Translations under genes and position numbers: made by a program
Notes under the pieces: model-generated
The model's input: only the letters and a program-made list of their open reading frames with translations
The model's database searches: none
What the model was told of the DNA's origin: nothing
Part shown: in pieces, positions 1 to 64,000 of the stretch
How positions within the stretch are numbered: position 1 is the first letter of the stretch
Layout: each line of letters starts with the position of its first letter
From: Cupriavidus sp. EM10
GTDB taxonomy: Bacteria > Pseudomonadota > Gammaproteobacteria > Burkholderiales > Burkholderiaceae
DNA: 64,000 nt
Reading direction: 5' to 3'
Assembly (NCBI RefSeq): GCF_018729255.1
Contig: NZ_CP076062.1
Coordinates: forward strand, 248,001-312,000

Positions 1-144
1 CTTTCGGTCGTTCTCTTCCATCTGTTATTCCTGCACGGTGCGTCGTTATCGATACTCAGCCAATCTAAGGGCGATCGAGACTCTCGGCAAGGGGCGCGGC
101 TCCTCCGGCCGCCGTGGGGAGGGGCATAATCTTGAAATCCGGAT

Positions 145-914
145 TTACTCGAGATCTGCGGCCTCGGCGCGGCCTTCCGCCCATGCCTTCAGCAGGATAG
201 GCTCGTCGGCAAACATGATGGGGGCTCATCCAGGCCTGCGTGGTAGTCACGTCTACCGACGGCCTCAGCTGCTCTCTCTACGGACTCCCTTTCACTGCGC
301 CATTCCTCAGGGTAGGCAATGCGGGTGATGCGTGCCAGCGCGAGAGCAACCCGCTCGTCCAGCCCTCGCATGCGAGGGGCAGGTGGCTTCGGGCGGGATT
401 TCGGCGCCGGCAACATTCCGAAATGGGCCTGAGAAATTGATACTCGCCGACGAAGGTGGGTCGCCTGAGCTCGAAGCCCCTTCGCGGTACTGAAGTTATC
501 CCAGCCAGCCTCGATGGACGCTTCAGACGTGAGCTCACCGGCCTGGGTAAGCATCGCGGCCCATTGCTCGGGTGAGTCAAACTCGGTCAGCCAGCCATTC
601 CCCTCATAGCATTGAAGGACAGCCTCGTCGTTGTTCAGGAGGAGGACGCGGCTCGGCGTGAACTGGCCGTCGTACTCTTCGTATTCGTCCGCTGACCTCG
701 ACTCGCCGTGATACCGCTGCCACGCTGATTCAGCGAGGGCCTTGCCATCCGCCATTGAAAGCGGATGACTGATCGGCACCTGCCGGCGGCCATCCATGTA
801 GAAGTACGCGAGCCCTGGATGCTCGTCGTGCATGTCCCGACATACCTGGCCCTCTACAACAATGCTGGCGACTTGCATTTGTGCACTCGTGTGTGAATAC
901 CGCGGTCCTGACAA
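145..914 (-). CDS. Hypothetical protein, frameshifted near its C-terminus
   Basis: I do not recognise a family. The uninterrupted frame starts at a TTG (914), with GAGG about 10 bases upstream, and stops at 189. An ATG at 878 is another possible start. Around 220-224 a run of five C on the coding strand breaks the frame. With one more C the protein would continue IMFADEPILLKAWAEGRA to a stop at 145-147. That tail is more protein-like than the out-of-frame end SCLPTSLSC, so I give the longer span. No signal peptide or membrane segment is seen. It is the last gene of a leftward series of small genes. Confidence 0.6.
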
Positions 915-942
915 CTAACGCGCCTCGATCATCTCTACTGCG

Positions 943-1818
943 CTAGCGGGCGGATAGCAGGACGCTGAGAGGGGCAAGGAGGCTCCTGCCGCCGGCAAAC
1001 ACGCCGACCATCTGTGCGGCGCCGAACAAGAACAGCAGGAGTCCAAACCCCTTGGCAAACCGGTGGCGATTCCTTGCATCGGGCCTCAACGGCTCGAAGG
1101 CGTTCAGAAACACGGACAGGACGATGGCAATCGTGGCCACCGCCAACATTCCCAGCCACGACGGCATCAGGCCGCGGCGCTCACTCTGATCGGTTGCCGC
1201 CGGCGGCATGTCCGTCCCCTCGAGGGGTGTGGCTGCCGGGGCTGCTTCTGGAGCGGAGGCGATCGGCGCGATCGGCGTCGGCATGGGCGACGCCGGCGGC
1301 GGAGCAGATGAGACTGCTTTCACGGGGGAGGGCGTGCCCTTGACTTTGAACCGCGCTTCCTGCGGCGGGAAGCAGACGCCCACCCCGGCACAGCCCTGAT
1401 ACCTGACCGTCATCTTGAAGCGATGGGGGGCTTGCTCTGCCACTGTCAGCCGCACCGTGGCGTCCCTGGAAAACACCTTCTGCTGACCAAGAACCCGATC
1501 CACCCTCACTTCTGCTGCTGGGAAAACAGGGTCGCTAAGGCCGCCAGGTGGGTCGGTCTCGATGCGGATCTTGTCCCGATAGAGGTGATATCCGTCGGCG
1601 ATAGAGAACCGGAGCTCAATCTCGTGCCCGTGCTGCTGCACTGTCGGGCGGAATGCCTGGTCGGGGCTGAGGGTTTGCTCAACGGCCACGCCGGAAGAGG
1701 CAATGGCCATTGCGATGGGATCGTCGGTAGGCGATGCGAGTGCGATCGCCGGAACTGCGGCTATGACTGCCGCGGAAACTAGGGAAAATGCTGCCCACAT
1801 GTTGAGTCTACTTGTCAT
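943..1818 (-). CDS. Periplasmic DsbD N-terminal (alpha) domain protein with membrane tail
   Basis: The start is the ATG at 1818, which places a signal peptide (MTSRLNMWAAFSLVSAAVIA) at the N-terminus. Residues about 45-165 resemble the DsbD alpha domain: a hydration-type beta sandwich with the region GYHLYRDKIRI and a cysteine pair in YQGCAGVGVCFPP, the pair that normally relays electrons to periplasmic partners. A Pro/Ala-rich linker follows, then two or three membrane helices resembling only the end of the DsbD transmembrane domain. The thioredoxin-like gamma domain and most of the eight-helix core are missing. It is either a shortened DsbD or a separate periplasmic reductase adaptor. Domain call fairly sure; role inferred. 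Confidence 0.75.
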   Translation of the reverse strand: MTSRLNMWAAFSLVSAAVIAAVPAIALASPTDDPIAMAIASSGVAVEQTLSPDQAFRPTVQQHGHEIELRFSIADGYHLYRDKIRIETDPPGGLSDPVFPAAEVRVDRVLGQQKVFSRDATVRLTVAEQAPHRFKMTVRYQGCAGVGVCFPPQEARFKVKGTPSPVKAVSSAPPPASPMPTPIAPIASAPEAAPAATPLEGTDMPPAATDQSERRGLMPSWLGMLAVATIAIVLSVFLNAFEPLRPDARNRHRFAKGFGLLLFLFGAAQMVGVFAGGRSLLAPLSVLLSAR

Positions 1819-1856
1819 ACATAAAGTTGCCGGGCACGTGGGGCTCGCAGTACATC

Positions 1857-2261
1857 TCATCCGCGACTGCGCTGCGCCCCACATTCGGGACAACGCATCG
1901 ATGAAGCTCTCTGGCTCGGGGTTTGACGCTTCAACCACCTTTCGAACGGGAGCATCGTGGCAGCTCCGACGGCCATGACGTAGATCGTGACCACACCGAG
2001 TGTCAAAGCGAAGGTCGTCAGGTCATGAAATAGGGTTCCTGGCTCAGGTATGGTGCTCGAGAACCACGCGCGCAATGGAATGAGCCATGGTTCGTACATT
2101 GCCAAAGCCGAGAAGAACAGGAGGATCACCCCGAGCAGTATCGTTAGCAGATGCGTAGCTGCATCACCGTTACCCATGCTTCGATGCTCGACATAGACAC
2201 TGCGACCAAGGATGCATACTCCGGTGATCAAACAAATGCCCGCCCAAATCCAATCCAACAT
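1857..2261 (-). CDS. Small membrane protein with C-terminal CxxC
   Basis: 134 residues with about three predicted membrane helices (residues 3-20, 38-58, 85-105). The short cytosolic tail ends in CPECGAQ, half of a zinc ribbon. It lies 38 bases upstream of the DsbD-domain gene on the same strand, so the two are probably cotranscribed. A membrane protein with a thiol pair beside a disulfide-relay domain may mean shared redox work, but that is inference. No family recognised. Confidence 0.6.
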   Translation of the reverse strand: MLDWIWAGICLITGVCILGRSVYVEHRSMGNGDAATHLLTILLGVILLFFSALAMYEPWLIPLRAWFSSTIPEPGTLFHDLTTFALTLGVVTIYVMAVGAATMLPFERWLKRQTPSQRASSMRCPECGAQRSRG

Positions 2262-2391
2262 GGTCCTGTCCTTCCTTTAGGTCCCCGACGCGGTGCGATC
2301 CAGCAACGCCCCAGCCGGCGCGGTCCACTCTGCCGTTATCAGGGCAGGTTGCCGCTCCCTTTCCAATTCACGAAAGCTGTCGCGCACCGCA

Positions 2392-2640
2392 TCAGAACGG
2401 CAACGGCGGCAGCACTTGGCCGGCCATGGACAACGCCATGATCACAATCACTGCTGCAAATCCGGCGCCCCATTGGCGTTTGGTTACCATCATTGCCCCC
2501 GCAATGATGCACGCGGAGGCTGGCAACAGGCCTTTGAGGACGCCCAGCCAATACCCCAAGCCAGCAAGACAAACTGCGAACACCAGTCCAGCCTGGCCAG
2601 CGACCTTGAATCGATCGGCTGCTTCCATCTTTCTCTCCAA
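2392..2640 (-). CDS. Small hydrophobic membrane protein
   Basis: 82 residues, or 78 from the second ATG at 2628. Two to three membrane helices cover most of the chain (GLVFAVCLAGLGYWLGVL, then ASACIIAGAMMV and AAVIVIMALSMAG). It precedes the 1857-2261 membrane gene on the same strand. No family recognised. Confidence 0.55.
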   Translation of the reverse strand: MERKMEAADRFKVAGQAGLVFAVCLAGLGYWLGVLKGLLPASACIIAGAMMVTKRQWGAGFAAVIVIMALSMAGQVLPPLPF

Positions 2641-2793
2641 AATCGAGCGCAGTGCACTCGGGTTTACCGGCTGCCGGCCGGTACGGGCGCTTCAAACTGA
2701 GCGTCGCAGACTCATAGCAATACACACAACGTATTGTTATCTGTTATTGTAAATTTCGTCAAGTTGAGATTGCCCAGTGGTTCGCCGTTCGAA

Positions 2794-3051
2794 TCACGTT
2801 TGAGGCGCTCTCGCCTCAGCGTCGACGTTGAACTTCTGATCGAGCAAGCGCCGAGACTCTTCGTTGAGGACCCCATCGTCAAACAGCAATGTGCACGGCT
2901 CTACTTTTGTTCGAAGGCCCCTCCACGCCCGCCGAACGAACGGTACCCAATCCTTGGCAGCCGCCTTGCTCGGATAGGCATTTCCAACGCGCGTCCATCC
3001 CGAGGCAGGATGCAAGATCATCGTGAAGTAGACAGTCCTTGTCGTTTGCAT
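2794..3051 (-). CDS. Hypothetical protein
   Basis: 85 residues starting at ATG 3051, rich in basic and aromatic residues (KDWVPFVRRAWRGLR), with no cysteine pattern or membrane segment that suggests a role. The 153 bases between it and the next gene (2641-2793) hold an AT-rich stretch that loosely resembles the GATACGT-type operator seen elsewhere in the window. The Shine-Dalgarno is weak, so the start is uncertain. Confidence 0.45.
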   Translation of the reverse strand: MQTTRTVYFTMILHPASGWTRVGNAYPSKAAAKDWVPFVRRAWRGLRTKVEPCTLLFDDGVLNEESRRLLDQKFNVDAEARAPQT

Positions 3052-3076
3052 GGCACCGTTCTCGCGCTGAGGCAGC

Positions 3077-3373
3077 CTAGGCCGTTGGTGGATTCTTGGC
3101 CTTCATGACGGCCATGTGCGCGGCGACTGCTTCATCCTTGAGAACGATCACGATCGGGCCCTCTCGAAAGTCGCCACTCATGGTCCCATGCAACGCGTCT
3201 TGTTCTGCCTCGGTGAGATTGCGCCATTTCGCAATCCAATCGACCTTCCCGAAAAGCAAGCCGGACGGCCCCGTGGCGCTTGATTGTCCGACCGATAGAC
3301 CGTTCTCGCGGCACCATTCGCGGGCTGCTTCGAGCGCGGCCCATGTGCCTTTCTGGCAAAACTCGATTCGCAT
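3077..3373 (-). CDS. Hypothetical protein
   Basis: 98 residues from ATG 3373, chosen over an upstream start because GAGAAAG lies just before it. The sequence is mixed alpha/beta (WAALEAAREWCRENGLSVG, then FREGPIVIVLKDEAVAAHM) and soluble. No family recognised. It sits 25 bases upstream of the 2794-3051 gene in the same leftward series. Confidence 0.55.
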   Translation of the reverse strand: MRIEFCQKGTWAALEAAREWCRENGLSVGQSSATGPSGLLFGKVDWIAKWRNLTEAEQDALHGTMSGDFREGPIVIVLKDEAVAAHMAVMKAKNPPTA

Positions 3374-3455
3374 ATGACTTTCTCGATCTGAAAGAGATTC
3401 ACACTTCCGACGCTCTGCGCGACATATCAACAATCAGCGGGCCTAGACACCGATT

Positions 3456-3734
3456 TCAGTCGCCAAGGCTCTCAATGCAATAGGGACGATTCTCGTTGCC
3501 CGGGAGATTCCAGTCCCATGCTGAAACCTTGGCCCTGCAACCCGCAACAGGACATTCCAAAGGAGAGAGGTCGCTCGCACGGTCTATGGGCTCCGCCTGG
3601 ATCGAGAGGCTCAACGGCTGGCCATGTACTGGGCACAAGCCACGATCCAGTCTCCACAAGCGTTGTAGGTCAACGGGTAGTCGCCGCTTGGTCCGCGCAT
3701 CCGTCGCCAGGAACGACGAGAAATCCTCGGTCAT
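3456..3734 (-). CDS. Small putative zinc-binding protein
   Basis: 92 residues from ATG 3734, which follows a good GGAG. Two half-sites that could bind a metal are present: CPVHG near residue 35 and CPVAGCRAK near residue 61, the spacing of a small zinc ribbon. Overlaps the end of the upstream gene (3670-3918) by 65 bases, suggesting translational coupling. Function unknown. Confidence 0.55.
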   Translation of the reverse strand: MTEDFSSFLATDARTKRRLPVDLQRLWRLDRGLCPVHGQPLSLSIQAEPIDRASDLSPLECPVAGCRAKVSAWDWNLPGNENRPYCIESLGD

Positions 3735-3918
3735 TGACTTGCCTTCGCCTCCAAGAAATTGCTGCATCGGAAAAAGCCCTTGCAGCCGCCCCAACAGAGT
3801 TCGCATAGCGGTCAAACCCCAACTCGCGTAACTTGGCTGCCTTCTCTTCGGCGTCATACGCTTGGCGCCACAGGCCTTTAGTGAGCCGGGATACCGATGG
3901 TTTCTTACGTTGTTTCAT
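3670..3918 (-). CDS. Hypothetical small basic protein
   Basis: 82 residues from ATG 3918, preceded by GAGGGG. The N-terminus is strongly basic (MKQRKKPSVSRLTKG) and the middle is a predicted helix (YDAEEKAAKLRELGFDRYA). The last 21 codons overlap the next gene in a different frame. The downstream half could be mis-set if a base is missing, but no clear homopolymer break is seen. Function unknown. Confidence 0.5.
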   Translation of the reverse strand: MKQRKKPSVSRLTKGLWRQAYDAEEKAAKLRELGFDRYANSVGAAARAFSDAAISWRRRQVNDRGFLVVPGDGCADQAATTR

Positions 3919-4039
3919 GTCGCCCCTCAGTCGTGTTTGGCGTTGGAATTCACGGAGATGGTTGTGCCCGCGACAACGCGTCAAAAGGTGGTTCAAGCGA
4001 ACGGAGCGTCGATCGGCATCTTCCTGAGCAACGTTGTGG

Positions 4040-5428
4040 TCAGCGAGAAATAACCCCCTCCAGGCGCGGGGCGTAGTCACGCACCCATTGCGCTGCGAGA
4101 GGCGAGCGGAGCGCGGCCTCGACTCGATCAAGCACGTCAGGCTCACCGCACACGATGCTCAGGTTGTGGTTGATCGGCAGAATGCCGGGCGGGACGCGCA
4201 CGGCCTTAGGCGACGTGGCGATCCGCGGCACGAGCAATGTCTCGCGGGACAGATCCATGCGGTGAAAGGTCTCCGGCGGTAGCCAGAAGGTACCCCGCCG
4301 GCCCCGTGCCGCCATCTTGTGCATATGGCGCTGCAAGTGCTCAATCAGGCGATTGCACGGCGTCACACCAGGCGCCGTCCTGATGGCGAATCGCCGCGGC
4401 GTGCAAAGGCGGCCGTCGACAATGTCATCGGTGTCGACCGCTGGCACCAGGTACTCGCCCGGCAGCGTCGCGGCCGTTTCTTTGTCCACCACAAAGATCC
4501 CGGAAGAGCCGAGCCATGGTGCGATGCGTACCTGGGCGAACTGTTCCAGCGTTGGAAGGCCTTCATAACGGCTTTCGTCGACGCCTGGATAGATTGGCCG
4601 CTCCGTAAGCACGCGAAAATCGTGCGAACGCTGCAGTTCGGCCGTCGCCTTCAGCACGACAGACACAGGATGAACCCTCGGGGGCGTGCCCGAGCGACGG
4701 TTCTTCGGGCGATAGAACACCGAGCTTGAGTCCAACCGTTCAAGGTGGGAAATGGCAAGCCGGGTCCCTAAGGTCGCGCGAAGTTTCGCGGCCCCGGCAT
4801 TCTGGAGCCAACGATCGGCAGTTACAAACCCGATCTGACCATCCGGATGAATGGCACGACTGCAACGCTCCAGGAAGCTATGCAGAAGATCTTTCGCAGC
4901 GAAATCCGGGACATGGCCGGAATAGAGGTCCTGCAGAACGGGCGGGACGTTGACCCAGCGCAGGTAGGGCGGATTGCCGGCGACAACGTGATAGACGGCC
5001 GTTTGCGGCCCGTCAGTCAGGAAATCCCGGTTATGGACCATCGACTCGGCCACTTTGGTGGCAGTCGCGTGGTCATAGCCATGTCGGCACAGCGTAGCTG
5101 CGACACGTGCACGCGCCTCGATGCACGCGCCTGCGTGCACCTCCCAGCCCTCGACTTGCGCCAGCAGACTGGCGCTTGTTAGGCGCGAGTGCTTGCTGGC
5201 TGCAAGGAGCTTTCCAAGGGCACGCTCAAGGAACATGCCGTCACCGCAGCTCGGGTCGACCAGCCGGCGCCCATCCCGAGGCCAGTCAAGCCGCCCAAGG
5301 AGTTGGTCCACCACCGGCCCCGCGGTATAGATCGCCGTCGCCTGGTGCAGTCGCTCAACCGCTTCTGCTCGAGCCTGATCAATTTGGCTGTGCTGTGACT
5401 GCCGATACTCAGTGATTTCGGTCTGCAT
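4040..5428 (-). CDS. N6-adenine DNA methyltransferase
   Basis: 462 residues from ATG 5428. It transfers a methyl group from S-adenosylmethionine to adenine in DNA. Motif I (SAM pocket) is LVDPSCGDGMFLE near residues 57-68. Motif IV (catalytic) is GNPPYLRW near 151-158. The long C-terminal part would hold the target-recognition domain, as in Eco57I/TaqI-like enzymes. No restriction gene lies beside it, so it is probably a solitary methylase that could protect a mobile element from host restriction or affect its own regulation. Family assignment is strong; target site unknown. Confidence 0.85.
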   Translation of the reverse strand: MQTEITEYRQSQHSQIDQARAEAVERLHQATAIYTAGPVVDQLLGRLDWPRDGRRLVDPSCGDGMFLERALGKLLAASKHSRLTSASLLAQVEGWEVHAGACIEARARVAATLCRHGYDHATATKVAESMVHNRDFLTDGPQTAVYHVVAGNPPYLRWVNVPPVLQDLYSGHVPDFAAKDLLHSFLERCSRAIHPDGQIGFVTADRWLQNAGAAKLRATLGTRLAISHLERLDSSSVFYRPKNRRSGTPPRVHPVSVVLKATAELQRSHDFRVLTERPIYPGVDESRYEGLPTLEQFAQVRIAPWLGSSGIFVVDKETAATLPGEYLVPAVDTDDIVDGRLCTPRRFAIRTAPGVTPCNRLIEHLQRHMHKMAARGRRGTFWLPPETFHRMDLSRETLLVPRIATSPKAVRVPPGILPINHNLSIVCGEPDVLDRVEAALRSPLAAQWVRDYAPRLEGVISR

Positions 5429-5480
5429 TGTGTTTCCCGGAGGGCCGGGCGGATCTCCCGCCCGGTGCATTCCTGTTGCG

Positions 5481-5663
5481 TTAGGAAGCCTTATCGGCAT
5501 CGGCGAATGGCTCCGGCACGGCTTCATAGCGGTGCGCTTGACCTCGGAGTGCGGCACCTTGGTTCCCGCAGCTCACGAGTGTCTGTGCCAAGTTTGGGTC
5601 TAGGACGTCGTCACGAACCAACACGCGCTCGCCATTCGCTTCGATAAGCCAGATTTCGTACAC
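5481..5663 (-). CDS. Hypothetical small protein
   Basis: 60 residues from a GTG at 5663, preceded by GAGAGGGGG. The N-terminus reads MYEIWLIEANGERVLVRDDV, a plausible beta hairpin. It ends 52 bases before the methyltransferase start and shares the intergenic region 5664-5803 with the divergent gene at 5804. That region contains the 17-bp palindrome. No family recognised. Confidence 0.5.
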   Translation of the reverse strand: MYEIWLIEANGERVLVRDDVLDPNLAQTLVSCGNQGAALRGQAHRYEAVPEPFADADKAS

Positions 5664-5779
5664 GTAGTGCGCCCCCTCTCTCTATGCAGAGCTCTGGCAA
5701 GGACAAAACGATCAGCCGACAGGCCGGTGGATGTCTGCCGCTCTCACTCTGGCGACGATTTTGCGTATGATATAGTATA

Positions 5780-5796
5780 GATACGTGTTACGTATC
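5780..5796. promoter_or_regulatory. 17-bp palindromic operator, best copy
   Basis: GATACGTGTTACGTATC: two perfect 7-base arms (GATACGT and ACGTATC) around GTT. It lies between divergent genes and just after a TATAGT that may be a -10 element. Close copies occur at 56603 and 59881 and weaker ones at 10665, 13027 and 52259, which suggests one dimeric DNA-binding regulator. Confidence 0.6.
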
Positions 5797-5803
5797 GAAG
5801 CGT

Positions 5804-6172
5804 ATGTATTCGACGACATCACTACCGCCCATGAACCAACTAGTCAGTGAACCAGCGCCACCACAGACGGTGGAATCCGAGGCCCTCTTCCTGTGTGGTG
5901 AGGCGTTCATGCAGATTCGCAAGCTCAGCGGGATCGTGGCAGAGCCAAAGCCTCGCCGCGGCGTTTTCGGACGATTTTCCCCAACTGATCGGGGTGCGGC
6001 GGATCGCCGTTCCAGGGCCGCCGCGTTGATCTACGAGCTTTCCGACGTCGCCCACAACCTGCCCGAGATGGTGAGGCTGGGGGTGCATACCAAACAGTTC
6101 GCCTACTTCTCTCAGCAAACGAACAAGCTTGCGGGGGCGCTAGTAGAGGCACGCAGCCTAGCGAGGATTTGA
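5804..6172 (+). CDS. Hypothetical protein
   Basis: 122 residues from ATG 5804; a second ATG at 5831 is another possible start, and neither has a clear Shine-Dalgarno. The middle is helical and basic, ending AYFSQQTNKLAGALVEARSLARI. It lies directly downstream of the best palindromic operator. Its stop overlaps the region of the next start, so it probably forms an operon with the DUF2726 gene and the membrane genes to 7543. Function unknown. Confidence 0.6.
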   Translation: MYSTTSLPPMNQLVSEPAPPQTVESEALFLCGEAFMQIRKLSGIVAEPKPRRGVFGRFSPTDRGAADRRSRAAALIYELSDVAHNLPEMVRLGVHTKQFAYFSQQTNKLAGALVEARSLARI

Positions 6173-6174
6173 CT

Positions 6175-6654
6175 ATGGAGATCAGTTACACCGGTCTTGT
6201 GGTCGTCTGCGCGATCCTCGCGGTGCTCGTCTACCTCGTCGTCATGAGGCTGCAGTCGGGGTCGAAGTACTCCCCCAAACACTACCAAACGATCCCACTG
6301 TTGACCGAGCATGAGCAGGACTTGTTCTGGCGCCTGAAAGAGGCCGCCGGCCGGGACCTGATCGTCGCACCACAGGTGGTGTTTGGAGCGTTCCTCAAGG
6401 TCAAGACCATGGCGTTGGTCGACAAGACAAAGGCGCGTCACCAGGTGGCCCACAACCGCGGCGACTTCATCGTCTGCAACAAGGAATTCCGTGTGGTCGC
6501 TGTCATCGAGCTCGACGACGCGACGCATGACAAGAGCGCGCAGAAGGCGCTTGACCGCCGCCGCGACCAGCTGCTGAAGACCGTAGGGGTCAAGGCAATC
6601 CGGTACCGGAAGATGCCTGAGGTCGCGAAGATCCGTGCGGATCTCGGGCTTTGA
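6175..6654 (+). CDS. Membrane-anchored DUF2726 domain protein
   Basis: 159 residues from ATG 6175, preceded by GAGG. Residues 4-25 form one membrane helix. From about residue 40 the sequence follows the DUF2726 pattern: LLTEHEQDLFWRL at the start, HRGDFIVCNKE-like region, then VVAVIELDDATHD and a terminal VKAIRYRKMPEV. DUF2726 is thought to adopt a restriction-endonuclease-like fold (D...ExD). The residues IELDD fit that core, but activity is not shown. Overlaps the next gene by 4 bases. Confidence 0.8.
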   Translation: MEISYTGLVVVCAILAVLVYLVVMRLQSGSKYSPKHYQTIPLLTEHEQDLFWRLKEAAGRDLIVAPQVVFGAFLKVKTMALVDKTKARHQVAHNRGDFIVCNKEFRVVAVIELDDATHDKSAQKALDRRRDQLLKTVGVKAIRYRKMPEVAKIRADLGL

Positions 6655-7058
6655 GTATCTCCACAATACCTACCAGTATGATCATGCTCCACTCAATCGG
6701 CTTCGTCCTTCTCTCTGCTGCGGCAATCGCGGTTCTCTACTTCCTCTGGCGCAAGACGCCCAAAGCCCCGGTACTGCTGGAAGATCGCGTGGCTGCAAGC
6801 CTGTCCCATTTCGGCTTCGTTATTGCCCTTGCACTTGGGATCGGGGCACTCATCCTCATAGAGAAAGAGCTCCTGTCGGCATGCCGTTGGGTTGCGTCAT
6901 TTGTGCCGGAGACAAACTCGCCGCTTGACGCTGTGCCGGTCACGATTCTTGACCTGGCCGGCAGCTTTGGCATTGTTGCTGCAATCTTCGCCGCGGCGCT
7001 GCTCATTGCTATCGCTGACGATCGCGCCCGTCCCAGTTCCTTGCCCGTAGGCCGGTGA
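6651..7058 (+). CDS. Membrane protein of unknown function
   Basis: 135 residues from a TTG overlapping the previous stop; ATGs at 6678 and 6684 are other possible starts. Three membrane helices are visible (IGFVLLSAAAIAVLYFLW, FGFVIALALGIGALILI, SFGIVAAIFAAALLIAI). It belongs to the 5804-7543 gene string. No family recognised. Confidence 0.6.
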   Translation: MSISTIPTSMIMLHSIGFVLLSAAAIAVLYFLWRKTPKAPVLLEDRVAASLSHFGFVIALALGIGALILIEKELLSACRWVASFVPETNSPLDAVPVTILDLAGSFGIVAAIFAAALLIAIADDRARPSSLPVGR

Positions 7059-7060
7059 CC

Positions 7061-7204
7061 ATGGACAGGCTCGAGCTTCTTTCGACCGCAATGCGGGCGG
7101 GCTGCTTCTATGCGGTCTACCGATTGGTGATCGCGATCTTCTACCCGTGGCTTGCCAGCGCGGTGTGGCAAGAGTCGGTGGGGCCGCTGCTGGTGAGGCA
7201 CTGA
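7061..7204 (+). CDS. Short hydrophobic protein (47 residues)
   Basis: A small frame starting ATG 7061, two bases after the previous stop, reads MDRLELLSTAMRAGCFYAVY and ends LLVRH. The middle (VYRLVIAIFYPWLASAVW) could be a membrane segment. Its tight spacing between two membrane-protein genes favours translation, but nothing else supports it. Confidence 0.35.
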   Translation: MDRLELLSTAMRAGCFYAVYRLVIAIFYPWLASAVWQESVGPLLVRH

Positions 7205-7228
7205 ACCAGGCTGGCGCAAGCTGATGAC

Positions 7229-7543
7229 GTGGCGAGGATGTCGTATCTGCCTTCTCGACAGGGCGAGCCGGCGGTCTTCCGCCTTGGCACGCTGGCTATC
7301 AGCGATGTGACTCAGGGGGTTCGGGACGGGCTGTTGCTCGGCGTGCTCGCGGCGCTTGTGCCAGAGATCGTTCGGCCGTTCTTCTTGACGTCGCTACTTG
7401 CCTTCGTCCTCGCAATTCAAGGCTGGCGGTTCGCGCGAGCGCAAGGCGCTGCGGCCACCGACATCGGGTTTGACGCGGTGAGGGACGTTCTGCTGTTCGC
7501 CGGCGCGATCGTCGCGGTGCAGTGGAGTGGGGTGCTTGCGTAG
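7229..7543 (+). CDS. Small membrane protein
   Basis: 104 residues from GTG 7229, or 101 from ATG 7238. At least two membrane helices (GLLLGVLAALVPEIV and FLTSLLAFVLAIQGWRFA) and a third near the C-terminus (VLLFAGAIVAVQWSGV). Last gene of the string that starts at 5804. No family recognised. Confidence 0.5.
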   Translation: MARMSYLPSRQGEPAVFRLGTLAISDVTQGVRDGLLLGVLAALVPEIVRPFFLTSLLAFVLAIQGWRFARAQGAAATDIGFDAVRDVLLFAGAIVAVQWSGVLA

Positions 7544-7591
7544 AGGCGGCGAGCAGCGCCGCAGTTCGTCAAGTGATACGGGAGGTCTGTC

Positions 7592-8416
7592 ATGTCCATC
7601 AACGCTCAGTCGAAACGAAGCATCAAGATCCTCCTCAATCTGTCGGCGGGACTTGAGGAAACCGGGCGTACCTACTCAGACGGTGTTGTGAGATTGAACT
7701 CCAACATCCGCCACGCCGCTGCCGCCGGCGCCGCGGCCCTCAGCCAGCTGCAGGGGGTGCCACTGCCGACCGTGCCTGAGAAGGCGGGTGCCGCCGCTGA
7801 CGCAAGGAAGCGCGTACCCGAGGCCGGGCAGGTCGAGATGCCGTCGCCAGTCGAATGGCTGGATCGCCTCAAGCTCGCCAAGGGCTTCCATGCGGACGTC
7901 ACCCTTGCCGAGTATCTCGGCGTGTCGAAGCAGCATTTTTCGCAATGGCGCACTGGGAAGGCGTCGCTGTCCGTGGACGAAGCCTGGAAAGTCGCACTGG
8001 GTCTGGATGTCGATCCGCTGCTTGTCATCGCCAGCGTTCAATTCCACGCCAGCCAGAATGACAAGCGCCAGGTCTGGATAGATCTCGCGCGCACACGGCT
8101 GGTGGGGACATCCGACGGTGCGACGCCCAAGGCAGACACTGATCGCGCTCCTGGGCTGGAATCCAAGGGATCGAAGTGGTCGCCGGAGGAAGATGCGCTC
8201 CTCAAGGATGAGGTTGAGCGCAAGGTGCCCTACGTTGACATCGCAGCTTCGCATCGCCGCTCGGTGGCCGCCATTCTTTACAGGCTGTACAACGTGCACG
8301 ATCTGTTGGGCGATGCTGAGATGGAAGAGCTCTGCGGCCTCCACTCTGTTCGGTTCTCGCCGAAGGCAGTAGCCCCCGCTGAAGAGTCGAGTGCCAAGCC
8401 TGAAGACCCCCTGTAG
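7592..8416 (+). CDS. HTH protein (XRE/DUF3693-like) with a Myb/SANT-like C-terminal segment
   Basis: 274 residues from ATG 7592. Residues 88-150 look like a Cro/C1-type helix-turn-helix: LAEYLGVSKQHFSQWRTGKA then VDEAWKVALGLDVDPLLVIA, close to phage DUF3693 proteins. Residues about 192-235 (KWSPEEDALLKDEVERKVPY... SVAAILYRLYNVH) resemble a Myb/SANT-type helix bundle that also binds DNA. Two DNA-binding modules on one chain suggest a regulator of the element. The N-terminal 85 residues are Ala-rich and unclear. HTH assignment is good; the SANT-like call is tentative. Confidence 0.7.
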   Translation: MSINAQSKRSIKILLNLSAGLEETGRTYSDGVVRLNSNIRHAAAAGAAALSQLQGVPLPTVPEKAGAAADARKRVPEAGQVEMPSPVEWLDRLKLAKGFHADVTLAEYLGVSKQHFSQWRTGKASLSVDEAWKVALGLDVDPLLVIASVQFHASQNDKRQVWIDLARTRLVGTSDGATPKADTDRAPGLESKGSKWSPEEDALLKDEVERKVPYVDIAASHRRSVAAILYRLYNVHDLLGDAEMEELCGLHSVRFSPKAVAPAEESSAKPEDPL

Positions 8417-8945
8417 CGGGCGATCGGGTCTTCATCTGAGCGGTTCTGCGGCCGTGAAGCCGATGATCCTCCGCGAGGCCGCAGCTTAAATGCAAGCCGC
8501 TCCAGGGGACTTCTCAGGCGTCTGCCCAACTAGGTCATCAAGGAGGTCATCACTTCCGTCTCGGGACCAGGCAACCGCACCTATCTCGCCTCCGTTGCAA
8601 AGCAGATCGCTGGGAATGAGGGAGGCTGGGCTGCTGAGATCTTCGCGCACCAGGAGGTCAACGATTTGTTCGCCAGCGAGGCAGCGTAGGCCCCTGGCCC
8701 CACTGCATGGGCAGATTCCTCCGTTTGGGCCCGATAGCAGCTACCGAATACCACCGACGCAATCGCGTCATCCCGAAGTGACAACGTCGACCGTGTACCG
8801 GCTGTTACGCCGGCGCAGTGAGTATTGGTAGAATTTGTCAAAAGTACATAAAACGTGCATCGGGAGGATTTCGAGTGCAGGATTTTCAGGGAAGCGTTGG
8901 CCGGCTCGGCGGCCTGGTGGGGGCAGTAGGACTGGGGTCGAAGTG
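8417..8945. other. Intergenic region with a gene remnant
   Basis: No convincing complete gene. It holds an 8-base inverted repeat (CTGCGGCC at 8446 and GGCCGCAG at 8477) that may end transcription of the HTH gene, a short remnant frame at 8534-8689, and near 8834 a TTGTCA that may serve as a -35 element for the NYN gene. Confidence 0.4.
8534..8689 (+). pseudogene. C-terminal protein remnant without a start codon
   Basis: Between TAG stops at 8531 and 8687 lies a 51-codon frame with normal protein composition, beginning VIKEVITSVSGPGNRTYLAS and ending EVNDLFASEAA. There is no start codon. It may be the tail of a deleted or frameshifted gene. Its own function is unknown. Confidence 0.3.
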
Positions 8946-9785
8946 ATGGGTGGCCCTGTCGTGCTTGTCGACTTCGAGAATGTGCAGGCGATCGATTTTG
9001 GGCGGCTAGCGCCGGACACCCGCATCGCCGTGTTCGCGGGCGAGCTGCAGCGGAAAGTACCGATCGAGGTGGCCATGGGGCTGCAGGAGATGGGGGAGCG
9101 CGCTCGCTGGGTGCGCTCGAGCGGCACCGGTCCAAACGCACTTGACTTTCATATTGCCTTCGAGCTCGGCCGAATGGCGCAGGCTGGTGAGCAGGGACCG
9201 GTGGTGGTCCTGTCTCGGGACAAGGGCTTTGATCCGCTACTCGATTGGCTCCGGACTCAGCACGGAATCCCCGCCAGCCGTGTTACGACCATCGCAGAAG
9301 CATTCGGATACACCCCAGACGCCCCATACGCGCCGCCGGCAGCAGAGCCGATTGTGGTTGACTTTGGGGCCGTGACGCCGGCGCCAAGGCCGACGCAACC
9401 GGCCTTGCAGAGCAATGGCATGCATGTCGCGGAACCGCATGTCATGCGATCCCTTCAGGCAGAGGCAAGCAGCGTGGTTCCAAGGTCGGTACCCCAGGCA
9501 GTGCCTGCGCCGGCGAGCAAAGCGCCAACAAAGCCAGATAGTGCCAAGGCTGCAAAACCAGCCGGCGGCACCACGCGCGAGTGCACAGCGGAGAAGGCCA
9601 GAGAGATATTGTCTCGCTCGCGGAAGGCGGCACGGCCGCGCCGGCGTGCCACGTTAGCCAAGCACATTCATTCGATGTTCCGCCCCGCGACTCTCGCCGA
9701 TCGCGAGGTTGAGTCGATCATCAAGGCCCTGCTCGCCAAGAAATGGATCTCGGAGAGCCAGGGCGCCATTACTTACAACTTCTGA
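8946..9785 (+). CDS. NYN/PIN-like domain protein, putative RNase
   Basis: 279 residues from ATG 8946; a TTG at 8835 would add 37 unlikely residues. The N-terminal 115 residues fit a NYN (LabA/DUF88) domain: VVLVDFENVQ with the first acidic residue, GPNALDFHIAFELGR with the central one, and VVVLSRDKGFDPLL with the last, which together would bind the metal for RNA cleavage. A Pro/Ala-rich linker follows, then a C-terminal winged-helix-like part (LAKHIHSMFRPATLADREVE). RNase activity is inferred from the fold. Confidence 0.75.
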   Translation: MGGPVVLVDFENVQAIDFGRLAPDTRIAVFAGELQRKVPIEVAMGLQEMGERARWVRSSGTGPNALDFHIAFELGRMAQAGEQGPVVVLSRDKGFDPLLDWLRTQHGIPASRVTTIAEAFGYTPDAPYAPPAAEPIVVDFGAVTPAPRPTQPALQSNGMHVAEPHVMRSLQAEASSVVPRSVPQAVPAPASKAPTKPDSAKAAKPAGGTTRECTAEKAREILSRSRKAARPRRRATLAKHIHSMFRPATLADREVESIIKALLAKKWISESQGAITYNF

Positions 9786-9842
9786 CGCCGTTCCAACGAG
9801 GGGGCTCCCAGTCGCTGGGACGGCCAATGTGAACGGCTTCTG

Positions 9843-10568
9843 TTAGTTGCCAATCGCAGCGCGAATCAGTTCCTGGCGGCGCTCCAGGATGCTCGTGCGC
9901 TCGCTGGGGGATTCGATGGCGTGCTCCAGCCATACTTCGAAGGCGTCGATACCCTTTCGCCGCGCTTGCGTGGCGATGGCCTCGGCTGCCAGCTTCTTGC
10001 GCTGATCCTCCAGATTGATGTGGTAAATCTTGGCGAGCTCTGGCGAAAAAGCATTGAGTTCGGCAAGAACACTAGGGTTAGCCGCAAGGAATCGCTCTTG
10101 TGCGGCCAGCACTTGTTCGTCTGTCAGGAATCTGGCGTTGATGGCCTTGAACGTGCTGTGGCCCGGTGTAACGTCGGCAAGGCGCGTAGCATCGGTGATC
10201 TCTACCGTCTCGTGATCTACCTCGATGGCGCCCCATTCAAGGCTCTTGCGATAGAAGCCTTGAACCATGTCGTCGATGAAAAGGCGATAGCCGACCTGGC
10301 CCGCCACTGATCGCACTGAGGCAATGAGCGAGCGTCCAAGCCCTCGCACGCCAATACCTTGGGTCAGGATGTTCGGGATACCAATCCTCTGAGCTGCATC
10401 CTTGACGACCACGTGCAACATCATGCCGGCGGAGTCCTCAGGGGTCGTCTGGAAGCGCACCGTAAGCGTGTTCCCGGCGGTGTCGATCCACACAGCATGT
10501 ACTCGATCTTGAATGGTCCCCAGGATGGGTTCGATGGCTTGGCGAAGCAGTGGGATTGTGGCTGACAT
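9843..10568 (-). CDS. Hypothetical protein, possibly GNAT-like
   Basis: 241 residues from ATG 10568. The stretch GVRGLGRSLIASV (near residue 74) followed by YRLFIDDMVQGFYRKSLEWG has the order of the acetyl-CoA loop and last helix/strand of GNAT acetyltransferases. The rest is not recognised: the C-terminal third is helical and charged (DQRKKLAAEAIATQARRKG). It is divergent from 10782, and an operator-like sequence lies in the space between. Confidence 0.5.
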   Translation of the reverse strand: MSATIPLLRQAIEPILGTIQDRVHAVWIDTAGNTLTVRFQTTPEDSAGMMLHVVVKDAAQRIGIPNILTQGIGVRGLGRSLIASVRSVAGQVGYRLFIDDMVQGFYRKSLEWGAIEVDHETVEITDATRLADVTPGHSTFKAINARFLTDEQVLAAQERFLAANPSVLAELNAFSPELAKIYHINLEDQRKKLAAEAIATQARRKGIDAFEVWLEHAIESPSERTSILERRQELIRAAIGN

Positions 10569-10664
10569 TCTTCGGTTCTCGGTGTCGTAGCTGGGGCATC
10601 AATTCTACGCGCATTGCTGCTGCGGCCATCCGTGCCGGTGCGAAAATGAACCTTCTGTATTATC

Positions 10665-10693
10665 GGTGCGTGTTATGCATACGTGATATGATT
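10665..10693. promoter_or_regulatory. Operator-like sequence in a divergent promoter region
   Basis: GGTGCGTGTTATGCATA matches the 17-bp operator consensus at about 12 of 17 positions and is followed by CGTGATATGATT, where TATGAT (10687) is a good -10 element. The 13027 region has the same extended pattern (TTATGCATACGTG then TATGA). The gap 10569-10781 has no gene. Confidence 0.4.
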
Positions 10694-10781
10694 CGGACTG
10701 ACAAGTTACCGGTATGGGACGGGATTCCTCCCAGGAAGATCCGCATGCCGACCAGCGAGATTGATACGGGGAGGGTCGTAG

Positions 10782-11171
10782 GTGATGCGGATTCTGTTGT
10801 TGGGCGCAATTGCAGTCGTCGTGGCCGCCATTCTGTCCAGTGGGATTGGGCGCGATGGGGATGTCCAACTGGAGATTTATCGGGCTCAGGCGCAAGAGGC
10901 CCGGGATCGAGAGCAGCGACAGATGCTTGCCGAGCTCGAAGCATTGCGGATTGAGTCGGTGTCTCAGTTTGTAGCCGACTGGCGTGCGGCCAGAGGGCGT
11001 CCAACCAGTGATTCGCTGGACGAGTTAAGAATTCTCGTGGAGAAGATTCGGGCCAATCCTTCGTCGGCAGAGCAGTACGCGCTCGCAGCAAAACAGAAGC
11101 GCGCGGACGAGATCAACAACCTTGTGGCATCGCCTTTGGGCACGAAGCTCGAGGCAAAGCCCGGCCTATAG
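10782..11171 (+). CDS. Membrane-anchored coiled-coil protein
   Basis: 129 residues from GTG 10782 or ATG 10785, after GGGGAGG. Residues 3-20 form a membrane anchor or uncleaved signal (ILLLGAIAVVVAAILSSGI). Residues 28-60 look like a coiled coil (LEIYRAQAQEARDREQRQ). The soluble part probably faces the periplasm. Followed closely by a membrane gene at 11195. No family recognised. Confidence 0.55.
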   Translation: MMRILLLGAIAVVVAAILSSGIGRDGDVQLEIYRAQAQEARDREQRQMLAELEALRIESVSQFVADWRAARGRPTSDSLDELRILVEKIRANPSSAEQYALAAKQKRADEINNLVASPLGTKLEAKPGL

Positions 11172-11194
11172 GCATCATCGAAGGAGAACATAGC

Positions 11195-11452
11195 GTGGTT
11201 ACTTCATACTTGGACCGCAATCTCAAATGGCTCTTTCCGCTTTTTGCAATACTTGTGCTCCTACTGACGCCAGAGCTGCTTGAAATCGCACATTCGTCGT
11301 TGTCCATCCCTGCATCGTTGCAGCATATCGGGATAGCTTTAGCCTTCTTGCTCGGCGGTATCGGTGCCACTCTCACTGACACCATTTCAGCCAAACTCGT
11401 GCGTGTGCTTGGCCTTTTGTTGCTGACGTTGGGTGTGGTGTGGTCTCTCTAA
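11195..11452 (+). CDS. Small membrane protein
   Basis: 85 residues from GTG 11195, after a clear AAGGAG. Three hydrophobic segments (WLFPLFAILVLLLTPELL, HIGIALAFLLGGIGATL, LVRVLGLLLLTLGVVWSL). It sits between the coiled-coil anchor gene and 11471, probably in one transcript. Function unknown. Confidence 0.55.
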   Translation: MVTSYLDRNLKWLFPLFAILVLLLTPELLEIAHSSLSIPASLQHIGIALAFLLGGIGATLTDTISAKLVRVLGLLLLTLGVVWSL

Positions 11453-11470
11453 TTTGCAGGGGGTGAGATC

Positions 11471-12088
11471 ATGTCGCGTCAAATAGAGCCGACGGAAGCG
11501 GAAATCGCTAGCTACAACGACCAGGCGTATGGCAAGGCGGTATTGATCGGCGCGATGATGGACATTGGACAAACCTTCGCGAGTAGTTCTCACCATGCGG
11601 AGCACGGTAGCTTTTCGATTGTGGCCCTTCGGACTGACCATCTTGGTCGCCTCAGCCGGGCACTCATCCGATTACTGACGCACATGATCGGGTGGCTAGA
11701 TCGCCCGGAGCCAGTTCGCTGTCAGAGGGCCCCGAGTCGGGTGACAACAAGACAGCGGAAGATAGCCACGATCCTCTGGACGGCTTGCTTGCGGCCACAG
11801 GTGCCGTGGGAGCGTCAGTTTGCGGCGACCTCGCCAGGTGAATGTTGGGTGCTCATGAAGATCAATCAACGAGAGGTGAAAGTCCCGGTGGCGCTGCCAG
11901 AAAACTGGAGCGCAGAGGCAGACACGTTTGGTAGCGTTGTCATCACTGCCTACGATTCCGATAATCGCTTCCAGGGAGCGCTGACTCAAGTAAAAAATGA
12001 ACCCGCATCCTCTAACGGATGCGGGTCGGGTTCATTCTTCAACGCGGTGGAAATCAGTCCGCTTGTGATTCGGTCTGCGCCGCAATGA
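11471..12088 (+). CDS. Hypothetical protein; region may hold two genes and a frameshift
   Basis: One frame of 205 codons is open from ATG 11471. The middle (codons about 78-125) is poor protein sequence. In another frame, 11700-11841 reads well (EGPESGDNKTAEDSHDPLDG ... SVCGDLAR, stop at 11839). A second start at ATG 11855 opens MKINQREVKVPVALPENWSA to 12088. I think this is a first gene 11471-11841 with one base missing near 11695, and a second small gene 11855-12088. The last 12 codons overlap the convergent gene and its terminator. No family recognised. Confidence 0.45.
   Translation: MSRQIEPTEAEIASYNDQAYGKAVLIGAMMDIGQTFASSSHHAEHGSFSIVALRTDHLGRLSRALIRLLTHMIGWLDRPEPVRCQRAPSRVTTRQRKIATILWTACLRPQVPWERQFAATSPGECWVLMKINQREVKVPVALPENWSAEADTFGSVVITAYDSDNRFQGALTQVKNEPASSNGCGSGSFFNAVEISPLVIRSAPQ
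11992..12025 (-). terminator. Rho-independent terminator of the 12054-12380 gene
   Basis: On the minus strand a perfect 9-bp stem (CCCGCATCC / GGATGCGGG, loop GTTAGA) is followed by TTCATTTTTT. It lies 29 bases after the stop of the leftward gene. Confidence 0.75.
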
Positions 12089-12380
12089 AACTGCCGACGT
12101 CGGTACGCACCAGGCGCTGACAGTCGCTTGGTAGATCCGCGAGGCTGACACGGCGGCCAAGATGCCGGCCAGGAGCTGCAGAACAGTAGGCGCCGATACC
12201 ATGGAACGGGCTCTCGTTCATGCCACGTGCCCCGTACATACCAGTTCGCTCACGATCGAACAGGTACACGGCGGTATAGCGATCAAGAGTCTTTCCGCCA
12301 TTGTCGTACAGACGTACCCGCTTCGAGATGACGGCCTCTACTGAAAGCGACGCTTGTCGAACAGCCAGTTGTTGATGCAT
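12054..12380 (-). CDS. Single-gene unit with conserved leader; hypothetical protein
   Basis: 108 residues from ATG 12380, preceded by AGGAGAG. No family recognised. The chain is mixed, with VRLYDNGGKTLDRYTAVYLF and a later Cys/Gly-rich part. It is one of the genes with the shared leader (box TGTGGGGCATCCCT, then TGCAATGTCAACTCAGGAG) and its own terminator. This leader has the best complementarity to the predicted small RNA at 14379-14487 (11 contiguous bases over the Shine-Dalgarno). Confidence 0.6.
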   Translation of the reverse strand: MHQQLAVRQASLSVEAVISKRVRLYDNGGKTLDRYTAVYLFDRERTGMYGARGMNESPFHGIGAYCSAAPGRHLGRRVSLADLPSDCQRLVRTDVGSFIAAQTESQAD

Positions 12381-12388
12381 TTGAGTCT

Positions 12389-12424
12389 CTCCTGAGTTGA
12401 CATTGCAGAGAGGGATGCCCCACA
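12389..12424 (-). promoter_or_regulatory. Conserved leader, copy 1
   Basis: Reads TGTGGGGCATCCCT (12424-12411), then TGCAATG and TCAACTCAGGAG down to 12389. CAACTCAGGAG (12399-12389) is the exact reverse complement of CTCCTGAGTTG at 14417-14427, and TGCAA matches TTGCA at 14449-14453. Confidence 0.6.
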
Positions 12425-12485
12425 TCGGCCTGTAATGATCGCCGTACCCGTTTCTGCGAGGTGCGCGCGTCGTCAGTGCTCCAAC

Positions 12486-12521
12486 AAAAAACCCGCGGCC
12501 GACCGAAGTCGAGCACGCGGG
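12486..12521 (-). terminator. Rho-independent terminator of the 12561-12836 gene
   Basis: On the minus strand CCCGCG pairs with CGCGGG, with an inner CGAC-TTCG-GTCG hairpin capped by a TTCG tetraloop, followed by TTTTTTG. Confidence 0.7.
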
Positions 12522-12560
12522 CAGAGGAGTTCGAGCCGTCGTAGGCGTGGAACCGGTGGG

Positions 12561-12836
12561 TCAGTTCGTTGGAAGCAAGGCTTCATCAGCGGCGAGTACT
12601 TGGCGCTTGCGTTTGGCTTCTGCCGCCATGGTTTCGATGTCCTCGGTGCTCATTCCGATCAGGGCATTCCAGCAAGCCACCAGGCGACGAGCGCGCTCCT
12701 CCGATTGAGGTGAGCGTCGGCGGGAGCCGCCTTCGGTCAGGTAGACGAGCCCCATCGCCACGGGGTCGGCATCGGTGAACAACCGTGCAGGACTGGCGTT
12801 GGTGTGGGGCAAGCTGAGTTCTTCGTTGTGGATCAT
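12561..12836 (-). CDS. Single-gene unit with conserved leader; phage-like small protein
   Basis: 91 residues from ATG 12836, with AAGGAGAA at good spacing. The segment ERARRLVACWNALIGMSTED is common in small proteins of phages and plasmids of beta-proteobacteria, whose function is not known. The unit carries a leader box (TGTGATGCATCTCT at 12900-12887) and its own terminator. Confidence 0.65.
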   Translation of the reverse strand: MIHNEELSLPHTNASPARLFTDADPVAMGLVYLTEGGSRRRSPQSEERARRLVACWNALIGMSTEDIETMAAEAKRKRQVLAADEALLPTN

Positions 12837-12845
12837 CCTTGGTTC

Positions 12846-12900
12846 TCCTTGAATGGTAGACGGCTAAGCCGCCGTTGTTGGTTCATAGAGATGCATCACA
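12846..12900 (-). promoter_or_regulatory. Conserved leader, copy 2
   Basis: TGTGATGCATCTCT (12900-12887), then AACCAACAACGG and a small CGGC-TTA-GCCG hairpin before AAGGAGAA. The box equals that of the 54749 unit (TGTGATGCATCTCC) except for the last base. Confidence 0.5.
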
Positions 12901-13026
12901 TGCGGACGCATGAGCTGCTGCGTGGGCCGCCGGCGCCTTCGCGAGGCTTTGCCCTGGCCACGCGCGAGTACGGCGGCACGGGTGGAAGGGAGCCACCGGG
13001 CGCCGGGATTTGCCTGCATCATTCGA

Positions 13027-13052
13027 CTTACGTATTATGCATACGTGTTATG
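13027..13052. promoter_or_regulatory. Operator-like sequence before the methyltransferase gene
   Basis: CTTACGTATTATGCATA and, overlapping it, CATACGTGTTATG both resemble the 17-bp operator. TTCGAC (13022) and TGTTAT (13046) could be -35 and -10 with an 18-base spacer that holds the site. Confidence 0.4.
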
Positions 13053-13068
13053 ACGCATGAGGCGATAA

Positions 13069-14324
13069 ATGGAATCATCAACGACGCAACTGGATTTGTT
13101 TGGGCACATCACCGCGGCCTATGCAGACGCCCCAAATGGGGCGCTCGACAACCAGCGGTTGTACGAGGTTCTGGCGGACAGTGGCGCCATTGATGCGGCT
13201 GCGCTGGAGCGCCGCGTGCCGGTTGGCGCGAGTGGCGCGATGCACAGTACAGAGAAGCGCCGCCTTCGTTGGTACCAGCAAACTCTCCGGCGGGCCGGGG
13301 TCCTTGAGCGTGTCGAGGGTGAGCGGGGGGTCTGGAAGCTCGCCGATGCGGCGAGCAAGGATCTGTGCAAGGCGCAGGCGACGACGAAACTGGTTGCCTT
13401 CAGTACAGATCTCGGCGTTGCAATATGGAGCAAGGCCGAAAGCACCTTCCCCAGTTTTGACGAGCCGATCGCGCTCGTGGTCACTTCGACCCCTTATCCA
13501 TTGCGACGGCCACGTGCGTACGGGAACCCGACGGAGGCCGATTACGTTGACTTCATCTGCCATGCAGTGGAGCCGATTGCCAAAATCTAATCCCAGGGGC
13601 CTCGGTGATCCTAAACATCGGTCTGGACATATTCGAGGAGAAGAGTCCGGCGCGTTCCCTCTACCCCGAACGTCTTACCCTGGCACTTCGCGATCGGCTC
13701 GGATTGAGCCTTATGGACCGCATCCCCTGGGTGAACTATTCGAAGCCGCCGGGCCCCACATACTGGGCCTGCGTGAAACGGGTCCAGCTCTCCGCCGCAT
13801 ACGAGCAGGTGCTCTGGCTGACAAACGATCCATTGAAGGTTCGATCGGACAACCGGCGCGTACTTGAACCGCATACAGATCGACACATGGAGCTCATGCA
13901 GAGCGGCGGCGCCAACCGGACTGCCATCTACGGCGACGGAGCGTACCGGCTGCGGCCAAGCTCCTTTGGCAAGGTTACTTCCGGCAAGATTCCGCGGAAC
14001 GTCATAGAGCGCGGCCATGCCTGTTCGGACACGCGCGCCTATCGCCAGCATGCGAAGGCCCTTGGCCTTCCAATCCACGGCGCCATGCAGCCGACCGATA
14101 TCGCGGACTTTTTTATCCGCCTCTGCACTGAACCTGGTGAGTTGGTGGTTGACCTCTTTGCCGGGACCGTGAAGACGGGGCTGGCAGCCGAACGTCTGGG
14201 CAGGAGATGGCTGGTAACCGAAATGATGCTCTCCTACCTCCGGGGTGCGGCGGAGATGTTCCGCGGCGCACCGGGGTTCAATCTCAATCCTGCGCTCGAG
14301 TGTGTCAGTGGAATGCGCGGCTGA
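13069..14324 (+). CDS. Site-specific DNA methyltransferase (N4/N6 beta-class), frameshifted
   Basis: Two adjacent frames (13069-13590 and 13605-14324) together make one methyltransferase. The first carries the motif IV region ALVVTSTPYPLRRPRAYGNP and breaks after EPIAK. With one more A in the run at 13582-13585 the chain continues NLIPGASVILNIGLDIFEEK into the second frame. The second carries VVDLFAGTVKTGLAAERLGR (motif I, FxGT) near the C-terminus, the circular order of this class. Motif IV is STPY where the family has SPPY, so activity is doubtful even if the frame is repaired. It starts about 25 bases after an operator-like sequence. Confidence 0.75.
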
Positions 14325-14372
14325 TACCCCGGGGTAATAGTAGTTGCCAACAGAATTTGGCTGCGGTCTAAT
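14325..14372 (+). promoter_or_regulatory. Promoter and palindrome of predicted small RNA 1
   Basis: Palindrome TACCCCGGGGTA (14325-14336), -35 TTGCCA (14344-14349), 17-base spacer, -10 TCTAAT (14367-14372). The same arrangement, with identical -35 and -10 hexamers and spacer length, occurs at 56342-56390. Confidence 0.65.
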
Positions 14373-14378
14373 GTATCC

Positions 14379-14487
14379 ATGTTGAGTGACAAACACTCTT
14401 TCACCGAATTCTGACGCTCCTGAGTTGGAAATGGCCTAACGGCCAACCTTGCACCACGAGGCCCGCCCTTAAAAAGGCGGGCTTTTT
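14379..14487 (+). ncRNA. Predicted small RNA 1 (paralogue of 56397-56512)
   Basis: About 109 nt from the predicted start to a strong terminator (GCCCGCC / GGCGGGC then TTTTT, 14461-14487), with no reasonable ORF. Predicted order: hairpin GAGTG-ACAAA-CACTC, then CTCCTGAGTTGG (14417-14428), hairpin TGGCC-TAAC-GGCCA, then CTTGCA (14448-14453). The second predicted RNA has the same order with different stem bases. CTCCT, GTTG and TTGCA are complementary, in antiparallel order, to the AGGAG, CAAC and GCAA parts of the shared gene leaders. Expression and function are inferred. Confidence 0.55.
14461..14487 (+). terminator. Rho-independent terminator of small RNA 1
   Basis: 7-bp GC stem GCCCGCC/GGCGGGC with an A-rich loop and TTTTT tail. 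Confidence 0.85.
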
Positions 14488-14615
14488 GGTTTGTGGGCTT
14501 TACCTGCAGCGCGGGGAGTAATCCGATGCCGAACAAAATTGGGCTTTATTCCGAGTCCTGCCCCGGCCTTGTCTATAGTAGGATGTTATACGTAAGGTAA
14601 ATTGGAGACCGGTGA

Positions 14616-14903
14616 ATGGCTACATTGAAAGACCTTCTTGCTCAGAAGGAAAAATTAGAGGCGCAGATCGCGGAGACTCGCCAGACAGAGGTGGCGGGTG
14701 TCATTCAGAGGATTCAGGAACTGATGGCGGAGTATGGCCTTACAGTGGACGACATTGCCAAGCGATCGCGGCGAGGTCCCAAGAAGGGCCAGCCTATCGC
14801 GCCGAAGTATCGCGATCCCAAGACCGGCAAGACGTGGTCTGGCCGCGGGAGGCAGCCCTCTTGGCTAGGGCGGAATCCGAATAGGTTCTTGATCGCTGAG
14901 TAG
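14616..14903 (+). CDS. H-NS family nucleoid-associated protein
   Basis: 95 residues from ATG 14616. The N-terminal part is a coiled coil for dimerisation (LLAQKEKLEAQIAETRQTE). The C-terminal part is the H-NS DNA-binding domain of the beta-proteobacterial type: YRDPKTGKTWSGRGRQPSWL, where the GRGR-like loop enters the AT-rich minor groove. Such proteins on plasmids silence AT-rich DNA and reduce the cost of new DNA. A TATAGT (14574) followed by GTTATACGTAAGG may be the promoter and a degenerate operator. Very confident family call. Confidence 0.95.
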   Translation: MATLKDLLAQKEKLEAQIAETRQTEVAGVIQRIQELMAEYGLTVDDIAKRSRRGPKKGQPIAPKYRDPKTGKTWSGRGRQPSWLGRNPNRFLIAE

Positions 14904-15002
14904 TATGATGGACCAGGCCACCGGCGGCGTTCTGCCGGCTGGCCCACCACTGCAGTCCCCCCCCCGACTGCCTGCCGCTTTAGTGCTGAAATTACGCCGC
15001 GG

Positions 15003-15040
15003 CGTTTCGCATACCTCTCCGCAAGTCAACCCATCAGGAG
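15003..15040 (+). promoter_or_regulatory. Conserved leader, copy 3
   Basis: CGTTTCGCATACCT (15003-15016), GCAAGTCAACCC (15021-15032), CAGGAG (15035-15040). It aligns with the 54095 leader over about 45 bases, although the genes behind them are unrelated. Confidence 0.65.
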
Positions 15041-15046
15041 AGCTCT

Positions 15047-15397
15047 GTGCAATCTTTCATTCACCTGGAAGATCCGGCTGTTCAAGCCGCGATCATTAGT
15101 GCCGTCGGTAGTATTCTGACCAGTGCGATCGCCGCACTGTGCGCGGCCATCATCGGCAGACAAATCAGTGGTAGGAAGCGACTGCAGGACAAGCTGCTCG
15201 TTGCTCAGGACGACATCGAGTTCCTCCTGCAAGTCGAGAAGGCGCACTGCGTCATCCACAAGGAGCGCGACCAAAGCTCGAATAAGCTCATAGTCCGGAA
15301 TGCCGTACGGGACAAAGGCTTTGAGTACTCAGGCAAGTTCTCGCCCGGAAAAGTGGCCTACAACGATGGCCCAGGCCGTCGCTACAGTAAGGCGTAG
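15047..15397 (+). CDS. Single-gene unit with conserved leader; single-span membrane protein
   Basis: 116 residues from GTG 15047, after AGGAGAGCTCT. Residues about 12-38 (AAIISAVGSILTSAIAALCA) form one membrane helix, followed by a basic cytosolic helix (GRQISGRKRLQDKLLVAQDD) and a polar tail. No family recognised. It stands alone between a conserved leader and its own terminator. Confidence 0.6.
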   Translation: MQSFIHLEDPAVQAAIISAVGSILTSAIAALCAAIIGRQISGRKRLQDKLLVAQDDIEFLLQVEKAHCVIHKERDQSSNKLIVRNAVRDKGFEYSGKFSPGKVAYNDGPGRRYSKA

Positions 15398-15418
15398 AGC
15401 CAGCTCAACCCTCGACAA

Positions 15419-15461
15419 GGGGCGCGTCATCGACCATCGGTCTGACGCACCCCTTCTTTTG
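15419..15461 (+). terminator. Rho-independent terminator after 15047-15397
   Basis: GGGGCGCGTCA pairs with TGACGCACCCC (one mismatch region), then TTCTTTTG. Confidence 0.65.
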
Positions 15462-15507
15462 TTCTTCTCTCCCCGCCAGGAATGGGTAGGCAGATCTTCC
15501 ACTGCGC

Positions 15508-15563
15508 TGTGCGGCATAACAAGCTATCCACCAACGGCTCCCACGCCACGCACTCGCAAGGAG
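15508..15563 (+). promoter_or_regulatory. Conserved leader, copy 4 (divergent)
   Basis: Box TGTGCGGCATAACA (15508-15521), then CCACCAACGG and CGCAAGGAGAC before ATG 15571. The CAAGTCAAC part is not well kept. Confidence 0.45.
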
Positions 15564-15570
15564 ACATCGA

Positions 15571-16050
15571 ATGCTGTCACTGGCCCTCAACTATCCGACG
15601 ATCGAGTTCAACACCAACGCCTGCGGCGAACTGCATACCGGCGATGCTCCTCAAGGCATCCTGGCTGCAGTTCCGTTCCAGGATGGCCCCGGGTATGTAC
15701 TCCCGTACCTCGCGACGATCAACGATCGCTTTTATGTTCTTGGCAATCTGGAAGTCGCCTTCAGTGATGAGTTCTGGGGCAGGGATGCTGAGGATCTTCC
15801 GGACGAGGAGCTTGTCATGTCCGAGTGCACGCAAGCTGTCCTGGCTATGCGAGAACGGGCATCGGGTTCCATGATTGTCTTCCCGGTGGACTTCGATCCC
15901 ATGCCGGCACGCTGCGTCATCTCCGTGGCCATTCCCGTACAGGATGGCCAAACCCAACGGGAAATCAAGGATCAGCTGTCACTTGTCTTCTCAGGTTACG
16001 AGCAGCTCGACGACCGGCTGATGAAGCTTGTCAGGGCTCGATCGTATTGA
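15571..16050 (+). CDS. Single-gene unit with conserved leader; hypothetical soluble protein
   Basis: 159 residues from ATG 15571 after CAAGGAGAC. Acidic and mixed alpha/beta, for example DRFYVLGNLEVAFSDEFWG and MIVFPVDFDPMPARCVISVA. No signal peptide. No family recognised. The 3' end and terminator (16051-16105) closely resemble those of the unrelated 17010-17981 gene. Confidence 0.6.
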   Translation: MLSLALNYPTIEFNTNACGELHTGDAPQGILAAVPFQDGPGYVLPYLATINDRFYVLGNLEVAFSDEFWGRDAEDLPDEELVMSECTQAVLAMRERASGSMIVFPVDFDPMPARCVISVAIPVQDGQTQREIKDQLSLVFSGYEQLDDRLMKLVRARSY

Positions 16051-16065
16051 CCACACTAACCCACC

Positions 16066-16105
16066 GCCCGCAGACACGACATTCGTGCTGCGGGCTTTTC
16101 CTTTT
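16066..16105 (+). terminator. Rho-independent terminator, module shared with 17996-18035
   Basis: GCCCGCAG-a-CACGA stem with TCGTG-c-TGCGGGC, then TTTTCCTTTT. The DNA from the gene's stop codon through the hairpin is nearly the same as after the 17010-17981 gene. Confidence 0.8.
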
Positions 16106-16155
16106 CCCGCAAGCAGCGCGCCGCTGGCGCTAGACCGTCTTACCTTGCGCGAACC

Positions 16156-16210
16156 TGTGGCTCATACCTTCAGCGTCAAGACATCGATTCTGGCTCAAGT
16201 CAACACCAAT
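16156..16210 (+). promoter_or_regulatory. Conserved leader, copy 5
   Basis: Box TGTGGCTCATACCT (16156-16169), GCGTCAAGAC, then CTCAAGTCAACACC. It is longer than other copies: the start codon is at 16277. Confidence 0.45.
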
Positions 16211-16276
16211 CATTCAACCCGCGGGGACGAGCTTCCCGCTTGGGACGCACTTCGCACGCAAATCTGGAGAAGCGAA

Positions 16277-16840
16277 ATGAGCAATAGCATGAACCTACCG
16301 AAGATCGCGAGACGCACCGATGTGTTCGAGCTGCGCAACGCCCTTCGAGCCGTGATTGGGAGCTGCAAAGCAACAAACAAGGCGGCAGTGCTAGCAGTTG
16401 ACGCTGCAGAGGAAGCGTTTCAGGCGAGCATCACAGATGAAGAGAAGGCGTACATCGCATCTGCCGCCCGTCGGTGGAAAGTCGCTTGGCATAAGAGCCG
16501 GCCGGACGATCCCTTCCTTCGTGGCGTGGAGTTAAATGCCTACGATGACGTCCGGCACCATTTGGGGATGTCGATGGTGGTCAAGTTCCTCCAGGACGCC
16601 CAGAGCGAATCATTGGCAGAGCCTGACACCCGTCGTATCGCTGGTCTCGTGCTGGAAGCGGGCGATGAATCCGTGCTCGATAGTGTAGTGCACGATGAGT
16701 GCTCTGCTCGTGCCACGGGAATCAACAATGACGGTACTGAAGCACAGGTGGCATTTCTCCTATCGAACGGTTGGACCGAAGAGGCGATCCTGAAGGAAGC
16801 CGGTGTTGATCAGGCGCCGCGCAGCTTGTCGCAAACGTGA
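16277..16840 (+). CDS. Single-gene unit with conserved leader; hypothetical protein
   Basis: 187 residues from ATG 16277, preceded by CTGGAGAAGC; an earlier in-frame start would run through the leader. Mostly helical (NKAAVLAVDAAEEAFQASIT, EEKAYIASAARRWKVAW), soluble and acidic. No family recognised. Own terminator follows. Confidence 0.6.
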   Translation: MSNSMNLPKIARRTDVFELRNALRAVIGSCKATNKAAVLAVDAAEEAFQASITDEEKAYIASAARRWKVAWHKSRPDDPFLRGVELNAYDDVRHHLGMSMVVKFLQDAQSESLAEPDTRRIAGLVLEAGDESVLDSVVHDECSARATGINNDGTEAQVAFLLSNGWTEEAILKEAGVDQAPRSLSQT

Positions 16841-16880
16841 AACCCGCCCGTCGCGCTCCTCGAGAGCCGGCGGGTTTTTT
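16841..16880 (+). terminator. Rho-independent terminator after 16277-16840
   Basis: AACCCGCC pairs with GGCGGGTT, followed by TTTTTTC. Confidence 0.8.
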
Positions 16881-16963
16881 CTTTAGGCCCAGCCTGCCCG
16901 CTGAACAGCCCGCGTGCACTGTACTCGGCATGGCGCCCCGTATCCCAAAAGATTACTTGACGC

Positions 16964-17000
16964 TGTGCTGCATCCCTCCCAGGTCAAATCAACCTTGGAG
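16964..17000 (+). promoter_or_regulatory. Conserved leader, copy 6
   Basis: TGTGCTGCATCCCT (16964-16977), CCAGGTCAAATCAACC, then GGAG at 16997-17000. It is followed by the DpdA-like gene. Confidence 0.55.
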
Positions 17001-17009
17001 TGCTGCGAT

Positions 17010-17981
17010 ATGAATGGAGAGACGATGGGAATGCCGGTAGGACAGGTGAATGCGATCCTGGAAGATGAGTTGGTCATGCGGATTGGCATTCCGCACCGCG
17101 GTGGCCGCCTGGCCTTCCACGCATTCGAGCAAGGCTACCCAGCGATGGTGAGCGCGAACGCGTTCTGGAACCCAACGAAGCGTGAATTTGTAATGCCGGC
17201 GGCGACGGATCTGACTGAGATGGATTTCGCCCTAGACTCAGCTGGTTACTCGGCGATCAGTCTTTGGCAGAAGAAGGGCCGACAAGACGGCATTGCCGGC
17301 GTCTATCCATGGTCCCTCGAGCAGTACCTGGAGTTTGCAAATCTGTGTGGTGCTCGCTGGATGTCTAGTCCCGACCTTTGCTGCGAGCCGCAGGTTGCGG
17401 GCAACCAAGAGGAAGTGGACTACCGCGTGAACACAACGGCAACTTTGCTGGAGGCGTCGTTACGCGTGTTGTACGAGTGGCAAAACAGGCTCGCAAGGAC
17501 CCTAACTGCGCGCGAAGTGGCGAACATGATCAAGCCAATCGTACCCGTACTGCAGGGATGGAACGTGGAGACGTATCTACGAAGTCTCGATCTAACAATG
17601 CAAGTATGGGAGCGCTGGCAACCGTGGCTGGCCCCACCCGCTCTGATCGGTGTCGGTTCAGTATGCCGGCGTTCGCTGAATCACCCTACTCACGGCCTGT
17701 ACGCCATTCTCTCGGGATTGGAGGGACGGTTGCCTAAAGGTGTTCGCGCTCACTTGTTCGGTATTAAGGGGAGCTGTCTCGCGGAGCTCAAGATGATGGA
17801 TTGGATCGCTTCCGCGGACTCCATGGCGTATGACTTCGGTGCCCGCGTGAAAGCTCGGGAGTGCGGGGTATCGAACACGATCGAGCACCGGTCATCAGAA
17901 ATGAGTCGATGGATGTCGTCGGCCGCGTCTCGCCTCAAGCCCGCACCCGGTGACCAGTTCCGACTGAGCCTGTCCCATTGA
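17010..17981 (+). CDS. DpdA-like tRNA-guanine transglycosylase paralogue, putative DNA 7-deazaguanine insertion enzyme
   Basis: 323 residues from ATG 17010, with GGAG 9 bases upstream. The sequence follows the TGT/DpdA pattern. FALDSAGYSAIS (Asp76) sits where TGT has its SDSGGF motif. PVLQGWNVETYLRSLDL is near 179-196, GVGSVCRR near 214-221, and ADSMAYDFGAR (Asp270) where TGT has the nucleophile aspartate. DpdA enzymes exchange guanine for preQ0-type bases in DNA, in bacterial dpd islands and in phages. No preQ0 synthesis genes are in the window, so the base would come from the host. A role in protecting transferred DNA from restriction is inference. It has the shared leader and terminator modules. 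Confidence 0.75.
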   Translation: MNGETMGMPVGQVNAILEDELVMRIGIPHRGGRLAFHAFEQGYPAMVSANAFWNPTKREFVMPAATDLTEMDFALDSAGYSAISLWQKKGRQDGIAGVYPWSLEQYLEFANLCGARWMSSPDLCCEPQVAGNQEEVDYRVNTTATLLEASLRVLYEWQNRLARTLTAREVANMIKPIVPVLQGWNVETYLRSLDLTMQVWERWQPWLAPPALIGVGSVCRRSLNHPTHGLYAILSGLEGRLPKGVRAHLFGIKGSCLAELKMMDWIASADSMAYDFGARVKARECGVSNTIEHRSSEMSRWMSSAASRLKPAPGDQFRLSLSH

Positions 17982-17995
17982 CCACCAACCCATGG

Positions 17996-18035
17996 CCCGC
18001 AGACACGACTTTCGTGTTGCGGGCTTCAATTTTTG
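17996..18035 (+). terminator. Rho-independent terminator after the DpdA-like gene
   Basis: GCCCGCAG-a-CACGA stem with TCGTG-t-TGCGGGC, then TTCAATTTTT. Near copy of 16066-16105. Confidence 0.75.
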
Positions 18036-18090
18036 CGGCAGATGGCGACGAGGCGAAGGTGGCGCCCAGGCCTTCATGTTTGCATGATCC

Positions 18091-18123
18091 TGTGCTGCAT
18101 ATCTCCCAAGTCAACACAACTAT
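18091..18123 (+). promoter_or_regulatory. Conserved leader, copy 7
   Basis: TGTGCTGCATATCT (18091-18104), CCCAAGTCAACACAAC, then GGAG before ATG 18139. The gene behind it seems cut by the recombinase element. Confidence 0.55.
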
Positions 18124-18138
18124 GGAGCGAGCAGCGGG

Positions 18139-18321
18139 ATGAACGAGAACTTATTGGGGAATGCGAAGCGACAGGCTATGCGCAGAACTATGGAATCACG
18201 CGAACAGAAGCTTCCGGAAGGTTGGACCGAAGCGAGTCCAGGAGGGTTAGCAACTAACCCTGACCCCTCACCGGGGGAATCATCGATAGAGCTATCGTCG
18301 ATTAAGAGGTACCATGGCTAG
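18139..18321 (+). CDS. Leader-unit gene, probably truncated by the downstream mobile element
   Basis: 60 codons from ATG 18139, behind a conserved leader. The first ~35 residues (MNENLLGNAKRQAMRRTMES) look like a basic soluble protein. The end (PSPGESSIELSSIKRYHG) reads through DNA that seems to belong to the recombinase element, starting near the inverted repeat at 18245. No terminator follows, unlike the other units. The intact gene is not recognisable. Confidence 0.4.
   Translation: MNENLLGNAKRQAMRRTMESREQKLPEGWTEASPGGLATNPDPSPGESSIELSSIKRYHG
18245..18261. repeat. Inverted repeat upstream of the recombinase operon
   Basis: GGGTTAG-CAA-CTAACCC, two perfect 7-base arms. A second symmetrical sequence, CGATAG-AG-CTATCG, lies at about 18285-18298. 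Both could be recombinase binding sites at the left end of the element or operators of its promoter. Confidence 0.4.
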
Positions 18322-18382
18322 TGTTGCATTTCACTTAGAGGGAAAGCTCTGTACGTAGAGGTATCCCCAACCGTTATCTCCA

Positions 18383-19561
18383 GTGCTCGTCCGTACTCAA
18401 GCAGTTCCTGAACATGTCATCGTTGACCCCGTGAGACACATGCCAAGACTATGGTCCACGGCGTGGTCCCTAGGCCTCACGAGTAGTTCTCAGGCGACCA
18501 GCACGCGAAAGCTGTACCTCCAGCATCTGGACAGCTTTTATCGGTACTGTGACGAACGCTTCGGTGCCGACGCCTTCGACGAGGGTATGAGCACTCGGGA
18601 CGCTGAGGGCGTGATGCTCATGGTGGAGTCGTTCTATCTAACGACAACCTCCGACCCGGCCTACAACACGACTGATGTTCAGCGGTGGGGCGTAGTCAGA
18701 GCATTCGTGCAATCGCTGGCCAAACGCTTAGCGCCTAGTAACCCAGAGTGGGCCGCAGCTGCTTCTATGCTGGCAGCCATGGGCAGGATGCGCGCCCCCC
18801 GTCTCGGTGGCTTCCGCTTCATTCGTGCGCTGCCGAAAACAACGCTGCTGGACCTCCTTGAGGTAGCGCATCCCAGCTCGCCTCGAAATCCTTTCAAGGG
18901 GTATCAAACGCGCGTGCGGAACTGGCTCATCGTCAACCTAATGCTGCTGGCTGGGCTCCGTCGTGGCGAAGCACTGCTGTTGGCCTGTGACTCCTTGAAG
19001 GAAGACGTGGACCCGGAGTCAGGAGAGGTGGTTCGTTGGCTTGACATCACCACGGTGTTCGAGAACGATCCGAGGTCGACCACGCCACGCATCAAAACTC
19101 TGGAATCCCACAGGCAAATTCCGGTGTCAGAGGACTTAGCTCTGCTCTACCAGCACTTCGCCGCCGAGCATCGACCTACCGATGCCGGACATGGTTTCCT
19201 ACTGACCACCAAGGCGGGGGCCCCGCTCTCTGCCGAGGCACTAAGTAAGGTCTTCAGGAAACTGACGGATGCCCTGGCACCCGAGGCAATCCAAAGCCTC
19301 TTCGATAGATCTGGCGGCAAGACGAACATTTCGCCTCACGACCTGCGACACACCTGCGCCACGGCCAGATACACGATGTTTATGGAGCTGAACCCCGACC
19401 GCGAGTTGGCAATCCAACGGATGCGGGCGTTCTTCGGATGGTCAGCGAGGTCAGCCATGCCTGAGCACTACGCACGTGCGGCGATTCAGGACGACTTGAT
19501 GCAAGCATGGAACACACTGTTTGCTGAAAAGACTAGTCTTATGCGGGGGATTTCTGCGTGA
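18383..19561 (+). CDS. Tyrosine recombinase, first of three
   Basis: 392 residues from GTG 18383 (ATG 18440 possible). Catalytic residues: Arg in LLAGLRRGEALL, His-x-x-Arg in SPHDLRHTCA, Tyr in MPEHYARAA. The usual second His of LGH is replaced in FFGWSAR, where Trp may serve. It cuts and rejoins DNA through a 3'-phosphotyrosine. Overlaps the next gene by 4 bases (GTGA), so the three act together. Confidence 0.9.
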   Translation: MLVRTQAVPEHVIVDPVRHMPRLWSTAWSLGLTSSSQATSTRKLYLQHLDSFYRYCDERFGADAFDEGMSTRDAEGVMLMVESFYLTTTSDPAYNTTDVQRWGVVRAFVQSLAKRLAPSNPEWAAAASMLAAMGRMRAPRLGGFRFIRALPKTTLLDLLEVAHPSSPRNPFKGYQTRVRNWLIVNLMLLAGLRRGEALLLACDSLKEDVDPESGEVVRWLDITTVFENDPRSTTPRIKTLESHRQIPVSEDLALLYQHFAAEHRPTDAGHGFLLTTKAGAPLSAEALSKVFRKLTDALAPEAIQSLFDRSGGKTNISPHDLRHTCATARYTMFMELNPDRELAIQRMRAFFGWSARSAMPEHYARAAIQDDLMQAWNTLFAEKTSLMRGISA

Positions 19562-21051
19562 ACCACGCCATTGAAATCGCCCTCCCGCAACCTCAGTCCG
19601 AGCATGGTGGGAAATCTCCCTTGGACTGGAAGTGGCCCGCTGCCCCCGCGTTGATGACCCTTTTCGACAAGTATTCCGGACGGGAGTCGGTGGTGAGGTT
19701 GGCGGACCGTCACTGGGAGGTCTTTGCAGCTGGCAGCACGGTACGGCTGGAGTTCGCCGAGGGTCAAGTTGGCGAATTACAGCGAGCGCTTGTTCTGCTG
19801 ACACGACGGGCGTCCTCCCCAGCACCATTCCGGACCTTCGCCAACGTCCTCATAGCCAAATGGCCAGCCATCTTGGAACTGCTCGCTACCCCTGCGGAAA
19901 AGCTGCGAGAGACCTGGACCACTGTGCTGAGCCACCCGCTGGAGACGAACGTCGCGAAGGCCGTGTTGAAGCTAGCTTGCAAGGCTGGCGCCGGCCACTG
20001 GCGAGCAGTTCACATGCCTCTCGTGAAGAGCTTGGACACCTTCGTGAAGGAAGGCCTCCGGCAGAACAAGCGAAGCATAGGCAAGAGAGAGCGTGTGGCT
20101 TCCGTTGACGCCCAGGCAGCTATTGTTCGAGTTCTGGATGCGGCGGCGAGCGAGGACGACTTGACCGACAGACAGGTGGAGGGCGCTGTCGCACTGCTTA
20201 TCACCTACCAACACGGTATGCGACCAGTTCAGGCGCTGTGCCTCGACGTGACGCATGTCCGCTTCTTCCGTGATGCAAGCGACGACCTTGCTTGCGTGCT
20301 CTCGTTCCATGCTGCAAAGCAAACACCAGGCAACGAATTCGAGTTGCTACGCCAAGTCAAACCGGAGTGGGTTCCGCTCGTCGCGAGGCTGCACGCGACG
20401 GCGCTCGCTCACGGGCGGCTGCGGCTATTCAACGCAACCGGACCAATTACCTTCTGGGACAGGGCAGTGGTTCTCTGTAAGCGGTTCTCCGTGCAACTGG
20501 ACAGCACGGCGCGCTCGCTCCGTCACACCGGGGCGCAAACGCTCGCCGATGCGGGGCATGATAGGGCTAGCATCCAAGCGTTCCTCGGCCACAAGAGCGC
20601 AGAGGCCGCGTCGCACTACATCCGGGCAAGCTTCAAGCAAGCCGAGCTCATCAACACGGCGCTCGGTGCGTCGAAACTCTACAACAGCCTCTTGGACATA
20701 TCGACCGGCAGTTTCGTCTCAGCCGACGAGATACAGCTGGCTCCTGAGGACCAGCAGATTGGCGCTGTGGTGGGGTATCGGCTGGTTGCTGGCGTGGGAC
20801 TGTGCAAAGCGGGTCAGAGCAGCTGCGCCTACAACCCGGTGACGTCTTGCTATGGCTGTCCGAAGTTCATGCCATCCCTAGACCGGGAATCCCACGTCGA
20901 AGCTATCGAAGGGATGCGCGACCAAGTCCGCCTGTACCTAAAGCAGGGAATCTCCGATGAGACGCCGGCCTACCGGCAACTCACGCGCGCGCTGGCGGGG
21001 GCGCAGCAGGCGTTAACCCTGATTGATGACCGACCCAAGAACCACGGATGA
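19558..21051 (+). CDS. Tyrosine recombinase, second of three
   Basis: 497 residues from a GTG overlapping the previous stop. Catalytic positions: Arg in YQHGMRPVQAL, Arg-His in RSLRHTGAQT, LGH in AFLGHKSAEAA and Tyr in SHYIRA. A C-terminal cysteine cluster (CKAGQSSCAYNPVTSCYGCP) probably binds zinc, as in TnpB of Tn554-type elements. The His before LRH is not present. Confidence 0.88.
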   Translation: MNHAIEIALPQPQSEHGGKSPLDWKWPAAPALMTLFDKYSGRESVVRLADRHWEVFAAGSTVRLEFAEGQVGELQRALVLLTRRASSPAPFRTFANVLIAKWPAILELLATPAEKLRETWTTVLSHPLETNVAKAVLKLACKAGAGHWRAVHMPLVKSLDTFVKEGLRQNKRSIGKRERVASVDAQAAIVRVLDAAASEDDLTDRQVEGAVALLITYQHGMRPVQALCLDVTHVRFFRDASDDLACVLSFHAAKQTPGNEFELLRQVKPEWVPLVARLHATALAHGRLRLFNATGPITFWDRAVVLCKRFSVQLDSTARSLRHTGAQTLADAGHDRASIQAFLGHKSAEAASHYIRASFKQAELINTALGASKLYNSLLDISTGSFVSADEIQLAPEDQQIGAVVGYRLVAGVGLCKAGQSSCAYNPVTSCYGCPKFMPSLDRESHVEAIEGMRDQVRLYLKQGISDETPAYRQLTRALAGAQQALTLIDDRPKNHG

Positions 21052-22976
21052 CCATCCACATCCTCTCGCCTCAACTGACGCCACCGCCGCAGGCCTATCT
21101 GAGCTTCATCGACCGGATGCGTCGTGTCGCTTCATCGCACGGACTTGACTGGCACATCGAACTCGACAGCAACGGCGCCGCCACGTCTAACACGGACTGG
21201 GACTTACGCAAGTTGAACAAAAGCCATGACCTCCACGTCCCTGGAAGTTGTGGCTTTGCGGTGTCGCGCGACCTGACCGCGATGGCGGCCTCAACTGGAT
21301 GGCACCCCAGCCAATTGCCGGAAGGCGCGGTGCTCGGTGAAGACGTGCAGGACTTCATCAAAGCCCTAATCGTCGAGCACTGCAGCAGCGGCCGCTCGAC
21401 CGGCGACACACAACAAATAGCCAGAGCTGCTCGTCGCCTCTTCTCTCTGGTTCGATGCCCGCCGTGGGAGCTTTCACGTGAAAACTTTGACGCCGTCTTG
21501 GGCCTTAAGGCCTGGTCCGACAAGCCGGCGCGCGACTTCTCAACGGTCGCGAGGTACATCGACGAGAACCTCATCTCCGTTCATTGCCCAGTCCGCCCGG
21601 AACTAAAAAGGAAGGAGTCGTCAGCGTTGCTCGGCTCGCTGCAGGAACGCCAGCACGCCGAGAAGCTACCGGACCTTTCCGCGCTACTTGAACTGACGCG
21701 AATCGTCTTCCAGGAGACGCCCCAGACCTACATGGACGCAGTTCGCTTCGGTGTCGTGAAACTGGCTCTGTTCACGGGACTGCGAATCGAGGAGGTGCTG
21801 ACGATACCCGCCGACTGCTTGGTTTGGGATGAACACCTCGACATAGTCACCGGCCGCCCGGCCGGAACGGTGGGCGGCGTCTCACGCTCCTTGCGACTGC
21901 ACTATTACGCCGAGAAGCACATCGACGGCGCCCCAAATCTGCTTGTTGAGGCACACCAGCATGTGCCCGCGATGTTCGAAGATGTTGTGGTCTCAACGGT
22001 CACTGAGATGGTAGAGATTGTCGGCCCCGTCCGAGAGCTGCTGCGCCTGCAACAGCAGAACCCCAGCCGATTTCCTGACTCGGATTGCCGGATTTTTCGT
22101 ACCTCCTCCGGGAGGCCAGTTTGGACTAGCGACCGCCTATTTCTGAGCCTGGGGCGGAGCACGGCAGGACGAACTTACCCGCTCCAGCTTCCCCTTCAAG
22201 AGGACACAGAAATCAAGCCGATGCTGTACCCGGGAATGCTCATCGCGCTAGGACGTCATGCAGGCCGGTCGATGTTCAGTGTGTACGGACGGTCGCCTGA
22301 GTCGAAGTTGATGTCAATCAAGCCGCACAGTCTTCGGCATCTCATGAACACAGAGATGTTCCGTAAGAATGTGCCTGACACCATCATTACGCACCAGTTC
22401 GGTCGACGGACCGTCGCTCAGAGCTACGAGTATGACCATCGCAACCTCGCAGAGAAGTTGAGCTTCGTCAAACTGCCGCCTGCAGCGTCCAAGGTCCTTC
22501 CCGCAGGAAGCGCCAAGGAATTGGTGGGCAAGATGGTCGTCAGTGGTATGGCGCTGCAAAGCCATTTGGGGCAATCGTTTAAGCGCATCCAGCACGAGAG
22601 CGGTGATGAAGCAGCCTTCATCTACTTGGCGGCCAACGCAGATGGCTTCCACGTCACGCCGTACGGTTTCTGCACCAACAGCTTCTCTGTCAATCCCTGC
22701 ACTCGACACCTCAAGTGCTTCGACCAGTGCAAGCACTTTACGGCCAGCGGGGTCGCTGAGCACCGGGTGACTCTTGAAGACCTTCGCTCGAAGCTCGTGG
22801 CGATGCGGGACGCGGCTCGTTGCAAGCCGGCCACCACCGTGGGGCGCAAGAACCAGATTGCCCATGCCGAGCGGCTGATTGCTGGTGTGTCGGCTGCGCT
22901 TCACGCCCAACCGAACCAATCCGTCTTCGCAGACGGCATCGACCATTCCACCCTGAAAGAGGACATCTTCAAATGA
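21048..22976 (+). CDS. Tyrosine recombinase, third and largest
   Basis: 642 residues from ATG 21048 (ATGA overlap). Core: Arg in LFTGLRIEEVLTI, HSLRH in IKPHSLRHLMN, QFGRRTV where LGH is usual, and Tyr in SYEYDHRNL. A C-terminal Cys/His group (CTRHLKCFDQCKHF) may bind zinc. The length compares with TnpB-type recombinases of about 630 residues. It overlaps the next gene by 4 bases. Confidence 0.88.
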   Translation: MTIHILSPQLTPPPQAYLSFIDRMRRVASSHGLDWHIELDSNGAATSNTDWDLRKLNKSHDLHVPGSCGFAVSRDLTAMAASTGWHPSQLPEGAVLGEDVQDFIKALIVEHCSSGRSTGDTQQIARAARRLFSLVRCPPWELSRENFDAVLGLKAWSDKPARDFSTVARYIDENLISVHCPVRPELKRKESSALLGSLQERQHAEKLPDLSALLELTRIVFQETPQTYMDAVRFGVVKLALFTGLRIEEVLTIPADCLVWDEHLDIVTGRPAGTVGGVSRSLRLHYYAEKHIDGAPNLLVEAHQHVPAMFEDVVVSTVTEMVEIVGPVRELLRLQQQNPSRFPDSDCRIFRTSSGRPVWTSDRLFLSLGRSTAGRTYPLQLPLQEDTEIKPMLYPGMLIALGRHAGRSMFSVYGRSPESKLMSIKPHSLRHLMNTEMFRKNVPDTIITHQFGRRTVAQSYEYDHRNLAEKLSFVKLPPAASKVLPAGSAKELVGKMVVSGMALQSHLGQSFKRIQHESGDEAAFIYLAANADGFHVTPYGFCTNSFSVNPCTRHLKCFDQCKHFTASGVAEHRVTLEDLRSKLVAMRDAARCKPATTVGRKNQIAHAERLIAGVSAALHAQPNQSVFADGIDHSTLKEDIFK

Positions 22977-23455
22977 GGCTGCTCTTAGACCCCAAGAACG
23001 AGGAGCTGGCCGACATCCTCAACACGCTACTCACCGACAACATCGACATCACAGCGCGGGAGGTGGCACGGCGCCACAGCACGTTGAAGAACCCTTCAGC
23101 GTTCACGCGCAATGAGGCTAGAAGCGCGCTCATCGCTGCGGCCCAGGCACAGCAGCAAGGAGTACGCAAAATCGTCGCCGGAGGTGGAGGCGCCGGCAGT
23201 CTGCAAGACCAGGCCGCAGGCTACCGGCAGGACATCAAGCGGCTGGAAGCCCAGCTCACGCATATGGTGGCAGCCCACGCCGGCCTCATCCGCGCGGTTC
23301 AAATGGCCGGAGGCGGGCCTGCACTTGAGCGGTTCTGGCGAGACTACAAGGCGGTGGGCGACGCGGTACACAGCCTTTCAGCAGCCAACGCCGAGCGTCC
23401 AGTAACGCATCTGCCCTTGCGCGTCGTCAAGATGTCAGACGGAACGGCAGATTGA
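22973..23455 (+). CDS. TnpC-like accessory protein of the recombinase element
   Basis: 160 residues from ATG 22973 (ATGA overlap). The first half is a helical, HTH-like part (ITAREVARRHSTLKNPSAFT). The second half holds a coiled coil (QAAGYRQDIKRLEAQLTHM). Size, place and build are as in TnpC of Tn554-type elements, which helps integration frequency and orientation. Direct sequence similarity is not shown. Confidence 0.65.
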   Translation: MRLLLDPKNEELADILNTLLTDNIDITAREVARRHSTLKNPSAFTRNEARSALIAAAQAQQQGVRKIVAGGGGAGSLQDQAAGYRQDIKRLEAQLTHMVAAHAGLIRAVQMAGGGPALERFWRDYKAVGDAVHSLSAANAERPVTHLPLRVVKMSDGTAD

Positions 23456-23671
23456 AAGGTCGGAGCCGACCTGCCTGGGTTGAGTTTTTGCAGCAAATCC
23501 ACAATGCGTTCGCATAACAAACCTCCACTGATTCGCGTCGCCAATCCACCACCTAATCGCGCAGTGGCAACAGCAATGAGCGCTGATGTAGCCGAAGAAA
23601 GCTAGCGCCAGCGCAACTGTGTTGGTGTTCCTGTGATGGCAGCTATCGGCCAGAAGCAGACATTCGTTTTG
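23456..23671. repeat. Boundary region with a segment homologous, inverted, to 47521-47582
   Basis: No complete gene. Read on the minus strand, 23532-23470 aligns with 47521-47582 on the plus strand at about 80% identity (GTGGAGG, then TGCGAACGC, then TTTGCT). Both encode GLLCERIVDLLQ-type peptides. The two copies face outward from the 24-kb metabolic block. A GTCTGCTTCTGGCCGATAG sequence (minus strand, near 23660) resembles GTCTGCTCCGGGTCGAT near 47406. Confidence 0.4.
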
Positions 23672-25585
<1,914 letters not shown>

Positions 25586-26395
25586 TTATTTGAACTTGCG
25601 ACGCAGGAAGGAGCTGAAGGCGTCGACGAGGGTAACCATGCCTAAAATAACCAGCAAAATAGCCGAGACATCCTGGTATTGCATGATGCGCAGAGAGCCC
25701 ATCAGCTCGAACCCGATTCCACCGGCGCCGACCATGCCCATCACGGTCGAAGCACGGAAGTTGTATTCCCATCGATAGATCGCGGTATCGGCCATTTGCG
25801 GAAGCACTTGGGGAAAGATCCCATGAAAAATCACCTGCAATGGCGTGCAGCCCGCTGCATGCGCGGCTTCTACCGGTGCCGGATCGGCATGTTCGATCGA
25901 TTCCGAAAAAAATTTGGCGATCATGCCAACCGAATGTAAGCCTAGGGCTAAAACACCCGGCAATGCGCCGAAGCCAACGGCTGCCACGAACAGGATGCCC
26001 ATGATCAGTTCGGGTATCGATCGCAAAGCGTTTAACAGGCCGCGTGTGGCTTGATACACGAGTGGATGAGGGCTAGTATTCCGCGCGGCGAGCACTCCTA
26101 AGGGAATGGATAGCAATACCGCGATTGCCGTGCCGGCGATACTCATGGCCAAGGTATCCAGTACCGGTTTGACCCAGGTGCCAGCCTGCGAGAAGTTCGG
26201 TGGGAACATCTCGCCGGCAATTTTTACCAGGCTTGGCATGCCATCCTTCAATCGCTCGGCATCAAATAGGCCGACGTAATACCAGCAACCGATCACAATC
26301 GCCAGCACAACGGCAAACTGCAGTATCGTGCGGTTCCATACGCGCTGGCGCTCGGCCAGAATCAAACCAAAATCAGCTTGCATGCTGTCGCTCAC
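25586..26395 (-). CDS. ptxC: Phosphite ABC transporter permease PtxC
   Basis: 269 residues from ATG 26395 with five to six membrane helices. It fits the phosphonate/phosphite PhnE/PtxC permease family: an early WYYVGLFDAERL, then IPLGVLAARNTSP, and the EAA-type cytoplasmic loop PVEAAHAAGCTPLQVI that contacts the ATPase. The C-terminus ends VTLVDAFSSFLRRKF. Starts one base before the ptxB stop, and the gene is intact. Confidence 0.9.
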   Translation of the reverse strand: MSDSMQADFGLILAERQRVWNRTILQFAVVLAIVIGCWYYVGLFDAERLKDGMPSLVKIAGEMFPPNFSQAGTWVKPVLDTLAMSIAGTAIAVLLSIPLGVLAARNTSPHPLVYQATRGLLNALRSIPELIMGILFVAAVGFGALPGVLALGLHSVGMIAKFFSESIEHADPAPVEAAHAAGCTPLQVIFHGIFPQVLPQMADTAIYRWEYNFRASTVMGMVGAGGIGFELMGSLRIMQYQDVSAILLVILGMVTLVDAFSSFLRRKFK

Positions 26396-27257
<862 letters not shown>

Positions 27258-27261
<4 letters not shown>

Positions 27262-28076
27262 TCCTTTACGGTAGCAAGTTGCATGGGAAATGAAGTATCG
27301 ATAAGCCGTTCCTCTCGAGCGTCTTGTGGAACGCTCAAAGAAGAACGGGGTACTTGTTCATACAGCGTGTCGTAACTGGCTTGATCCAAAGTCTGCGGGG
27401 CGGCATCAAAAATGACTCGGCCATGGGACAGGCCAATAATACGGTCGGCATAACGTTGAGCGAGGTCTACCTGATGCAGGCTGACGACCGCCGAAATCCC
27501 GTCCTCTTTACAAATGCGGTGCAGCAGACTTAGCACTCGCTCTGCAGTAGCAGGATCGAGGCTGGCTACCGGTTCATCAGCCAACACCAGTTTAGGTTGC
27601 TGAGCCAGAGCCCGGGCAATACCGATGCGTTGCTGCTGGCCGCCGCTCAATGCGTCGACACGGCTTAAGGCTTTGTGCAATAAGCCGACTCGGTCCAGAC
27701 TTTGCAAGCATATGGATTGATCCTTCGCCGGGAGGGGGAATAGACTGCGTAATGCCGTGTGGTAGCCCATTCGGCCCATCGAAACGTTTTGCAAAGCCGT
27801 CAGTCGGCCAATCAATTGATGCTGTTGAAACACCATGCCAGTCTGTCGGCGATGCATGCGCAATGCACGCGAGTTCGCCAAATTTCCTAAGCCGGCGACA
27901 ATGGTGGTGCCGCGCTGCGACGCATGCAGCGAATTAATACAGCGAAGTAGCGTGGATTTTCCAGCGCCGGAAGATCCGAGCAATACGGTGAACTGTCCCT
28001 GATGGAGTTTGAGAGTGGTGGGATACAGTGCAATCGCATCACCATAACTGACTGAGACATTCTGTAGTTCGATCAT
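27258..28076 (-). CDS. ptxA: Phosphite ABC transporter ATPase PtxA
   Basis: 272 residues from ATG 28076. Walker A GSSGAGKSTL, Q-loop GMVFQQHQLI, signature LSGGQQQRIGIARAL, Walker B LVLADEPVASLD and H-loop VVSLHQVDLA are all present. First gene of the ptxABCDE operon, overlapping ptxB by 4 bases. It powers phosphite uptake. Intact. Confidence 0.92.
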
Positions 28077-28096
28077 GACACCTCCGGCAGATTTGA

Positions 28097-28166
28097 ATTC
28101 GTAATCAAAATGATGACCTGATTACGAATCTGAATTGCAGCGATGGTAATGTCGTGATATGACACC
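28097..28166 (-). promoter_or_regulatory. ptx operon control region: LysR-type inverted repeat and possible Pho box
   Basis: Perfect 11-base inverted repeat ATTCGTAATCA / TGATTACGAAT (28097-28107 and 28119-28129, 11-base spacer), a typical LysR site, presumably for PtxE. Further upstream the minus strand reads GTGTCAT-ATCA-CGACATT (about 28165-28148), two 7-mers 4 bases apart as in a Pho box, though the second is a weak match. Confidence 0.5.
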
Positions 28167-28850
28167 CTGATGACTCGTTGATGTCATTTTGTGGCATGGT
28201 CGCGGGTGCCTGTGAGGGAAATAAGTTGTGCTATCTATGCCAAATATAGACGTCTGCTATGGGTCGGGAGCGGCAAGCCATCAATACCAAGACCGGTCGT
28301 TCGCGTGACTCCATCTCGGGGGCATGAATCGAACGACTGGTGTTGAGGGTCAAGCGGTCAATCAAGTCGATGCCCGCCGAATGACTTCTTGCGGCAAACG
28401 CAGTCGGTCAGATCGCAAACATCAATGACCGAGTACAGCCTGAAGCTGTCCATGCCTGGTGAGCGGCAGTTCTGCAGCGTTGGGTGCCGGTCACACCCAT
28501 GGGGCGCACTTGCGCAGACCAGCATCAAGCCGACCTTCAGTTCAGCGGCCGGTGCTCCCATGTGCCTCGGCGAATGGTGGGGCGGCGGCCAATCGCACTG
28601 GCACCCTGGCGTGTCGCGCAGCAAACGACCTGCTCTGCCAAAGCTGAACACTCCGATCGCTGCAAATCCAATGAAAAGTATGATCAGGCCAATCCAGGCG
28701 CCCTGGATAATTAAGGATGGTCTGCACAACCACCGCTGACGCGGCGACTGGCGGCTGTTATTTCAGATGACGACACTTTTTTGCGTTCAAAGGGCAGATT
28801 CAGGGCGAATTGAACCCCAGTCGCGACCCCTTGGCCGTTTTTGGGCGCAC
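28167..28850. other. Region without a recognisable gene
   Basis: 684 bases between the ptx promoter and the IS5-type transposase. A minus-strand frame of 123 codons (28729-28358) starts with one membrane-like stretch (GAWIGLIILFIGFAAIGVFS) but then becomes Cys/Pro/His-rich, unlike a protein. It may be a decayed end of a former gene. Nothing else supported. Confidence 0.35.
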
Positions 28851-29684
28851 TCATCCCTGCGCCCCCATATTCAAGAGTCGTTTGCGCACCATCCACAGGT
28901 TGGACAGTGCAAACAGCGTCATCAGATTGGCCGTGTTCTTGGCCAGCCCCCGGTACTTGACCTTGACGTAGCCGAACTGCCGCTTGATGACACGAAACGG
29001 GTGCTCTACCTTGGCGCGGATGCTGGCTTTGGTATTTTCCAACTGCTCCAGGATGCTGCCCATGGGCGTGTTCTTGTCCATGGCCTTTCGCTTGCCAGGC
29101 ATCATGGCGATGTGCCATTTCACATCCGGGTGCTTGGCCTGAATTTCTGCGCGCTTTTCAACACCCCGGTAGCCCGAATCGGCAAAGACGTCGGTTTCTT
29201 GCCCATGCAACAGCGCGTGTGCCTGGGTGATGTCGTGCGCGTTGGCCGCCGTGGTGGTCACGCTGTGCACCAACCCCAAATCGGCATCCGAGCCGATGTG
29301 CGCCTTCATGCCGTGGTGCCACTGGTTGCCCTTTTTGGTCTGGTGCATCTCAGGGTCGCGCGTGCCTGTGCCGTTCTTGGTCGAACTCGGCGCGGCAATC
29401 AACGTCGCATCCACGACCGTGCCTTGCTTGAGCAGCAAACCCTTGGCGGTGAGGGTGGCGTTGACGGTTGCCAAGATTTGCAAGCTCAGATCGTGAGCTT
29501 CGAGCAGATGGCGAAACCGCAAGATGGTGCTTTCGTCGGGAAGATGGTCCTCCCCCATGTCCAGCCGGACAAACTCACGGAACATCGGCGTGTCGTACAG
29601 CGCCTCTTCCATCGCCGGGTCAGACAAGTTGAACCACTGCTGCAAAAGTGGATGCGCAGCATCGTTTCCACAGCAAACGGTGGA
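28851..29684 (-). pseudogene. IS5 family transposase, 5'-truncated and frameshifted
   Basis: The DDE core of an IS5-type transposase is clear: MLRIHF, QQWFNLSDPAMEEALYDTPM, ILRFRHLLEAHDL, VVDATLIAAPSSTKN (first Asp), DPEMHQTKKGNQWHHGMKAH, VFADSGYRGVEKR (second Asp), RVEHPFRVIKRQFG (Glu). A missing T on the coding strand (AAAA at 29644-29647) breaks the frame between RIHF and QQWF. Upstream of PPFAVETML the sequence is not IS5-like and runs through a terminator hairpin, so the N-terminus is lost. No clear terminal inverted repeats found. Confidence 0.75.
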
Positions 29685-30048
29685 CATACATGTAGCTCGA
29701 ATGGTGGCACCAGACGCAAAAAAGGCGCTCAAAGCGCCTTTTTTGTTGTCCGCGATAAGTAGCGTTATCGCGAGTTGAGCATTCACAAGTACTGGCGGGA
29801 ATCCCGAAAAGGTGTCAAGCATGACTGTGTCGATGTCTGCTTTGCAGCGTGGCTTGGTTGGGACTGATAGAGGGCTTCCACCATCGCGTGCGCAGGCACA
29901 CGTCCATCGGATCCATGGCCCCGTCACAAAGGAAAGCAGCTGCTGGCGGCATGGATGGATGTCCGTGGAAACCTGGCAGGGTCCACCGTCTGTTCACTCA
30001 GGTGGCACAAATTGTGCTTAACAACAACGGGCGCCATTGAGTTGGAGC
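29685..30048. other. Non-coding region with a bidirectional terminator
   Basis: 29718-29744 reads AAAAAAGGCGCT-CAA-AGCGCCTTTTTT, a symmetric hairpin able to stop transcription in both directions. No gene is supported in the rest. The region separates the transposase remnant from the urease leader. Confidence 0.5.
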
Positions 30049-30137
30049 GTTCCATGCACCGCGGCAGGGCTGCCGCCCCATTTTGGCTACGTAGCCTTCG
30101 TTTCACTGCCTGACGGCGGAGCTAGGGCTTTTTGTTT
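30049..30137 (+). promoter_or_regulatory. Leader-terminator before ureAB, putative ANTAR (AmiR) target
   Basis: Homologous to 38721-38804. Hairpin GCGGC-AGGGCT-GCCGC (30061-30076) presents a six-base loop with A at position 1 and G at position 4, the ANTAR recognition rule. A second hairpin, GGCTA-CG-TAGCC (30085-30096), follows. Then comes the CCTTCGTT ... GGGCTTTTTG stretch, which looks like a degenerate terminator. The gene for an AmiR-type antiterminator is at 38062. Confidence 0.6.
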
Positions 30138-30158
30138 TTGGACCACAGGTATTCTGCA

Positions 30159-30857
30159 ATGCGCCTTTTTCCTCGTGAGATTGATCGCCTTCTGCTGCAC
30201 CAGGCGGCAAGCCTAGCGCAGGCTCGCCGCAAGAAGGGCTTGCAGCTGACCGAACCGGAGGCGCGGGCGCTGATCGCGGACGCCATCTGCGAGGGGGCGC
30301 GCCAGGGAGGGACTGTGGCGGATATGGTGTCCATGGCCAGCGCGCTTCTGAACGAGGACGACCTGATGGCAGGCGTGGCCGAGCGCATCGACGTGGTCAT
30401 GGTCGAAGCCTTCTTCCCTGACGGGCAGAAGCTGGTATGCGTTCGCGATCCAATAGGGCCAGCCAAGGCAAAAGGGCCGTCGAATGCGGCACCGCAAGTC
30501 GAGCCACGCTGGCGCCTGGTCGAAGAACCGTTAGTGGTCAATCAGAACCGGCCTACGCTGCGCCTTCGAGTGGAAAGCACCAGTGACCGGCCGATACAGA
30601 TCGGCTCGCACTATCACTTTTTCGAAGTCAATCCGGCACTTCGGTTCGATCGCGCCGCCGCGTACGGCATGCGCTTGGATATACCAGCGGCAACCACACT
30701 ACGTTTCGAACCCGGCGATGCGCGAGATGTTGATCTTGTGGCCATCGGAGGTGCGCGTCGCGTGTTCGGCTTGGCGGGCCTGATCAATGGAGCACTCGAC
30801 GACCCGGCGGTGCGCTGCGCAGCAATGACCCGGCTTGTCGCGTTTATCCAGGACTAG
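30159..30857 (+). CDS. ureAB: Urease gamma-beta fusion subunit (UreAB)
   Basis: 232 residues from ATG 30159. Residues 1-100 are UreA ([47 protein letters not shown]). Residues about 110-232 are UreB ([45 protein letters not shown]). Fused gamma-beta subunits are known in some bacterial ureases. It assembles with UreC to split urea into ammonia and carbamate. Lies behind the ANTAR-type leader and two bases before ureC. Confidence 0.92.
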
Positions 30858-30859
30858 GC

Positions 30860-32574
30860 ATGGCATTCACCATTGAACGTTCACGCTACGTGCAACTGTA
30901 CGGCCCCAGCTCAGGCGACAGCGTCCGCCTCGGCGACACAGGGCTATGGGCCCGGGTCGAGCGTGACTACTGTCATGGCGGCGACGAACTTGTTTTGGTG
31001 CCGGCAAGACGATCCGTGCAGGGACTGGCTGCGACGGCGCGATGACAGCGGCGGACGGCGTTCTCGACCTTGTCGTCACCAACGCACTGATCATCGACGC
31101 GGTGGCCGGCATCATCAAGGCGGACATCGGCATAAAGCAAGGGCGGATTGTTGGTATTGGCAAGGCCGGGGATCCCAACATCATGGATGGCGTGAGCCCT
31201 CAGCTTATCGTCGGGGTCAATACCGACATCAGAGCCGCCGAAGGATTGATCGTCACGACCGGAGGCATCGATTGCCATGTCCACTTCATCGACCCGGGTC
31301 AGGTGGATGAGGCCCTGTGCGCAGGCATCACGACCTTGATGGGCGGGGGACTCGGTCCCACCACGGTTCCGATCGCCTCAACCGGCACAACCAACCTAGG
31401 TCTGATGCTACAGGCGGCTGAGGCGTTCCCAGTGAACTTCGGCTTCATCGGCAAGGCTGCGTCACACACCGTGGCGCCCCTGATTGAACAACTCGCCTCT
31501 GGGGCCGCCGGCCTCAAAGTCCATGAAGACTGGGGCGCCAGTTCGGCCGTCATCGACGCCGCACTCCAGGCTGCTGACATTGGCGGTGGCCAGATCCAAC
31601 TGCACACCGACACCCTAAACGAATCGGGCTTCATCGAGCATACTTTGCGCGCGATCGGTGACCGATGCATCCATGCATACCACGTCGAGGGCGCGGGCGG
31701 CGGGCATGCGCCCGACATCATCCGCATTTGCGGCAAGGCGAATGTGTTGCCGTCTTCGACCAATCCAACCAATCCGTTCACGGTCAACACCTTTGACGAG
31801 CACTTCGACATGGCGATGACAAGCCATCATCTGAATCCTCGATTACCGGAGGACGTTGCCTTCGCGGAGAGTCGTATCCGCCGCGAGACGATCGGCGCCG
31901 AAGATGTATTGCACGACCTAGGAGCAATCAGCGCTATCGGCTCTGACAGCCAGGGTATGGGGCGCATTGGCGAGACGATCGCAAGGACCTGGCAGCTGGC
32001 TGAGCACATGCGTGATCTGCGCGGCAGTCTTTCTGAGGACCTCGGCACGGGCGCCGATAACCACCGAATCCTGAGGTACATCGCCAAGTACACGATCAAC
32101 CCTGCAAAGATGTTCGGCATCGATCACGAGGTCGGATCCATTGCTCCGGGAAAGTTGGCCGACCTGGTTTTCTGGCGTCCCGACAGTTTCGGCATCAAAC
32201 CGGAGTTGGTCATGAAATCGGGTTTCCCTGTATGGGCACCGCTTGGGGAAGCCAATGCATCTCTGATGACCTGCGAGCCGTTGCGCTACCGGCCCATGTG
32301 GGGCTGCTTCGGTCGTGCGCCACAGGCGCTGGGCGTGCGCTTTGTCGCGCCGCCTTCCATCGCTGCAGACATCGGCCGCAGGCTCGACCTTAAATCCGCT
32401 CTGGTGGCCGTAACGGACACACGGGGACTGACCAAGCGCAATATGCTCTACAACGATCTGTTGGCCGATATCAGGGTTGATCCAGAAACCTTCCGCGTCT
32501 ACATCGATGGCCAAACGCTGATCAGCGCTCCAGCCACGCGAGTGACGCTGGGGGCCTCCTACATGCTCAAGTGA
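30860..32574 (+). CDS. ureC: Urease alpha subunit UreC, frameshifted, with Ser in place of the flap Cys
   Basis: Two frames (30860-31045 and 31042-32574). One more T in the run at 30993-30996 gives [20 protein letters not shown] and joins them into a normal ~570-residue Ure alpha. Nickel ligands: CHVHF, the carbamylated Lys in [27 protein letters not shown] and the Asp in GSDSQGMG. The mobile-flap motif reads MTSHHLN where ureases nearly always have VCHHLD, so the flap Cys is Ser. This Cys is not essential, but its loss may change kinetics or inhibitor sensitivity, or mark an atypical clade. Confidence 0.9.
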
Positions 32575-32589
32575 ACAAAGGGATCTGAA

Positions 32590-33204
32590 ATGTCTGTGGT
32601 GCGATTAGGCATCGGCGGTCCGGTTGGCAGCGGCAAGACGCGCATCGTGGAGCGCCTGCTCCCCATTTTTGCCGAGGAGGGTATTTCCACGGCAGTTATT
32701 ACCAATGACTTGGTTACGCGAGAGGATGCGGAGCGTGTACGTCGATCCGGCTTGATCGATCCCGATAGGGTGTTGGGCGTCGAGAGTGGGGCCTGTCCGC
32801 ACACCGCCATTCGCGAAGACCCGTCCGTCAACATCGAGGCCGTTGAATGGCTCGAACGGCGCTTTCAGCCAGACGTCATCCTCATCGAGAGTGGCGGCGA
32901 CAATCTGGCCGCTACTTTTTCAAGTGAACTGGTGGATTGGTGGATGTTTGTCATCGACGTGGCTGGCGGGGACGACATACCGCGCAAGCGTGGACTAGGC
33001 GTTTTGCGAGCCGACCTGTTGGTGGTCAACAAGATCGACCTAGCTCCCCACGTTGACGCGGACCTCGACCGCATCCGCGCCGATGTGGCAATAGCTCGAC
33101 CCAATCGTCCCTCGCTGTTCACGGATCTGCGTCGCGGTGAGGGTGTACGCGCAGTCTTCGAGGAGCTAAGGCGCTCGGCACTGTTCGGGCATGGCCGTAC
33201 ATGA
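32590..33204 (+). CDS. ureG: Urease accessory GTPase UreG
   Basis: 204 residues from ATG 32590. P-loop [21 protein letters not shown], metal-binding [15 protein letters not shown] (Cys-Pro-His), base motif NKIDLAP. It drives nickel insertion into the UreAB-UreC apoenzyme with UreD, E and F. It overlaps ureD by 4 bases. Intact. Confidence 0.95.
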
Positions 33205-34016
33205 CCGACGGCCTGCTTCAACTTCGTCTGGCCTGCGACCGCCAAGGCCGTACCCGATTGGTGGAGCGTAAGCAGCGCTACCCGTTGACCACCACCGCTG
33301 TGCTGCCGCTCGACGCCGGTCCGGGCGCTCTCATATATGTACAAAACGCGGCTGGATCGGTATTTGGCGGCGACCGTTTGCACCTCGACGTGGCGTTGGG
33401 TGACGGCGCTGAGCTTTGTCTGTCGACACCGTCCGCCACGCGACTGCAAGGGGATACCCTGTCGGTGCAGACCTCGCACATTTCAGTGGGGAAAGGGGCC
33501 TTTCTCGAATCCATTCCCGACATGCTGATACCGCATGCGCGCTCGATGCATAGACAGCACACCCTGGTCGAGCTTGCATCCGGTGGGCGGGCGATCATCG
33601 CCGACGCGCTGGCTCCAGGCCGTGTCGCGAGCGGCGAGCGTCACGCATATCAGTTGCTCGCGCTGCGCTTGCGGGTCTGCGTCGAAGGGTCTTCGATCCT
33701 CCATGACGCCGCAACCTTTTGCCCTGATGAGGCGGATCCGTGGCTGGAGGGAGCACTTGGCAGGCAAGGCTATGTCGGGACGCTGTTCGCATTGACGCAG
33801 GAAGGTTGTGCGGCAGAACTCGCGGACAGGGTCCACGCCGGTATCGCAAGTGTGCAAGGAGTTTACGGTGGGGCCTCCCCATTGGCTTCTGGATATGGCG
33901 TCGTTGCCCGCTTGCTGGCCGACGACTCACCGCTATTGCGCCACGCAATGCAGCTCACGTGGGATCTCATGCGCCGCTGCCTGCTTGGCCGTCCAGCACC
34001 TCAACTGCGAAAGTAA
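33201..34016 (+). CDS. ureD: Urease accessory protein UreD (UreH)
   Basis: 271 residues from ATG 33201 (ATGA overlap with ureG). Typical features: [19 protein letters not shown] (family consensus GGLLGGD), [23 protein letters not shown]. It scaffolds the complex through which UreF and UreG deliver nickel. The order G-D-E-F downstream of ureC is unusual, since ureD often precedes ureA. Confidence 0.92.
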
Positions 34017-34021
34017 CTCCA

Positions 34022-34591
34022 ATGATTGAACAACACTTTGACCCACCTATTGCAGCGCGAATCCTCGGCCGGGTGGGTGCGCCAGAGTTCGCTGGACGCT
34101 GGATCGAGCGAGTACCGGTACCCGCCGCGGATGCGGCACGCCGGCGCGTGCTGCTTCGCGGAGAGCACGGTACGGCCATCGCTGTGGATCTCCCCAAGCC
34201 AGCTTGGTTGTTTGATGGCGCGGTACTCCACGACAATGGCTGTCGCTTGCTTGTTGTCACCCGCCCACCGGAACCGGTCATGGTCATTGGGTTGGCACAA
34301 CTCACACCCGCCGATACGCTCCGCATCGGCCATGCGCTGGGCAATCGGCACAGCCCTTGCGAACTGTCTGAGGGCGAGATCATCGTCCCGGTCACTGACA
34401 CGCCGGAACTTGCCTCCCGACCCGTGTTGGCGCTGGGATTGGCCGGACTTCAGCTGCGTTTCGACCATCTGCCGTTTGCTGCCCAATGTCCACCGGCTTG
34501 CGGCGCAGCCGCACACGATCACCCGCCCCAACGATTGGATCACGGTTCGCATTTGCATCCGCATTCGACACATGCACGCCACGATGGATGA
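34022..34591 (+). CDS. ureE: Urease nickel metallochaperone UreE
   Basis: 189 residues from ATG 34022. Peptide-binding domain, then the metal-binding domain with IGHALGNRHSP, then a His-rich tail (HDHPPQRLDHGSHLHPHSTH), which stores nickel as in many UreE proteins. The end overlaps ureF. Confidence 0.92.
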   Translation: MIEQHFDPPIAARILGRVGAPEFAGRWIERVPVPAADAARRRVLLRGEHGTAIAVDLPKPAWLFDGAVLHDNGCRLLVVTRPPEPVMVIGLAQLTPADTLRIGHALGNRHSPCELSEGEIIVPVTDTPELASRPVLALGLAGLQLRFDHLPFAAQCPPACGAAAHDHPPQRLDHGSHLHPHSTHARHDG

Positions 34592-35285
34592 GACTGCTGC
34601 AATGCGCATGCTGACACTGATGCAGCTGTCGGACTCGGCACTACCCATTGGCCGTCATGCACATGCGATGGGCCTGGAAAGGCTCATTCGAGACGGACGC
34701 GTGCAGACCCGCGAAACGCTGCGTGAGATGGTGGTCTCTGCGTTGATCCACGGGGCGGCTCGCTCCGATGGCACTGCGACCGCTCTCGCGCATGGCGCGG
34801 TGATGGCGCAGGACCTCGCCGCACTGCGCGGGGTAGACGCCAGGCTCGACCTGCTAAAGCAGACGCCCTCAGCGCAAGCCGCGTCCCGCCGCTGCGGCAG
34901 CCGCCTCGCGGCCATGGCTACCACCTTTGGAGCGCAGGCCCTGTTGACCGAATACGCCGCAGAGATCGCCGCCCAAAAGTCGCCTGGCCATCTCTCGGTA
35001 GTTTCCGGCGCTATTGCGGCCACTGCAGGTATCGATCGTGAACACGCAGTGCTGTGCGAAATGCGCGGAGTGGCATCCATGATTCTGTCGGCCGCGGTTC
35101 GTCTGGACCTCCTCGCGTCTGCAGCCTGCCAGGGCATGCTGGCAGAACTGTCCCAGCACATCGTCAAAGCTACGCGAATCGCCTTGCGCACAGGTCTTGA
35201 GGAGATGTCGTGCAGCGCGGCCGCTGGGATTGAGGTTGCCGCCATGCGACATGCCCGCGACGACGCTCGGCTTTTTGCCAGCTGA
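34584..35285 (+). CDS. ureF: Urease accessory protein UreF
   Basis: 233 residues from ATG 34584, overlapping the ureE stop (ATG 34572 is another possible start). Typical LMQLSDSALPIGRHAHAMGL at the N-terminus (family: Q.sDsafPvGsfshS.GLE) and an all-helical build. It bridges UreD and UreG during nickel loading. Last of the urease genes. Confidence 0.9.
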   Translation: MDETAAMRMLTLMQLSDSALPIGRHAHAMGLERLIRDGRVQTRETLREMVVSALIHGAARSDGTATALAHGAVMAQDLAALRGVDARLDLLKQTPSAQAASRRCGSRLAAMATTFGAQALLTEYAAEIAAQKSPGHLSVVSGAIAATAGIDREHAVLCEMRGVASMILSAAVRLDLLASAACQGMLAELSQHIVKATRIALRTGLEEMSCSAAAGIEVAAMRHARDDARLFAS

Positions 35286-35317
35286 TTCCTACAAACCCCC
35301 TTGAAGGCATTTCATAG

Positions 35318-36861
35318 ATGCAAAATGACCGGATGTTGCGCGTGGCTCTGGACTGGGCCGTGGACGAAATCGACCCACCCCGTTCTTTCGGCGGCTGGAA
35401 CACTGGCCGCGTCGTGCAGCAAACGCACGAAAGCCTCGTCGAGGATGATTTCCATATGCCCCCGGTTCAACCGGTGCGCCGACCCAAGTGGTGCCCAGGC
35501 TGGCCGAATCGGTGCAGCAATCGCCCGATGCCCGCCACTTCATCTTCAAACTTCGCAGAGACGTACGCTTTCACGACGGCGCCGAGCTGGATGCGGATGC
35601 CGTCGTCCTCAATTACCAGAGGATGTGCGATCCGGCCTCTCCCTATTACTCACATGTCGCTGCTGACTTCAATCGCGAAGGGGTAGGGCTCATCGACCAC
35701 GTTCACGCGCGGGACTCGATGACAGTCGAGTTTCGCTTGAGCGAACCATTCCCGGAATTTCTGCGTTACATGACGCAGGAAGACGCGCCCGGCTCGCAGG
35801 CACTTATCAGCCCTAAGGCGATCCGAGAATTCGGACCGGATGGCTGCGCAGATCGCGCCCCAGGCACCGGGGCTTTTCGGTTCCATCGTCGATTTGAGAC
35901 CGCGGGCGGATCGGCCGTGGAACTTCGACGCAACGCGGCGTATTGGGATGGCCCGCCGGCGATCGATGCCATCCAGTTCCTTCCAATTCCCGATCTGCAG
36001 GATCGCGTGCGGGCCCTGATGGAAGGCCAGGTGGACGTAGCCTACAGCCTCGAGGGCACCGATGTGGAGAACCTGCTGGCGCGCGGTTTTAACGTGCCTG
36101 CGTTTTCCCCTCCGTACCTTTGGTACTTGGTGTTCAACCAACGTGACCCATGGGTATCCGATGGCCGGGTACGCCAGGCCATTGCACATGCCATTGATCG
36201 GAAGTCGCTTTGTGACGCGCTCTTTCCAGGAACTGTACGCCCTGCAACCTCGGCGATTCCACCGGGTGCGCCAGCGCATGATGCGCATGCATTGGAACGC
36301 TATCCCTACGACCCTGATCTGGCGCGCGCCTTACTGGCAGCGGCTGGTGTTCCACAGGGCTTGGTCCTGCATGTCATTGGCGCACGCGCGGGCTCGGCGC
36401 AACTCGATCCTGGAGCGATCTTCCAACGAATCGCACACGACCTCGCTGCGGTCGGGGTCCGACTGGAAGTCAGCTTGCAAGATGAATGGGTTGCCTATTG
36501 CAATCAATGGCGGCAAGGCGCACCGATGGGCGTCGCAATGAGCGAGATGAGCTGGGCCATGTCGTGCGACGTGTGGTTATCTCAGGTCCTGCACAGCCGC
36601 AACATGTCCCCACGCGGGTTCAATGCCGGGTACCACCACGATCCTGTACTCGACACGATGCTGGATCAGGCGCGGAGTACCCTGTCATTTGAAGAGCGAA
36701 AATCGCTTTACCGCGCCGCTGATGCGCGCGTCATGGAGACCCTCCCCATCCTGCCCCTGGTCACCTCGGCAAGAGGGATGATCGCATGCTCGCCCCGTGT
36801 CACTGGCCTGACTACAGTGAACCAGTGCTGGCAAGACTTTCGGCGCGTACGGTTCACTTAA
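35318..36861 (+). CDS. Family 5 extracellular solute-binding protein without signal peptide, frameshifted
   Basis: From ATG 35318 the chain reads LRVALDWAVDEIDPPRSFGG. A C-run at 35459-35463 lacks one C; repair gives MPPGSTGAPTQVVPRLAESV and joins the long second frame ending 36861. The SBP_bac_5 fold is clear: FKLRRDVRFHDGAELDADAV, GTGAFRFHRR, YLVFNQRDPWVSDGRVRQAI, YDPDLARALLAAAG. Family members bind peptides, nickel or small nitrogenous ligands. There is no signal peptide, so it may act in the cytoplasm as a sensor, like AmiC next door, or the true start may have been lost. Confidence 0.8.
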
Positions 36862-38036
36862 ATGACCGAAAGCATGCCGACCATGTCCCCTATCACGCAC
36901 AACCCGGAGCCCTGGATCCTCGGCGTGCTCTATTCCCTCGATGGGCCGACTGCGATTTCCTCGCGCCAGCATGTGCAGGGAATCACGCTTGCTCTCCAAG
37001 AGATCAACGCCCGCGGCGGTGTGCGTGGGCGCCTGCTGAATACCAAGGCCTATGACCCGGGATGCGATCTTGCCCTCTATCGTCAGTGCGTGGACCGACT
37101 GTTCACCGAAGATGGCGTGGACGTGGTAATCGGATGCTGCACCTCACTGAGCCGCAAGGCTGTGCTGCCCACTTTCGAGCGGCGCAATGGTCTGCTCCTG
37201 TACCCGGACCTATATGAGGGATTCGAATATTCTCCCAACGTGATCTACGCCGGCGCTACCACCAACCAAAACACCCTTCCACTTGCTCGCTATCTGCTGC
37301 GAAGCGGGGCCCGCCGCTTCGTGCTTGTCGGCAGCGACTACATCTACCCGCGCGAGTCAAATCGCGTAATGCGCGATCTGGTCGAGCGCCAAGGGGGGCC
37401 GTGCTCGACGAACTGTACCTCCCTCTACAGCCCGATGCGGCGCGCATGGCGCAGTTAGTGGAGCGTGTGGTTGAATTGAAGCCCGACATATTATTCAGTG
37501 CGCTGGTGGGCCAGTCGATCTGCGATCTTCTGCAGGCCTGCGCCAATGCAGGCATTGATGGCTCCATCCCGATTGCCAGCCACAACATCACCGAGGCGGA
37601 GATGCTCGCCTTGCCGAAGCCCCCAGTCGCCGGCCATATAACGTCGGCACCCTTCTTCGCAAGCCTCGACACTGCACCAAGTCAGCGCTTTGTGAACGGC
37701 TTCAGGCGCGCATTTGGTGCGCAGGCGCCGGTTTCCCAGATTGCCGCCGCAGCCTACAGCGTCGTCCATCTTTTTGCACGTGCTCTCGAGAAGTCTGGAG
37801 AGATGGATACCCAGTCCATCATCGACGCGATGCGAGGTGTGCCATTTGAGGCACCGCAGGGTCAGATGGTGGTCGACTACGACAACAATCACACCTGGAT
37901 GACGCCGCGCATTGGCCGCTGGAATGGCCGCGACCAGTTCGACATACTCTGGCAGGCGAGCGAAGCCGCCCAACCCGACCCGTGGTTGGTGAGCTATGGT
38001 GGTGCCGAGACGCTTGCCGAAGCTCCGGGTCCGTGA
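36862..38036 (+). CDS. amiC: AmiC-type amide/urea sensor, frameshifted
   Basis: Two frames (36862-37458 and 37401-38036). A G-run at 37393-37398 lacks one G; repair gives ERQGGAVLDELYLPLQPDAA. Matches AmiC: WILGVLYSLDGPTAISSRQH, LYPDLYEGFEYSPNVIYAG, NQNTLPLARYL, FVLVGSDYIYPRESNRVMRD, FEAPQGQMVVDYDNNHTWM. AmiC is a cytoplasmic periplasmic-binding-fold protein that holds AmiR inactive until an amide binds. The AmiR gene follows directly. The ligand here is probably urea or a short amide, judging by context. Confidence 0.88.
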
Positions 38037-38061
38037 ACTCTGCTTCTTTAAATACATCGAC

Positions 38062-38706
38062 ATGAGCAATGATCCGATGCGCGAACTGCGCGGCTTGAAT
38101 GTGACGGTTTTGCATCCGCTGGACCGTGAGATCGAAGAATTGTTGCGCCATCTCAAGCGCATCGGGTGCCAGATCGACGCCTGCTGGCCGCCTCCGGCCA
38201 GTATTTCGGTATCGACCAGCGTTGTGTTCTTTGCAATCACCGCCGAAGGACCGCGTGTGACACTGCCACGATTCGTCAACCCCGCCCCGTGCTTGGTGGC
38301 CGTCGTCGACTACGAAAGCCCCAGTGCAGTCAAGAGCCTTCTCGAATCGGAAGCGCACTGCTTCATTACCAAACCCATCCGCCCCTCGGGCATTGTTTCC
38401 AGTCTGCTGCTGGCACGTTCGCTACACGGCTACCAATCCCGCCTACTCGCTAAGGTCAACAAGCTCGAAGAAACGCTGCGCAGTCGGCGCGAGATAGAGC
38501 GCGCGACGCAAATTTTGATGGAGATGAAGCGCCTCGACGAAGATGCCGCATACCAGTTGATTCGAAGCCAGGCCACCTCGCAGCGCCTAGGGATGGGCGC
38601 TGTGGCACGCTCCATCATTACCGCACACAGGGTATTTGACAGCACGTCCACGGCAACCTCAGGCCCGAAGTTGGCACGGAAGGTGCTTGGACTAACACGG
38701 CGCTAG
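38062..38706 (+). CDS. amiR: AmiR-type ANTAR transcription antiterminator
   Basis: 214 residues from ATG 38062. A pseudo-receiver N-terminal domain (LNVTVLHPLDREIEELLRHL, no phosphorylation Asp pattern), a coiled coil (LLAKVNKLEETLRSRREIER) and a C-terminal ANTAR domain (ATQILMEMKRLDEDAAYQLI, RSQATSQRLGMGAVARSI). ANTAR domains bind paired hairpins in leader RNAs and prevent a terminator from forming. Two candidate target leaders are at 30049 and 38721. Very likely antagonised by the AmiC homologue upstream. Confidence 0.9.
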   Translation: MSNDPMRELRGLNVTVLHPLDREIEELLRHLKRIGCQIDACWPPPASISVSTSVVFFAITAEGPRVTLPRFVNPAPCLVAVVDYESPSAVKSLLESEAHCFITKPIRPSGIVSSLLLARSLHGYQSRLLAKVNKLEETLRSRREIERATQILMEMKRLDEDAAYQLIRSQATSQRLGMGAVARSIITAHRVFDSTSTATSGPKLARKVLGLTRR

Positions 38707-38720
38707 CTTAGAGAGCGCTT

Positions 38721-38804
38721 TCATGCACCGCGGCAGGGCTGCCGCACTTCAGTTGGCTAGGAAGCCTTCGTTCAATTGCCATGCGGCAGGACGAAGGCTT
38801 TTTT
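38721..38804 (+). promoter_or_regulatory. Leader-terminator before the ABC transporter operon, putative ANTAR target
   Basis: Hairpin GCGGC-AGGGCT-GCCGC (38730-38745, loop A1 and G4), hairpin GGCT-AGGA-AGCC (38755-38766), then a strong terminator, GCCTTCGT (38764-38771) pairing with ACGAAGGC (38791-38798) and TTTTTT. The second hairpin shares AGCC with the terminator stem, so the two exclude each other, as needed for antitermination. Confidence 0.7.
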
Positions 38805-38837
38805 GTTTTTGACTTTCAAATCTCGATCGTGAGCCCT

Positions 38838-40028
38838 ATGCGCAAATCAACTCAATTGTTTACCGCGACGAGCATCCTCGCCGCATTTGCATTCGCGTCC
38901 GTGTCCCTGCTCGCCAGTCCCATCGCTGCGGCACAGCAAATGCCGCCTGTCGTGATTGGTACGGCGGTGGGCTTGAGCGGCGCAAACAGCGTCGTCGCTC
39001 CTTCTGTCGTACAGGCCACACAGCTCGCAATCGACGAAATCAACGCGGCAGGGGGAATTCTCGGACGCAAGGTGGTGCTTGAGGTTGCAGACGATGGCAG
39101 CGGTGCTGCAGGTGCCCAGAAAGCCTACGACTCGTTGCTGTTTCAAAAGAAGGTTGACGCTGTCATCTCCATGGAGACGAGTGCCGCACGCAACGCGGCA
39201 CTCCCCATCGTCACCCGCGCCAAGAAGCCCTTTATCTACACCTCTTTCTACGAAGGCCGCTCCTGCAATAAGCACCTGTTCATCAACGCCTGGGTGCCGG
39301 AGCAGCAGGTTGCTTCAGTGGTCGACTACTTCAGCACAAAACTCAATACCAAGAGCTACTTCCTGATCGGAAGTGACTACGCCTTTGGCCGCGGCATGCT
39401 GGAGTTCACGCGCAAATACATTGCGTCGAAAGGACACAAGGTGGTTGGTGAAGAGTACTTGCCCATAGACGGCTCGGACTGGACAGCCATCATCAGTAAG
39501 CTCAAGGCCTCAGGCGCCGATGCCCTGATTAGCTCTACCTCAGGCGGGGCGCCCAACGTGACGCTCACCAAGCAGCTTCGGGCTGCCGGCGTCAGTCTTC
39601 CCTTCGGCAATCTGGCGGTGGATGAAGGCACCGCCAAGAGCATGGGCAGCGATGCCAAGGGTGTCTATACCGCGGGCTCCTACTACACCAGCATCGGCAC
39701 GCCGCGCAACAAGAAATTTCTGTCCGCGATGAGCAAGCGCTTCGGACCGGATATGAAGACACCTAACGATCTCTCCACGCCTCAGTACGAAGCTGTTTGG
39801 GCGTACAAACTCGCGGTTGAAAAGGCAGGCACTCTCGAGACCGACAAGGTCCTCAAGGCGCTCGGGGAAGTATCCGTCAACGGCCCACGCGGCGAGATCA
39901 AGATGGACCAGCAACACCACGCAGCGCTGACCATGTACATAGGCCAGGTGCAGGCTGACGGCAGCGTCAAGATCCTAGAGACCTTCCAGAACGTCGCTCC
40001 CGGTGCGCAGTGCCCGCAGCTGAAATAG
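38838..40028 (+). CDS. Urea/short-amide ABC transporter substrate-binding protein (Liv/Urt/FmdD type)
   Basis: 396 residues from ATG 38838. Signal peptide (STQLFTATSILAAFAFASVS, cut near AAAQQ). Type I periplasmic binding fold: VVIGTAVGLSGANSVVAPSV, AIDEINAAGGILGRKVVLEV, FLIGSDYAFGRGMLEFTRKY. It is similar to branched-chain amino acid, urea (UrtA) and amide (FmdD) binding proteins. Placement after urease and amiCR and before an amidase favours urea or amides. Sits behind the second ANTAR-type leader. Intact. Confidence 0.88.
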   Translation: MRKSTQLFTATSILAAFAFASVSLLASPIAAAQQMPPVVIGTAVGLSGANSVVAPSVVQATQLAIDEINAAGGILGRKVVLEVADDGSGAAGAQKAYDSLLFQKKVDAVISMETSAARNAALPIVTRAKKPFIYTSFYEGRSCNKHLFINAWVPEQQVASVVDYFSTKLNTKSYFLIGSDYAFGRGMLEFTRKYIASKGHKVVGEEYLPIDGSDWTAIISKLKASGADALISSTSGGAPNVTLTKQLRAAGVSLPFGNLAVDEGTAKSMGSDAKGVYTAGSYYTSIGTPRNKKFLSAMSKRFGPDMKTPNDLSTPQYEAVWAYKLAVEKAGTLETDKVLKALGEVSVNGPRGEIKMDQQHHAALTMYIGQVQADGSVKILETFQNVAPGAQCPQLK

Positions 40029-40058
40029 CGCCAACTAGACGAACCAGGAACTGATGCT

Positions 40059-40892
40059 ATGACCTTGGTGCTCGACATTCTGACCACCGCCGCCATCCTG
40101 TACGGCGTTTCGGCCGGCCTTCTGATCGTCTTCGGCGTCATGAAGATCATCAATTTCGCGCACGGTGCCTTCCTCACCGTGGGGGGATACGCCGCACTTC
40201 TGGTGACCAATTTAGGATGGAACCCCTGGTGGTCCTTGCCGGTAGCATTCGCCATCGGGGGCTTCCTTGGAGCGTTGGTCGAGCGCCTGGTGATGAAGCC
40301 GCTTTACCAACGCCCACTCGACGCCATCCTGGCGACCTGGGGATTGGCGATTGTTATGGGTCAATGCATCACCCTGGTCTTCGATCGTGGCGTGCAGTTC
40401 GTACAAAGTCCTCTCAGCGGCGCTTTTGACTTCGCCGGCGCTTCCTACTCGAGCTATAGGCTCTTGATGATTCCACTCTCGCTGGCAGTCGTCGGCGTGC
40501 TTGGCTGGATGATGAACGGATCTCGCCTGGGGCTCGTGACACGCGCAGTGATCATGAACGAAGACCTGGCCCGGGGACTTGGCATTAATACCAGCCTGGT
40601 GCGTCTGGCGACGTTCTCACTCGGTGCCGGACTCGCCGGTCTGGCTGGTTCCCTGATCACCCCGCTTTCCAGCGTCGACCCCAACATGGGCGTGCCTTGG
40701 CTTGTCAACGCCTTCATGATCGTGATGGTCTCTGGCGTTTCTCTGGTCAGTCTCGGCATCGCCTGTCTGGTACTCGGTGGCGCCCAAGTCTTGGTCAGCA
40801 CCTGGGCCAATCCTATCTTGGGCGGGTTGACCATCGTAGTGCTTGCAGCGCTGATCCTTCGCGTGCGTCCGGAAGGCTTTGCACGAGGTTGA
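40059..40892 (+). CDS. ABC transporter permease (LivH/UrtB type)
   Basis: 277 residues from ATG 40059, about eight membrane helices. Typical motifs: YGVSAGLLIVFGVMKIINFA, HGAFLTVGGYAA, LVERLVMKPLYQRPLDAI, TRAVIMNEDLARGLGINTSL. One of two membrane subunits of the urea/amide-type importer. Followed after a few bases by the permease-ATPase fusion. Confidence 0.9.
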   Translation: MTLVLDILTTAAILYGVSAGLLIVFGVMKIINFAHGAFLTVGGYAALLVTNLGWNPWWSLPVAFAIGGFLGALVERLVMKPLYQRPLDAILATWGLAIVMGQCITLVFDRGVQFVQSPLSGAFDFAGASYSSYRLLMIPLSLAVVGVLGWMMNGSRLGLVTRAVIMNEDLARGLGINTSLVRLATFSLGAGLAGLAGSLITPLSSVDPNMGVPWLVNAFMIVMVSGVSLVSLGIACLVLGGAQVLVSTWANPILGGLTIVVLAALILRVRPEGFARG

Positions 40893-40899
40893 AACACAC

Positions 40900-42729
40900 A
40901 TGAACATTAGCACCCAACCCGTAGTCGCAAACCCCGCAGTGACCAGGCGTCGATTGGCCTTGCCCGTCGGTCTGGCAGCCGCAGGCATTGTTTTGCTTTT
41001 CATAGCGCCCGACGTATTGCCGACCTATCTGGTCAATACGCTCATCCGCGCCTTCCTCTATGCAGCGGTCGCCATCACAGTCGACATCCTTTGGGGCTAC
41101 ACAGGCATCCTGACTTTCGGCCAGTCAGCGTTCTTCGGCTTCGGCGCCTATGCGGCAGCGTTGACTTTTACGCACGTCGGCTTTGGACCAGGAACGGCCC
41201 TGATGGCCTTCGGCATCGCCATCGCCGGCGCCATGCTGGTCGCTCTAGTCGTGGGCTGGTTCGCTTTCCATCCCGGTGCCTCGGCGCTTTACGGCTCTGT
41301 CATCACCCTGGTACTGCCCATCGTTGTGAGTCAGTTGCTGTATTCCGGCGGCAGCTTCACCGGCTCAAGCAGCGGACTCGCTGGGTTCGAGAGCTTTGAC
41401 CTGTCCCTCGAGGCCTGGTTCCGTATCACCGCTGGCTTCCTGCTCGTGATCACCGCGGGCGCATGGGTCTTTGTTCGCAGCGACGCAGGCCGCATTCTCG
41501 AGGCCATTCGAGATAATGAACAGCGCTGCGCGTATCTTGGGATCAATGTCTCGCGCGTAAAGATTCTGCTCATGGTCGCCTGTGGGGCGGTCGCCTCCTG
41601 CGCCGGCTTTCTCTTCGCCTGCGTGCAAATGGTGGTGGCACCGGAATACGCTGGCTTCGCGTTCGGCACCGAACTGCTGATGTGGGTCGCTCTCGGGGGG
41701 CGCGGCACTCTGCTCGGACCGGTGATTGGTACCGTGCTGCTCGACAGCAGCACCTCCTACTTGAGTGGCAGCCTTCCGTTCCTGTGGAAACTACTGAGTG
41801 GTGTGGCTTTCGTCATCGTCATCGTTGCTATGCCACAGGGGCTGCTGCCAGCGCTGCTGAACGCTGTGCGTCGATGGTGTCGGCTCGGCACCCGGGGGAG
41901 CGCTTCGCGCGCAAAGGAGGTGGCACTGCGCGTTGCCGAACCACGGCCTCTCGCTGGCTTGGCCTCGGTCGGCCGGTTTGCGCTCAGCGTCGAAGACGTC
42001 CACAAGCGCTTCGGGAGTCTTCAGGTACTGCGCGGCATCGACTTCAAGGTGCGGCCCAACGAGCTGCTGAGCTTGATCGGCCCGAACGGTGCGGGCAAAA
42101 CCACCTTGATGAAATGCATCGCCGATGGCGCTGAGCGGACATCGGGAACCATCAGGCTCAATGACCATGACATCCTTCGGTCCCCGCCAGCGACTTGTGT
42201 CGCACTGGGAGCAGGTCGCAAGTTCCAGAATGCCAACGTGTTCGAGTCACTGACGGTCGCGCAGGCCATGCGGGTGTCCCGCACGCGGCTCGAGCCGCCG
42301 TCACTCTTGCGGCGTGCCTCGGTTCTCGCATTGCCGGATGCTGCGCTCGAGGTGCTGCGAGCCACTGGGCTGGAAAGGCAATTGGATGTCGCTTCGCGCG
42401 ATCTCTCGCACGGTATGAAGCAAGCCCTCGAGTTGGCGATGGTGCTGGCGCTGGAACCTAACGTGCTACTCCTTGACGAACCCACGGCCGGGCTTACCAA
42501 GGCAGAACGTACGCAGATCGGAGCCATTCTGCTTGACCTGACTCGGAACTACGCTCTGTGCGTACTGCTGGTCGAGCACGACTTGGACTTCGTGCACGAG
42601 ATCAGCAGCCGGATCATCGTCTTGCATCAAGGCCAGATCGTCCTCGACGGCAGCGTCGAAGAGGTTGTCAACTCCGAACTCGTTCGCGAGGTCTATGCCG
42701 GTGCTGGCGCACCTGGAGAACATGCATGA
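40900..42729 (+). CDS. ABC transporter permease-ATPase fusion (LivM-LivG / UrtC-UrtD type)
   Basis: 609 residues from ATG 40900. Residues 1-320 are a LivM-type permease (LWGYTGILTFGQSAFFGFGA, IRDNEQRCAYLGINVSRVKI). After a linker, residues about 360-609 are a LivG-type ATPase with Walker A GPNGAGKTTL, the family's FQNANVFESLTVAQ, signature-like DLSHGMKQALELAMVLAL, Walker B LLLDEPTAGLT and a final VREVYAG. Fusions of this pair occur in related beta-proteobacteria. Overlaps the next gene by 4 bases. Confidence 0.9.
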   Translation: MNISTQPVVANPAVTRRRLALPVGLAAAGIVLLFIAPDVLPTYLVNTLIRAFLYAAVAITVDILWGYTGILTFGQSAFFGFGAYAAALTFTHVGFGPGTALMAFGIAIAGAMLVALVVGWFAFHPGASALYGSVITLVLPIVVSQLLYSGGSFTGSSSGLAGFESFDLSLEAWFRITAGFLLVITAGAWVFVRSDAGRILEAIRDNEQRCAYLGINVSRVKILLMVACGAVASCAGFLFACVQMVVAPEYAGFAFGTELLMWVALGGRGTLLGPVIGTVLLDSSTSYLSGSLPFLWKLLSGVAFVIVIVAMPQGLLPALLNAVRRWCRLGTRGSASRAKEVALRVAEPRPLAGLASVGRFALSVEDVHKRFGSLQVLRGIDFKVRPNELLSLIGPNGAGKTTLMKCIADGAERTSGTIRLNDHDILRSPPATCVALGAGRKFQNANVFESLTVAQAMRVSRTRLEPPSLLRRASVLALPDAALEVLRATGLERQLDVASRDLSHGMKQALELAMVLALEPNVLLLDEPTAGLTKAERTQIGAILLDLTRNYALCVLLVEHDLDFVHEISSRIIVLHQGQIVLDGSVEEVVNSELVREVYAGAGAPGEHA

Positions 42730-43429
42730 GTGCCGCACTTGAGGTCAGTGAGCTCACCGCCGGCTACGGCGGTGCAATGGTTCTGCACGGCGTGAGCCTA
42801 TCGGTTGCACCGGGGGAGATCGTTGCGCTGTTGGGAAAGAACGGCATGGGCAAGAGCACGCTCTTGAAAACCATCATGGGCCTGGTTGCGGCGCAACGTG
42901 GCACGGTGTCCATCTTTGGTGAAAATGTGAGTAAGCTGCGCGCGCACCAGGTGGCTCGGCGTGCACTGGCCTACGCCCCCAGGAGAAGCCTCTGTTCCAC
43001 GACCTCAGCGTCGAGCAGAACCTGCAGCTGGGGCTGCGCGAATCGAAATCGTTCAATAGGCAATTTGAGCGCGTCGCCGACGTCTTCCCGGTTCTGGCCA
43101 CGCGCCTGAAGCAGCGTGCAGGAACGCTTTCGGGGGGCGAACAGAAGATGCTGCTGATTGCGCGCGCGCTCCTTTCCGCTCCGGCGCTCATCCTGATCGA
43201 CGAGATCACCGAAGGCCTGCAACCCTCGGTGATCGAACGCTTGGCGGCAATTCTCAGGAGCGAGCGCGAGCGCTCGGGAACCGCCATGTTGCTGGTAGAG
43301 CAGAACGTCAGCTTCGCGCTATCGGTGGCCGACCGCTATCTGCTGCTCAAGCGCGGCGAGATCGTCAATGCAGCCAGGGTGGATTCCAATCAAGCAGCGC
43401 AGCATATCGCGGCCGATTTGGGGCTGTGA
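42726..43429 (+). CDS. ABC transporter ATPase (LivF/UrtE type), frameshifted
   Basis: From ATG 42726 (ATGA overlap): SELTAGYGGAMVLHGVSLSV, Walker A GKNGMGKSTL. The run of five C at 42976-42980 lacks one C. Repair gives ALAYAPQEKPLFHDLSVEQN and leads to the signature LSGGEQKMLLIARALL, Walker B LILIDEITEGLQ and VEQNVSFALSVADRYLLL. Second ATPase of the importer. Confidence 0.85.
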
Positions 43430-43465
43430 CAGCGTAATTTGCAATTTCTTCCCATTTATACGCTC

Positions 43466-44332
43466 ATGACAGCCAACCAAACTCCGATCTCGCTGCGGAT
43501 CGCCTGCGTTCAGATGGAACCTCGTGTAGGCCAGAAGGCGGACAACCTCAGGCGTAGCCTGGAGTACATCGAAGCGGCAGCGGCCGCGGGCGCACGTCTT
43601 GTGGTGTTGCCCGAGCTGTGCAACACAGGCTACGTTTTCAATTCCCGAGAGGAGGCATTCGAGGCGGCGGAGCCGGTGCCCGGTGGTCCCAGCTGCGAGG
43701 CTTGGATACGCACTGCTGCAAAGCTTGGCCTTGTGATCGTCGCTGGCGTCTCTGAACGCGTTGGCGACCGGCTCTATAACTCCGCTGCGGTCATTGGTCC
43801 CGACGGGTACTTGGGCACCTACCGAAAGAACCACCTTTGGGACGCCGAGCAGCTGTTCTTCGAGCCGGGCGACCTGGGCGTGCCGGTGTTCGAATTCGAA
43901 GGGGGGCGCTTTGCCTGCGCTATCTGCTACGACATGTGGTTTAGTGAGATCTACCGAATGGCCGCAGTCGGCGGCGCCGAACTCTTGTGTGTGCCAACAA
44001 ACTGGGTTCCCATGCGACACCAGCCGTCCGACCTTCCTACCATGGCAAATCTTCTCGCGATGGGCGGCGCGCACACCAACGCGCTGTTTGTCGCCGCAGC
44101 GGATCGCATCGGCATCGAACGCGGGCAGCCCTTCCTCGGCCGCAGCCTGATCGTGGGCCCCGACGGTTGGCCACTGGCCGGACCGGCATCACCCGACAGG
44201 GAAGAAATGCTGTTGGCGGAGATTGACTTCAACACTGCTCGCCAGCTGCGCGCCCTCAACGCTAACAATCACGTGCTGAACGACCGCCGTCCGCAGGTGT
44301 ATGCACAGGTTTTGCAACCTCCTCTTGCATGA
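43466..44332 (+). CDS. Carbon-nitrogen hydrolase (nitrilase family), probable amidase
   Basis: 288 residues from ATG 43466. The Glu-Lys-Cys triad is visible: VVLPELCNTGY, YRKNHLWDAE and ACAICYDMWF. Hydrolyses an amide or carbamoyl C-N bond, releasing ammonia. Placement after the amide/urea transporter suggests it works on an imported short amide. Exact substrate unknown. Its stop overlaps the ATG of the monooxygenase fragment. Confidence 0.88.
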   Translation: MTANQTPISLRIACVQMEPRVGQKADNLRRSLEYIEAAAAAGARLVVLPELCNTGYVFNSREEAFEAAEPVPGGPSCEAWIRTAAKLGLVIVAGVSERVGDRLYNSAAVIGPDGYLGTYRKNHLWDAEQLFFEPGDLGVPVFEFEGGRFACAICYDMWFSEIYRMAAVGGAELLCVPTNWVPMRHQPSDLPTMANLLAMGGAHTNALFVAAADRIGIERGQPFLGRSLIVGPDGWPLAGPASPDREEMLLAEIDFNTARQLRALNANNHVLNDRRPQVYAQVLQPPLA

Positions 44333-44703
44333 CCTGGCCGCTGAGCGCGTCGAGCCTCAATACCGCTTGCCTGCGCGAGCTCCTGAGGCGATCCGTGTCG
44401 ATGACACTGGATCAGTACGTCGAGCCAGTGTATAGGCGTGCTGGTACCGAGAGGGCGCTGGGCCAGGACCCGGATGCGCTGTTCGACCTGCGCGCCATCT
44501 TCCAGGAGCCGTACCAGGACATCGAGCTGCACGCCTTGCCGGCCCTGCTGCATCCGCAAAAGGACCGGCACGGACTCCATAACCTGGAAAAGGTGTTTGC
44601 CCCGGATCCCAGGAGCGGCCAGGACATCTTCGCGCTGCGCGACATCGACCGCAGGCGGGGCACGCTGGTGGTGGTGCGTTCCGACCAGTATGTGGCCCAG
44701 TTC
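44329..44703 (+). pseudogene. C-terminal fragment of an FAD-dependent aromatic (phenol-type) monooxygenase
   Basis: About 125 residues fit the C-terminal thioredoxin-like domain of phenol 2-monooxygenase-type flavoproteins: LFDLRAIFQEPYQDIELHAL, KDRHGLHNLEKVFAPD, IFALRDIDRRRGTLVVVRSD and QYVA. The FAD and substrate domains are missing. At 44703-44710 it joins, tail to tail, the broken end of an integrase gene. The frame stays open into antisense integrase sequence to 44805. A product of DNA rearrangement. Confidence 0.7.
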
Positions 44704-44709
44704 AAAGGG

Positions 44710-45243
44710 AAGCAACTGAACAGCACGCAGGTTTTTGGTTCGACGGTAGATGAGCGTCGCCTTCGTCCTGCGCATCGAGTGCGTACCGTAATCGGCGCGG
44801 TCTAGTCCAAGCTCATCGACCCAGTGCCCGAGGATGCGGGCGTACTGCCGGGTGCCTAAATGTGGCGAGGCGTGCAGGCGGCTGGGAAACAGGAAGTCCT
44901 CGGGCTTGAGCTTAGCCTGCTTGATCCAAGCCTGAAGCGCCTCCCGGGCCGCCAGTGTGATTTCGAACTGCACCGGGCGCTGGGTCTTGTGCTGCATGAC
45001 GATGGCACGCGTTGCCATCTGATCACCGTGACACACATCCCTGACCTTCAGGGCGACCAGATCGCAGCCCCGAAGCTTGCTATCGATGCCCAGGTTGAAG
45101 AGGGCCAGTTCGCGCACTCGATGCTCCATCTGTAGACGCACCCGGAGCGCCCAAATGTCTTTCAGCTTGAAAGGAGCTTTCTGCCCGACGATCTTGCCTT
45201 TGTTCCATGGCTCGCGATGAGCCGTGTTGGTAGCGGATCCCAT
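44710..45243 (-). pseudogene. Tyrosine recombinase/integrase, 3'-truncated
   Basis: 178 residues from ATG 45243 match a phage-type integrase core: SKLRGCDLVALKVRDV (Arg), THSMRRTKATLIYRRTKNL (His-x-x-Arg region) and AVQLL just before the usual LGH. After 44710 the sequence changes to antisense of the monooxygenase fragment, so the LGH His and the catalytic Tyr are lost. Inactive remnant. Confidence 0.75.
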
Positions 45244-45441
45244 GATGGTCTCCCATCGAGTTGAGGGCCAACCAAGATGCGCCTACAGGCGAAATGGGCG
45301 CTTGCTCTGAGTCAAGAGGCTGTCGTACCGGCCCACCACGCCGAACGGCTGCTCTCGGGCGCGGTTCGAGACTGACACTCCCGGCCAAAAGCGGTCTCTG
45401 GTCCCCCGTGTCCGGTCTTGACGACGAGGCACCGTAGTAGT
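45244..45441. other. Intergenic region
   Basis: 198 bases between the integrase remnant and the metallo-hydrolase gene. No gene or clear terminator seen. Confidence 0.3.
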
Positions 45442-46329
45442 TTAGAACCGGAGGGTTTCGCCATCCTCGGGAATCAGCACCCGTTGCTCAATTTTATGGT
45501 CTTGCACAAACTCACGCAGGGCCTTGCGGGTGAGTGACATGTGGTTCACCGCATCCATGTGCACGGCCACGATGGCCGCATGGGGCGCTGCCTTGGTGGC
45601 CTGGAGTGTGTCCTGCTTGCCCATGATGATGGGATGCTCCTCAAAGCCACTCACGAGCGCGCTCCCTGTGTTGAGGATCACCACGTCGGGCTTGTGCAGC
45701 TTCAGTGCCTGATCCACTTCCGGACGCCACACCGTGTCCCCCGCCACGTAGACCGTCTTTGCCTGCGGCGCCGCAAACACGACCCCCATGACCGGGCCCA
45801 TGAACGCCGCACGCGCGGGGTCGGCAAACCACAAATCCGTGCCGTGCTGACCGCCGGTCCTGCTCAGCTTCACACCCTTGAAGGTGGTGGAGCCGGTGAG
45901 CACGCGGACGTCCTGGAAGCCTTGGCTGCGAATGAGCTTGGCATCCGCTTCGTTCTGCGTGAAGACCGGCAGGCTCTTGGGGATCGCCTTTTGAGCGGCC
46001 TCATCCCAATGGTCTGTATGGGTGTGGGTCACGACCACTGCTTCCACGCTGTCCAGCACATCCTTCACTGAAAAGGGCAGCGCGACCAAGGGGTTTCTCA
46101 GTTCGCTGCGGTAAGTGCCCGGGAAGCCGGGGAACGCCCCTTGGTCCGACAGCATCGGGTCGACCAGGAAGGTCGTGCCAGCAAAGTCGATCTTCACCGT
46201 GGCGTTACGGATCTGCTGCACTTTGACCGAGGTGCCGGTGACGGTTGCCGGTGCAGACCAGGCGGTTGCCGCAAAGGCGCCCAGCGACAGCGAGACCAGC
46301 AGGGGAGTGAAAGCTTTCATCGAGAACAT
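45442..46329 (-). CDS. Exported metallo-beta-lactamase-fold hydrolase
   Basis: About 295 residues from ATG 46329 or 46320. Signal peptide (MKAFTPLLVSLSLGAFAATA, cut near WSA). Zinc motif VVVTHTHTDHWDE (HxHxDH), later YVAGDTVWRP (Asp) and a C-terminal VAVHMDAVNHMSL region. Resembles UlaG/YtnP-like MBL hydrolases. Divergent from the GlxA-type regulator, which probably controls it. The frame remains open upstream to 47340, but that part is antisense to the regulator. Confidence 0.8.
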   Translation of the reverse strand: MFSMKAFTPLLVSLSLGAFAATAWSAPATVTGTSVKVQQIRNATVKIDFAGTTFLVDPMLSDQGAFPGFPGTYRSELRNPLVALPFSVKDVLDSVEAVVVTHTHTDHWDEAAQKAIPKSLPVFTQNEADAKLIRSQGFQDVRVLTGSTTFKGVKLSRTGGQHGTDLWFADPARAAFMGPVMGVVFAAPQAKTVYVAGDTVWRPEVDQALKLHKPDVVILNTGSALVSGFEEHPIIMGKQDTLQATKAAPHAAIVAVHMDAVNHMSLTRKALREFVQDHKIEQRVLIPEDGETLRF

Positions 46330-46391
46330 GGGGGACACCCGCGTTGAGTTGAAGAGGCCTCCATGGTCGTGTCTCTCGCCCCTTTGTAGAA

Positions 46392-46407
46392 TTGACCCAA
46401 GCGTCAA
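46392..46407. promoter_or_regulatory. Inverted repeat in the divergent hydrolase/regulator promoter
   Basis: TTGAC-CCAAGC-GTCAA. Lies between the starts of the MBL hydrolase and the GlxA-type regulator; a likely regulator site. Confidence 0.4.
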
Positions 46408-46419
46408 TATTCGAAAGAA

Positions 46420-47400
46420 TTGGGCCACTTCACCCAGGAGCTCCATGTCAAAGCGACTTCCCTCGTGGCCCTCGTGAGCTACCCGCACTTCAGCCCGTTT
46501 CACTTTGGCGTGCCGTTCTTGATCTTCAGTGCGCAGTTGCCCGAGCAGGCGCTGTTCGATCTGAAGATCGTCACGCCAGGCGGCACCGCGCTGGCGGCCG
46601 AGCGGGCCTTGTTCGTCCAACCCGATGGCGGGCTGGAGTTGCTGGCCAAGGCTGACATCGTCGTGATCCCCGGTTGGCATGATCTGGCCGAGCGTCCTGA
46701 GCCCGAGCTGATGGCCGCCTTGCGCCAGGCCCGCCAGCGGGGTGCCCATGTGGTGGGGCTGTGCTACGGCGCGTATGTCCTCGCCTATGCGGGCTTGCTG
46801 GATGGCAAACGCGCATCCACACACTGGATGGCGGAGCAGGATTTCAAGCTGCGCTTTCCGCAAGTGCAACTGGACATGAATGCGCTGTATGTCGATGACG
46901 ATGGCCTGATCACATCGGCGGGAACAGGGGCGGGCCTGGACTGCTGCCTCTACATCGTGCGCAAGTTCTACGGCCAGAAAACGGCCAACAAAGTCGCCCG
47001 GATGATGGTGGTGCCGCCTCACCGCGAAGGAGGACAGGCTCAGTTCATTGAACAGCCGCTTGCCCCTTCCACGCAAGATGCCAGGATCAATCAGTTGCTG
47101 GACCATTTGCGCCAGCACCTGAACCAGGTCCACTCGGTCGATGCGCTGGCCCAACGCGCCGCCATGAGCCGGCGCACGTTCACGCGCCACTTCAGCAAGG
47201 CGACCGGCATGTCGTTGGGAGACTGGCTCATCAACGAACGCCTGCAGCGGACCCGAGAGCTGCTGGAAAGCACCACCTTGCCGGTGGAAGCCATCTCTGA
47301 CCTGGTCGGATTTCAGAACCCGACCTCGCTGCGTCAGCACTTCAAGCGCAGAAACCAGGTCAGTCCCAGTGAATGGCGAAGAACCTTTGGGCGCGCGTGA
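46420..47400 (+). CDS. GlxA-family AraC-type regulator (DJ-1/PfpI domain plus HTH)
   Basis: 326 residues from TTG 46420; a GTG at 46465 is another possible start. Residues about 15-190 are a DJ-1/PfpI-like domain with the nucleophile-elbow Cys in VVGLCYGAYVLA. Residues about 225-320 are an AraC HTH pair: LAQRAAMSRRTFTRHFSKAT and ISDLVGFQNPTSLRQHFKRR. FtrA/GlxA-type regulators usually activate an adjacent gene. The divergent MBL hydrolase is the obvious target. Confidence 0.88.
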   Translation: MGHFTQELHVKATSLVALVSYPHFSPFHFGVPFLIFSAQLPEQALFDLKIVTPGGTALAAERALFVQPDGGLELLAKADIVVIPGWHDLAERPEPELMAALRQARQRGAHVVGLCYGAYVLAYAGLLDGKRASTHWMAEQDFKLRFPQVQLDMNALYVDDDGLITSAGTGAGLDCCLYIVRKFYGQKTANKVARMMVVPPHREGGQAQFIEQPLAPSTQDARINQLLDHLRQHLNQVHSVDALAQRAAMSRRTFTRHFSKATGMSLGDWLINERLQRTRELLESTTLPVEAISDLVGFQNPTSLRQHFKRRNQVSPSEWRRTFGRA

Positions 47401-47500
47401 GCTTTGTCTGCTCCGGGTCGATTTGCGACATTGAGCCCTTTAGCTTTGACCTGTTAGATAAGTTCTGCGTGGTGAAGGTGGCGGGATTGAATGCAAATCG

Positions 47501-47821
47501 TTGATGAGTTTGGGATGGAAATCGGTGGAGGGCTTGTTGTGCGAACGCCTAGTGGGTTTGCTCCAAAATACTCATCCGGGTGCCCACTTGGCTTCCGGGC
47601 AATGGTCGCCACTGCCAATGAAACGCAACAGCCCTACTCGGTTAATCGCAACACCAGTCAACGACTTCCTTCTCAAAGGAAACGCAACAGTAGCCTGGTG
47701 CACTTAGGTCTATGGAACATGGTTTGTAGTGTTCCACCGCGACGACCTGAAGCTTCTGGAGGGCTTGCCCTCCCGTGAAAGTGCTTTTGACGCGTTCCGC
47801 GAAGCGATTAACGGGCTGTGA
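47501..47821 (+). pseudogene. Hypothetical gene with in-frame amber stop, overlapping the inverted boundary repeat
   Basis: One frame reads from 47501 through GLLCERLVGLLQ, SPTRLIATPVNDFLLKG and NATVAWCT, then TAG at 47705-47707, then VYGTWFVVFHRDDLKLLEGL to a normal stop at 47819-47821. Both sides of the TAG are protein-like in the same frame, so this is either a nonsense mutation or a base-calling error (TGG to TAG). The start is not clear. The 5' part (47521-47582) matches 23532-23470 in inverted orientation. Confidence 0.45.
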
Positions 47822-47835
47822 AGGAGATACCTATC

Positions 47836-48012
47836 ATGAAAGACTTCAACGTAACTTTTACCGTCTCGGTTACGGCAGGAACGCCGGAGGAGGCGGCCCG
47901 CCTCGCACTAGACGATCTGCGCGACAGGAGCCTCGAGTCGTGGAACGCCGATGTGGAGCATCAAGGGGAAAGGAGTAGCGTTACTGTGTCGAGCGACGGT
48001 GAGCACGCGTAG
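47836..48012 (+). CDS. Hypothetical small protein
   Basis: 58 residues from ATG 47836, with GAAGGAG upstream. Starts KDFNVTFTVSVTAGTPEEAA, a pattern seen in small beta-alpha proteins of plasmids and phages. It follows the broken 47501-47821 gene and has its own terminator further down (48127). Confidence 0.55.
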   Translation: MKDFNVTFTVSVTAGTPEEAARLALDDLRDRSLESWNADVEHQGERSSVTVSSDGEHA

Positions 48013-48126
48013 CATCAAAGTCGAGCGGACCGCTGCAAGCATGCAGTTAAATCGTTGCAGCGACGCACGCTATTGACACGCAGATTAAACTCGCTAAGTA
48101 GAGGCCCTCAGAATCTAACCCCCACA

Positions 48127-48164
48127 CCCCATCATCCTGCCGAAGGCTGATGGGGTTTCTTCTT
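48127..48164 (+). terminator. Rho-independent terminator
   Basis: CCCCATCA pairs with TGATGGGG, then TTTCTTCTT. Confidence 0.75.
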
Positions 48165-48443
48165 GCCCGTGTTCGGAATCGGGTGTCGCGCAATGGGAGG
48201 GGCAGGGCGATGCGGGGAAGGATCAGGGTTAGCCGAGGCAGATGCCGTCGCGGCGTACAAACACATCTTCATCGGCCGAGATGACCCACCTCGCGCCTTG
48301 GTTGAATCGCTCCACGTCGTCGACTGCCCAGTGATCTTTCGCGGCCGTCTGCATGTCGAAATCGGACATGGTTGCGGTGAGCATTCTGTCGTAGAATCCT
48401 CGGACGCAGAGTATGCGTATCTGTTAAGGTTTAAAATGATCAC
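48165..48443. other. Non-coding region
   Basis: Frames are open on both strands (plus 48163-48465, minus 48479-48132), but neither has a Shine-Dalgarno or protein-like composition. AGTATGCGTATCTGTTAAGG at 48411 faintly resembles the operator-containing promoters. Confidence 0.3.
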
Positions 48444-49004
48444 ATGCACGTTATTGAGGGCGTGATGAAAGTCAACCAAGGATTGATGCGCGGGCGGTTC
48501 AGGCGCATGAACCGCCGGCAGAAGAAGAAGGCCGACGCCAAGGCTGTGCGCCAGGAGGCGGCTATCGTCGAGGTTGGCGGCTATGCCCGCTGCGATTTTG
48601 TGGCGAAATCGACTTGTGACTGCGATCGCTGCGAGAACGCTTCACCTGGTGCGCGGCTCTATGCAGCCATTTCGAGTGCCGGGGAAGGTGGCGAAGAAAC
48701 GGACCACTATGCTTGTCCGTCGTGCGCGCTGGCGAGGACAGAACGGATTCGGAACAACAACGCGTGGTGGAAAACGGCGGTTGAGTGCCCAGTCTGTTCC
48801 AACCTGTCAAAGCACCTTGCCTTTGACCTCATGGCGCCGCAATGCGAGCACTGCGCGCCTTATGGCCTTGTGAGCCCGGCGAAGGCAGCGGCTCTTCAAA
48901 GGAGGATGGCTGCACAGACCGGTGCGGTAACACTTCACGTGACATCCAACACGAACTACTCAGGAAGCATCCATGGGAACGAAGCCGGAACCGAAGCCCT
49001 CTAA
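48444..49004 (+). CDS. Cysteine-rich putative zinc-binding protein
   Basis: 186 residues from ATG 48444 (starts at 48465 and 48486 also possible). A basic N-terminus (RRMNRRQKKKADAKAVRQE), then four Cys pairs: CDCDRC, CPSC, CPVC and CEHC, enough for two zinc ribbons. May bind nucleic acid. The tail overlaps the next gene. No family recognised. Confidence 0.6.
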   Translation: MHVIEGVMKVNQGLMRGRFRRMNRRQKKKADAKAVRQEAAIVEVGGYARCDFVAKSTCDCDRCENASPGARLYAAISSAGEGGEETDHYACPSCALARTERIRNNNAWWKTAVECPVCSNLSKHLAFDLMAPQCEHCAPYGLVSPAKAAALQRRMAAQTGAVTLHVTSNTNYSGSIHGNEAGTEAL

Positions 49005-49409
49005 GAAGACTGACGATCTCGCGACATTTGACGAGTTCCGGGCAGGTGTCAGCTATCTCCTCGTCCACGATCACGGCATGCCGGAGATCGTCGCCAGGGA
49101 CGTCCTCGAGGGGAAGCGGAGTATCTGGAGCAGGCGTTTCAGGATGGCGCTGATCGCAAACTGCTGCTGACGGAGGTTGCAGAAGAGTTGGCGTTCAAGC
49201 CGCGCTCGGACAGAGGCTGGATTCGAAAGGATGAAGACCATCTGCTCCTGGAGGTGAACGAAAGAGTACGAGCGCTGCTCGACAGGATTGCGAAGACAGG
49301 CCTATACGGCGGCAATCCCGAGGAAGTTGCGCAGGCCTTGCTCTGCCGCGGGATAGAGACGGTTCTGCCCGTTGCACAGAGCCTGGACGCGAACGGCCGC
49401 TTCGGCTAA
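48973..49409 (+). CDS. Hypothetical protein, frameshifted
   Basis: From ATG 48973: TFDEFRAGVSYLLVHDHGMP, then VARDVLEG. The G-run at 49110-49113 lacks one G; repair gives EGEAEYLEQAFQDGADRKLL and joins the frame that ends LPVAQSLDANGRFG at 49409. The joined protein (about 145 residues) is mostly helical. No family recognised. Confidence 0.6.
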
Positions 49410-49419
49410 GGGGGCACGG

Positions 49420-50207
49420 ATGCCGGAAATCATTCCCCCTCTGGGGATCGCCTTTGACTCAACGCCGATTCCGCTGACTCCCGACTCCAGAGCAGTCGCG
49501 ACGCGAAAAATCCAGGACATGATGTTTGCCTTGCAGACCCTGGCCCGAGGCGTGGGCGAGGGGAAATCGCCAAGCGTTGGGCTTGCTGACGCCACCCTGA
49601 GGGCCTGCGAGTTCAACCTGGCGGATCTCGCAGGTGTATTGGGCGTAAAGATGGACAGCGCCGCCGACGTGGAGGCACGTCACGCAGCTCTACGCAAGGC
49701 AAATGCACGGATACGCGAGGTGGAGGCCCAACTCGGCAATCAGCAGGCGCCCGAGCACACGCAACTCAGCCTGCAGGTTCTGGAGGATCGCTTGTACACC
49801 TGGTGGAGCCTTGAGGGTTTGGGACAGTCTCCGAAGTAGCATTCCGCAGCAATGGATGCAAGGCGATACTCAGCTGCAACCCCAAGGGACGCTTCGGCTT
49901 CGGCCTGCTGGAGTCTGACACGCCTGTCTCCGACAAAGCAGCTGAGGCTGCTTGGCACGAGAGTCTCCAGGAAATGGGGTACGTGCTGACGGACGACGGC
50001 GGGGACGTAGCGGTACTGGACTGCGACGCGAGTCGGAAGGCCTTGTTTGATCCGATTCGCACCCGACTGCCATCGGCAGAGATCATGAAGACGGAGAACC
50101 TCAGTCGGCGCGGAAGGACTGAATGCGTCTTGCGCGGTGTTGAGATTTACATCTACAGGCTACCAGAAATTCTGACGCTACCGCAACCGGTACCGACCGA
50201 AGGGTAG
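49420..50207 (+). CDS. Hypothetical protein, frameshifted
   Basis: From ATG 49420: IIPPLGIAFDSTPIPLTPDS, a helical middle (MMFALQTLARGVG, ARHAALRKANARIREVEAQL). A T-run at 49818-49820 lacks one T; repair gives WSLEGFGTVSEVAFRSNGCK and joins NPKGRFGFGLLESDTPVSDK to the stop at 50207. About 262 residues. Function unknown. Confidence 0.6.
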
Positions 50208-50217
50208 GTCATACTCG

Positions 50218-50261
50218 GGGTCCCATCCCATCCTGTCCGAGGTTGAGGAACGGGACCCCTG
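50218..50261. terminator. Inverted repeat between convergent genes
   Basis: GGGGTCCC (50218-50225) and GGGACCCC (50254-50261) can pair. No T-run follows. Possibly a weak bidirectional terminator. Confidence 0.35.
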
Positions 50262-50273
50262 ACCAAGCGCGGG

Positions 50274-51611
50274 CTACTGCGCAGTCACACGCAGGCGGCC
50301 TGTTCCTTCTTGCCTCACCTGCACGGTCGCAACGGGGATTGGCGAGTTGTCCCCGGGAGTGCCGCGAGCCATTCCGACACCCACCGAGCGCGTCAGGAGC
50401 ACCCCTTCGTCATAGGATGCAATCTGAACCGTCGCGGTTCGCCCGGTCGCGCCGGAGAAATTGTTCACACCGATGGCATACGTCCCAAGCGCGAGCTTGG
50501 TGGCGTCACACGTAGCGGTGTAGTGCTCCGGCCCGAATCCCACGATATTGTCGACATCGAGCTCGCCGGACAATCCCTTCTTTGCTGCATAGAAAACGTG
50601 CCTGCCTGTTGGTTCGATCGAGTGAAGGTCGACGTCTCCGGCCCCATCCCACGTCAAGGTGACAGTGAAGAATCCGTCGGAGCCTGTCGACTGGGGAGCC
50701 TGCACGGTCGAGAGCGCATTGCCGAGGTGCTGCTTGACCATGCCCCTAGGGTTGAGCGGGCCAATCGGGGGGAGCACTTCGTTGAGGTAGGTGCGGACGA
50801 GCTCGTGACCGGAAACATCCTCGCGCCCCGTTGCCGAGATCTTCACGTTGTTGGCAGGCACCGTACCGATCAGGCGTAGACCGTTGATCACGAGATCCAG
50901 ATCGGCAAGCGTGTACTCGCCGTTCAGTGTCGGCGACGCCGGCGCGATGTGAACTGCCTTTACCGCGGCTGCCCCAGCCTTCGATGTTGCATAGCGGTAC
51001 GCCGCGTTCATGAACAGATTGCCCTGACTGTGCGCGACCAGGACCACCTTTTTGTGGGCTGCTAGATGCCCGTCCACCCGTGCCTGGTGCTCCAGGTAGT
51101 TGGTCAGCGTCGGCGGAGTACTTGCCCAGGAAGTGAGAGCAGCGACTGTCTTTGCGCGAATATCGTCATAGATGCCACCCAGCACGCCGGCAAAGGCCCC
51201 AACGGTCGACAGGACCCGGGTGAATGAGTTCTGCTGGGTATCCGAGGAGATGGCCTCCCAGAACAGCTCGAAACGGTTCTGCAAGACTGCGTCCTGTTCG
51301 GCCGCGCGTTGCTTGAAAGTCTCGATCAGATCCTCAGCGCCGGTGGCACCGTGTTCCGAGCCCGTCGTGTTGAAAAAATTGTCGTAACTGATCGGCTCGC
51401 CCGTTGGCGCGTATGTGTCGCCATACAGTTGAGCGAGGGCTTCCCGGGCACTCTGGGCCTGACTGCGGGTGTTCCAAACCCCGTTGAAGAAGCCGACCGT
51501 GATGCCTCCGTGTGAGCAAAGTACTGTCTGGGACTGGGCCGTCACCACGCCTGGAGCAGCCGTCACCGAGATGAGGGTGGCCAGCGGGAGGTTCCTGAGC
51601 TTATTGCGCAT
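50274..51611 (-). CDS. Secreted alpha/beta hydrolase with C-terminal beta-sandwich domain
   Basis: 445 residues from ATG 51611. Signal peptide (NLPLATLISVTAAPGVVTAQ). A lipase-like nucleophile elbow VVLVAHSQGNL (Ser195) within an alpha/beta hydrolase part. From about residue 320 the sequence GFFTVTLTWDGAGDVDLHSI and VNNFSGATGRTATVQIASYD resembles the YfaP/DUF2135-type domain. It overlaps the lipoprotein gene by 11 bases, so the two are cotranslated. Substrate unknown. Confidence 0.75.
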   Translation of the reverse strand: MRNKLRNLPLATLISVTAAPGVVTAQSQTVLCSHGGITVGFFNGVWNTRSQAQSAREALAQLYGDTYAPTGEPISYDNFFNTTGSEHGATGAEDLIETFKQRAAEQDAVLQNRFELFWEAISSDTQQNSFTRVLSTVGAFAGVLGGIYDDIRAKTVAALTSWASTPPTLTNYLEHQARVDGHLAAHKKVVLVAHSQGNLFMNAAYRYATSKAGAAAVKAVHIAPASPTLNGEYTLADLDLVINGLRLIGTVPANNVKISATGREDVSGHELVRTYLNEVLPPIGPLNPRGMVKQHLGNALSTVQAPQSTGSDGFFTVTLTWDGAGDVDLHSIEPTGRHVFYAAKKGLSGELDVDNIVGFGPEHYTATCDATKLALGTYAIGVNNFSGATGRTATVQIASYDEGVLLTRSVGVGMARGTPGDNSPIPVATVQVRQEGTGRLRVTAQ

Positions 51612-52155
51612 CGCAGGTGTCTCCTCGCGGCTGGGATGAAACGGTGCCGTCTAAGGCCTTGCTGTAGGCGAGGTACGCGCGGGCGCGGAATTCCGTGTTG
51701 GCCGTCAGCTTCTCGTACATGGTCACGGCGCCGGAAGCCGCTGCGGTAGTCGTGAAGCGACTCCAGATGCAGTGGATTGCGCGATTGGCCTGCTGATCGA
51801 CTGCACGCAGCGCCTCATTGTTCGACACATCGACGAGCAGGGTCGCTTGCAAACTTTTCGCCAGCTGCTCGACGGCCGCCCGCTGGCCAGCGTCGTAGGG
51901 CTGTTTGATGATGTAGGCCTCGATGTCGTCTCGGATGCCGTTTCCATTGGCATCCGGACCTTTCACGTCTGGAGACCGGTCGAGGATCGGAAGCTGGCCG
52001 GTTTGCTCCAGGCGTTGCACCGCCTGCGCCGGCGTTTCAGTCGGGGGCGTTTGTGCCTGGGAGTCTGAACCCCCACCACATGCGGACAAGACGATCGCGC
52101 TGGCGATGATCGCGGTATGGCGAGCCAGTACACCTGATTTTCGATGAGTTGTCAT
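51601..52155 (-). CDS. Lipoprotein of unknown function
   Basis: 184 residues from ATG 52155 (AAAGGAAA upstream). Signal with lipobox SAIVLSACGGG, so Cys is lipidated. DVKGPDANGNGIRDDIEAYI resembles a calcium-binding dockerin/EF-type loop (DxNxNGxxD). It overlaps the secreted hydrolase gene by 11 bases and may chaperone or anchor it. Confidence 0.75.
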   Translation of the reverse strand: MTTHRKSGVLARHTAIIASAIVLSACGGGSDSQAQTPPTETPAQAVQRLEQTGQLPILDRSPDVKGPDANGNGIRDDIEAYIIKQPYDAGQRAAVEQLAKSLQATLLVDVSNNEALRAVDQQANRAIHCIWSRFTTTAAASGAVTMYEKLTANTEFRARAYLAYSKALDGTVSSQPRGDTCDAQ

Positions 52156-52252
52156 TTTCCTTTGATCTTTGAGTCGTTTCCCGGCGGAACCGTCATGGCT
52201 AACCCCTGCATCAGCCAGCTCCGCCGGCGGCATCGACGATACACCACGATGC

Positions 52253-52281
52253 TTGACTGATACATAACACGGAGGTGGTAT
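52253..52281 (+). promoter_or_regulatory. Promoter with operator-like spacer
   Basis: TTGACT (52253-52258), 17-base spacer containing GATACATAACAC, TGGTAT (52276-52281). The spacer holds a partial copy of the 17-bp operator (reverse orientation), as at 59871-59899. Confidence 0.5.
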
Positions 52282-52358
52282 CAGCCTGTATCAAGTTGAT
52301 ATATTTCCGCATGTTGCGCATCCCTCTTCATCGATCAACCCGCAAGGAAGGAGAAGGT

Positions 52359-52910
52359 ATGCAGAATCAAGTAATTCAGGTGCGAGCAGGATTTTCGTCG
52401 CGGAGACTGCGCGAGCAGTACCCGACCAAGGGATCTATGCCGCGCGACGTGGTAGAGGTGCTGTACGCAACCCGGAAGGAGGAGGTGGAGGTGCTGACTG
52501 CGAAGCCCACGGTTACCGCCGAGGATCTTCTCGATCTGGATCACGTGGCGCGAGCCATGGTTGCGCATAAACTCTTCTGTCAGTGTGACGACCAGGCGCG
52601 GAGCTTCTTGCTCAACGACGCGCATCACTGGGTTCGGAGCTCAGCAGTGCTGGCACAAGCGGACATGTCTGTCGGCCCCGCGGAAACGCGGGCTGTCCGT
52701 GACTACCGAATGGTTGACGGCCAGTTCATGTCGCGCTGGTTTCCGATGGTCCCGGGTTTGCCTGGGCAGTTCGTGCGGCCGGAGGCTTGGATTCAGTCTC
52801 ATTGCCCTGATGGTTACGCCCAGCCCGAACAGGCCCATGCCTCCGCGCATGAGTACCTGACGGGGTGCAACGACCAGGTAGCCCCGGGTTTGGCGGCAAA
52901 GGGGAACTGA
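52359..52910 (+). CDS. Hypothetical protein
   Basis: 183 residues from ATG 52359, after AAGGAGAAGGT. Middle residues form helices (AEDLLDLDHVARAMVAHKLF). Several Cys and His, but no clear motif. Forms a pair with 52914-53162. Function unknown. Confidence 0.6.
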   Translation: MQNQVIQVRAGFSSRRLREQYPTKGSMPRDVVEVLYATRKEEVEVLTAKPTVTAEDLLDLDHVARAMVAHKLFCQCDDQARSFLLNDAHHWVRSSAVLAQADMSVGPAETRAVRDYRMVDGQFMSRWFPMVPGLPGQFVRPEAWIQSHCPDGYAQPEQAHASAHEYLTGCNDQVAPGLAAKGN

Positions 52911-52913
52911 ACG

Positions 52914-53162
52914 ATGGCCAAGTCTTTAACGCGCAACTGCGACACGGTGTATTGCGCATCGGACGTAGAACGGAACAGGCGCTTCGGGGAGGTGACTTCG
53001 AACGGGGTGGTCTTTGACTACACCCTTGCAGGGTCATTCGGTGCGACGTTCACGCTGATTCGGGAGGAGGGCCATTCGGACGAGGACCTCGAGATTGCTG
53101 CGAAGGAGCTCTGGAGGGATCGAGACGTCATCGGCAAGATCCGGATCGCGCGTGTTGAGTAG
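52914..53162 (+). CDS. Hypothetical small protein
   Basis: 82 residues from ATG 52914, three bases after the previous stop. Soluble, with an acidic helix (HSDEDLEIAAKELWRDRDV). No family recognised. No terminator is seen before the next leader. Confidence 0.55.
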   Translation: MAKSLTRNCDTVYCASDVERNRRFGEVTSNGVVFDYTLAGSFGATFTLIREEGHSDEDLEIAAKELWRDRDVIGKIRIARVE

Positions 53163-53191
53163 CAGGAGGGGATGTTCGCCTTACACGTCTC

Positions 53192-53235
53192 TGGTCGGCA
53201 TCTCCGATCGCAAGTCAACGCCACTCATTCTGGAG
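53192..53235 (+). promoter_or_regulatory. Conserved leader, copy 8
   Basis: TGGTCGGCATCTCC (53192-53205), GCAAGTCAACG (53210-53220), GGAG (53232-53235). Confidence 0.55.
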
Positions 53236-53243
53236 ATCTCACC

Positions 53244-53567
53244 ATGAGCAACGCTGTGAAGCAACCCGTCAGGATTTTTGTCGCATGTTTGGACAGCGCC
53301 TGGAATCCGTCGATTCACACCTGCACGGTGGAAGTGACGGAGGAAGAAGAACTGTTGGGGAAGCACCTCGAACTGGCAAAGGCAGACGCGGTCGCCAACG
53401 GCTTCGAAGGGACGATGATCGCCCTCGATGCCGAGGCAATGCCTCCGAGCAAGCTGCGAGACATCGCAGACTGGCTTGATGACAGCCGCTGGCGTCCAAA
53501 CCCGGTTATCGCTGGCCTGATTGGGCAGAACGCCACCTCCGCTGCTGGCAACGTTATGGAGCGCTGA
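53244..53567 (+). CDS. Single-gene unit with conserved leader; hypothetical protein
   Basis: 107 residues from ATG 53244, after TGGAGATCTC. Soluble alpha/beta (VRIFVACLDSAWNPSIHTCT, EEELLGKHLELAKADAVANG). No family recognised. Own leader and terminator. Confidence 0.6.
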   Translation: MSNAVKQPVRIFVACLDSAWNPSIHTCTVEVTEEEELLGKHLELAKADAVANGFEGTMIALDAEAMPPSKLRDIADWLDDSRWRPNPVIAGLIGQNATSAAGNVMER

Positions 53568-53604
53568 ATCACCGCGCTTTTCCCGTAGCCTAAATCTCAC
53601 CACA

Positions 53605-53630
53605 GGCCGTCCACCTCGGACGGCCTTTTT
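53605..53630 (+). terminator. Rho-independent terminator after 53244-53567
   Basis: GGCCGTCC-acctc-GGACGGCC then TTTTT. Confidence 0.85.
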
Positions 53631-53658
53631 CTTTCATGCGTGGGCGGGTAGAGGAGGG

Positions 53659-53701
53659 TGTTTGTCATAACGGTTCGCAAGTTCAACCCCCAACAAAGGA
53701 G
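53659..53701 (+). promoter_or_regulatory. Conserved leader, copy 9
   Basis: TGTTTGTCATAACG (53659-53672), GCAAGTTCAACC (53677-53688), AAAGGAG (53695-53701). Confidence 0.55.
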
Positions 53702-53707
53702 CACCGA

Positions 53708-53929
53708 ATGGAACTCGTTCCCATCCAGCATCTGCCATACGCCTATCGCTGCGCATTGGAGGTGTTTGCCGCATCAGGCGATCGGACGAAGGCGCGGCTT
53801 GGCTCACTCGTCGAGCACTACTTGAAGTCATGCGGACTTTCCGATGATCCGCATCGCACCGTCTACGAGGAGTCGGTGTACAGCCATGCGAAGAAGTCGT
53901 ACGGCCTCGGCGCTGACCAGGGCTTTTAA
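53708..53929 (+). CDS. Single-gene unit with conserved leader; hypothetical small protein
   Basis: 73 residues from ATG 53708. Helical (YAYRCALEVFAASGDRTKAR, SLVEHYLKSCGLS). No family recognised. Own leader and terminator. Confidence 0.55.
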   Translation: MELVPIQHLPYAYRCALEVFAASGDRTKARLGSLVEHYLKSCGLSDDPHRTVYEESVYSHAKKSYGLGADQGF

Positions 53930-54000
53930 GTCCCCGATCGGAGTGCCCGGGTGGCCGAGCTCCATCGTCCCGAACAATGAAGTGAAGCAACCGAAACCCC

Positions 54001-54042
54001 ATGCCCGCGCGCTCGACTCACGTCGTGCCGCGGGCATTTTTT
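54001..54042 (+). terminator. Rho-independent terminator after 53708-53929
   Basis: ATGCCCGCG pairs with CGCGGGCAT, then TTTTTTG. Confidence 0.8.
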
Positions 54043-54094
54043 GTTACTGCGCGTCGCAGGGCTTGCAGGCGTCACCAGTGCGATTACGGGTAGG

Positions 54095-54141
54095 CGTTCC
54101 GCATACCTACCTGCAAGTCAACCCACCTTACCAGGAGAATC
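54095..54141 (+). promoter_or_regulatory. Conserved leader, copy 10
   Basis: CGTTCCGCATACCT (54095-54108), TGCAAGTCAACCC (54112-54124), AGGAGAATC (54133-54141). The three parts match predicted small RNA 2 by complement: ACTTGCA (7), GGTTG (5) and GATTCTCCT (9 bases), in antiparallel order. Confidence 0.65.
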
Positions 54142-54144
54142 GCT

Positions 54145-54612
54145 ATGACTCAGCAGGAAAACCGAATCGGTTGCACGAACAAGACCGCGAGGGTAGTTAT
54201 CGAAGCCAGTGGCACCAGCGAGTCCGCTGAGGCACCGACCTACGCCGCCTTCGACGTTACGCATTCGTTCATCGGCAAGCTTGCCAGGCTCGTTGCCGTG
54301 TGTAAGGCGTACGAGCTCACTGAGGCGCGTTTTGCCTGCTATCCAGCCTGGGGCCCCGGGGGCATTGAGGAGGAACTGCGACTGCAGAACGGTGAAGTGG
54401 TGGTCCAGCCTGACGGCACCTTCCGTTTCGCGGATTATCCGAGCGACGGTGGCTACATCATCCAAACGAGCAGCGCCCAGATCGCTGTACTGATGGAAAA
54501 GTTCGAGGCCGCTGCTGACGGCGATGTCTTCTTCTTGGACGACGATTTGAACCTGCATGCACGCTATGCAGAAGACTACGAGCCGATAGCCGACGAACCG
54601 GCACTCGCTTAA
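54145..54612 (+). CDS. Single-gene unit with conserved leader; hypothetical acidic protein
   Basis: 155 residues from ATG 54145, after CAGGAGAATCGCT. Acidic, soluble (YAAFDVTHSFIGKLARLVAV, GDVFFLDDDLNLHARYAEDY). No family recognised. Own leader and terminator. Confidence 0.6.
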   Translation: MTQQENRIGCTNKTARVVIEASGTSESAEAPTYAAFDVTHSFIGKLARLVAVCKAYELTEARFACYPAWGPGGIEEELRLQNGEVVVQPDGTFRFADYPSDGGYIIQTSSAQIAVLMEKFEAAADGDVFFLDDDLNLHARYAEDYEPIADEPALA

Positions 54613-54623
54613 ACCCTACATCC

Positions 54624-54668
54624 AGCCCCGTGCGCACCTCCTCAGGTGGCCGGGGCTTTCATTCTTTT
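54624..54668 (+). terminator. Rho-independent terminator after 54145-54612
   Basis: AGCCCCG pairs with CGGGGCT, then TTTCATTCTTTT. Confidence 0.7.
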
Positions 54669-54684
54669 GAAGCGTGGGTTTGCT

Positions 54685-54743
54685 TGTGATGCATCTCCGT
54701 TGGCACTCAACCGCGGCTCAACCCGCATACTATTCAGGAGAAT
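54685..54743 (+). promoter_or_regulatory. Conserved leader, copy 11
   Basis: TGTGATGCATCTCC (54685-54698), CACTCAACCGCG, CTCAACCCG, then AGGAGAAT (54736-54743), the latter complementary to ATTCTCCT of small RNA 2. Confidence 0.55.
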
Positions 54744-54748
54744 GGAAA

Positions 54749-55012
54749 ATGGCTTGCACTGCAAAGCAGATGACCTATGGACACGGCAATAGCATCATCC
54801 TTCTCGTGGCCGAGAAGATGGGTTTGGAGCCATCCCTGACCGACGCAGCCAAGCGACACCTACGGGGCGAAGAGACGCACCCCATGACCGGTGCCGCGAT
54901 CGAGCGGGAGGCCGAGCGCATGAACGACTTGTTGAAGCATGACGCCTCATTGATTGCCCAGGCCAACGGCCTTGCAGAGGGTCTCAAAGTTGAATACGGC
55001 TTTACCGCCTGA
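54749..55012 (+). CDS. Single-gene unit with conserved leader; hypothetical small protein
   Basis: 87 residues from ATG 54749. Helical and soluble (ERMNDLLKHDASLIAQANGL). No family recognised. Own leader and terminator. Confidence 0.55.
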   Translation: MACTAKQMTYGHGNSIILLVAEKMGLEPSLTDAAKRHLRGEETHPMTGAAIEREAERMNDLLKHDASLIAQANGLAEGLKVEYGFTA

Positions 55013-55071
55013 TGTCATGACCGCCGGCTTCCCGGCTGAGGCGTCTGTGGTCTGACCTCATCCCCCAATAA

Positions 55072-55112
55072 GCCCGCGTGCACGATCTCCCGATCGGCCG
55101 CGGGCATTTTCA
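55072..55112 (+). terminator. Terminator-like hairpin after 54749-55012
   Basis: GCCCGCG pairs with CGCGGGC, inner CGATC/GATCG arm, then ATTTTCATTC. Confidence 0.6.
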
Positions 55113-55195
55113 TTCGTAGTCGCCTACTCGTCGTCGCGCGGCACGGCCGCCGCCGCGGCGGCCAGCGTCGCGGGCCTGTGAGGTTTATCTCCCGG

Positions 55196-55225
55196 TGTTT
55201 CCCATACCACACCCGTAAGGCTCAC
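55196..55225 (+). promoter_or_regulatory. Conserved leader, copy 12 (divergent)
   Basis: TGTTTCCCATACCA (55196-55209), then GTAAGGCTCACCCC, a weaker form of GCAAGTCAACCC. AAGGAG precedes ATG 55290. Confidence 0.45.
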
Positions 55226-55289
55226 CCCGCCAGTCGGCGGGAGAGATATGACGCTTGTTCCAATCTCAACCGATCAAGGAGATGTACTC

Positions 55290-56273
55290 ATGTTGAAATC
55301 GACTCGACCCTTTGCAATTCTGGCTGCACTGGCTGCTTCGCTGGCACTCGCTGCGTGCGGTGGTGGTGGTGAGGAGACGGTGAAGCCGGACTCCACGCCG
55401 ATCATCTCGACTCCGCAACCGGGCAACCCATCGAACCCCACACCGGCCGATCCGGCGAATCCGTCCGGTCCGACGACTCCGACCGATCCGTCGACACCGA
55501 CTGATCCCTCGAATCCGACGACCCCGACCAACCCGTCCGGCCCCGGTACGCCCGGCCTGAAGGTCACCGGCAGTGCATCGCTGGTTGGCTCGCAGAACGT
55601 TACCGTGCTGTTTGCAGGCACTGCGCTGAAGCCGACGGGTTTGGCTGGAAACTTCCTTTCGGCTCTGACCGTCCCTGCGACCGCGCAGGCAGTTACGGCA
55701 GAAGGGGCGTACAGCACGCTGGGTGCCAGCAGTGGCGCGATGTCGGTGAAGCTGTCCGACGTCGCAGAAATCGATGATGTGGCCGGCAACGGTCAGTATG
55801 CGATCGGCCGCTGGAAGGTTGGCTCGTTCGACGTCACGACGCCGACGGTCAACAACACCCAGACGCTCCGGGTCAACCAGGCTGCGCCGTATGCAGTGGG
55901 CATCCCCCTGGATCTGTATTCGGGCCCGAGCACCGGCACGCTGGCATGCGCCTACGAGGCTTCGACGAAACCGACGAGCTTGGATGGTTCGACCGCCGCT
56001 GGCACCTTCAATGGTGCGGGCAGCTCGGCGATCATCAACCTGGCTACGAAGGTGATCACACTGAACCTGTCGCTCGATATCGGCGCTGACCATGGTGTGA
56101 CTTTGTCGAAAACCAACGTGTTGGTGGACATGCCGACCACTGGCGGTGGTTCGTCCGTGATTGCCGAGACGGTTGGCTCGGACCTGAGCAAACCCTATCT
56201 CGTGATTGCGTACGGTACCGTTACCCCGACCAGCGGAGACGTGGGAGGCCTTGCGGTCTTCCGTTGCCAGTAA
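55290..56273 (+). CDS. Single-gene unit with conserved leader; lipoprotein with Pro/Thr-rich linker
   Basis: 327 residues from ATG 55290, after AAGGAGATGTACTC. Signal with lipobox SLALAACGGGG. Residues about 35-90 are a low-complexity linker of repeating NPT/TPTDPS units (spacer from the membrane). The rest is beta-rich with Gly/Ser/Thr (LAGNFLSALTVPATAQAV, TKVITLNLSLDIGADHG) and two Cys near the ends, perhaps a surface adhesin-like domain. No family recognised. Confidence 0.75.
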   Translation: MLKSTRPFAILAALAASLALAACGGGGEETVKPDSTPIISTPQPGNPSNPTPADPANPSGPTTPTDPSTPTDPSNPTTPTNPSGPGTPGLKVTGSASLVGSQNVTVLFAGTALKPTGLAGNFLSALTVPATAQAVTAEGAYSTLGASSGAMSVKLSDVAEIDDVAGNGQYAIGRWKVGSFDVTTPTVNNTQTLRVNQAAPYAVGIPLDLYSGPSTGTLACAYEASTKPTSLDGSTAAGTFNGAGSSAIINLATKVITLNLSLDIGADHGVTLSKTNVLVDMPTTGGGSSVIAETVGSDLSKPYLVIAYGTVTPTSGDVGGLAVFRCQ

Positions 56274-56285
56274 CTGTTGTCCAGC

Positions 56286-56316
56286 ACGCCGCGGAGCTTC
56301 TCCGCGGCGTCTTTTT
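56286..56316 (+). terminator. Rho-independent terminator of the lipoprotein gene
   Basis: ACGCCGCGGAG-CTT-CTCCGCGGCGT perfect 11-bp stem, then CTTTTT. Confidence 0.9.
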
Positions 56317-56341
56317 CCTTTCCTGCGCCGCGGCTTTGGAG

Positions 56342-56390
56342 TTACCCCGGGGTAATGGTCCTTGCCACGGGGGCCATCCTCATGTCTAAT
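56342..56390 (+). promoter_or_regulatory. Promoter and palindrome of predicted small RNA 2
   Basis: Perfect palindrome TTACCCCGGGGTAA (56342-56355), -35 TTGCCA (56362-56367), 17-base spacer, -10 TCTAAT (56385-56390). Same as at 14325-14372, though spacer sequences differ. Confidence 0.7.
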
Positions 56391-56396
56391 AGACCC

Positions 56397-56512
56397 CATA
56401 CCGAAACACACATCGGTCTCAGATTCTCCTCTGAGGTTGGGAAGCGATCGAAAGATCGCACTTGCAGTCAAAGGCCCGCACGATTGAAAGATCGTGCGGG
56501 CCTTTGGCTTTC
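56397..56512 (+). ncRNA. Predicted small RNA 2 (paralogue of 14379-14487)
   Basis: About 116 nt from predicted start to a terminator with a 13-bp stem (AGGCCCGCACGAT / ATCGTGCGGGCCT, 56472-56503, then TTTGGCTTTC). Predicted hairpins: ACCGA...TCGGT; CTCAGA-TTCTCC-TCTGAG, showing anti-Shine-Dalgarno UUCUCC in its loop; GCGATC-GAAA-GATCGC; and the terminator. GAGGTTGGG lies before and ACTTGCA after the third hairpin. The stems differ from those of small RNA 1 while single-stranded parts agree, the pattern expected of a kept RNA fold. No ORF. Confidence 0.6.
56472..56512 (+). terminator. Rho-independent terminator of small RNA 2
   Basis: 13-bp perfect stem with TGAAAG loop and T-rich tail. Confidence 0.85.
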
Positions 56513-56602
56513 TGGGCTCAGCTTTCCTCTGCGACAGCCCTGGATCGAGCGCGCACGGCCGGCTCTGTCCTGTTTCTTGGCAAGTAGAAAGATCTCACGT
56601 AT

Positions 56603-56619
56603 GATTCGTAACACGTATC
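56603..56619. promoter_or_regulatory. 17-bp palindromic operator, second copy
   Basis: GATTCGTAACACGTATC; its reverse complement matches the 5780 copy at 16 of 17 positions. Followed by TATACGATAAC, and 30 bases later the ATG at 56650. Confidence 0.55.
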
Positions 56620-56649
56620 TATACGATAACTGTCAATCCCACCCGCGTT

Positions 56650-57824
56650 ATGCAGGCATTCATCAAGTTTTTGTTGTCTTCCTTGGGTTTGGTCAGGAAG
56701 CAGGAGTTTCAAGCGAAAGTAGATCTCGTCAGCGATCTGTCAAAGACGCTTGACAAGCGCGAGGAGCAGCTTTCCCTTTTGCGGTCGACACTCGCGACGA
56801 CTGAGCGCGCTCTGACGGGAAGCCAGGAAGAGAATCGGAAACTGCGAGAAGCAGCTCAGCAAGAACGGGACCGCCAGGACTGGTGCTTGCCCTCACTGGT
56901 GGAGTTTCCGCCTGGGACGCCCGCAAGCTTCCATGAGAAAACATGGAAATTCCGAAGCGCATTCCTGAGGGATGGTGCATCGCCGTCCGACGTGAGCCGT
57001 ATGGACCAGTTCTCTAGTCCAGCGCGATGGGCGTTGTACTGGTGCGTTGTCCACGCTTGTCGCGCTGCCGCAAATGCGGTCGTGGCCAAGGTCGAGGACG
57101 GGGTCTCCGGGGAGTTCTTGAAGGCATTGGCTTCAGAAGTCGGGACGGCATCGAGGTTCTCCGCCGAAAGCGGGAATCTGCAGGTTGCCTATAGCGTGAT
57201 CTTTGAGCATGCCAAGCCGGCAGTGAAGGAAGCGGATGTAGGTGCCGATATTCTCCTGATCGTTGCTGGACAGCAGGTGGCAGGGAGCGGCTTTGCGAGG
57301 GCTTTCTGGATTCAGGCAAAGAAGGCTGAAGCCGATGCCAACCCATTCACGCTTCACTACGACCAGAAGAACACCAAGGGCTTGCAGGTTGACGCACTAA
57401 CCAAAGTGCATAGGCCAAATCGGGGTTCGTTCGGGTTGTATATCCAGTATTCCAAGCTTCCGTACGTTCCTGCGGTGTCTGTGTCCAGTCTCCCACGGGA
57501 GAACGGAGTTCTGGCCGCGGATCTGTCCGACCTCGGTTTGTGTATGCCGGAATACATCGTCGCGCACGCGGGTGTTGGGGGAGGATCGGTTCCTTCGCGG
57601 ATACAGCGGAAATCCTGGCCTACCTTGATGAGGTTTCCGATATGAAGCCCTTCTACGTCGCTACGGTCACTGCGGAAGGGGGGCTGGAGCTTGATCAGAA
57701 GCGAGCCAACAACCAGTTGCTCTCTACGATCACAGGCCATTACCGCCAACGGCTTGGGCTCAACCGGGTAGCAGAGAACGACAGCGCGACACACTCGCAA
57801 CGCGACAGGGACTTTGAGATGTGA
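56650..57824 (+). CDS. Hypothetical coiled-coil protein, frameshifted
   Basis: From ATG 56650: a hydrophobic start (AFIKFLLSSLGLV), a coiled coil (residues 30-75, LDKREEQLSLLRSTLATTER), then a globular part with HYDQKNTKGLQVDALTKVHR. The G-run at 57577-57581 lacks one G; repair gives GVGGRIGSFADTAEILAYLD and continues to 57824 (about 391 residues). May be membrane-attached through the N-terminus. No family recognised. It is controlled by a copy of the 17-bp operator. Confidence 0.6.
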
Positions 57825-57915
57825 AGGCAGGTTTGCGGTCGTTGACAGAAGAGATAGCGGGTGCCGGTATTTCTTGGTCAATTCTGCATGCCGCAGCGTC
57901 GCAGCAGACGAATAT

Positions 57916-58191
57916 ATGACAGGGAAGACTCCGATGAAATCATGGGACTACAAAGAAGTAACAAACGAGGCTGAGCATCGTATTCAGCAGCTCTTGGAGG
58001 CATCCCGTGGTAAGCCTGCCGAGGAAGCTGAGCGTCTGCGCCAGTTTGCTCATGGCGTCTATGTTCTGTGGGATGGGCTGACACTCGGTTGGCGGCCAAG
58101 CGGATTGGATGATGGGACGCGGCTGTTGAACCTGTTGGGGTCATACCAATTTACATGGCGCACCGAACTGGGTTTGCCGGCTGACGCTTGA
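57916..58191 (+). CDS. Hypothetical small protein
   Basis: 91 residues from ATG 57916, or 85 from ATG 57934. Helical (EAEHRIQQLLEASRGKPAEE) with an aromatic patch (YVLWDGLTLGWRP). Soluble. No family recognised. Confidence 0.55.
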   Translation: MTGKTPMKSWDYKEVTNEAEHRIQQLLEASRGKPAEEAERLRQFAHGVYVLWDGLTLGWRPSGLDDGTRLLNLLGSYQFTWRTELGLPADA

Positions 58192-58215
58192 TAGCCAACG
58201 GCATACGGTTGGCGA

Positions 58216-58608
58216 ATGTGCGCTATCCGAGCAATGAGCGAGTTGAAAATGAAGATTTCCAGCGAGATCAAAGACCAGGCGAAGTACCTCGAGTCCTATG
58301 TGGTCCTGGACACCGTCACCGCGGCGGGTAAGTTCGCGGTAGGCCTCGGCATTGGCAATGTCGCACGCGAAGGGCTGTATCTGACGCCCGTTGGGCAGGC
58401 GGCTTACGAGCGATTGAAGGAGCTCGGGAAGAACTCGCCTCAGCTGGTCGATGTGGCATCCAAGTTCAAGGCAAAGGAGCTCGTTCGCCAGGCTTTCCTC
58501 AAGGCCGACGCCGGCGGCTCGATCTTCTTCGTTTGCAGGGAAGGCATCTACGACACGGTCTACGACCTTCTGAACGTCATAGGCTCCAGCACTGCAGCAG
58601 CGGCGTAA
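58216..58608 (+). CDS. Hypothetical protein
   Basis: 130 residues from ATG 58216 (ATG 58234 and 58249 possible). Residues 25-60 (YVVLDTVTAAGKFAVGLGIG) and a helical middle. Soluble. No family recognised. Followed 12 bases later by 58621. Confidence 0.55.
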   Translation: MCAIRAMSELKMKISSEIKDQAKYLESYVVLDTVTAAGKFAVGLGIGNVAREGLYLTPVGQAAYERLKELGKNSPQLVDVASKFKAKELVRQAFLKADAGGSIFFVCREGIYDTVYDLLNVIGSSTAAAA

Positions 58609-58620
58609 CGGACAATCGGA

Positions 58621-59142
58621 ATGGCTACACAGTGTCTTGATGACGTCGCCACCGCCGGAGAGCCGACCGGGCGGTCTGAGCAGTACCTGGTCGGATGGCG
58701 TTTTGGCGACTGGTATTTGCAGCAGGGCGGTGACCCTGATGGCCGACCGGGCGAGCTTTGGTCTGCCGAAAAGGCCAGTGGCTTCCTTGACCGGTTGGCC
58801 TTGGGGGTTGAGGCGCCAAAGAGCGGTGCCGCGGGCGGGGCAGCGCCGGCCGAGCCCAGCTGGCCAGATGCCGAAGGGTCCGCCTTCGAGGTCCGAACCT
58901 CCGCACAGGGCGATACCGTCTGGGTCAACTGGGCCGATGGCAGTTGTATTGCCCGCTTTAGCAAGCGATTTGGCATCGACGTTCACGCCAGCGGCGAAGC
59001 GCAGATGGCCGGGGCTCCCCAGTGTCTCTTCTGCGCTCACGGTGTTGCCGGCCCAGAGCAATGGCACACGTTCCGCCAGAAAGTGCGCGAGCACCATGGC
59101 ATCGACGTCCCAGATGACGCGATCGCCTTCGCCGGCGAATGA
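58621..59142 (+). CDS. Hypothetical protein
   Basis: 173 residues from ATG 58621. Trp-rich N-terminus (YLVGWRFGDWYLQQGGDPDG), then a spacer and a part with two Cys/His groups (CLFCAHGVAGPEQWHTF). Overlaps the next gene by 4 bases (ATGA). No family recognised. Confidence 0.55.
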   Translation: MATQCLDDVATAGEPTGRSEQYLVGWRFGDWYLQQGGDPDGRPGELWSAEKASGFLDRLALGVEAPKSGAAGGAAPAEPSWPDAEGSAFEVRTSAQGDTVWVNWADGSCIARFSKRFGIDVHASGEAQMAGAPQCLFCAHGVAGPEQWHTFRQKVREHHGIDVPDDAIAFAGE

Positions 59143-59822
59143 CCCGAGCGCACATCATTCGATTCTCACACCGTCTTTTCGAAGCATCCCCACCAATGCC
59201 GTTCCTCGCAGCCACCACGTTCTTGCTGTATGCCCACATGATCGCAACTTTCCGCGCGCTTTCGAACCGCGACGGACCGCAACGCATAACTGCCGTGCTG
59301 CATTGGCTGGCCGCAACAGTGGGGGCTTGCGCGGTGATCTTCGGCTTCGGCCTAGAGGCAGTTTTCACCGGGGCGCAGCGACCAGGCACCAACCTGAGCG
59401 TGCCGCTGTTTTTCGCCTTAGGCGTGCTAACCGTCGTCGTGTTCGGCAAGAAGCTGCTCGCGGCTAGGCACCAGGCCGCGGAAGGGCCCGCAATTCGGGT
59501 CGGCATGATCGTCTGGGCCGTGCTTGCCGGCATCTACCTGACCGGGACGACACTCGATCACTGGGTTTTCTTCAGCGACCGAGACAAGTCCGGCATCGGA
59601 GACGCACGAGCCCTGGGCGTCGATGACGTCCAATGCGATGGCATCTCTCTCGTGCGAATCGACAGCGAGACGGCGCGGTACCGCTGCCCGACTTCGCTGG
59701 TTTGGGGCGGGGTACTGTCGGAGTGGCCGTTCGCGCCGTGGCCCAGCTACCAAGCAGGGGAGAGCGAAAAGCTGAAGCGCGGTATCGAGGCGCTCCACCG
59801 TAACGCCGTTCAGGCGCGGTAG
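59139..59822 (+). CDS. Multi-span membrane protein
   Basis: 227 residues from ATG 59139 (ATGA overlap); an ATG at 59196 would give a start right at the first helix. About four membrane segments (FLAATTFLLYAHMIATF, AVLHWLAATVGACAVIFGFG, LFFALGVLTVVVFG, MIVWAVLAGIYLTG), then a soluble tail with two Cys. No family recognised. Confidence 0.6.
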   Translation: MTRAHIIRFSHRLFEASPPMPFLAATTFLLYAHMIATFRALSNRDGPQRITAVLHWLAATVGACAVIFGFGLEAVFTGAQRPGTNLSVPLFFALGVLTVVVFGKKLLAARHQAAEGPAIRVGMIVWAVLAGIYLTGTTLDHWVFFSDRDKSGIGDARALGVDDVQCDGISLVRIDSETARYRCPTSLVWGGVLSEWPFAPWPSYQAGESEKLKRGIEALHRNAVQAR

Positions 59823-59870
59823 CCTCTGGTGCTCTGCACATGGAGCGTTTCACGCGCCTAAAATTCATTG

Positions 59871-59899
59871 TTGACGTATCGATACGTGTTATGTATCAT
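59871..59899 (+). promoter_or_regulatory. Promoter with the 17-bp operator in its spacer
   Basis: TTGACG (59871-59876), 17-base spacer, TATCAT (59894-59899). GATACGTGTTATGTATC (59881-59897) overlaps spacer and -10, so a bound regulator would block RNA polymerase. Differs from the 5780 copy at one base. Confidence 0.65.
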
Positions 59900-59936
59900 A
59901 AGAACCGCTGAGTAACCGAAAAGGTTGATGCCCACC

Positions 59937-60184
59937 ATGACTCCCCTTGTTGCTGCCCGTGCTGCCCTCGTGATTTGTGCCTTCATCTTCCTGATCGCTT
60001 TCCAGCGCCGGAAGCGCCTTTTCACCGTGAAAACGGACAACGCCTCCTCCGTGCCCCGGACTTCGACGCGTTTGTGACGGATCTGCTGGCCGAAAATCGC
60101 CTGACTCTCGTTCTGAGCGGCTTTTTCGCCACTCTCTGCCTCGTGTACGTCGTCTATACGCTGTTCGTGCCTGGCGCCGCCTGA
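59937..60184 (+). CDS. Small membrane protein, frameshifted
   Basis: From ATG 59937 (ATG 59928 possible): membrane helix 1 (AARAALVICAFIFLIAF), a basic loop, then a break at CCCC (60054-60057). One more C gives SVPPDFDAFVTDLLAENRLT and a second helix (LVLSGFFATLCLVYVVYTLF), ending 60184; about 82 residues. Good promoter and terminator frame it as a single-gene unit. Confidence 0.55.
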
Positions 60185-60209
60185 CCCCTTTCTCCTCGTA
60201 TCACCGCTT

Positions 60210-60232
60210 GCCCGCGTTATGCGGGCTTTTTT
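60210..60232 (+). terminator. Rho-independent terminator
   Basis: GCCCGC-gttat-GCGGGC then TTTTTT. Confidence 0.85.
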
Positions 60233-60323
60233 CGCTCGAACATCGTGAGCCTTCCACTGAGGGTGTATTGCTACGCGATATGAAGCGAGATAGGTGGAAA
60301 TGTGCTTGCCCAGGAGGGAAAAG

Positions 60324-61127
60324 TTGAAGTCAGTTCGCAGCCTGATCAAGGCAAAGGATGGGGCGGTGCGCTTTTGCGGCGTGGAAATGCCGCCGGAGAC
60401 CGTTGATGGCCTGCGTGCGGTGCGCCGAGCGGCGTATGCCGCGTCACAGTTTACCGAGGAATCCTGTCGGTCGTTGCGGATGCTCGGTCTCATTGAGCCA
60501 GCTGCAGGCGCAAGTACGGGGGAAGGGGGCGATGCCATGCGTGATGGCGCCTCGCTGAAGCTCACCGTGTTGGGTGCCCTGGTGTTGCGCGTACTCGAAA
60601 GGCCGGAGGCTATTCGAGAGGATACAAATACGACTGTATTTCCAGCAGATCCGGCCGTCTATGCGCTGGAGGCCAGTGCGGCGATCGCGCTCAGCAGGCT
60701 GTTTGCCGACAGGCGCGAAGAAACTCTGGCCATCGAGCTCGCGTTCCAAGCTGGCTATGCCGGCTACCCAAACCTTGAACCATCTCCGTTGCTCGCCAGC
60801 GATATCGCACTGGCGAAGAACTGGAAGGCCGGCTGGGGCCAACGCGAGTATGAGTTGCGACCGCTCACGCGAGAGGATCTACAAGCCAAGATCCGCGAGA
60901 TGTCGGCGCTGGCCAACCAGGGATGTGGCCAGTTCTACGAGCTCTACGAGCAGCGATTCACCAGCATGGTGGATGGATGGCTCCCAGATCTGCGAGACGG
61001 CGAAAGGGCGGTTGCTCTTGAACTGTTGAAAGGAGAGGCGTATTCCCCTGATGCCGATGGACACTGGGCCTATGACGCCGAGGAGAACGACATCCATTTT
61101 GTGCCCAAGGACGGGGCTCGCGGATGA
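60324..61127 (+). CDS. Hypothetical protein
   Basis: 267 residues from TTG 60324, chosen because AGGAGG lies 6 bases upstream; ATG 60300 is the other choice. Soluble and helical (DPAVYALEASAAIALSRLFA, ETLAIELAFQAGYAGYP). Ends with WAYDAEENDIHFVPKDG. Overlaps the next gene by 4 bases (ATGA). No family recognised. Confidence 0.6.
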   Translation: MKSVRSLIKAKDGAVRFCGVEMPPETVDGLRAVRRAAYAASQFTEESCRSLRMLGLIEPAAGASTGEGGDAMRDGASLKLTVLGALVLRVLERPEAIREDTNTTVFPADPAVYALEASAAIALSRLFADRREETLAIELAFQAGYAGYPNLEPSPLLASDIALAKNWKAGWGQREYELRPLTREDLQAKIREMSALANQGCGQFYELYEQRFTSMVDGWLPDLRDGERAVALELLKGEAYSPDADGHWAYDAEENDIHFVPKDGARG

Positions 61128-61828
61128 GCGGTTTTCAGCGTTTGAGAGTTCTCTGGTGCTGCAGCCGCAGGTTGGCTGGCCGGCGATCGAACGAGCCGTC
61201 TGGTGACGTCCACCTTGAGATGCTCGCCGAGCAGCGGCAGATCCTGGTTCCGTCCCGCTTACGCGTTGTTGGTCCATTCGATCTGCAGTTCCACCAACTG
61301 CCCGACCATCAGCTCAGGCTTTCCGCCAGCTCGCAGGCGCAGCTGCAGGCCGTCAGCACAGTTGTCAGCCAGGGCACCTTGGTGATCGAGGTCGATCCCG
61401 GTGCCCACCACGCGTTCGAACATCAGGGACGCGTAGTCGTCGGTATTGCCGCGCCCCAGATCGCCGGCGTTGCCGCGGGCGGCGACGCGATCGTCAGCAT
61501 CGCCGATATCGACGTGGATGCGCTCGAGATCCAAGGTACCGACTCCAGTGAAGTATCGGCAGGCGGACGCTGCCGGCACCTCACAGTCTCCGCCGGCGGG
61601 ATGAGCTCGATTGACTGCGAGGCACTGGTCACTTCTCAGGCCGATTGTCACATCACAGAGAACGCTTCCTGCAGAACCTTCGCCCTCGATTCCATTCGCG
61701 CGCAGGTATCAGGCCATGCGTCCTTCGCAATTGGCGGCCGTCCACGGAGGGAAGAAATCGCGATCGCGGACGACGGCTACGTCAGCCGGTTGTGGGGTGC
61801 CGCCGGCGAGGGACTTGTCTCGCGCTAA
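61124..61828 (+). CDS. DUF2807-like beta-helix protein
   Basis: 234 residues from ATG 61124. From about residue 40 the sequence follows a DUF2807 (GIN) pattern of short repeating strands: VVGPFDLQFHQLPDHQLRLS, GTLVIEVDPG, GRCRHLTVSAGGMSSIDCEA. Most relatives are exported or membrane-attached. Here a signal peptide is not seen, so place in the cell is unclear. Confidence 0.6.
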   Translation: MSGFQRLRVLWCCSRRLAGRRSNEPSGDVHLEMLAEQRQILVPSRLRVVGPFDLQFHQLPDHQLRLSASSQAQLQAVSTVVSQGTLVIEVDPGAHHAFEHQGRVVVGIAAPQIAGVAAGGDAIVSIADIDVDALEIQGTDSSEVSAGGRCRHLTVSAGGMSSIDCEALVTSQADCHITENASCRTFALDSIRAQVSGHASFAIGGRPRREEIAIADDGYVSRLWGAAGEGLVSR

Positions 61829-61883
61829 CGAGTATGGATGGGGCGACGCCAAGTCGCCTCTGTTGCAAACAGGAGAAGGTGTC

Positions 61884-62171
61884 ATGAACAAAGCAGAGTT
61901 GGTGGCGAAAGTCGCCCAAGGTTGCGGTCTCACGAAGGTCGCCGCAGAGCGTGCACTTCAGACGGTCTTGTCGGCGATTGAGAACGAGGTCGCCGCGGGT
62001 GGCGAGGTGACCATTGTTGGATTTGGCGCATTCCGTGGGGTCACCCGCGCCGCCCGCGCCGCGCGAAACCCTCGCACTGGGGCCTTCGTCGAGATCCCCT
62101 CCAGGACGGTACCGACCTTCGCGCCCGGCAAGGGCTTCAAGGACAAGGTTGTTGGCTGGAAGCGCAACTAG
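61884..62171 (+). CDS. HU family DNA-binding protein
   Basis: 95 residues from ATG 61884, after AGGAGAAGGT. Standard HU: MNKAELVAKVAQGCGLTKVA, VTIVGFGAFRGVTRAARAAR (where GFGxF is typical), NPRTG, VPTFAPGKGFKDKV. It bends DNA and helps compact it or assemble recombination complexes. Second nucleoid protein of the element next to H-NS. Confidence 0.95.
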   Translation: MNKAELVAKVAQGCGLTKVAAERALQTVLSAIENEVAAGGEVTIVGFGAFRGVTRAARAARNPRTGAFVEIPSRTVPTFAPGKGFKDKVVGWKRN

Positions 62172-62216
62172 GCCGCGGCATTGAACCGCCGTTGTGGCCC
62201 CATCAACGGAGACATC

Positions 62217-62981
62217 GTGACTGCTAACAAATCCACCACCGCCTTGGAACTGGGTTGGCCGCGGCGCCGGCAAGAGACCGGCTACTTCAGCGAAGTCGAG
62301 GCGTTGACTGACGGAATCCGCCTGGACGCCGAATTTGCCAAGGAGCCGTGGCTTGTCCTCTGCCAGGTGTCCGATAGCTTTCTCTCGGAAGACTCCGGCA
62401 TGGATGCCAGAGGCGTGCATGCGCAGGCGTTCAGACTAGGCGAGGCCTTTCCACGCGCGTACGTGGAGTTCGACTTGCTGTCGCCGTGCGCCGGCCAGAC
62501 CCTCGAGGAGTGGCAGTTCCTGGATGCCTGCGATAGCGCCAGTAGTGCGTTGAGCTCTATGGCGATCGCACTGTCGCAATCGGCCGTGCAGGACGTCGGC
62601 CGTTTGCTCGGGTCCGCTCCGATCCTACATCTCTCCCGCATTGAGGTGAGGGCTGACCAGCAAGGTCAAAGGTTAGGCGAGTGGCTCGGCCAGTTCATGC
62701 TGAGGTGGCTGTGCTCCTCTTTCGCTCCCGGACTACTGGTCGTGCAGCCATTCCCGCTCCAGTTCGAAAGCTGTTCGCCCTGTGAAGGTACGCCGGCACA
62801 TGCGGCGTTCCGAGAGGAGTTGGGCGCTGCCACCGCCAAGCTCGCCGGCTACTACTGCCGGACCCTGAACGTCAACGCTGTACGAGAGGGCGATTCCCAT
62901 CTCATTGGCGCTCTTGCTGGTTGGCGGCTGCTCGTCGACGAGTTCGGGTGGTCTTTGGCACCCCAGAAGGAATCAGAATGA
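62217..62981 (+). CDS. Hypothetical protein, possibly GNAT-like
   Basis: 254 residues from GTG 62217, with GGAG 5 bases upstream; a TTG at 62181 is less likely. ILHLSRIEVRADQQGQRLGE followed by WLGQFMLRWLCSSFAPGLLV has the look of the acetyl-CoA loop (RxxxQGxxLG) and following helix/strand of GNAT enzymes. Its substrate is unknown. It overlaps the next gene by 4 bases. Confidence 0.5.
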   Translation: MTANKSTTALELGWPRRRQETGYFSEVEALTDGIRLDAEFAKEPWLVLCQVSDSFLSEDSGMDARGVHAQAFRLGEAFPRAYVEFDLLSPCAGQTLEEWQFLDACDSASSALSSMAIALSQSAVQDVGRLLGSAPILHLSRIEVRADQQGQRLGEWLGQFMLRWLCSSFAPGLLVVQPFPLQFESCSPCEGTPAHAAFREELGAATAKLAGYYCRTLNVNAVREGDSHLIGALAGWRLLVDEFGWSLAPQKESE

Positions 62982-63252
62982 ACGTACGGACCATCATCGT
63001 GAACTGGCGGCAGAGCTTTCGCCCTTATTTGCTGCTCACAATCGCCTTCAACGTCCTTGCGATTGCATTCCTGCTCGCGTCGGTCGCGATCACGGCCAGG
63101 GACCTACTCCACAGGAGCACCTGGTACGTGCGTTTGTGGGCCGCCGCCGAGACCGTCGGCTGGGTATCCGGTGGGCTGGCTGTGCTGTCTGCGGCATGGC
63201 TGATTTGCAAACTCGTACGTCGCAAACGACCAAGCAATGGGGTGTCGCATGA
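62978..63252 (+). CDS. Small membrane protein, probably frameshifted at its end
   Basis: From ATG 62978 (ATGA overlap): two membrane helices (YLLLTIAFNVLAIAFLLASV, ETVGWVSGGLAVLSAAWLIC). The open frame runs on to 63565, but in the part after KLVRRK it is out of phase with what follows. One more A at 63224-63226 would end it TTKQWGVA at 63252, with an ATGA overlap with the next start. I favour this reading. Confidence 0.5.
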
Positions 63253-64000
63253 GCCTCTTCCTGTCGGGCTTGGCGCTGACCGCCGCCGGGCCGGCCATGG
63301 TGGCTTACGGCCGCCGTCGGGGGAAACAGACGAGGTCAACAGTAGGCTTCTGTCCCTTGGGTACTCCTGTGCGATCTTCGGCCCGTTCCTGCTGCTGGTC
63401 TACGTCGCCACGTTGCCCTCAGCACTGCTTGTGGCAGCTGCGGTGAGCGGCCTTCTATGGGGCGCGGACTGGTTGGCCAAGCGCACTCATGGGCGCCGCT
63501 GGACGTCCGGGTGGCGCGTTACGGGAGCGACGCATTCCTCATGGTGCTGGGCGTATGTCTGGTGAGGTTCTTCGTTGTGGAGCCTTTCGTTGTCCCGTCG
63601 TCATCCATGCGGCCGACGCTATCAGTTGGCGACGTGATCATCGTGGATAAGTTCTCCTATGGCATCCGCCTGCCAGTGCTCAACCTCCCGCTGATCCCAA
63701 TTGGCCAGCCCGCTAGAGGACAGATGATCGTCTTCGAGTACCCGCCCGATCGAAGCCGCGCGTTCGTGAAACGAGTAATCGGAATCCCGGGTGATACCGT
63801 CCGCGTCGATGATGCAGGTATCGAGATCAACGGTGAAAGGCTTCTCCAAACTCCCGCCGGCAGCTACACCTACACGAGCGACGCTGGCCACCCCGTGGCG
63901 GCCGACCAGTTCGTCGAGCGGCTCGAATCGACGAGGTACCAGTCACTCCACCGGCCCGGAACCCCTTGGGCGGATCTGGCCGCCGTCGTGGCGCTGCATC
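63249..64000 (+). CDS. lepB: Signal peptidase I (LepB/S26 family), frameshifted twice, runs off the window
   Basis: From ATG 63249. Two G-runs (63319-63323 and 63509-63511) each lack one G. With both repaired the chain runs SLFLSGLALTAAGPAMVAYG, then LLVAAAVSGLLWGADWLAKR (the LepB first helix region), then DAFLMVLGVCLVRFFVVEPF, the catalytic SSSMRPTLSVGD (Ser) and FVKRVIGIPGDTVRV (Lys). It removes signal peptides from exported proteins; on an element it may process pilus or exported proteins. C-terminus lies beyond 64000. The catalytic part (63541 onward) is intact in one frame. Confidence 0.8.

Follow-up and report, generated by a model that had tools for sequence, protein, structure and literature searches.

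A compact promoter-like element repeated before unrelated genes on a family of large plasmids, and a candidate plasmid-encoded sigma factor as its reader

Leader copies in the window and their geometry

The window, i.e. the whole stretch of 64,000 nucleotides that was analysed, corresponds to positions 248001-312000 of C3, the strain's own plasmid of 327,127 bp in a genome of 6.66 Mb. It had been predicted that a shared leader precedes at least twelve unrelated small genes of this stretch. All 12 listed copies were found, and a thirteenth, absent from that list, lies on the plus strand at 52319. In the leader numbering used here, 0 is the C of CAT, and the coordinate of this base is given below as the core. 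The scores come from a cross-genus matrix whose training set was limited to pBVIE01, pSTY and half of RPME01. Thirteen leaders (class A) and five relatives (class B) were located as follows.

12402..12435, minus strand: class A element, core 12417, before ORF 12054-12380 (108 aa); score 21.4
12878..12911, minus strand: class A element, core 12893, before ORF 12561-12836 (91 aa); score 23.8
14992..15025, plus strand: class A element, the copy under study, core 15010, before ORF 15047-15397 (116 aa); score 17.7
15497..15530, plus strand: class A element, core 15515, before ORF 15571-16050 (159 aa); score 15.7
16145..16178, plus strand: class A element, core 16163, before ORF 16277-16840 (187 aa); score 11.7, the lowest
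16953..16986, plus strand: class A element, core 16971, before ORF 17010-17981 (DpdA-like, 323 aa); score 16.5
18080..18113, plus strand: class A element, core 18098, before ORF 18139-18321 (60 aa); score 14.4
52301..52334, plus strand: class A element, the added copy, core 52319, before ORF 52359-52910 (183 aa); score 19.8
53181..53214, plus strand: class A element, core 53199, before ORF 53244-53567 (107 aa); score 19.7
53648..53681, plus strand: class A element, core 53666, before ORF 53708-53929 (73 aa); score 15.4
54084..54117, plus strand: class A element, core 54102, before ORF 54145-54612 (155 aa); score 23.0
54674..54707, plus strand: class A element, core 54692, before ORF 54749-55012 (87 aa); score 15.2
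55185..55218, plus strand: class A element, core 55203, before ORF 55248-56273 (341 aa; or start 55290, 327 aa); score 16.6
5775..5808, plus strand: class B relative (TTA/TGT/YAT register plus TACGTGTTA block), site 5793, found by the matrix
10660..10693, plus strand: class B relative, site 10678, found by the matrix
13035..13068, plus strand: class B relative, site 13053, overlapping a second register at 13040, found by the matrix
56591..56624, minus strand: class B relative, site 56606, found by the matrix
59876..59909, plus strand: class B relative, site 59894, found by the matrix

The alignment of the 13 leaders is gap-free, and individual copies may miss single bases. The spacing is fixed, with TT at -18, TGT at -7, CATnnC from 0 to +5 and a weak CAAG near +13. 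In the window leaders, T occurs at -18 in 9/13 and at -17 in 13/13, followed by T at -7 (11/13), G at -6 (13/13) and T at -5 (12/13); CAT and the C at +5 are present in all 13. The GCAAGTCAACCC tail is less strongly kept and varies more than the rest of the leader, and no conserved bases were found upstream of -19 in the element sites. The class B sites read TTA..TACGTGTTAYGnAT in a register identical to that of the leader; the corresponding pattern matches 13 times on C3, 18 on pBVIE01, 10 on pSTY and 7 on pMOL30, and some of these sites stand before transfer and topoisomerase operons.

Among the genes behind the leaders, ORF 17010-17981 (element 16971) is DpdA-like (Pfam PF23859, 3.9e-16), and the gene after element 18098 encodes 60 aa in the window vs 93 aa in its BS1 counterpart. 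A hairpin followed by a T stretch, taken here as a terminator, has its end at 53634, which is 13 nt ahead of element 53648..53681. The two leader clusters are separated by about 34 kb in the window vs about 6 kb in plasmid p1 of Cupriavidus metallidurans BS1. The stretch at about 18300-47700 was not found between the BS1 p1 clusters; it carries three tyrosine-recombinase-like ORFs (18440-22976), urease genes, branched-chain ABC transport and an MBL protein. Also, positions 13069-14324 of the window hold two ORFs (Mrr_N-like and N6_N4 methylase) vs one 1257-bp DNA methyltransferase gene annotated in BS1 and C. campinensis.

Statistical support and distribution over plasmids

The two strings of the original prediction, taken one at a time, were marginal in the window. 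Its 14-base box (up to 2 mismatches) gave 27 matches vs 18.7 ± 3.95 expected, and its tail string gave 12 vs 6.2 ± 2.4, each count being reached by 2 of 100 shuffles. A de novo motif search on 90 upstream regions was negative at a width of 14 bp (71.4 vs 59.8-79.2 in 12 shuffles) and positive at 30 bp (143.2 vs 138.0 for the best of 20 shuffles). Strong support that the leader is not due to chance came from the cross-plasmid matrix and from an unseeded dyad search on the whole plasmid. With the cross-genus matrix, 12 of the 13 window leaders scored at least 14 and the remaining one 11.7; in total, the window contained 19 matches of at least 14 (12 leaders, 5 class B sites and 2 inside predicted genes) vs 2 in the reversed window. 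The unseeded search ranked TGT-N4-CAT top upstream of C3 genes (36/278 regions, 5.4 expected). This dyad was also the strongest on pBVIE01 (54/287, 7.6 expected) and was strong on pSTY (28/246, 5.4 expected) and on half of RPME01 (31/191, 3.6 expected), and both gaps of the element peak at a single value in these four sets.

A motif search in related plasmids recovered the element on several other megaplasmids. The nearest plasmids found, with positions 40001-62000 of the window as the query, were Cupriavidus campinensis NZ_CP043439, C. metallidurans BS1 p1 and pMOL30. Plasmid-wide counts were obtained with a second matrix, whose refinement used BS1 p1, pMOL30 and the window, so that pBVIE01 and pSTY lay outside its training. 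Matches of at least 14, forward and reversed, were 78/3 on BS1 p1, 74/5 on C3, 77/2 on pBVIE01, 52/3 on pSTY and 42/2 on pMOL30, where 11 of the 42 fall in a short repeat at 189-190 kb; these counts include class B relatives, and on C3 54 of 82 matches have CATnnC and 28 lack it. A Shine-Dalgarno-preceded ORF begins within 160 nt of 95 of 118 distinct sites scoring at least 12, vs 32% of random positions.

The core of the element hardly occurs on the strain's own chromosomes. The exact core matches 28 times in the genome, 18 of them on C3, and the reversed pattern only twice in the whole genome. Of the 10 matches outside C3, 7 belong to the same repeat type as that at 189-190 kb of pMOL30, which leaves 3; likewise, 7 of the 13 exact core matches on pMOL30 are of this type and 6 are left. 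The core pattern with an altered gap (10 N instead of 8), which acts as a control, gave 5 matches, none on C3. With the pMOL30 repeat left out, the exact core occurs 6-17 times on each of seven element plasmids vs 0-2 times on seven other large plasmids, and the element was examined on plasmids of Cupriavidus, Burkholderia, Caballeronia, Methylibium and Pseudomonas. All seven element plasmids encode a DUF3150 protein alike to that of BS1 p1. The observation reaches further than had been seen before: on a family of large transferable plasmids, a compact promoter-like element recurs dozens of times. The proposal of an early-transfer or anti-restriction gene set does not fit this distribution, as copies stand on either strand throughout the 327-kb plasmid and the related plasmids, mostly before hypothetical genes.

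Promoter reading and the Shine-Dalgarno arm

The promoter tests were performed on 174 ORF-preceding elements of C3, pBVIE01 and pSTY with a simple intrinsic-terminator search. A same-strand intrinsic terminator was detected upstream of 50 of the 174 (1 in the shuffled set), and in 30 the terminator's T window either reaches into the first bases of the element or stops at most 25 nt short of it. As had been predicted, no normal -35 was found; sigma70-like pairs between -100 and -20 of the 174 elements were no commoner than in shuffles. Terminators that end at the element, together with the lack of an upstream sigma70 signal, indicate that the leader element is most likely a promoter. Its commonest hexamers are CATCTC (49), CATATC (24) and CATCCC (19). 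The class B relative before a topoisomerase operon holds TATAAT in the -10 register, and CATnnC is read as a -10 because TATAAT fills the same register there.

The box had been proposed to be either a promoter element or an RNA element. Terminators at many copies support the promoter part, and the RNA part held only for the Shine-Dalgarno complementarity, a test prompted by RNA folds that paired the bases after CAT with the Shine-Dalgarno in several window leaders. In 172 leaders, positions +4 to +13 are a better match to the Shine-Dalgarno region of the same leader than to the regions of the others (z 8.7, 0/200 re-pairings), as in leaders that sequester the Shine-Dalgarno of their own gene. 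An arm at +2 to +11 gave 0/200 re-pairings in each of C3, pBVIE01 and pSTY. The own-arm match was reached in 3/200 re-pairings for the 13 window leaders and in 0/200 for 36 elements of plasmid 1 of Aromatoleum aromaticum EbN1. The stretch from +11 to +20 showed no such preference in the 172 leaders, nor did 185 C3 genes without the element (171/200 re-pairings). These comparisons show that each leader has its bases from +4 to +13 adapted to its own Shine-Dalgarno, and RNA carrying them would hide that site. The end of the arm coincides with the start that we infer seven bases after CATnnC. If RNA started at the arm end, the site would be sealed only in read-through RNA; if it started at CAT, the site would be sealed in every transcript.

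Folding of the 13 window leaders was unremarkable overall (z -2.5 to +1.4 as DNA, -1.8 to +1.1 as RNA); as DNA, two leaders fell below z -2 and the others ranged from -1.43 to +1.44. An Rfam covariance search gave no match at the leaders. Its sole match in the window, 5_ureB_sRNA at 31019-31305 (43.6 vs a cut-off of 40 bits), lies on the strand opposite urease ORF 31042-32574 and may merely reflect coding conservation.

A candidate sigma factor and competing explanations

A 381-aa protein annotated as hypothetical (WP_011514777 family) is encoded by 7/7 element plasmids and by 0/7 of the other large plasmids. In the strain's own genome, its gene lies at C3:199353-200495, 47.5 kb before the window start. 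An XRE regulator and a three-gene group, made of two 94-aa proteins and the 381-aa protein, are common to five of the plasmids. Among 249 genomes of the bacterial family, the 381-aa family was found full-length only in the own genome (G000) and in G002, with a partial match in G190, and core counts are highest in G000 and G002 (28 and 27; next 15). It is also present on Stenotrophomonas plasmids.

The modelled N-terminus of this family matches sigma region 2, and the best structural and profile matches of this domain are ECF sigma factors (E. coli sigmaE, CnrH of pMOL28, SigZ). The C-terminus gave HTH_3/XRE profile matches, and residues 245-306 match XRE-type folds; region 4 is also an HTH and may be represented there. 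PF04542 gave no match up to E 10 on three plasmids, NCBIfam sigma matches reached 13-26 bits vs 43-212 required (P0001 and P0004), and a search of solved structures gave weak matches, mostly to HTHs. Alignments with hhalign to sigma factors of the own genome were also weak (of 17 match loci tried, 14 yielded 13 proteins, and the 10 under 345 aa were aligned).

A distant homologue was reached by tblastn on EbN1 plasmid 1, namely WP_011254847, which carries the annotation 'sigma-70 family RNA polymerase sigma factor'. It aligns with the WP_011514777 family over 289 columns, which include the region-2 part and both HTHs (hhalign prob 99.4, 27% identity). EbN1 plasmid 1 has no exact Cupriavidus core. 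Its unseeded dyads are TTT-N16-CAT, CAT-N9-GCA and TTA-N15-CAT, and refinement seeded with TT-N16-CAT gave TTTT(A/C)-N15-CATCTC-N5-TGCAG in 39/141 regions; over the whole plasmid this variant matches 40 times at 14 or more vs 3 reversed. Like the Cupriavidus plasmids, EbN1 thus carries a TT-N16-CATnnC element, with CATCTC and the TT spacing kept and the same Shine-Dalgarno arm; unlike them, it lacks the TGT box, and HTH2 of its homologue has diverged (20% identity vs 49% for HTH1). On Allochromatium pAt1, an HTH-only relative (185 aa) occurs with 1 exact core match. A third, very divergent region-2-like and HTH protein is encoded on a contig of the same genus (G190 contig C3, L128; 176,879 bp), which shows no clear plasmid-wide dyad or element.

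Taken from sequence and models, these data suggest that the WP_011514777 family is probably a plasmid-encoded, architecturally new sigma factor that reads the element. For the predicted activator-dependent element, this retains the lack of a classical -35, but a sigma-like protein is judged a likelier reader than a classical activator. The explanation that we favour, with fair though incomplete confidence, is a private promoter of this family of large MPF_F plasmids, read by a divergent plasmid sigma factor and fused to a translational lock. The sigma factor would join host RNA polymerase via its N-terminal region-2 domain and read CATnnC as -10, and its C-terminal XRE-type HTHs, replacing the usual region 4, would touch the TT box about 30 bp and the TGT box about 19 bp ahead of the start, which would lie near +12 (CAAG). 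Read-through transcripts from upstream would be kept silent by pairing of +4 to +13 with the gene's own Shine-Dalgarno, and transcripts from +12, without the arm, would be translated. Host polymerase could set the programme going, given that the 94-aa genes next to the sigma-like gene show, by eye, sigma70 promoters close to consensus. In a wider form, for which belief and doubt are evenly balanced, a new sigma class (region 2 with Cro/C1-type HTHs) would serve a broad family of conjugative megaplasmids as its private specificity factor, reading TT-N10-TGT-N4-CATnnC before tens of genes per plasmid; overlap of this promoter with a gene-specific anti-Shine-Dalgarno arm that silences read-through RNA would make the genes answer to the plasmid's factor alone, and promoter and factor would co-evolve between lineages.

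Another reader is conceivable, namely host polymerase with sigma70 or another host sigma and a plasmid activator bound at TT-N10-TGT, most likely the XRE regulator beside DUF3150, with CATnnC as a deliberately poor -10. The XRE gene belongs to the core of the five plasmids, its upstream regions look sigma70-like by eye in 4/5, and class B sites share TTA and TGT, one of them with TATAAT in the -10 register. Nevertheless, we regard this as unlikely, as a matching variant element accompanies the distant homologue of the sigma-like protein, the XRE model gave plain HTH matches only, and CATnnC is kept across plasmids of several genera. We find it rather improbable that the element is mainly an RNA switch, in which RNA starting at or before CAT would carry the +4 to +13 arm and stay sealed until a plasmid factor or condition opened it, TT, TGT and CAT being promoter or start-site bases of another polymerase specificity. 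The own-arm preference on C3, pBVIE01, pSTY and EbN1 and in the window, missing from C3 genes without the element, speaks for such a switch; however, the leaders as a whole fold with ordinary energy, no conservation was seen beyond -19 on the upstream side, and the arm stops at the predicted start, as if native RNA had no arm.

Two further explanations deserve very little credence. Frpo is the single-strand hairpin promoter of the F plasmid, and a promoter of this type could serve early expression in the recipient, as the plasmid is conjugative and the leader genes are small and mostly of no assigned function. Yet stable hairpins are not a feature of these leaders, only 2/13 folding better than z -2 as DNA, and copies stand on both strands across the whole plasmid. 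Copying of a spreading leader cassette with no dedicated reader could also put one leader on unrelated genes, but its descendants would share the intervening bases, whereas only scattered bases at fixed spacing are kept in several genera.

The sigma factor and promoter proposed here can be compared with known systems. AcaCD and FlhDC-like activators serve many operons with one regulator, as does MotA at T4 middle promoters, whose box lies near -30; the proposed reader would likewise be one regulator for many operons. IS10 inhibits read-through transcripts by fold-back, and here too the Shine-Dalgarno would be sealed by an upstream arm in no other RNA than that entering from outside; unlike IS10, no transposon is involved here, and native RNA may lack the arm or carry it. 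ECF sigma factors end in region 4, whereas the C-terminus here matches XRE-type HTHs; the boxes of the present element lie about 30 and 19 bp ahead of the predicted start instead of 35 bp. In a literature search that covered few subscription papers, SigN (ZpdN) of Bacillus subtilis plasmid pBS32 was the only plasmid-encoded sigma factor with a plasmid regulon that we noticed. According to the available parts of the sources, its regulon is largely restricted to its own plasmid, as proposed here (PMC6751061; PMC10601692), and its gene also has host-sigma (SigA) promoters, comparable to the sigma70-like promoters here (PMC6751061). As with SigN, the plasmid sigma-like gene and the element lie, by computation, mostly on the same plasmid. 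The likeness concerns the type of regulon, since SigN, in the same partial text, is Gram-positive, uses -35 and -10 boxes, is LexA-controlled and is linked to cell death (PMC6751061).

The available part of the CH34 genome paper counts 0 sigma factors on the replicon that, from the column order, we take as pMOL30, and notes that the pMOL30 backbone resembles pBVIE01 over about 60 kb (PMC2864759). The model makes a testable claim on a gene left out of that sigma count. CH34 start sites have been mapped by Cappable-seq (PMC9045368), and these published data could test the model without new experiments; among the pMOL30 start sites printed in the available text, none falls at a start position predicted from the pMOL30 elements. 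The accessible portions of PMC13391042 and PMC9537497 do not mention such a motif. If true, the model would predict start sites and translational insulation for tens of uncharacterised genes per plasmid and would describe a sigma architecture with an exchanged upstream-box reader. It proposes, on the basis of sequence, how a very large conjugative plasmid with many unnamed genes could be expressed as one unit across unrelated hosts.

On pMOL30 (L011), the two conserved 94-aa proteins beside the sigma-like gene are encoded at 13887-14168 and 14356-14637, and one of them has four cysteines. Co-factors or anti-sigmas are possible roles for these proteins.
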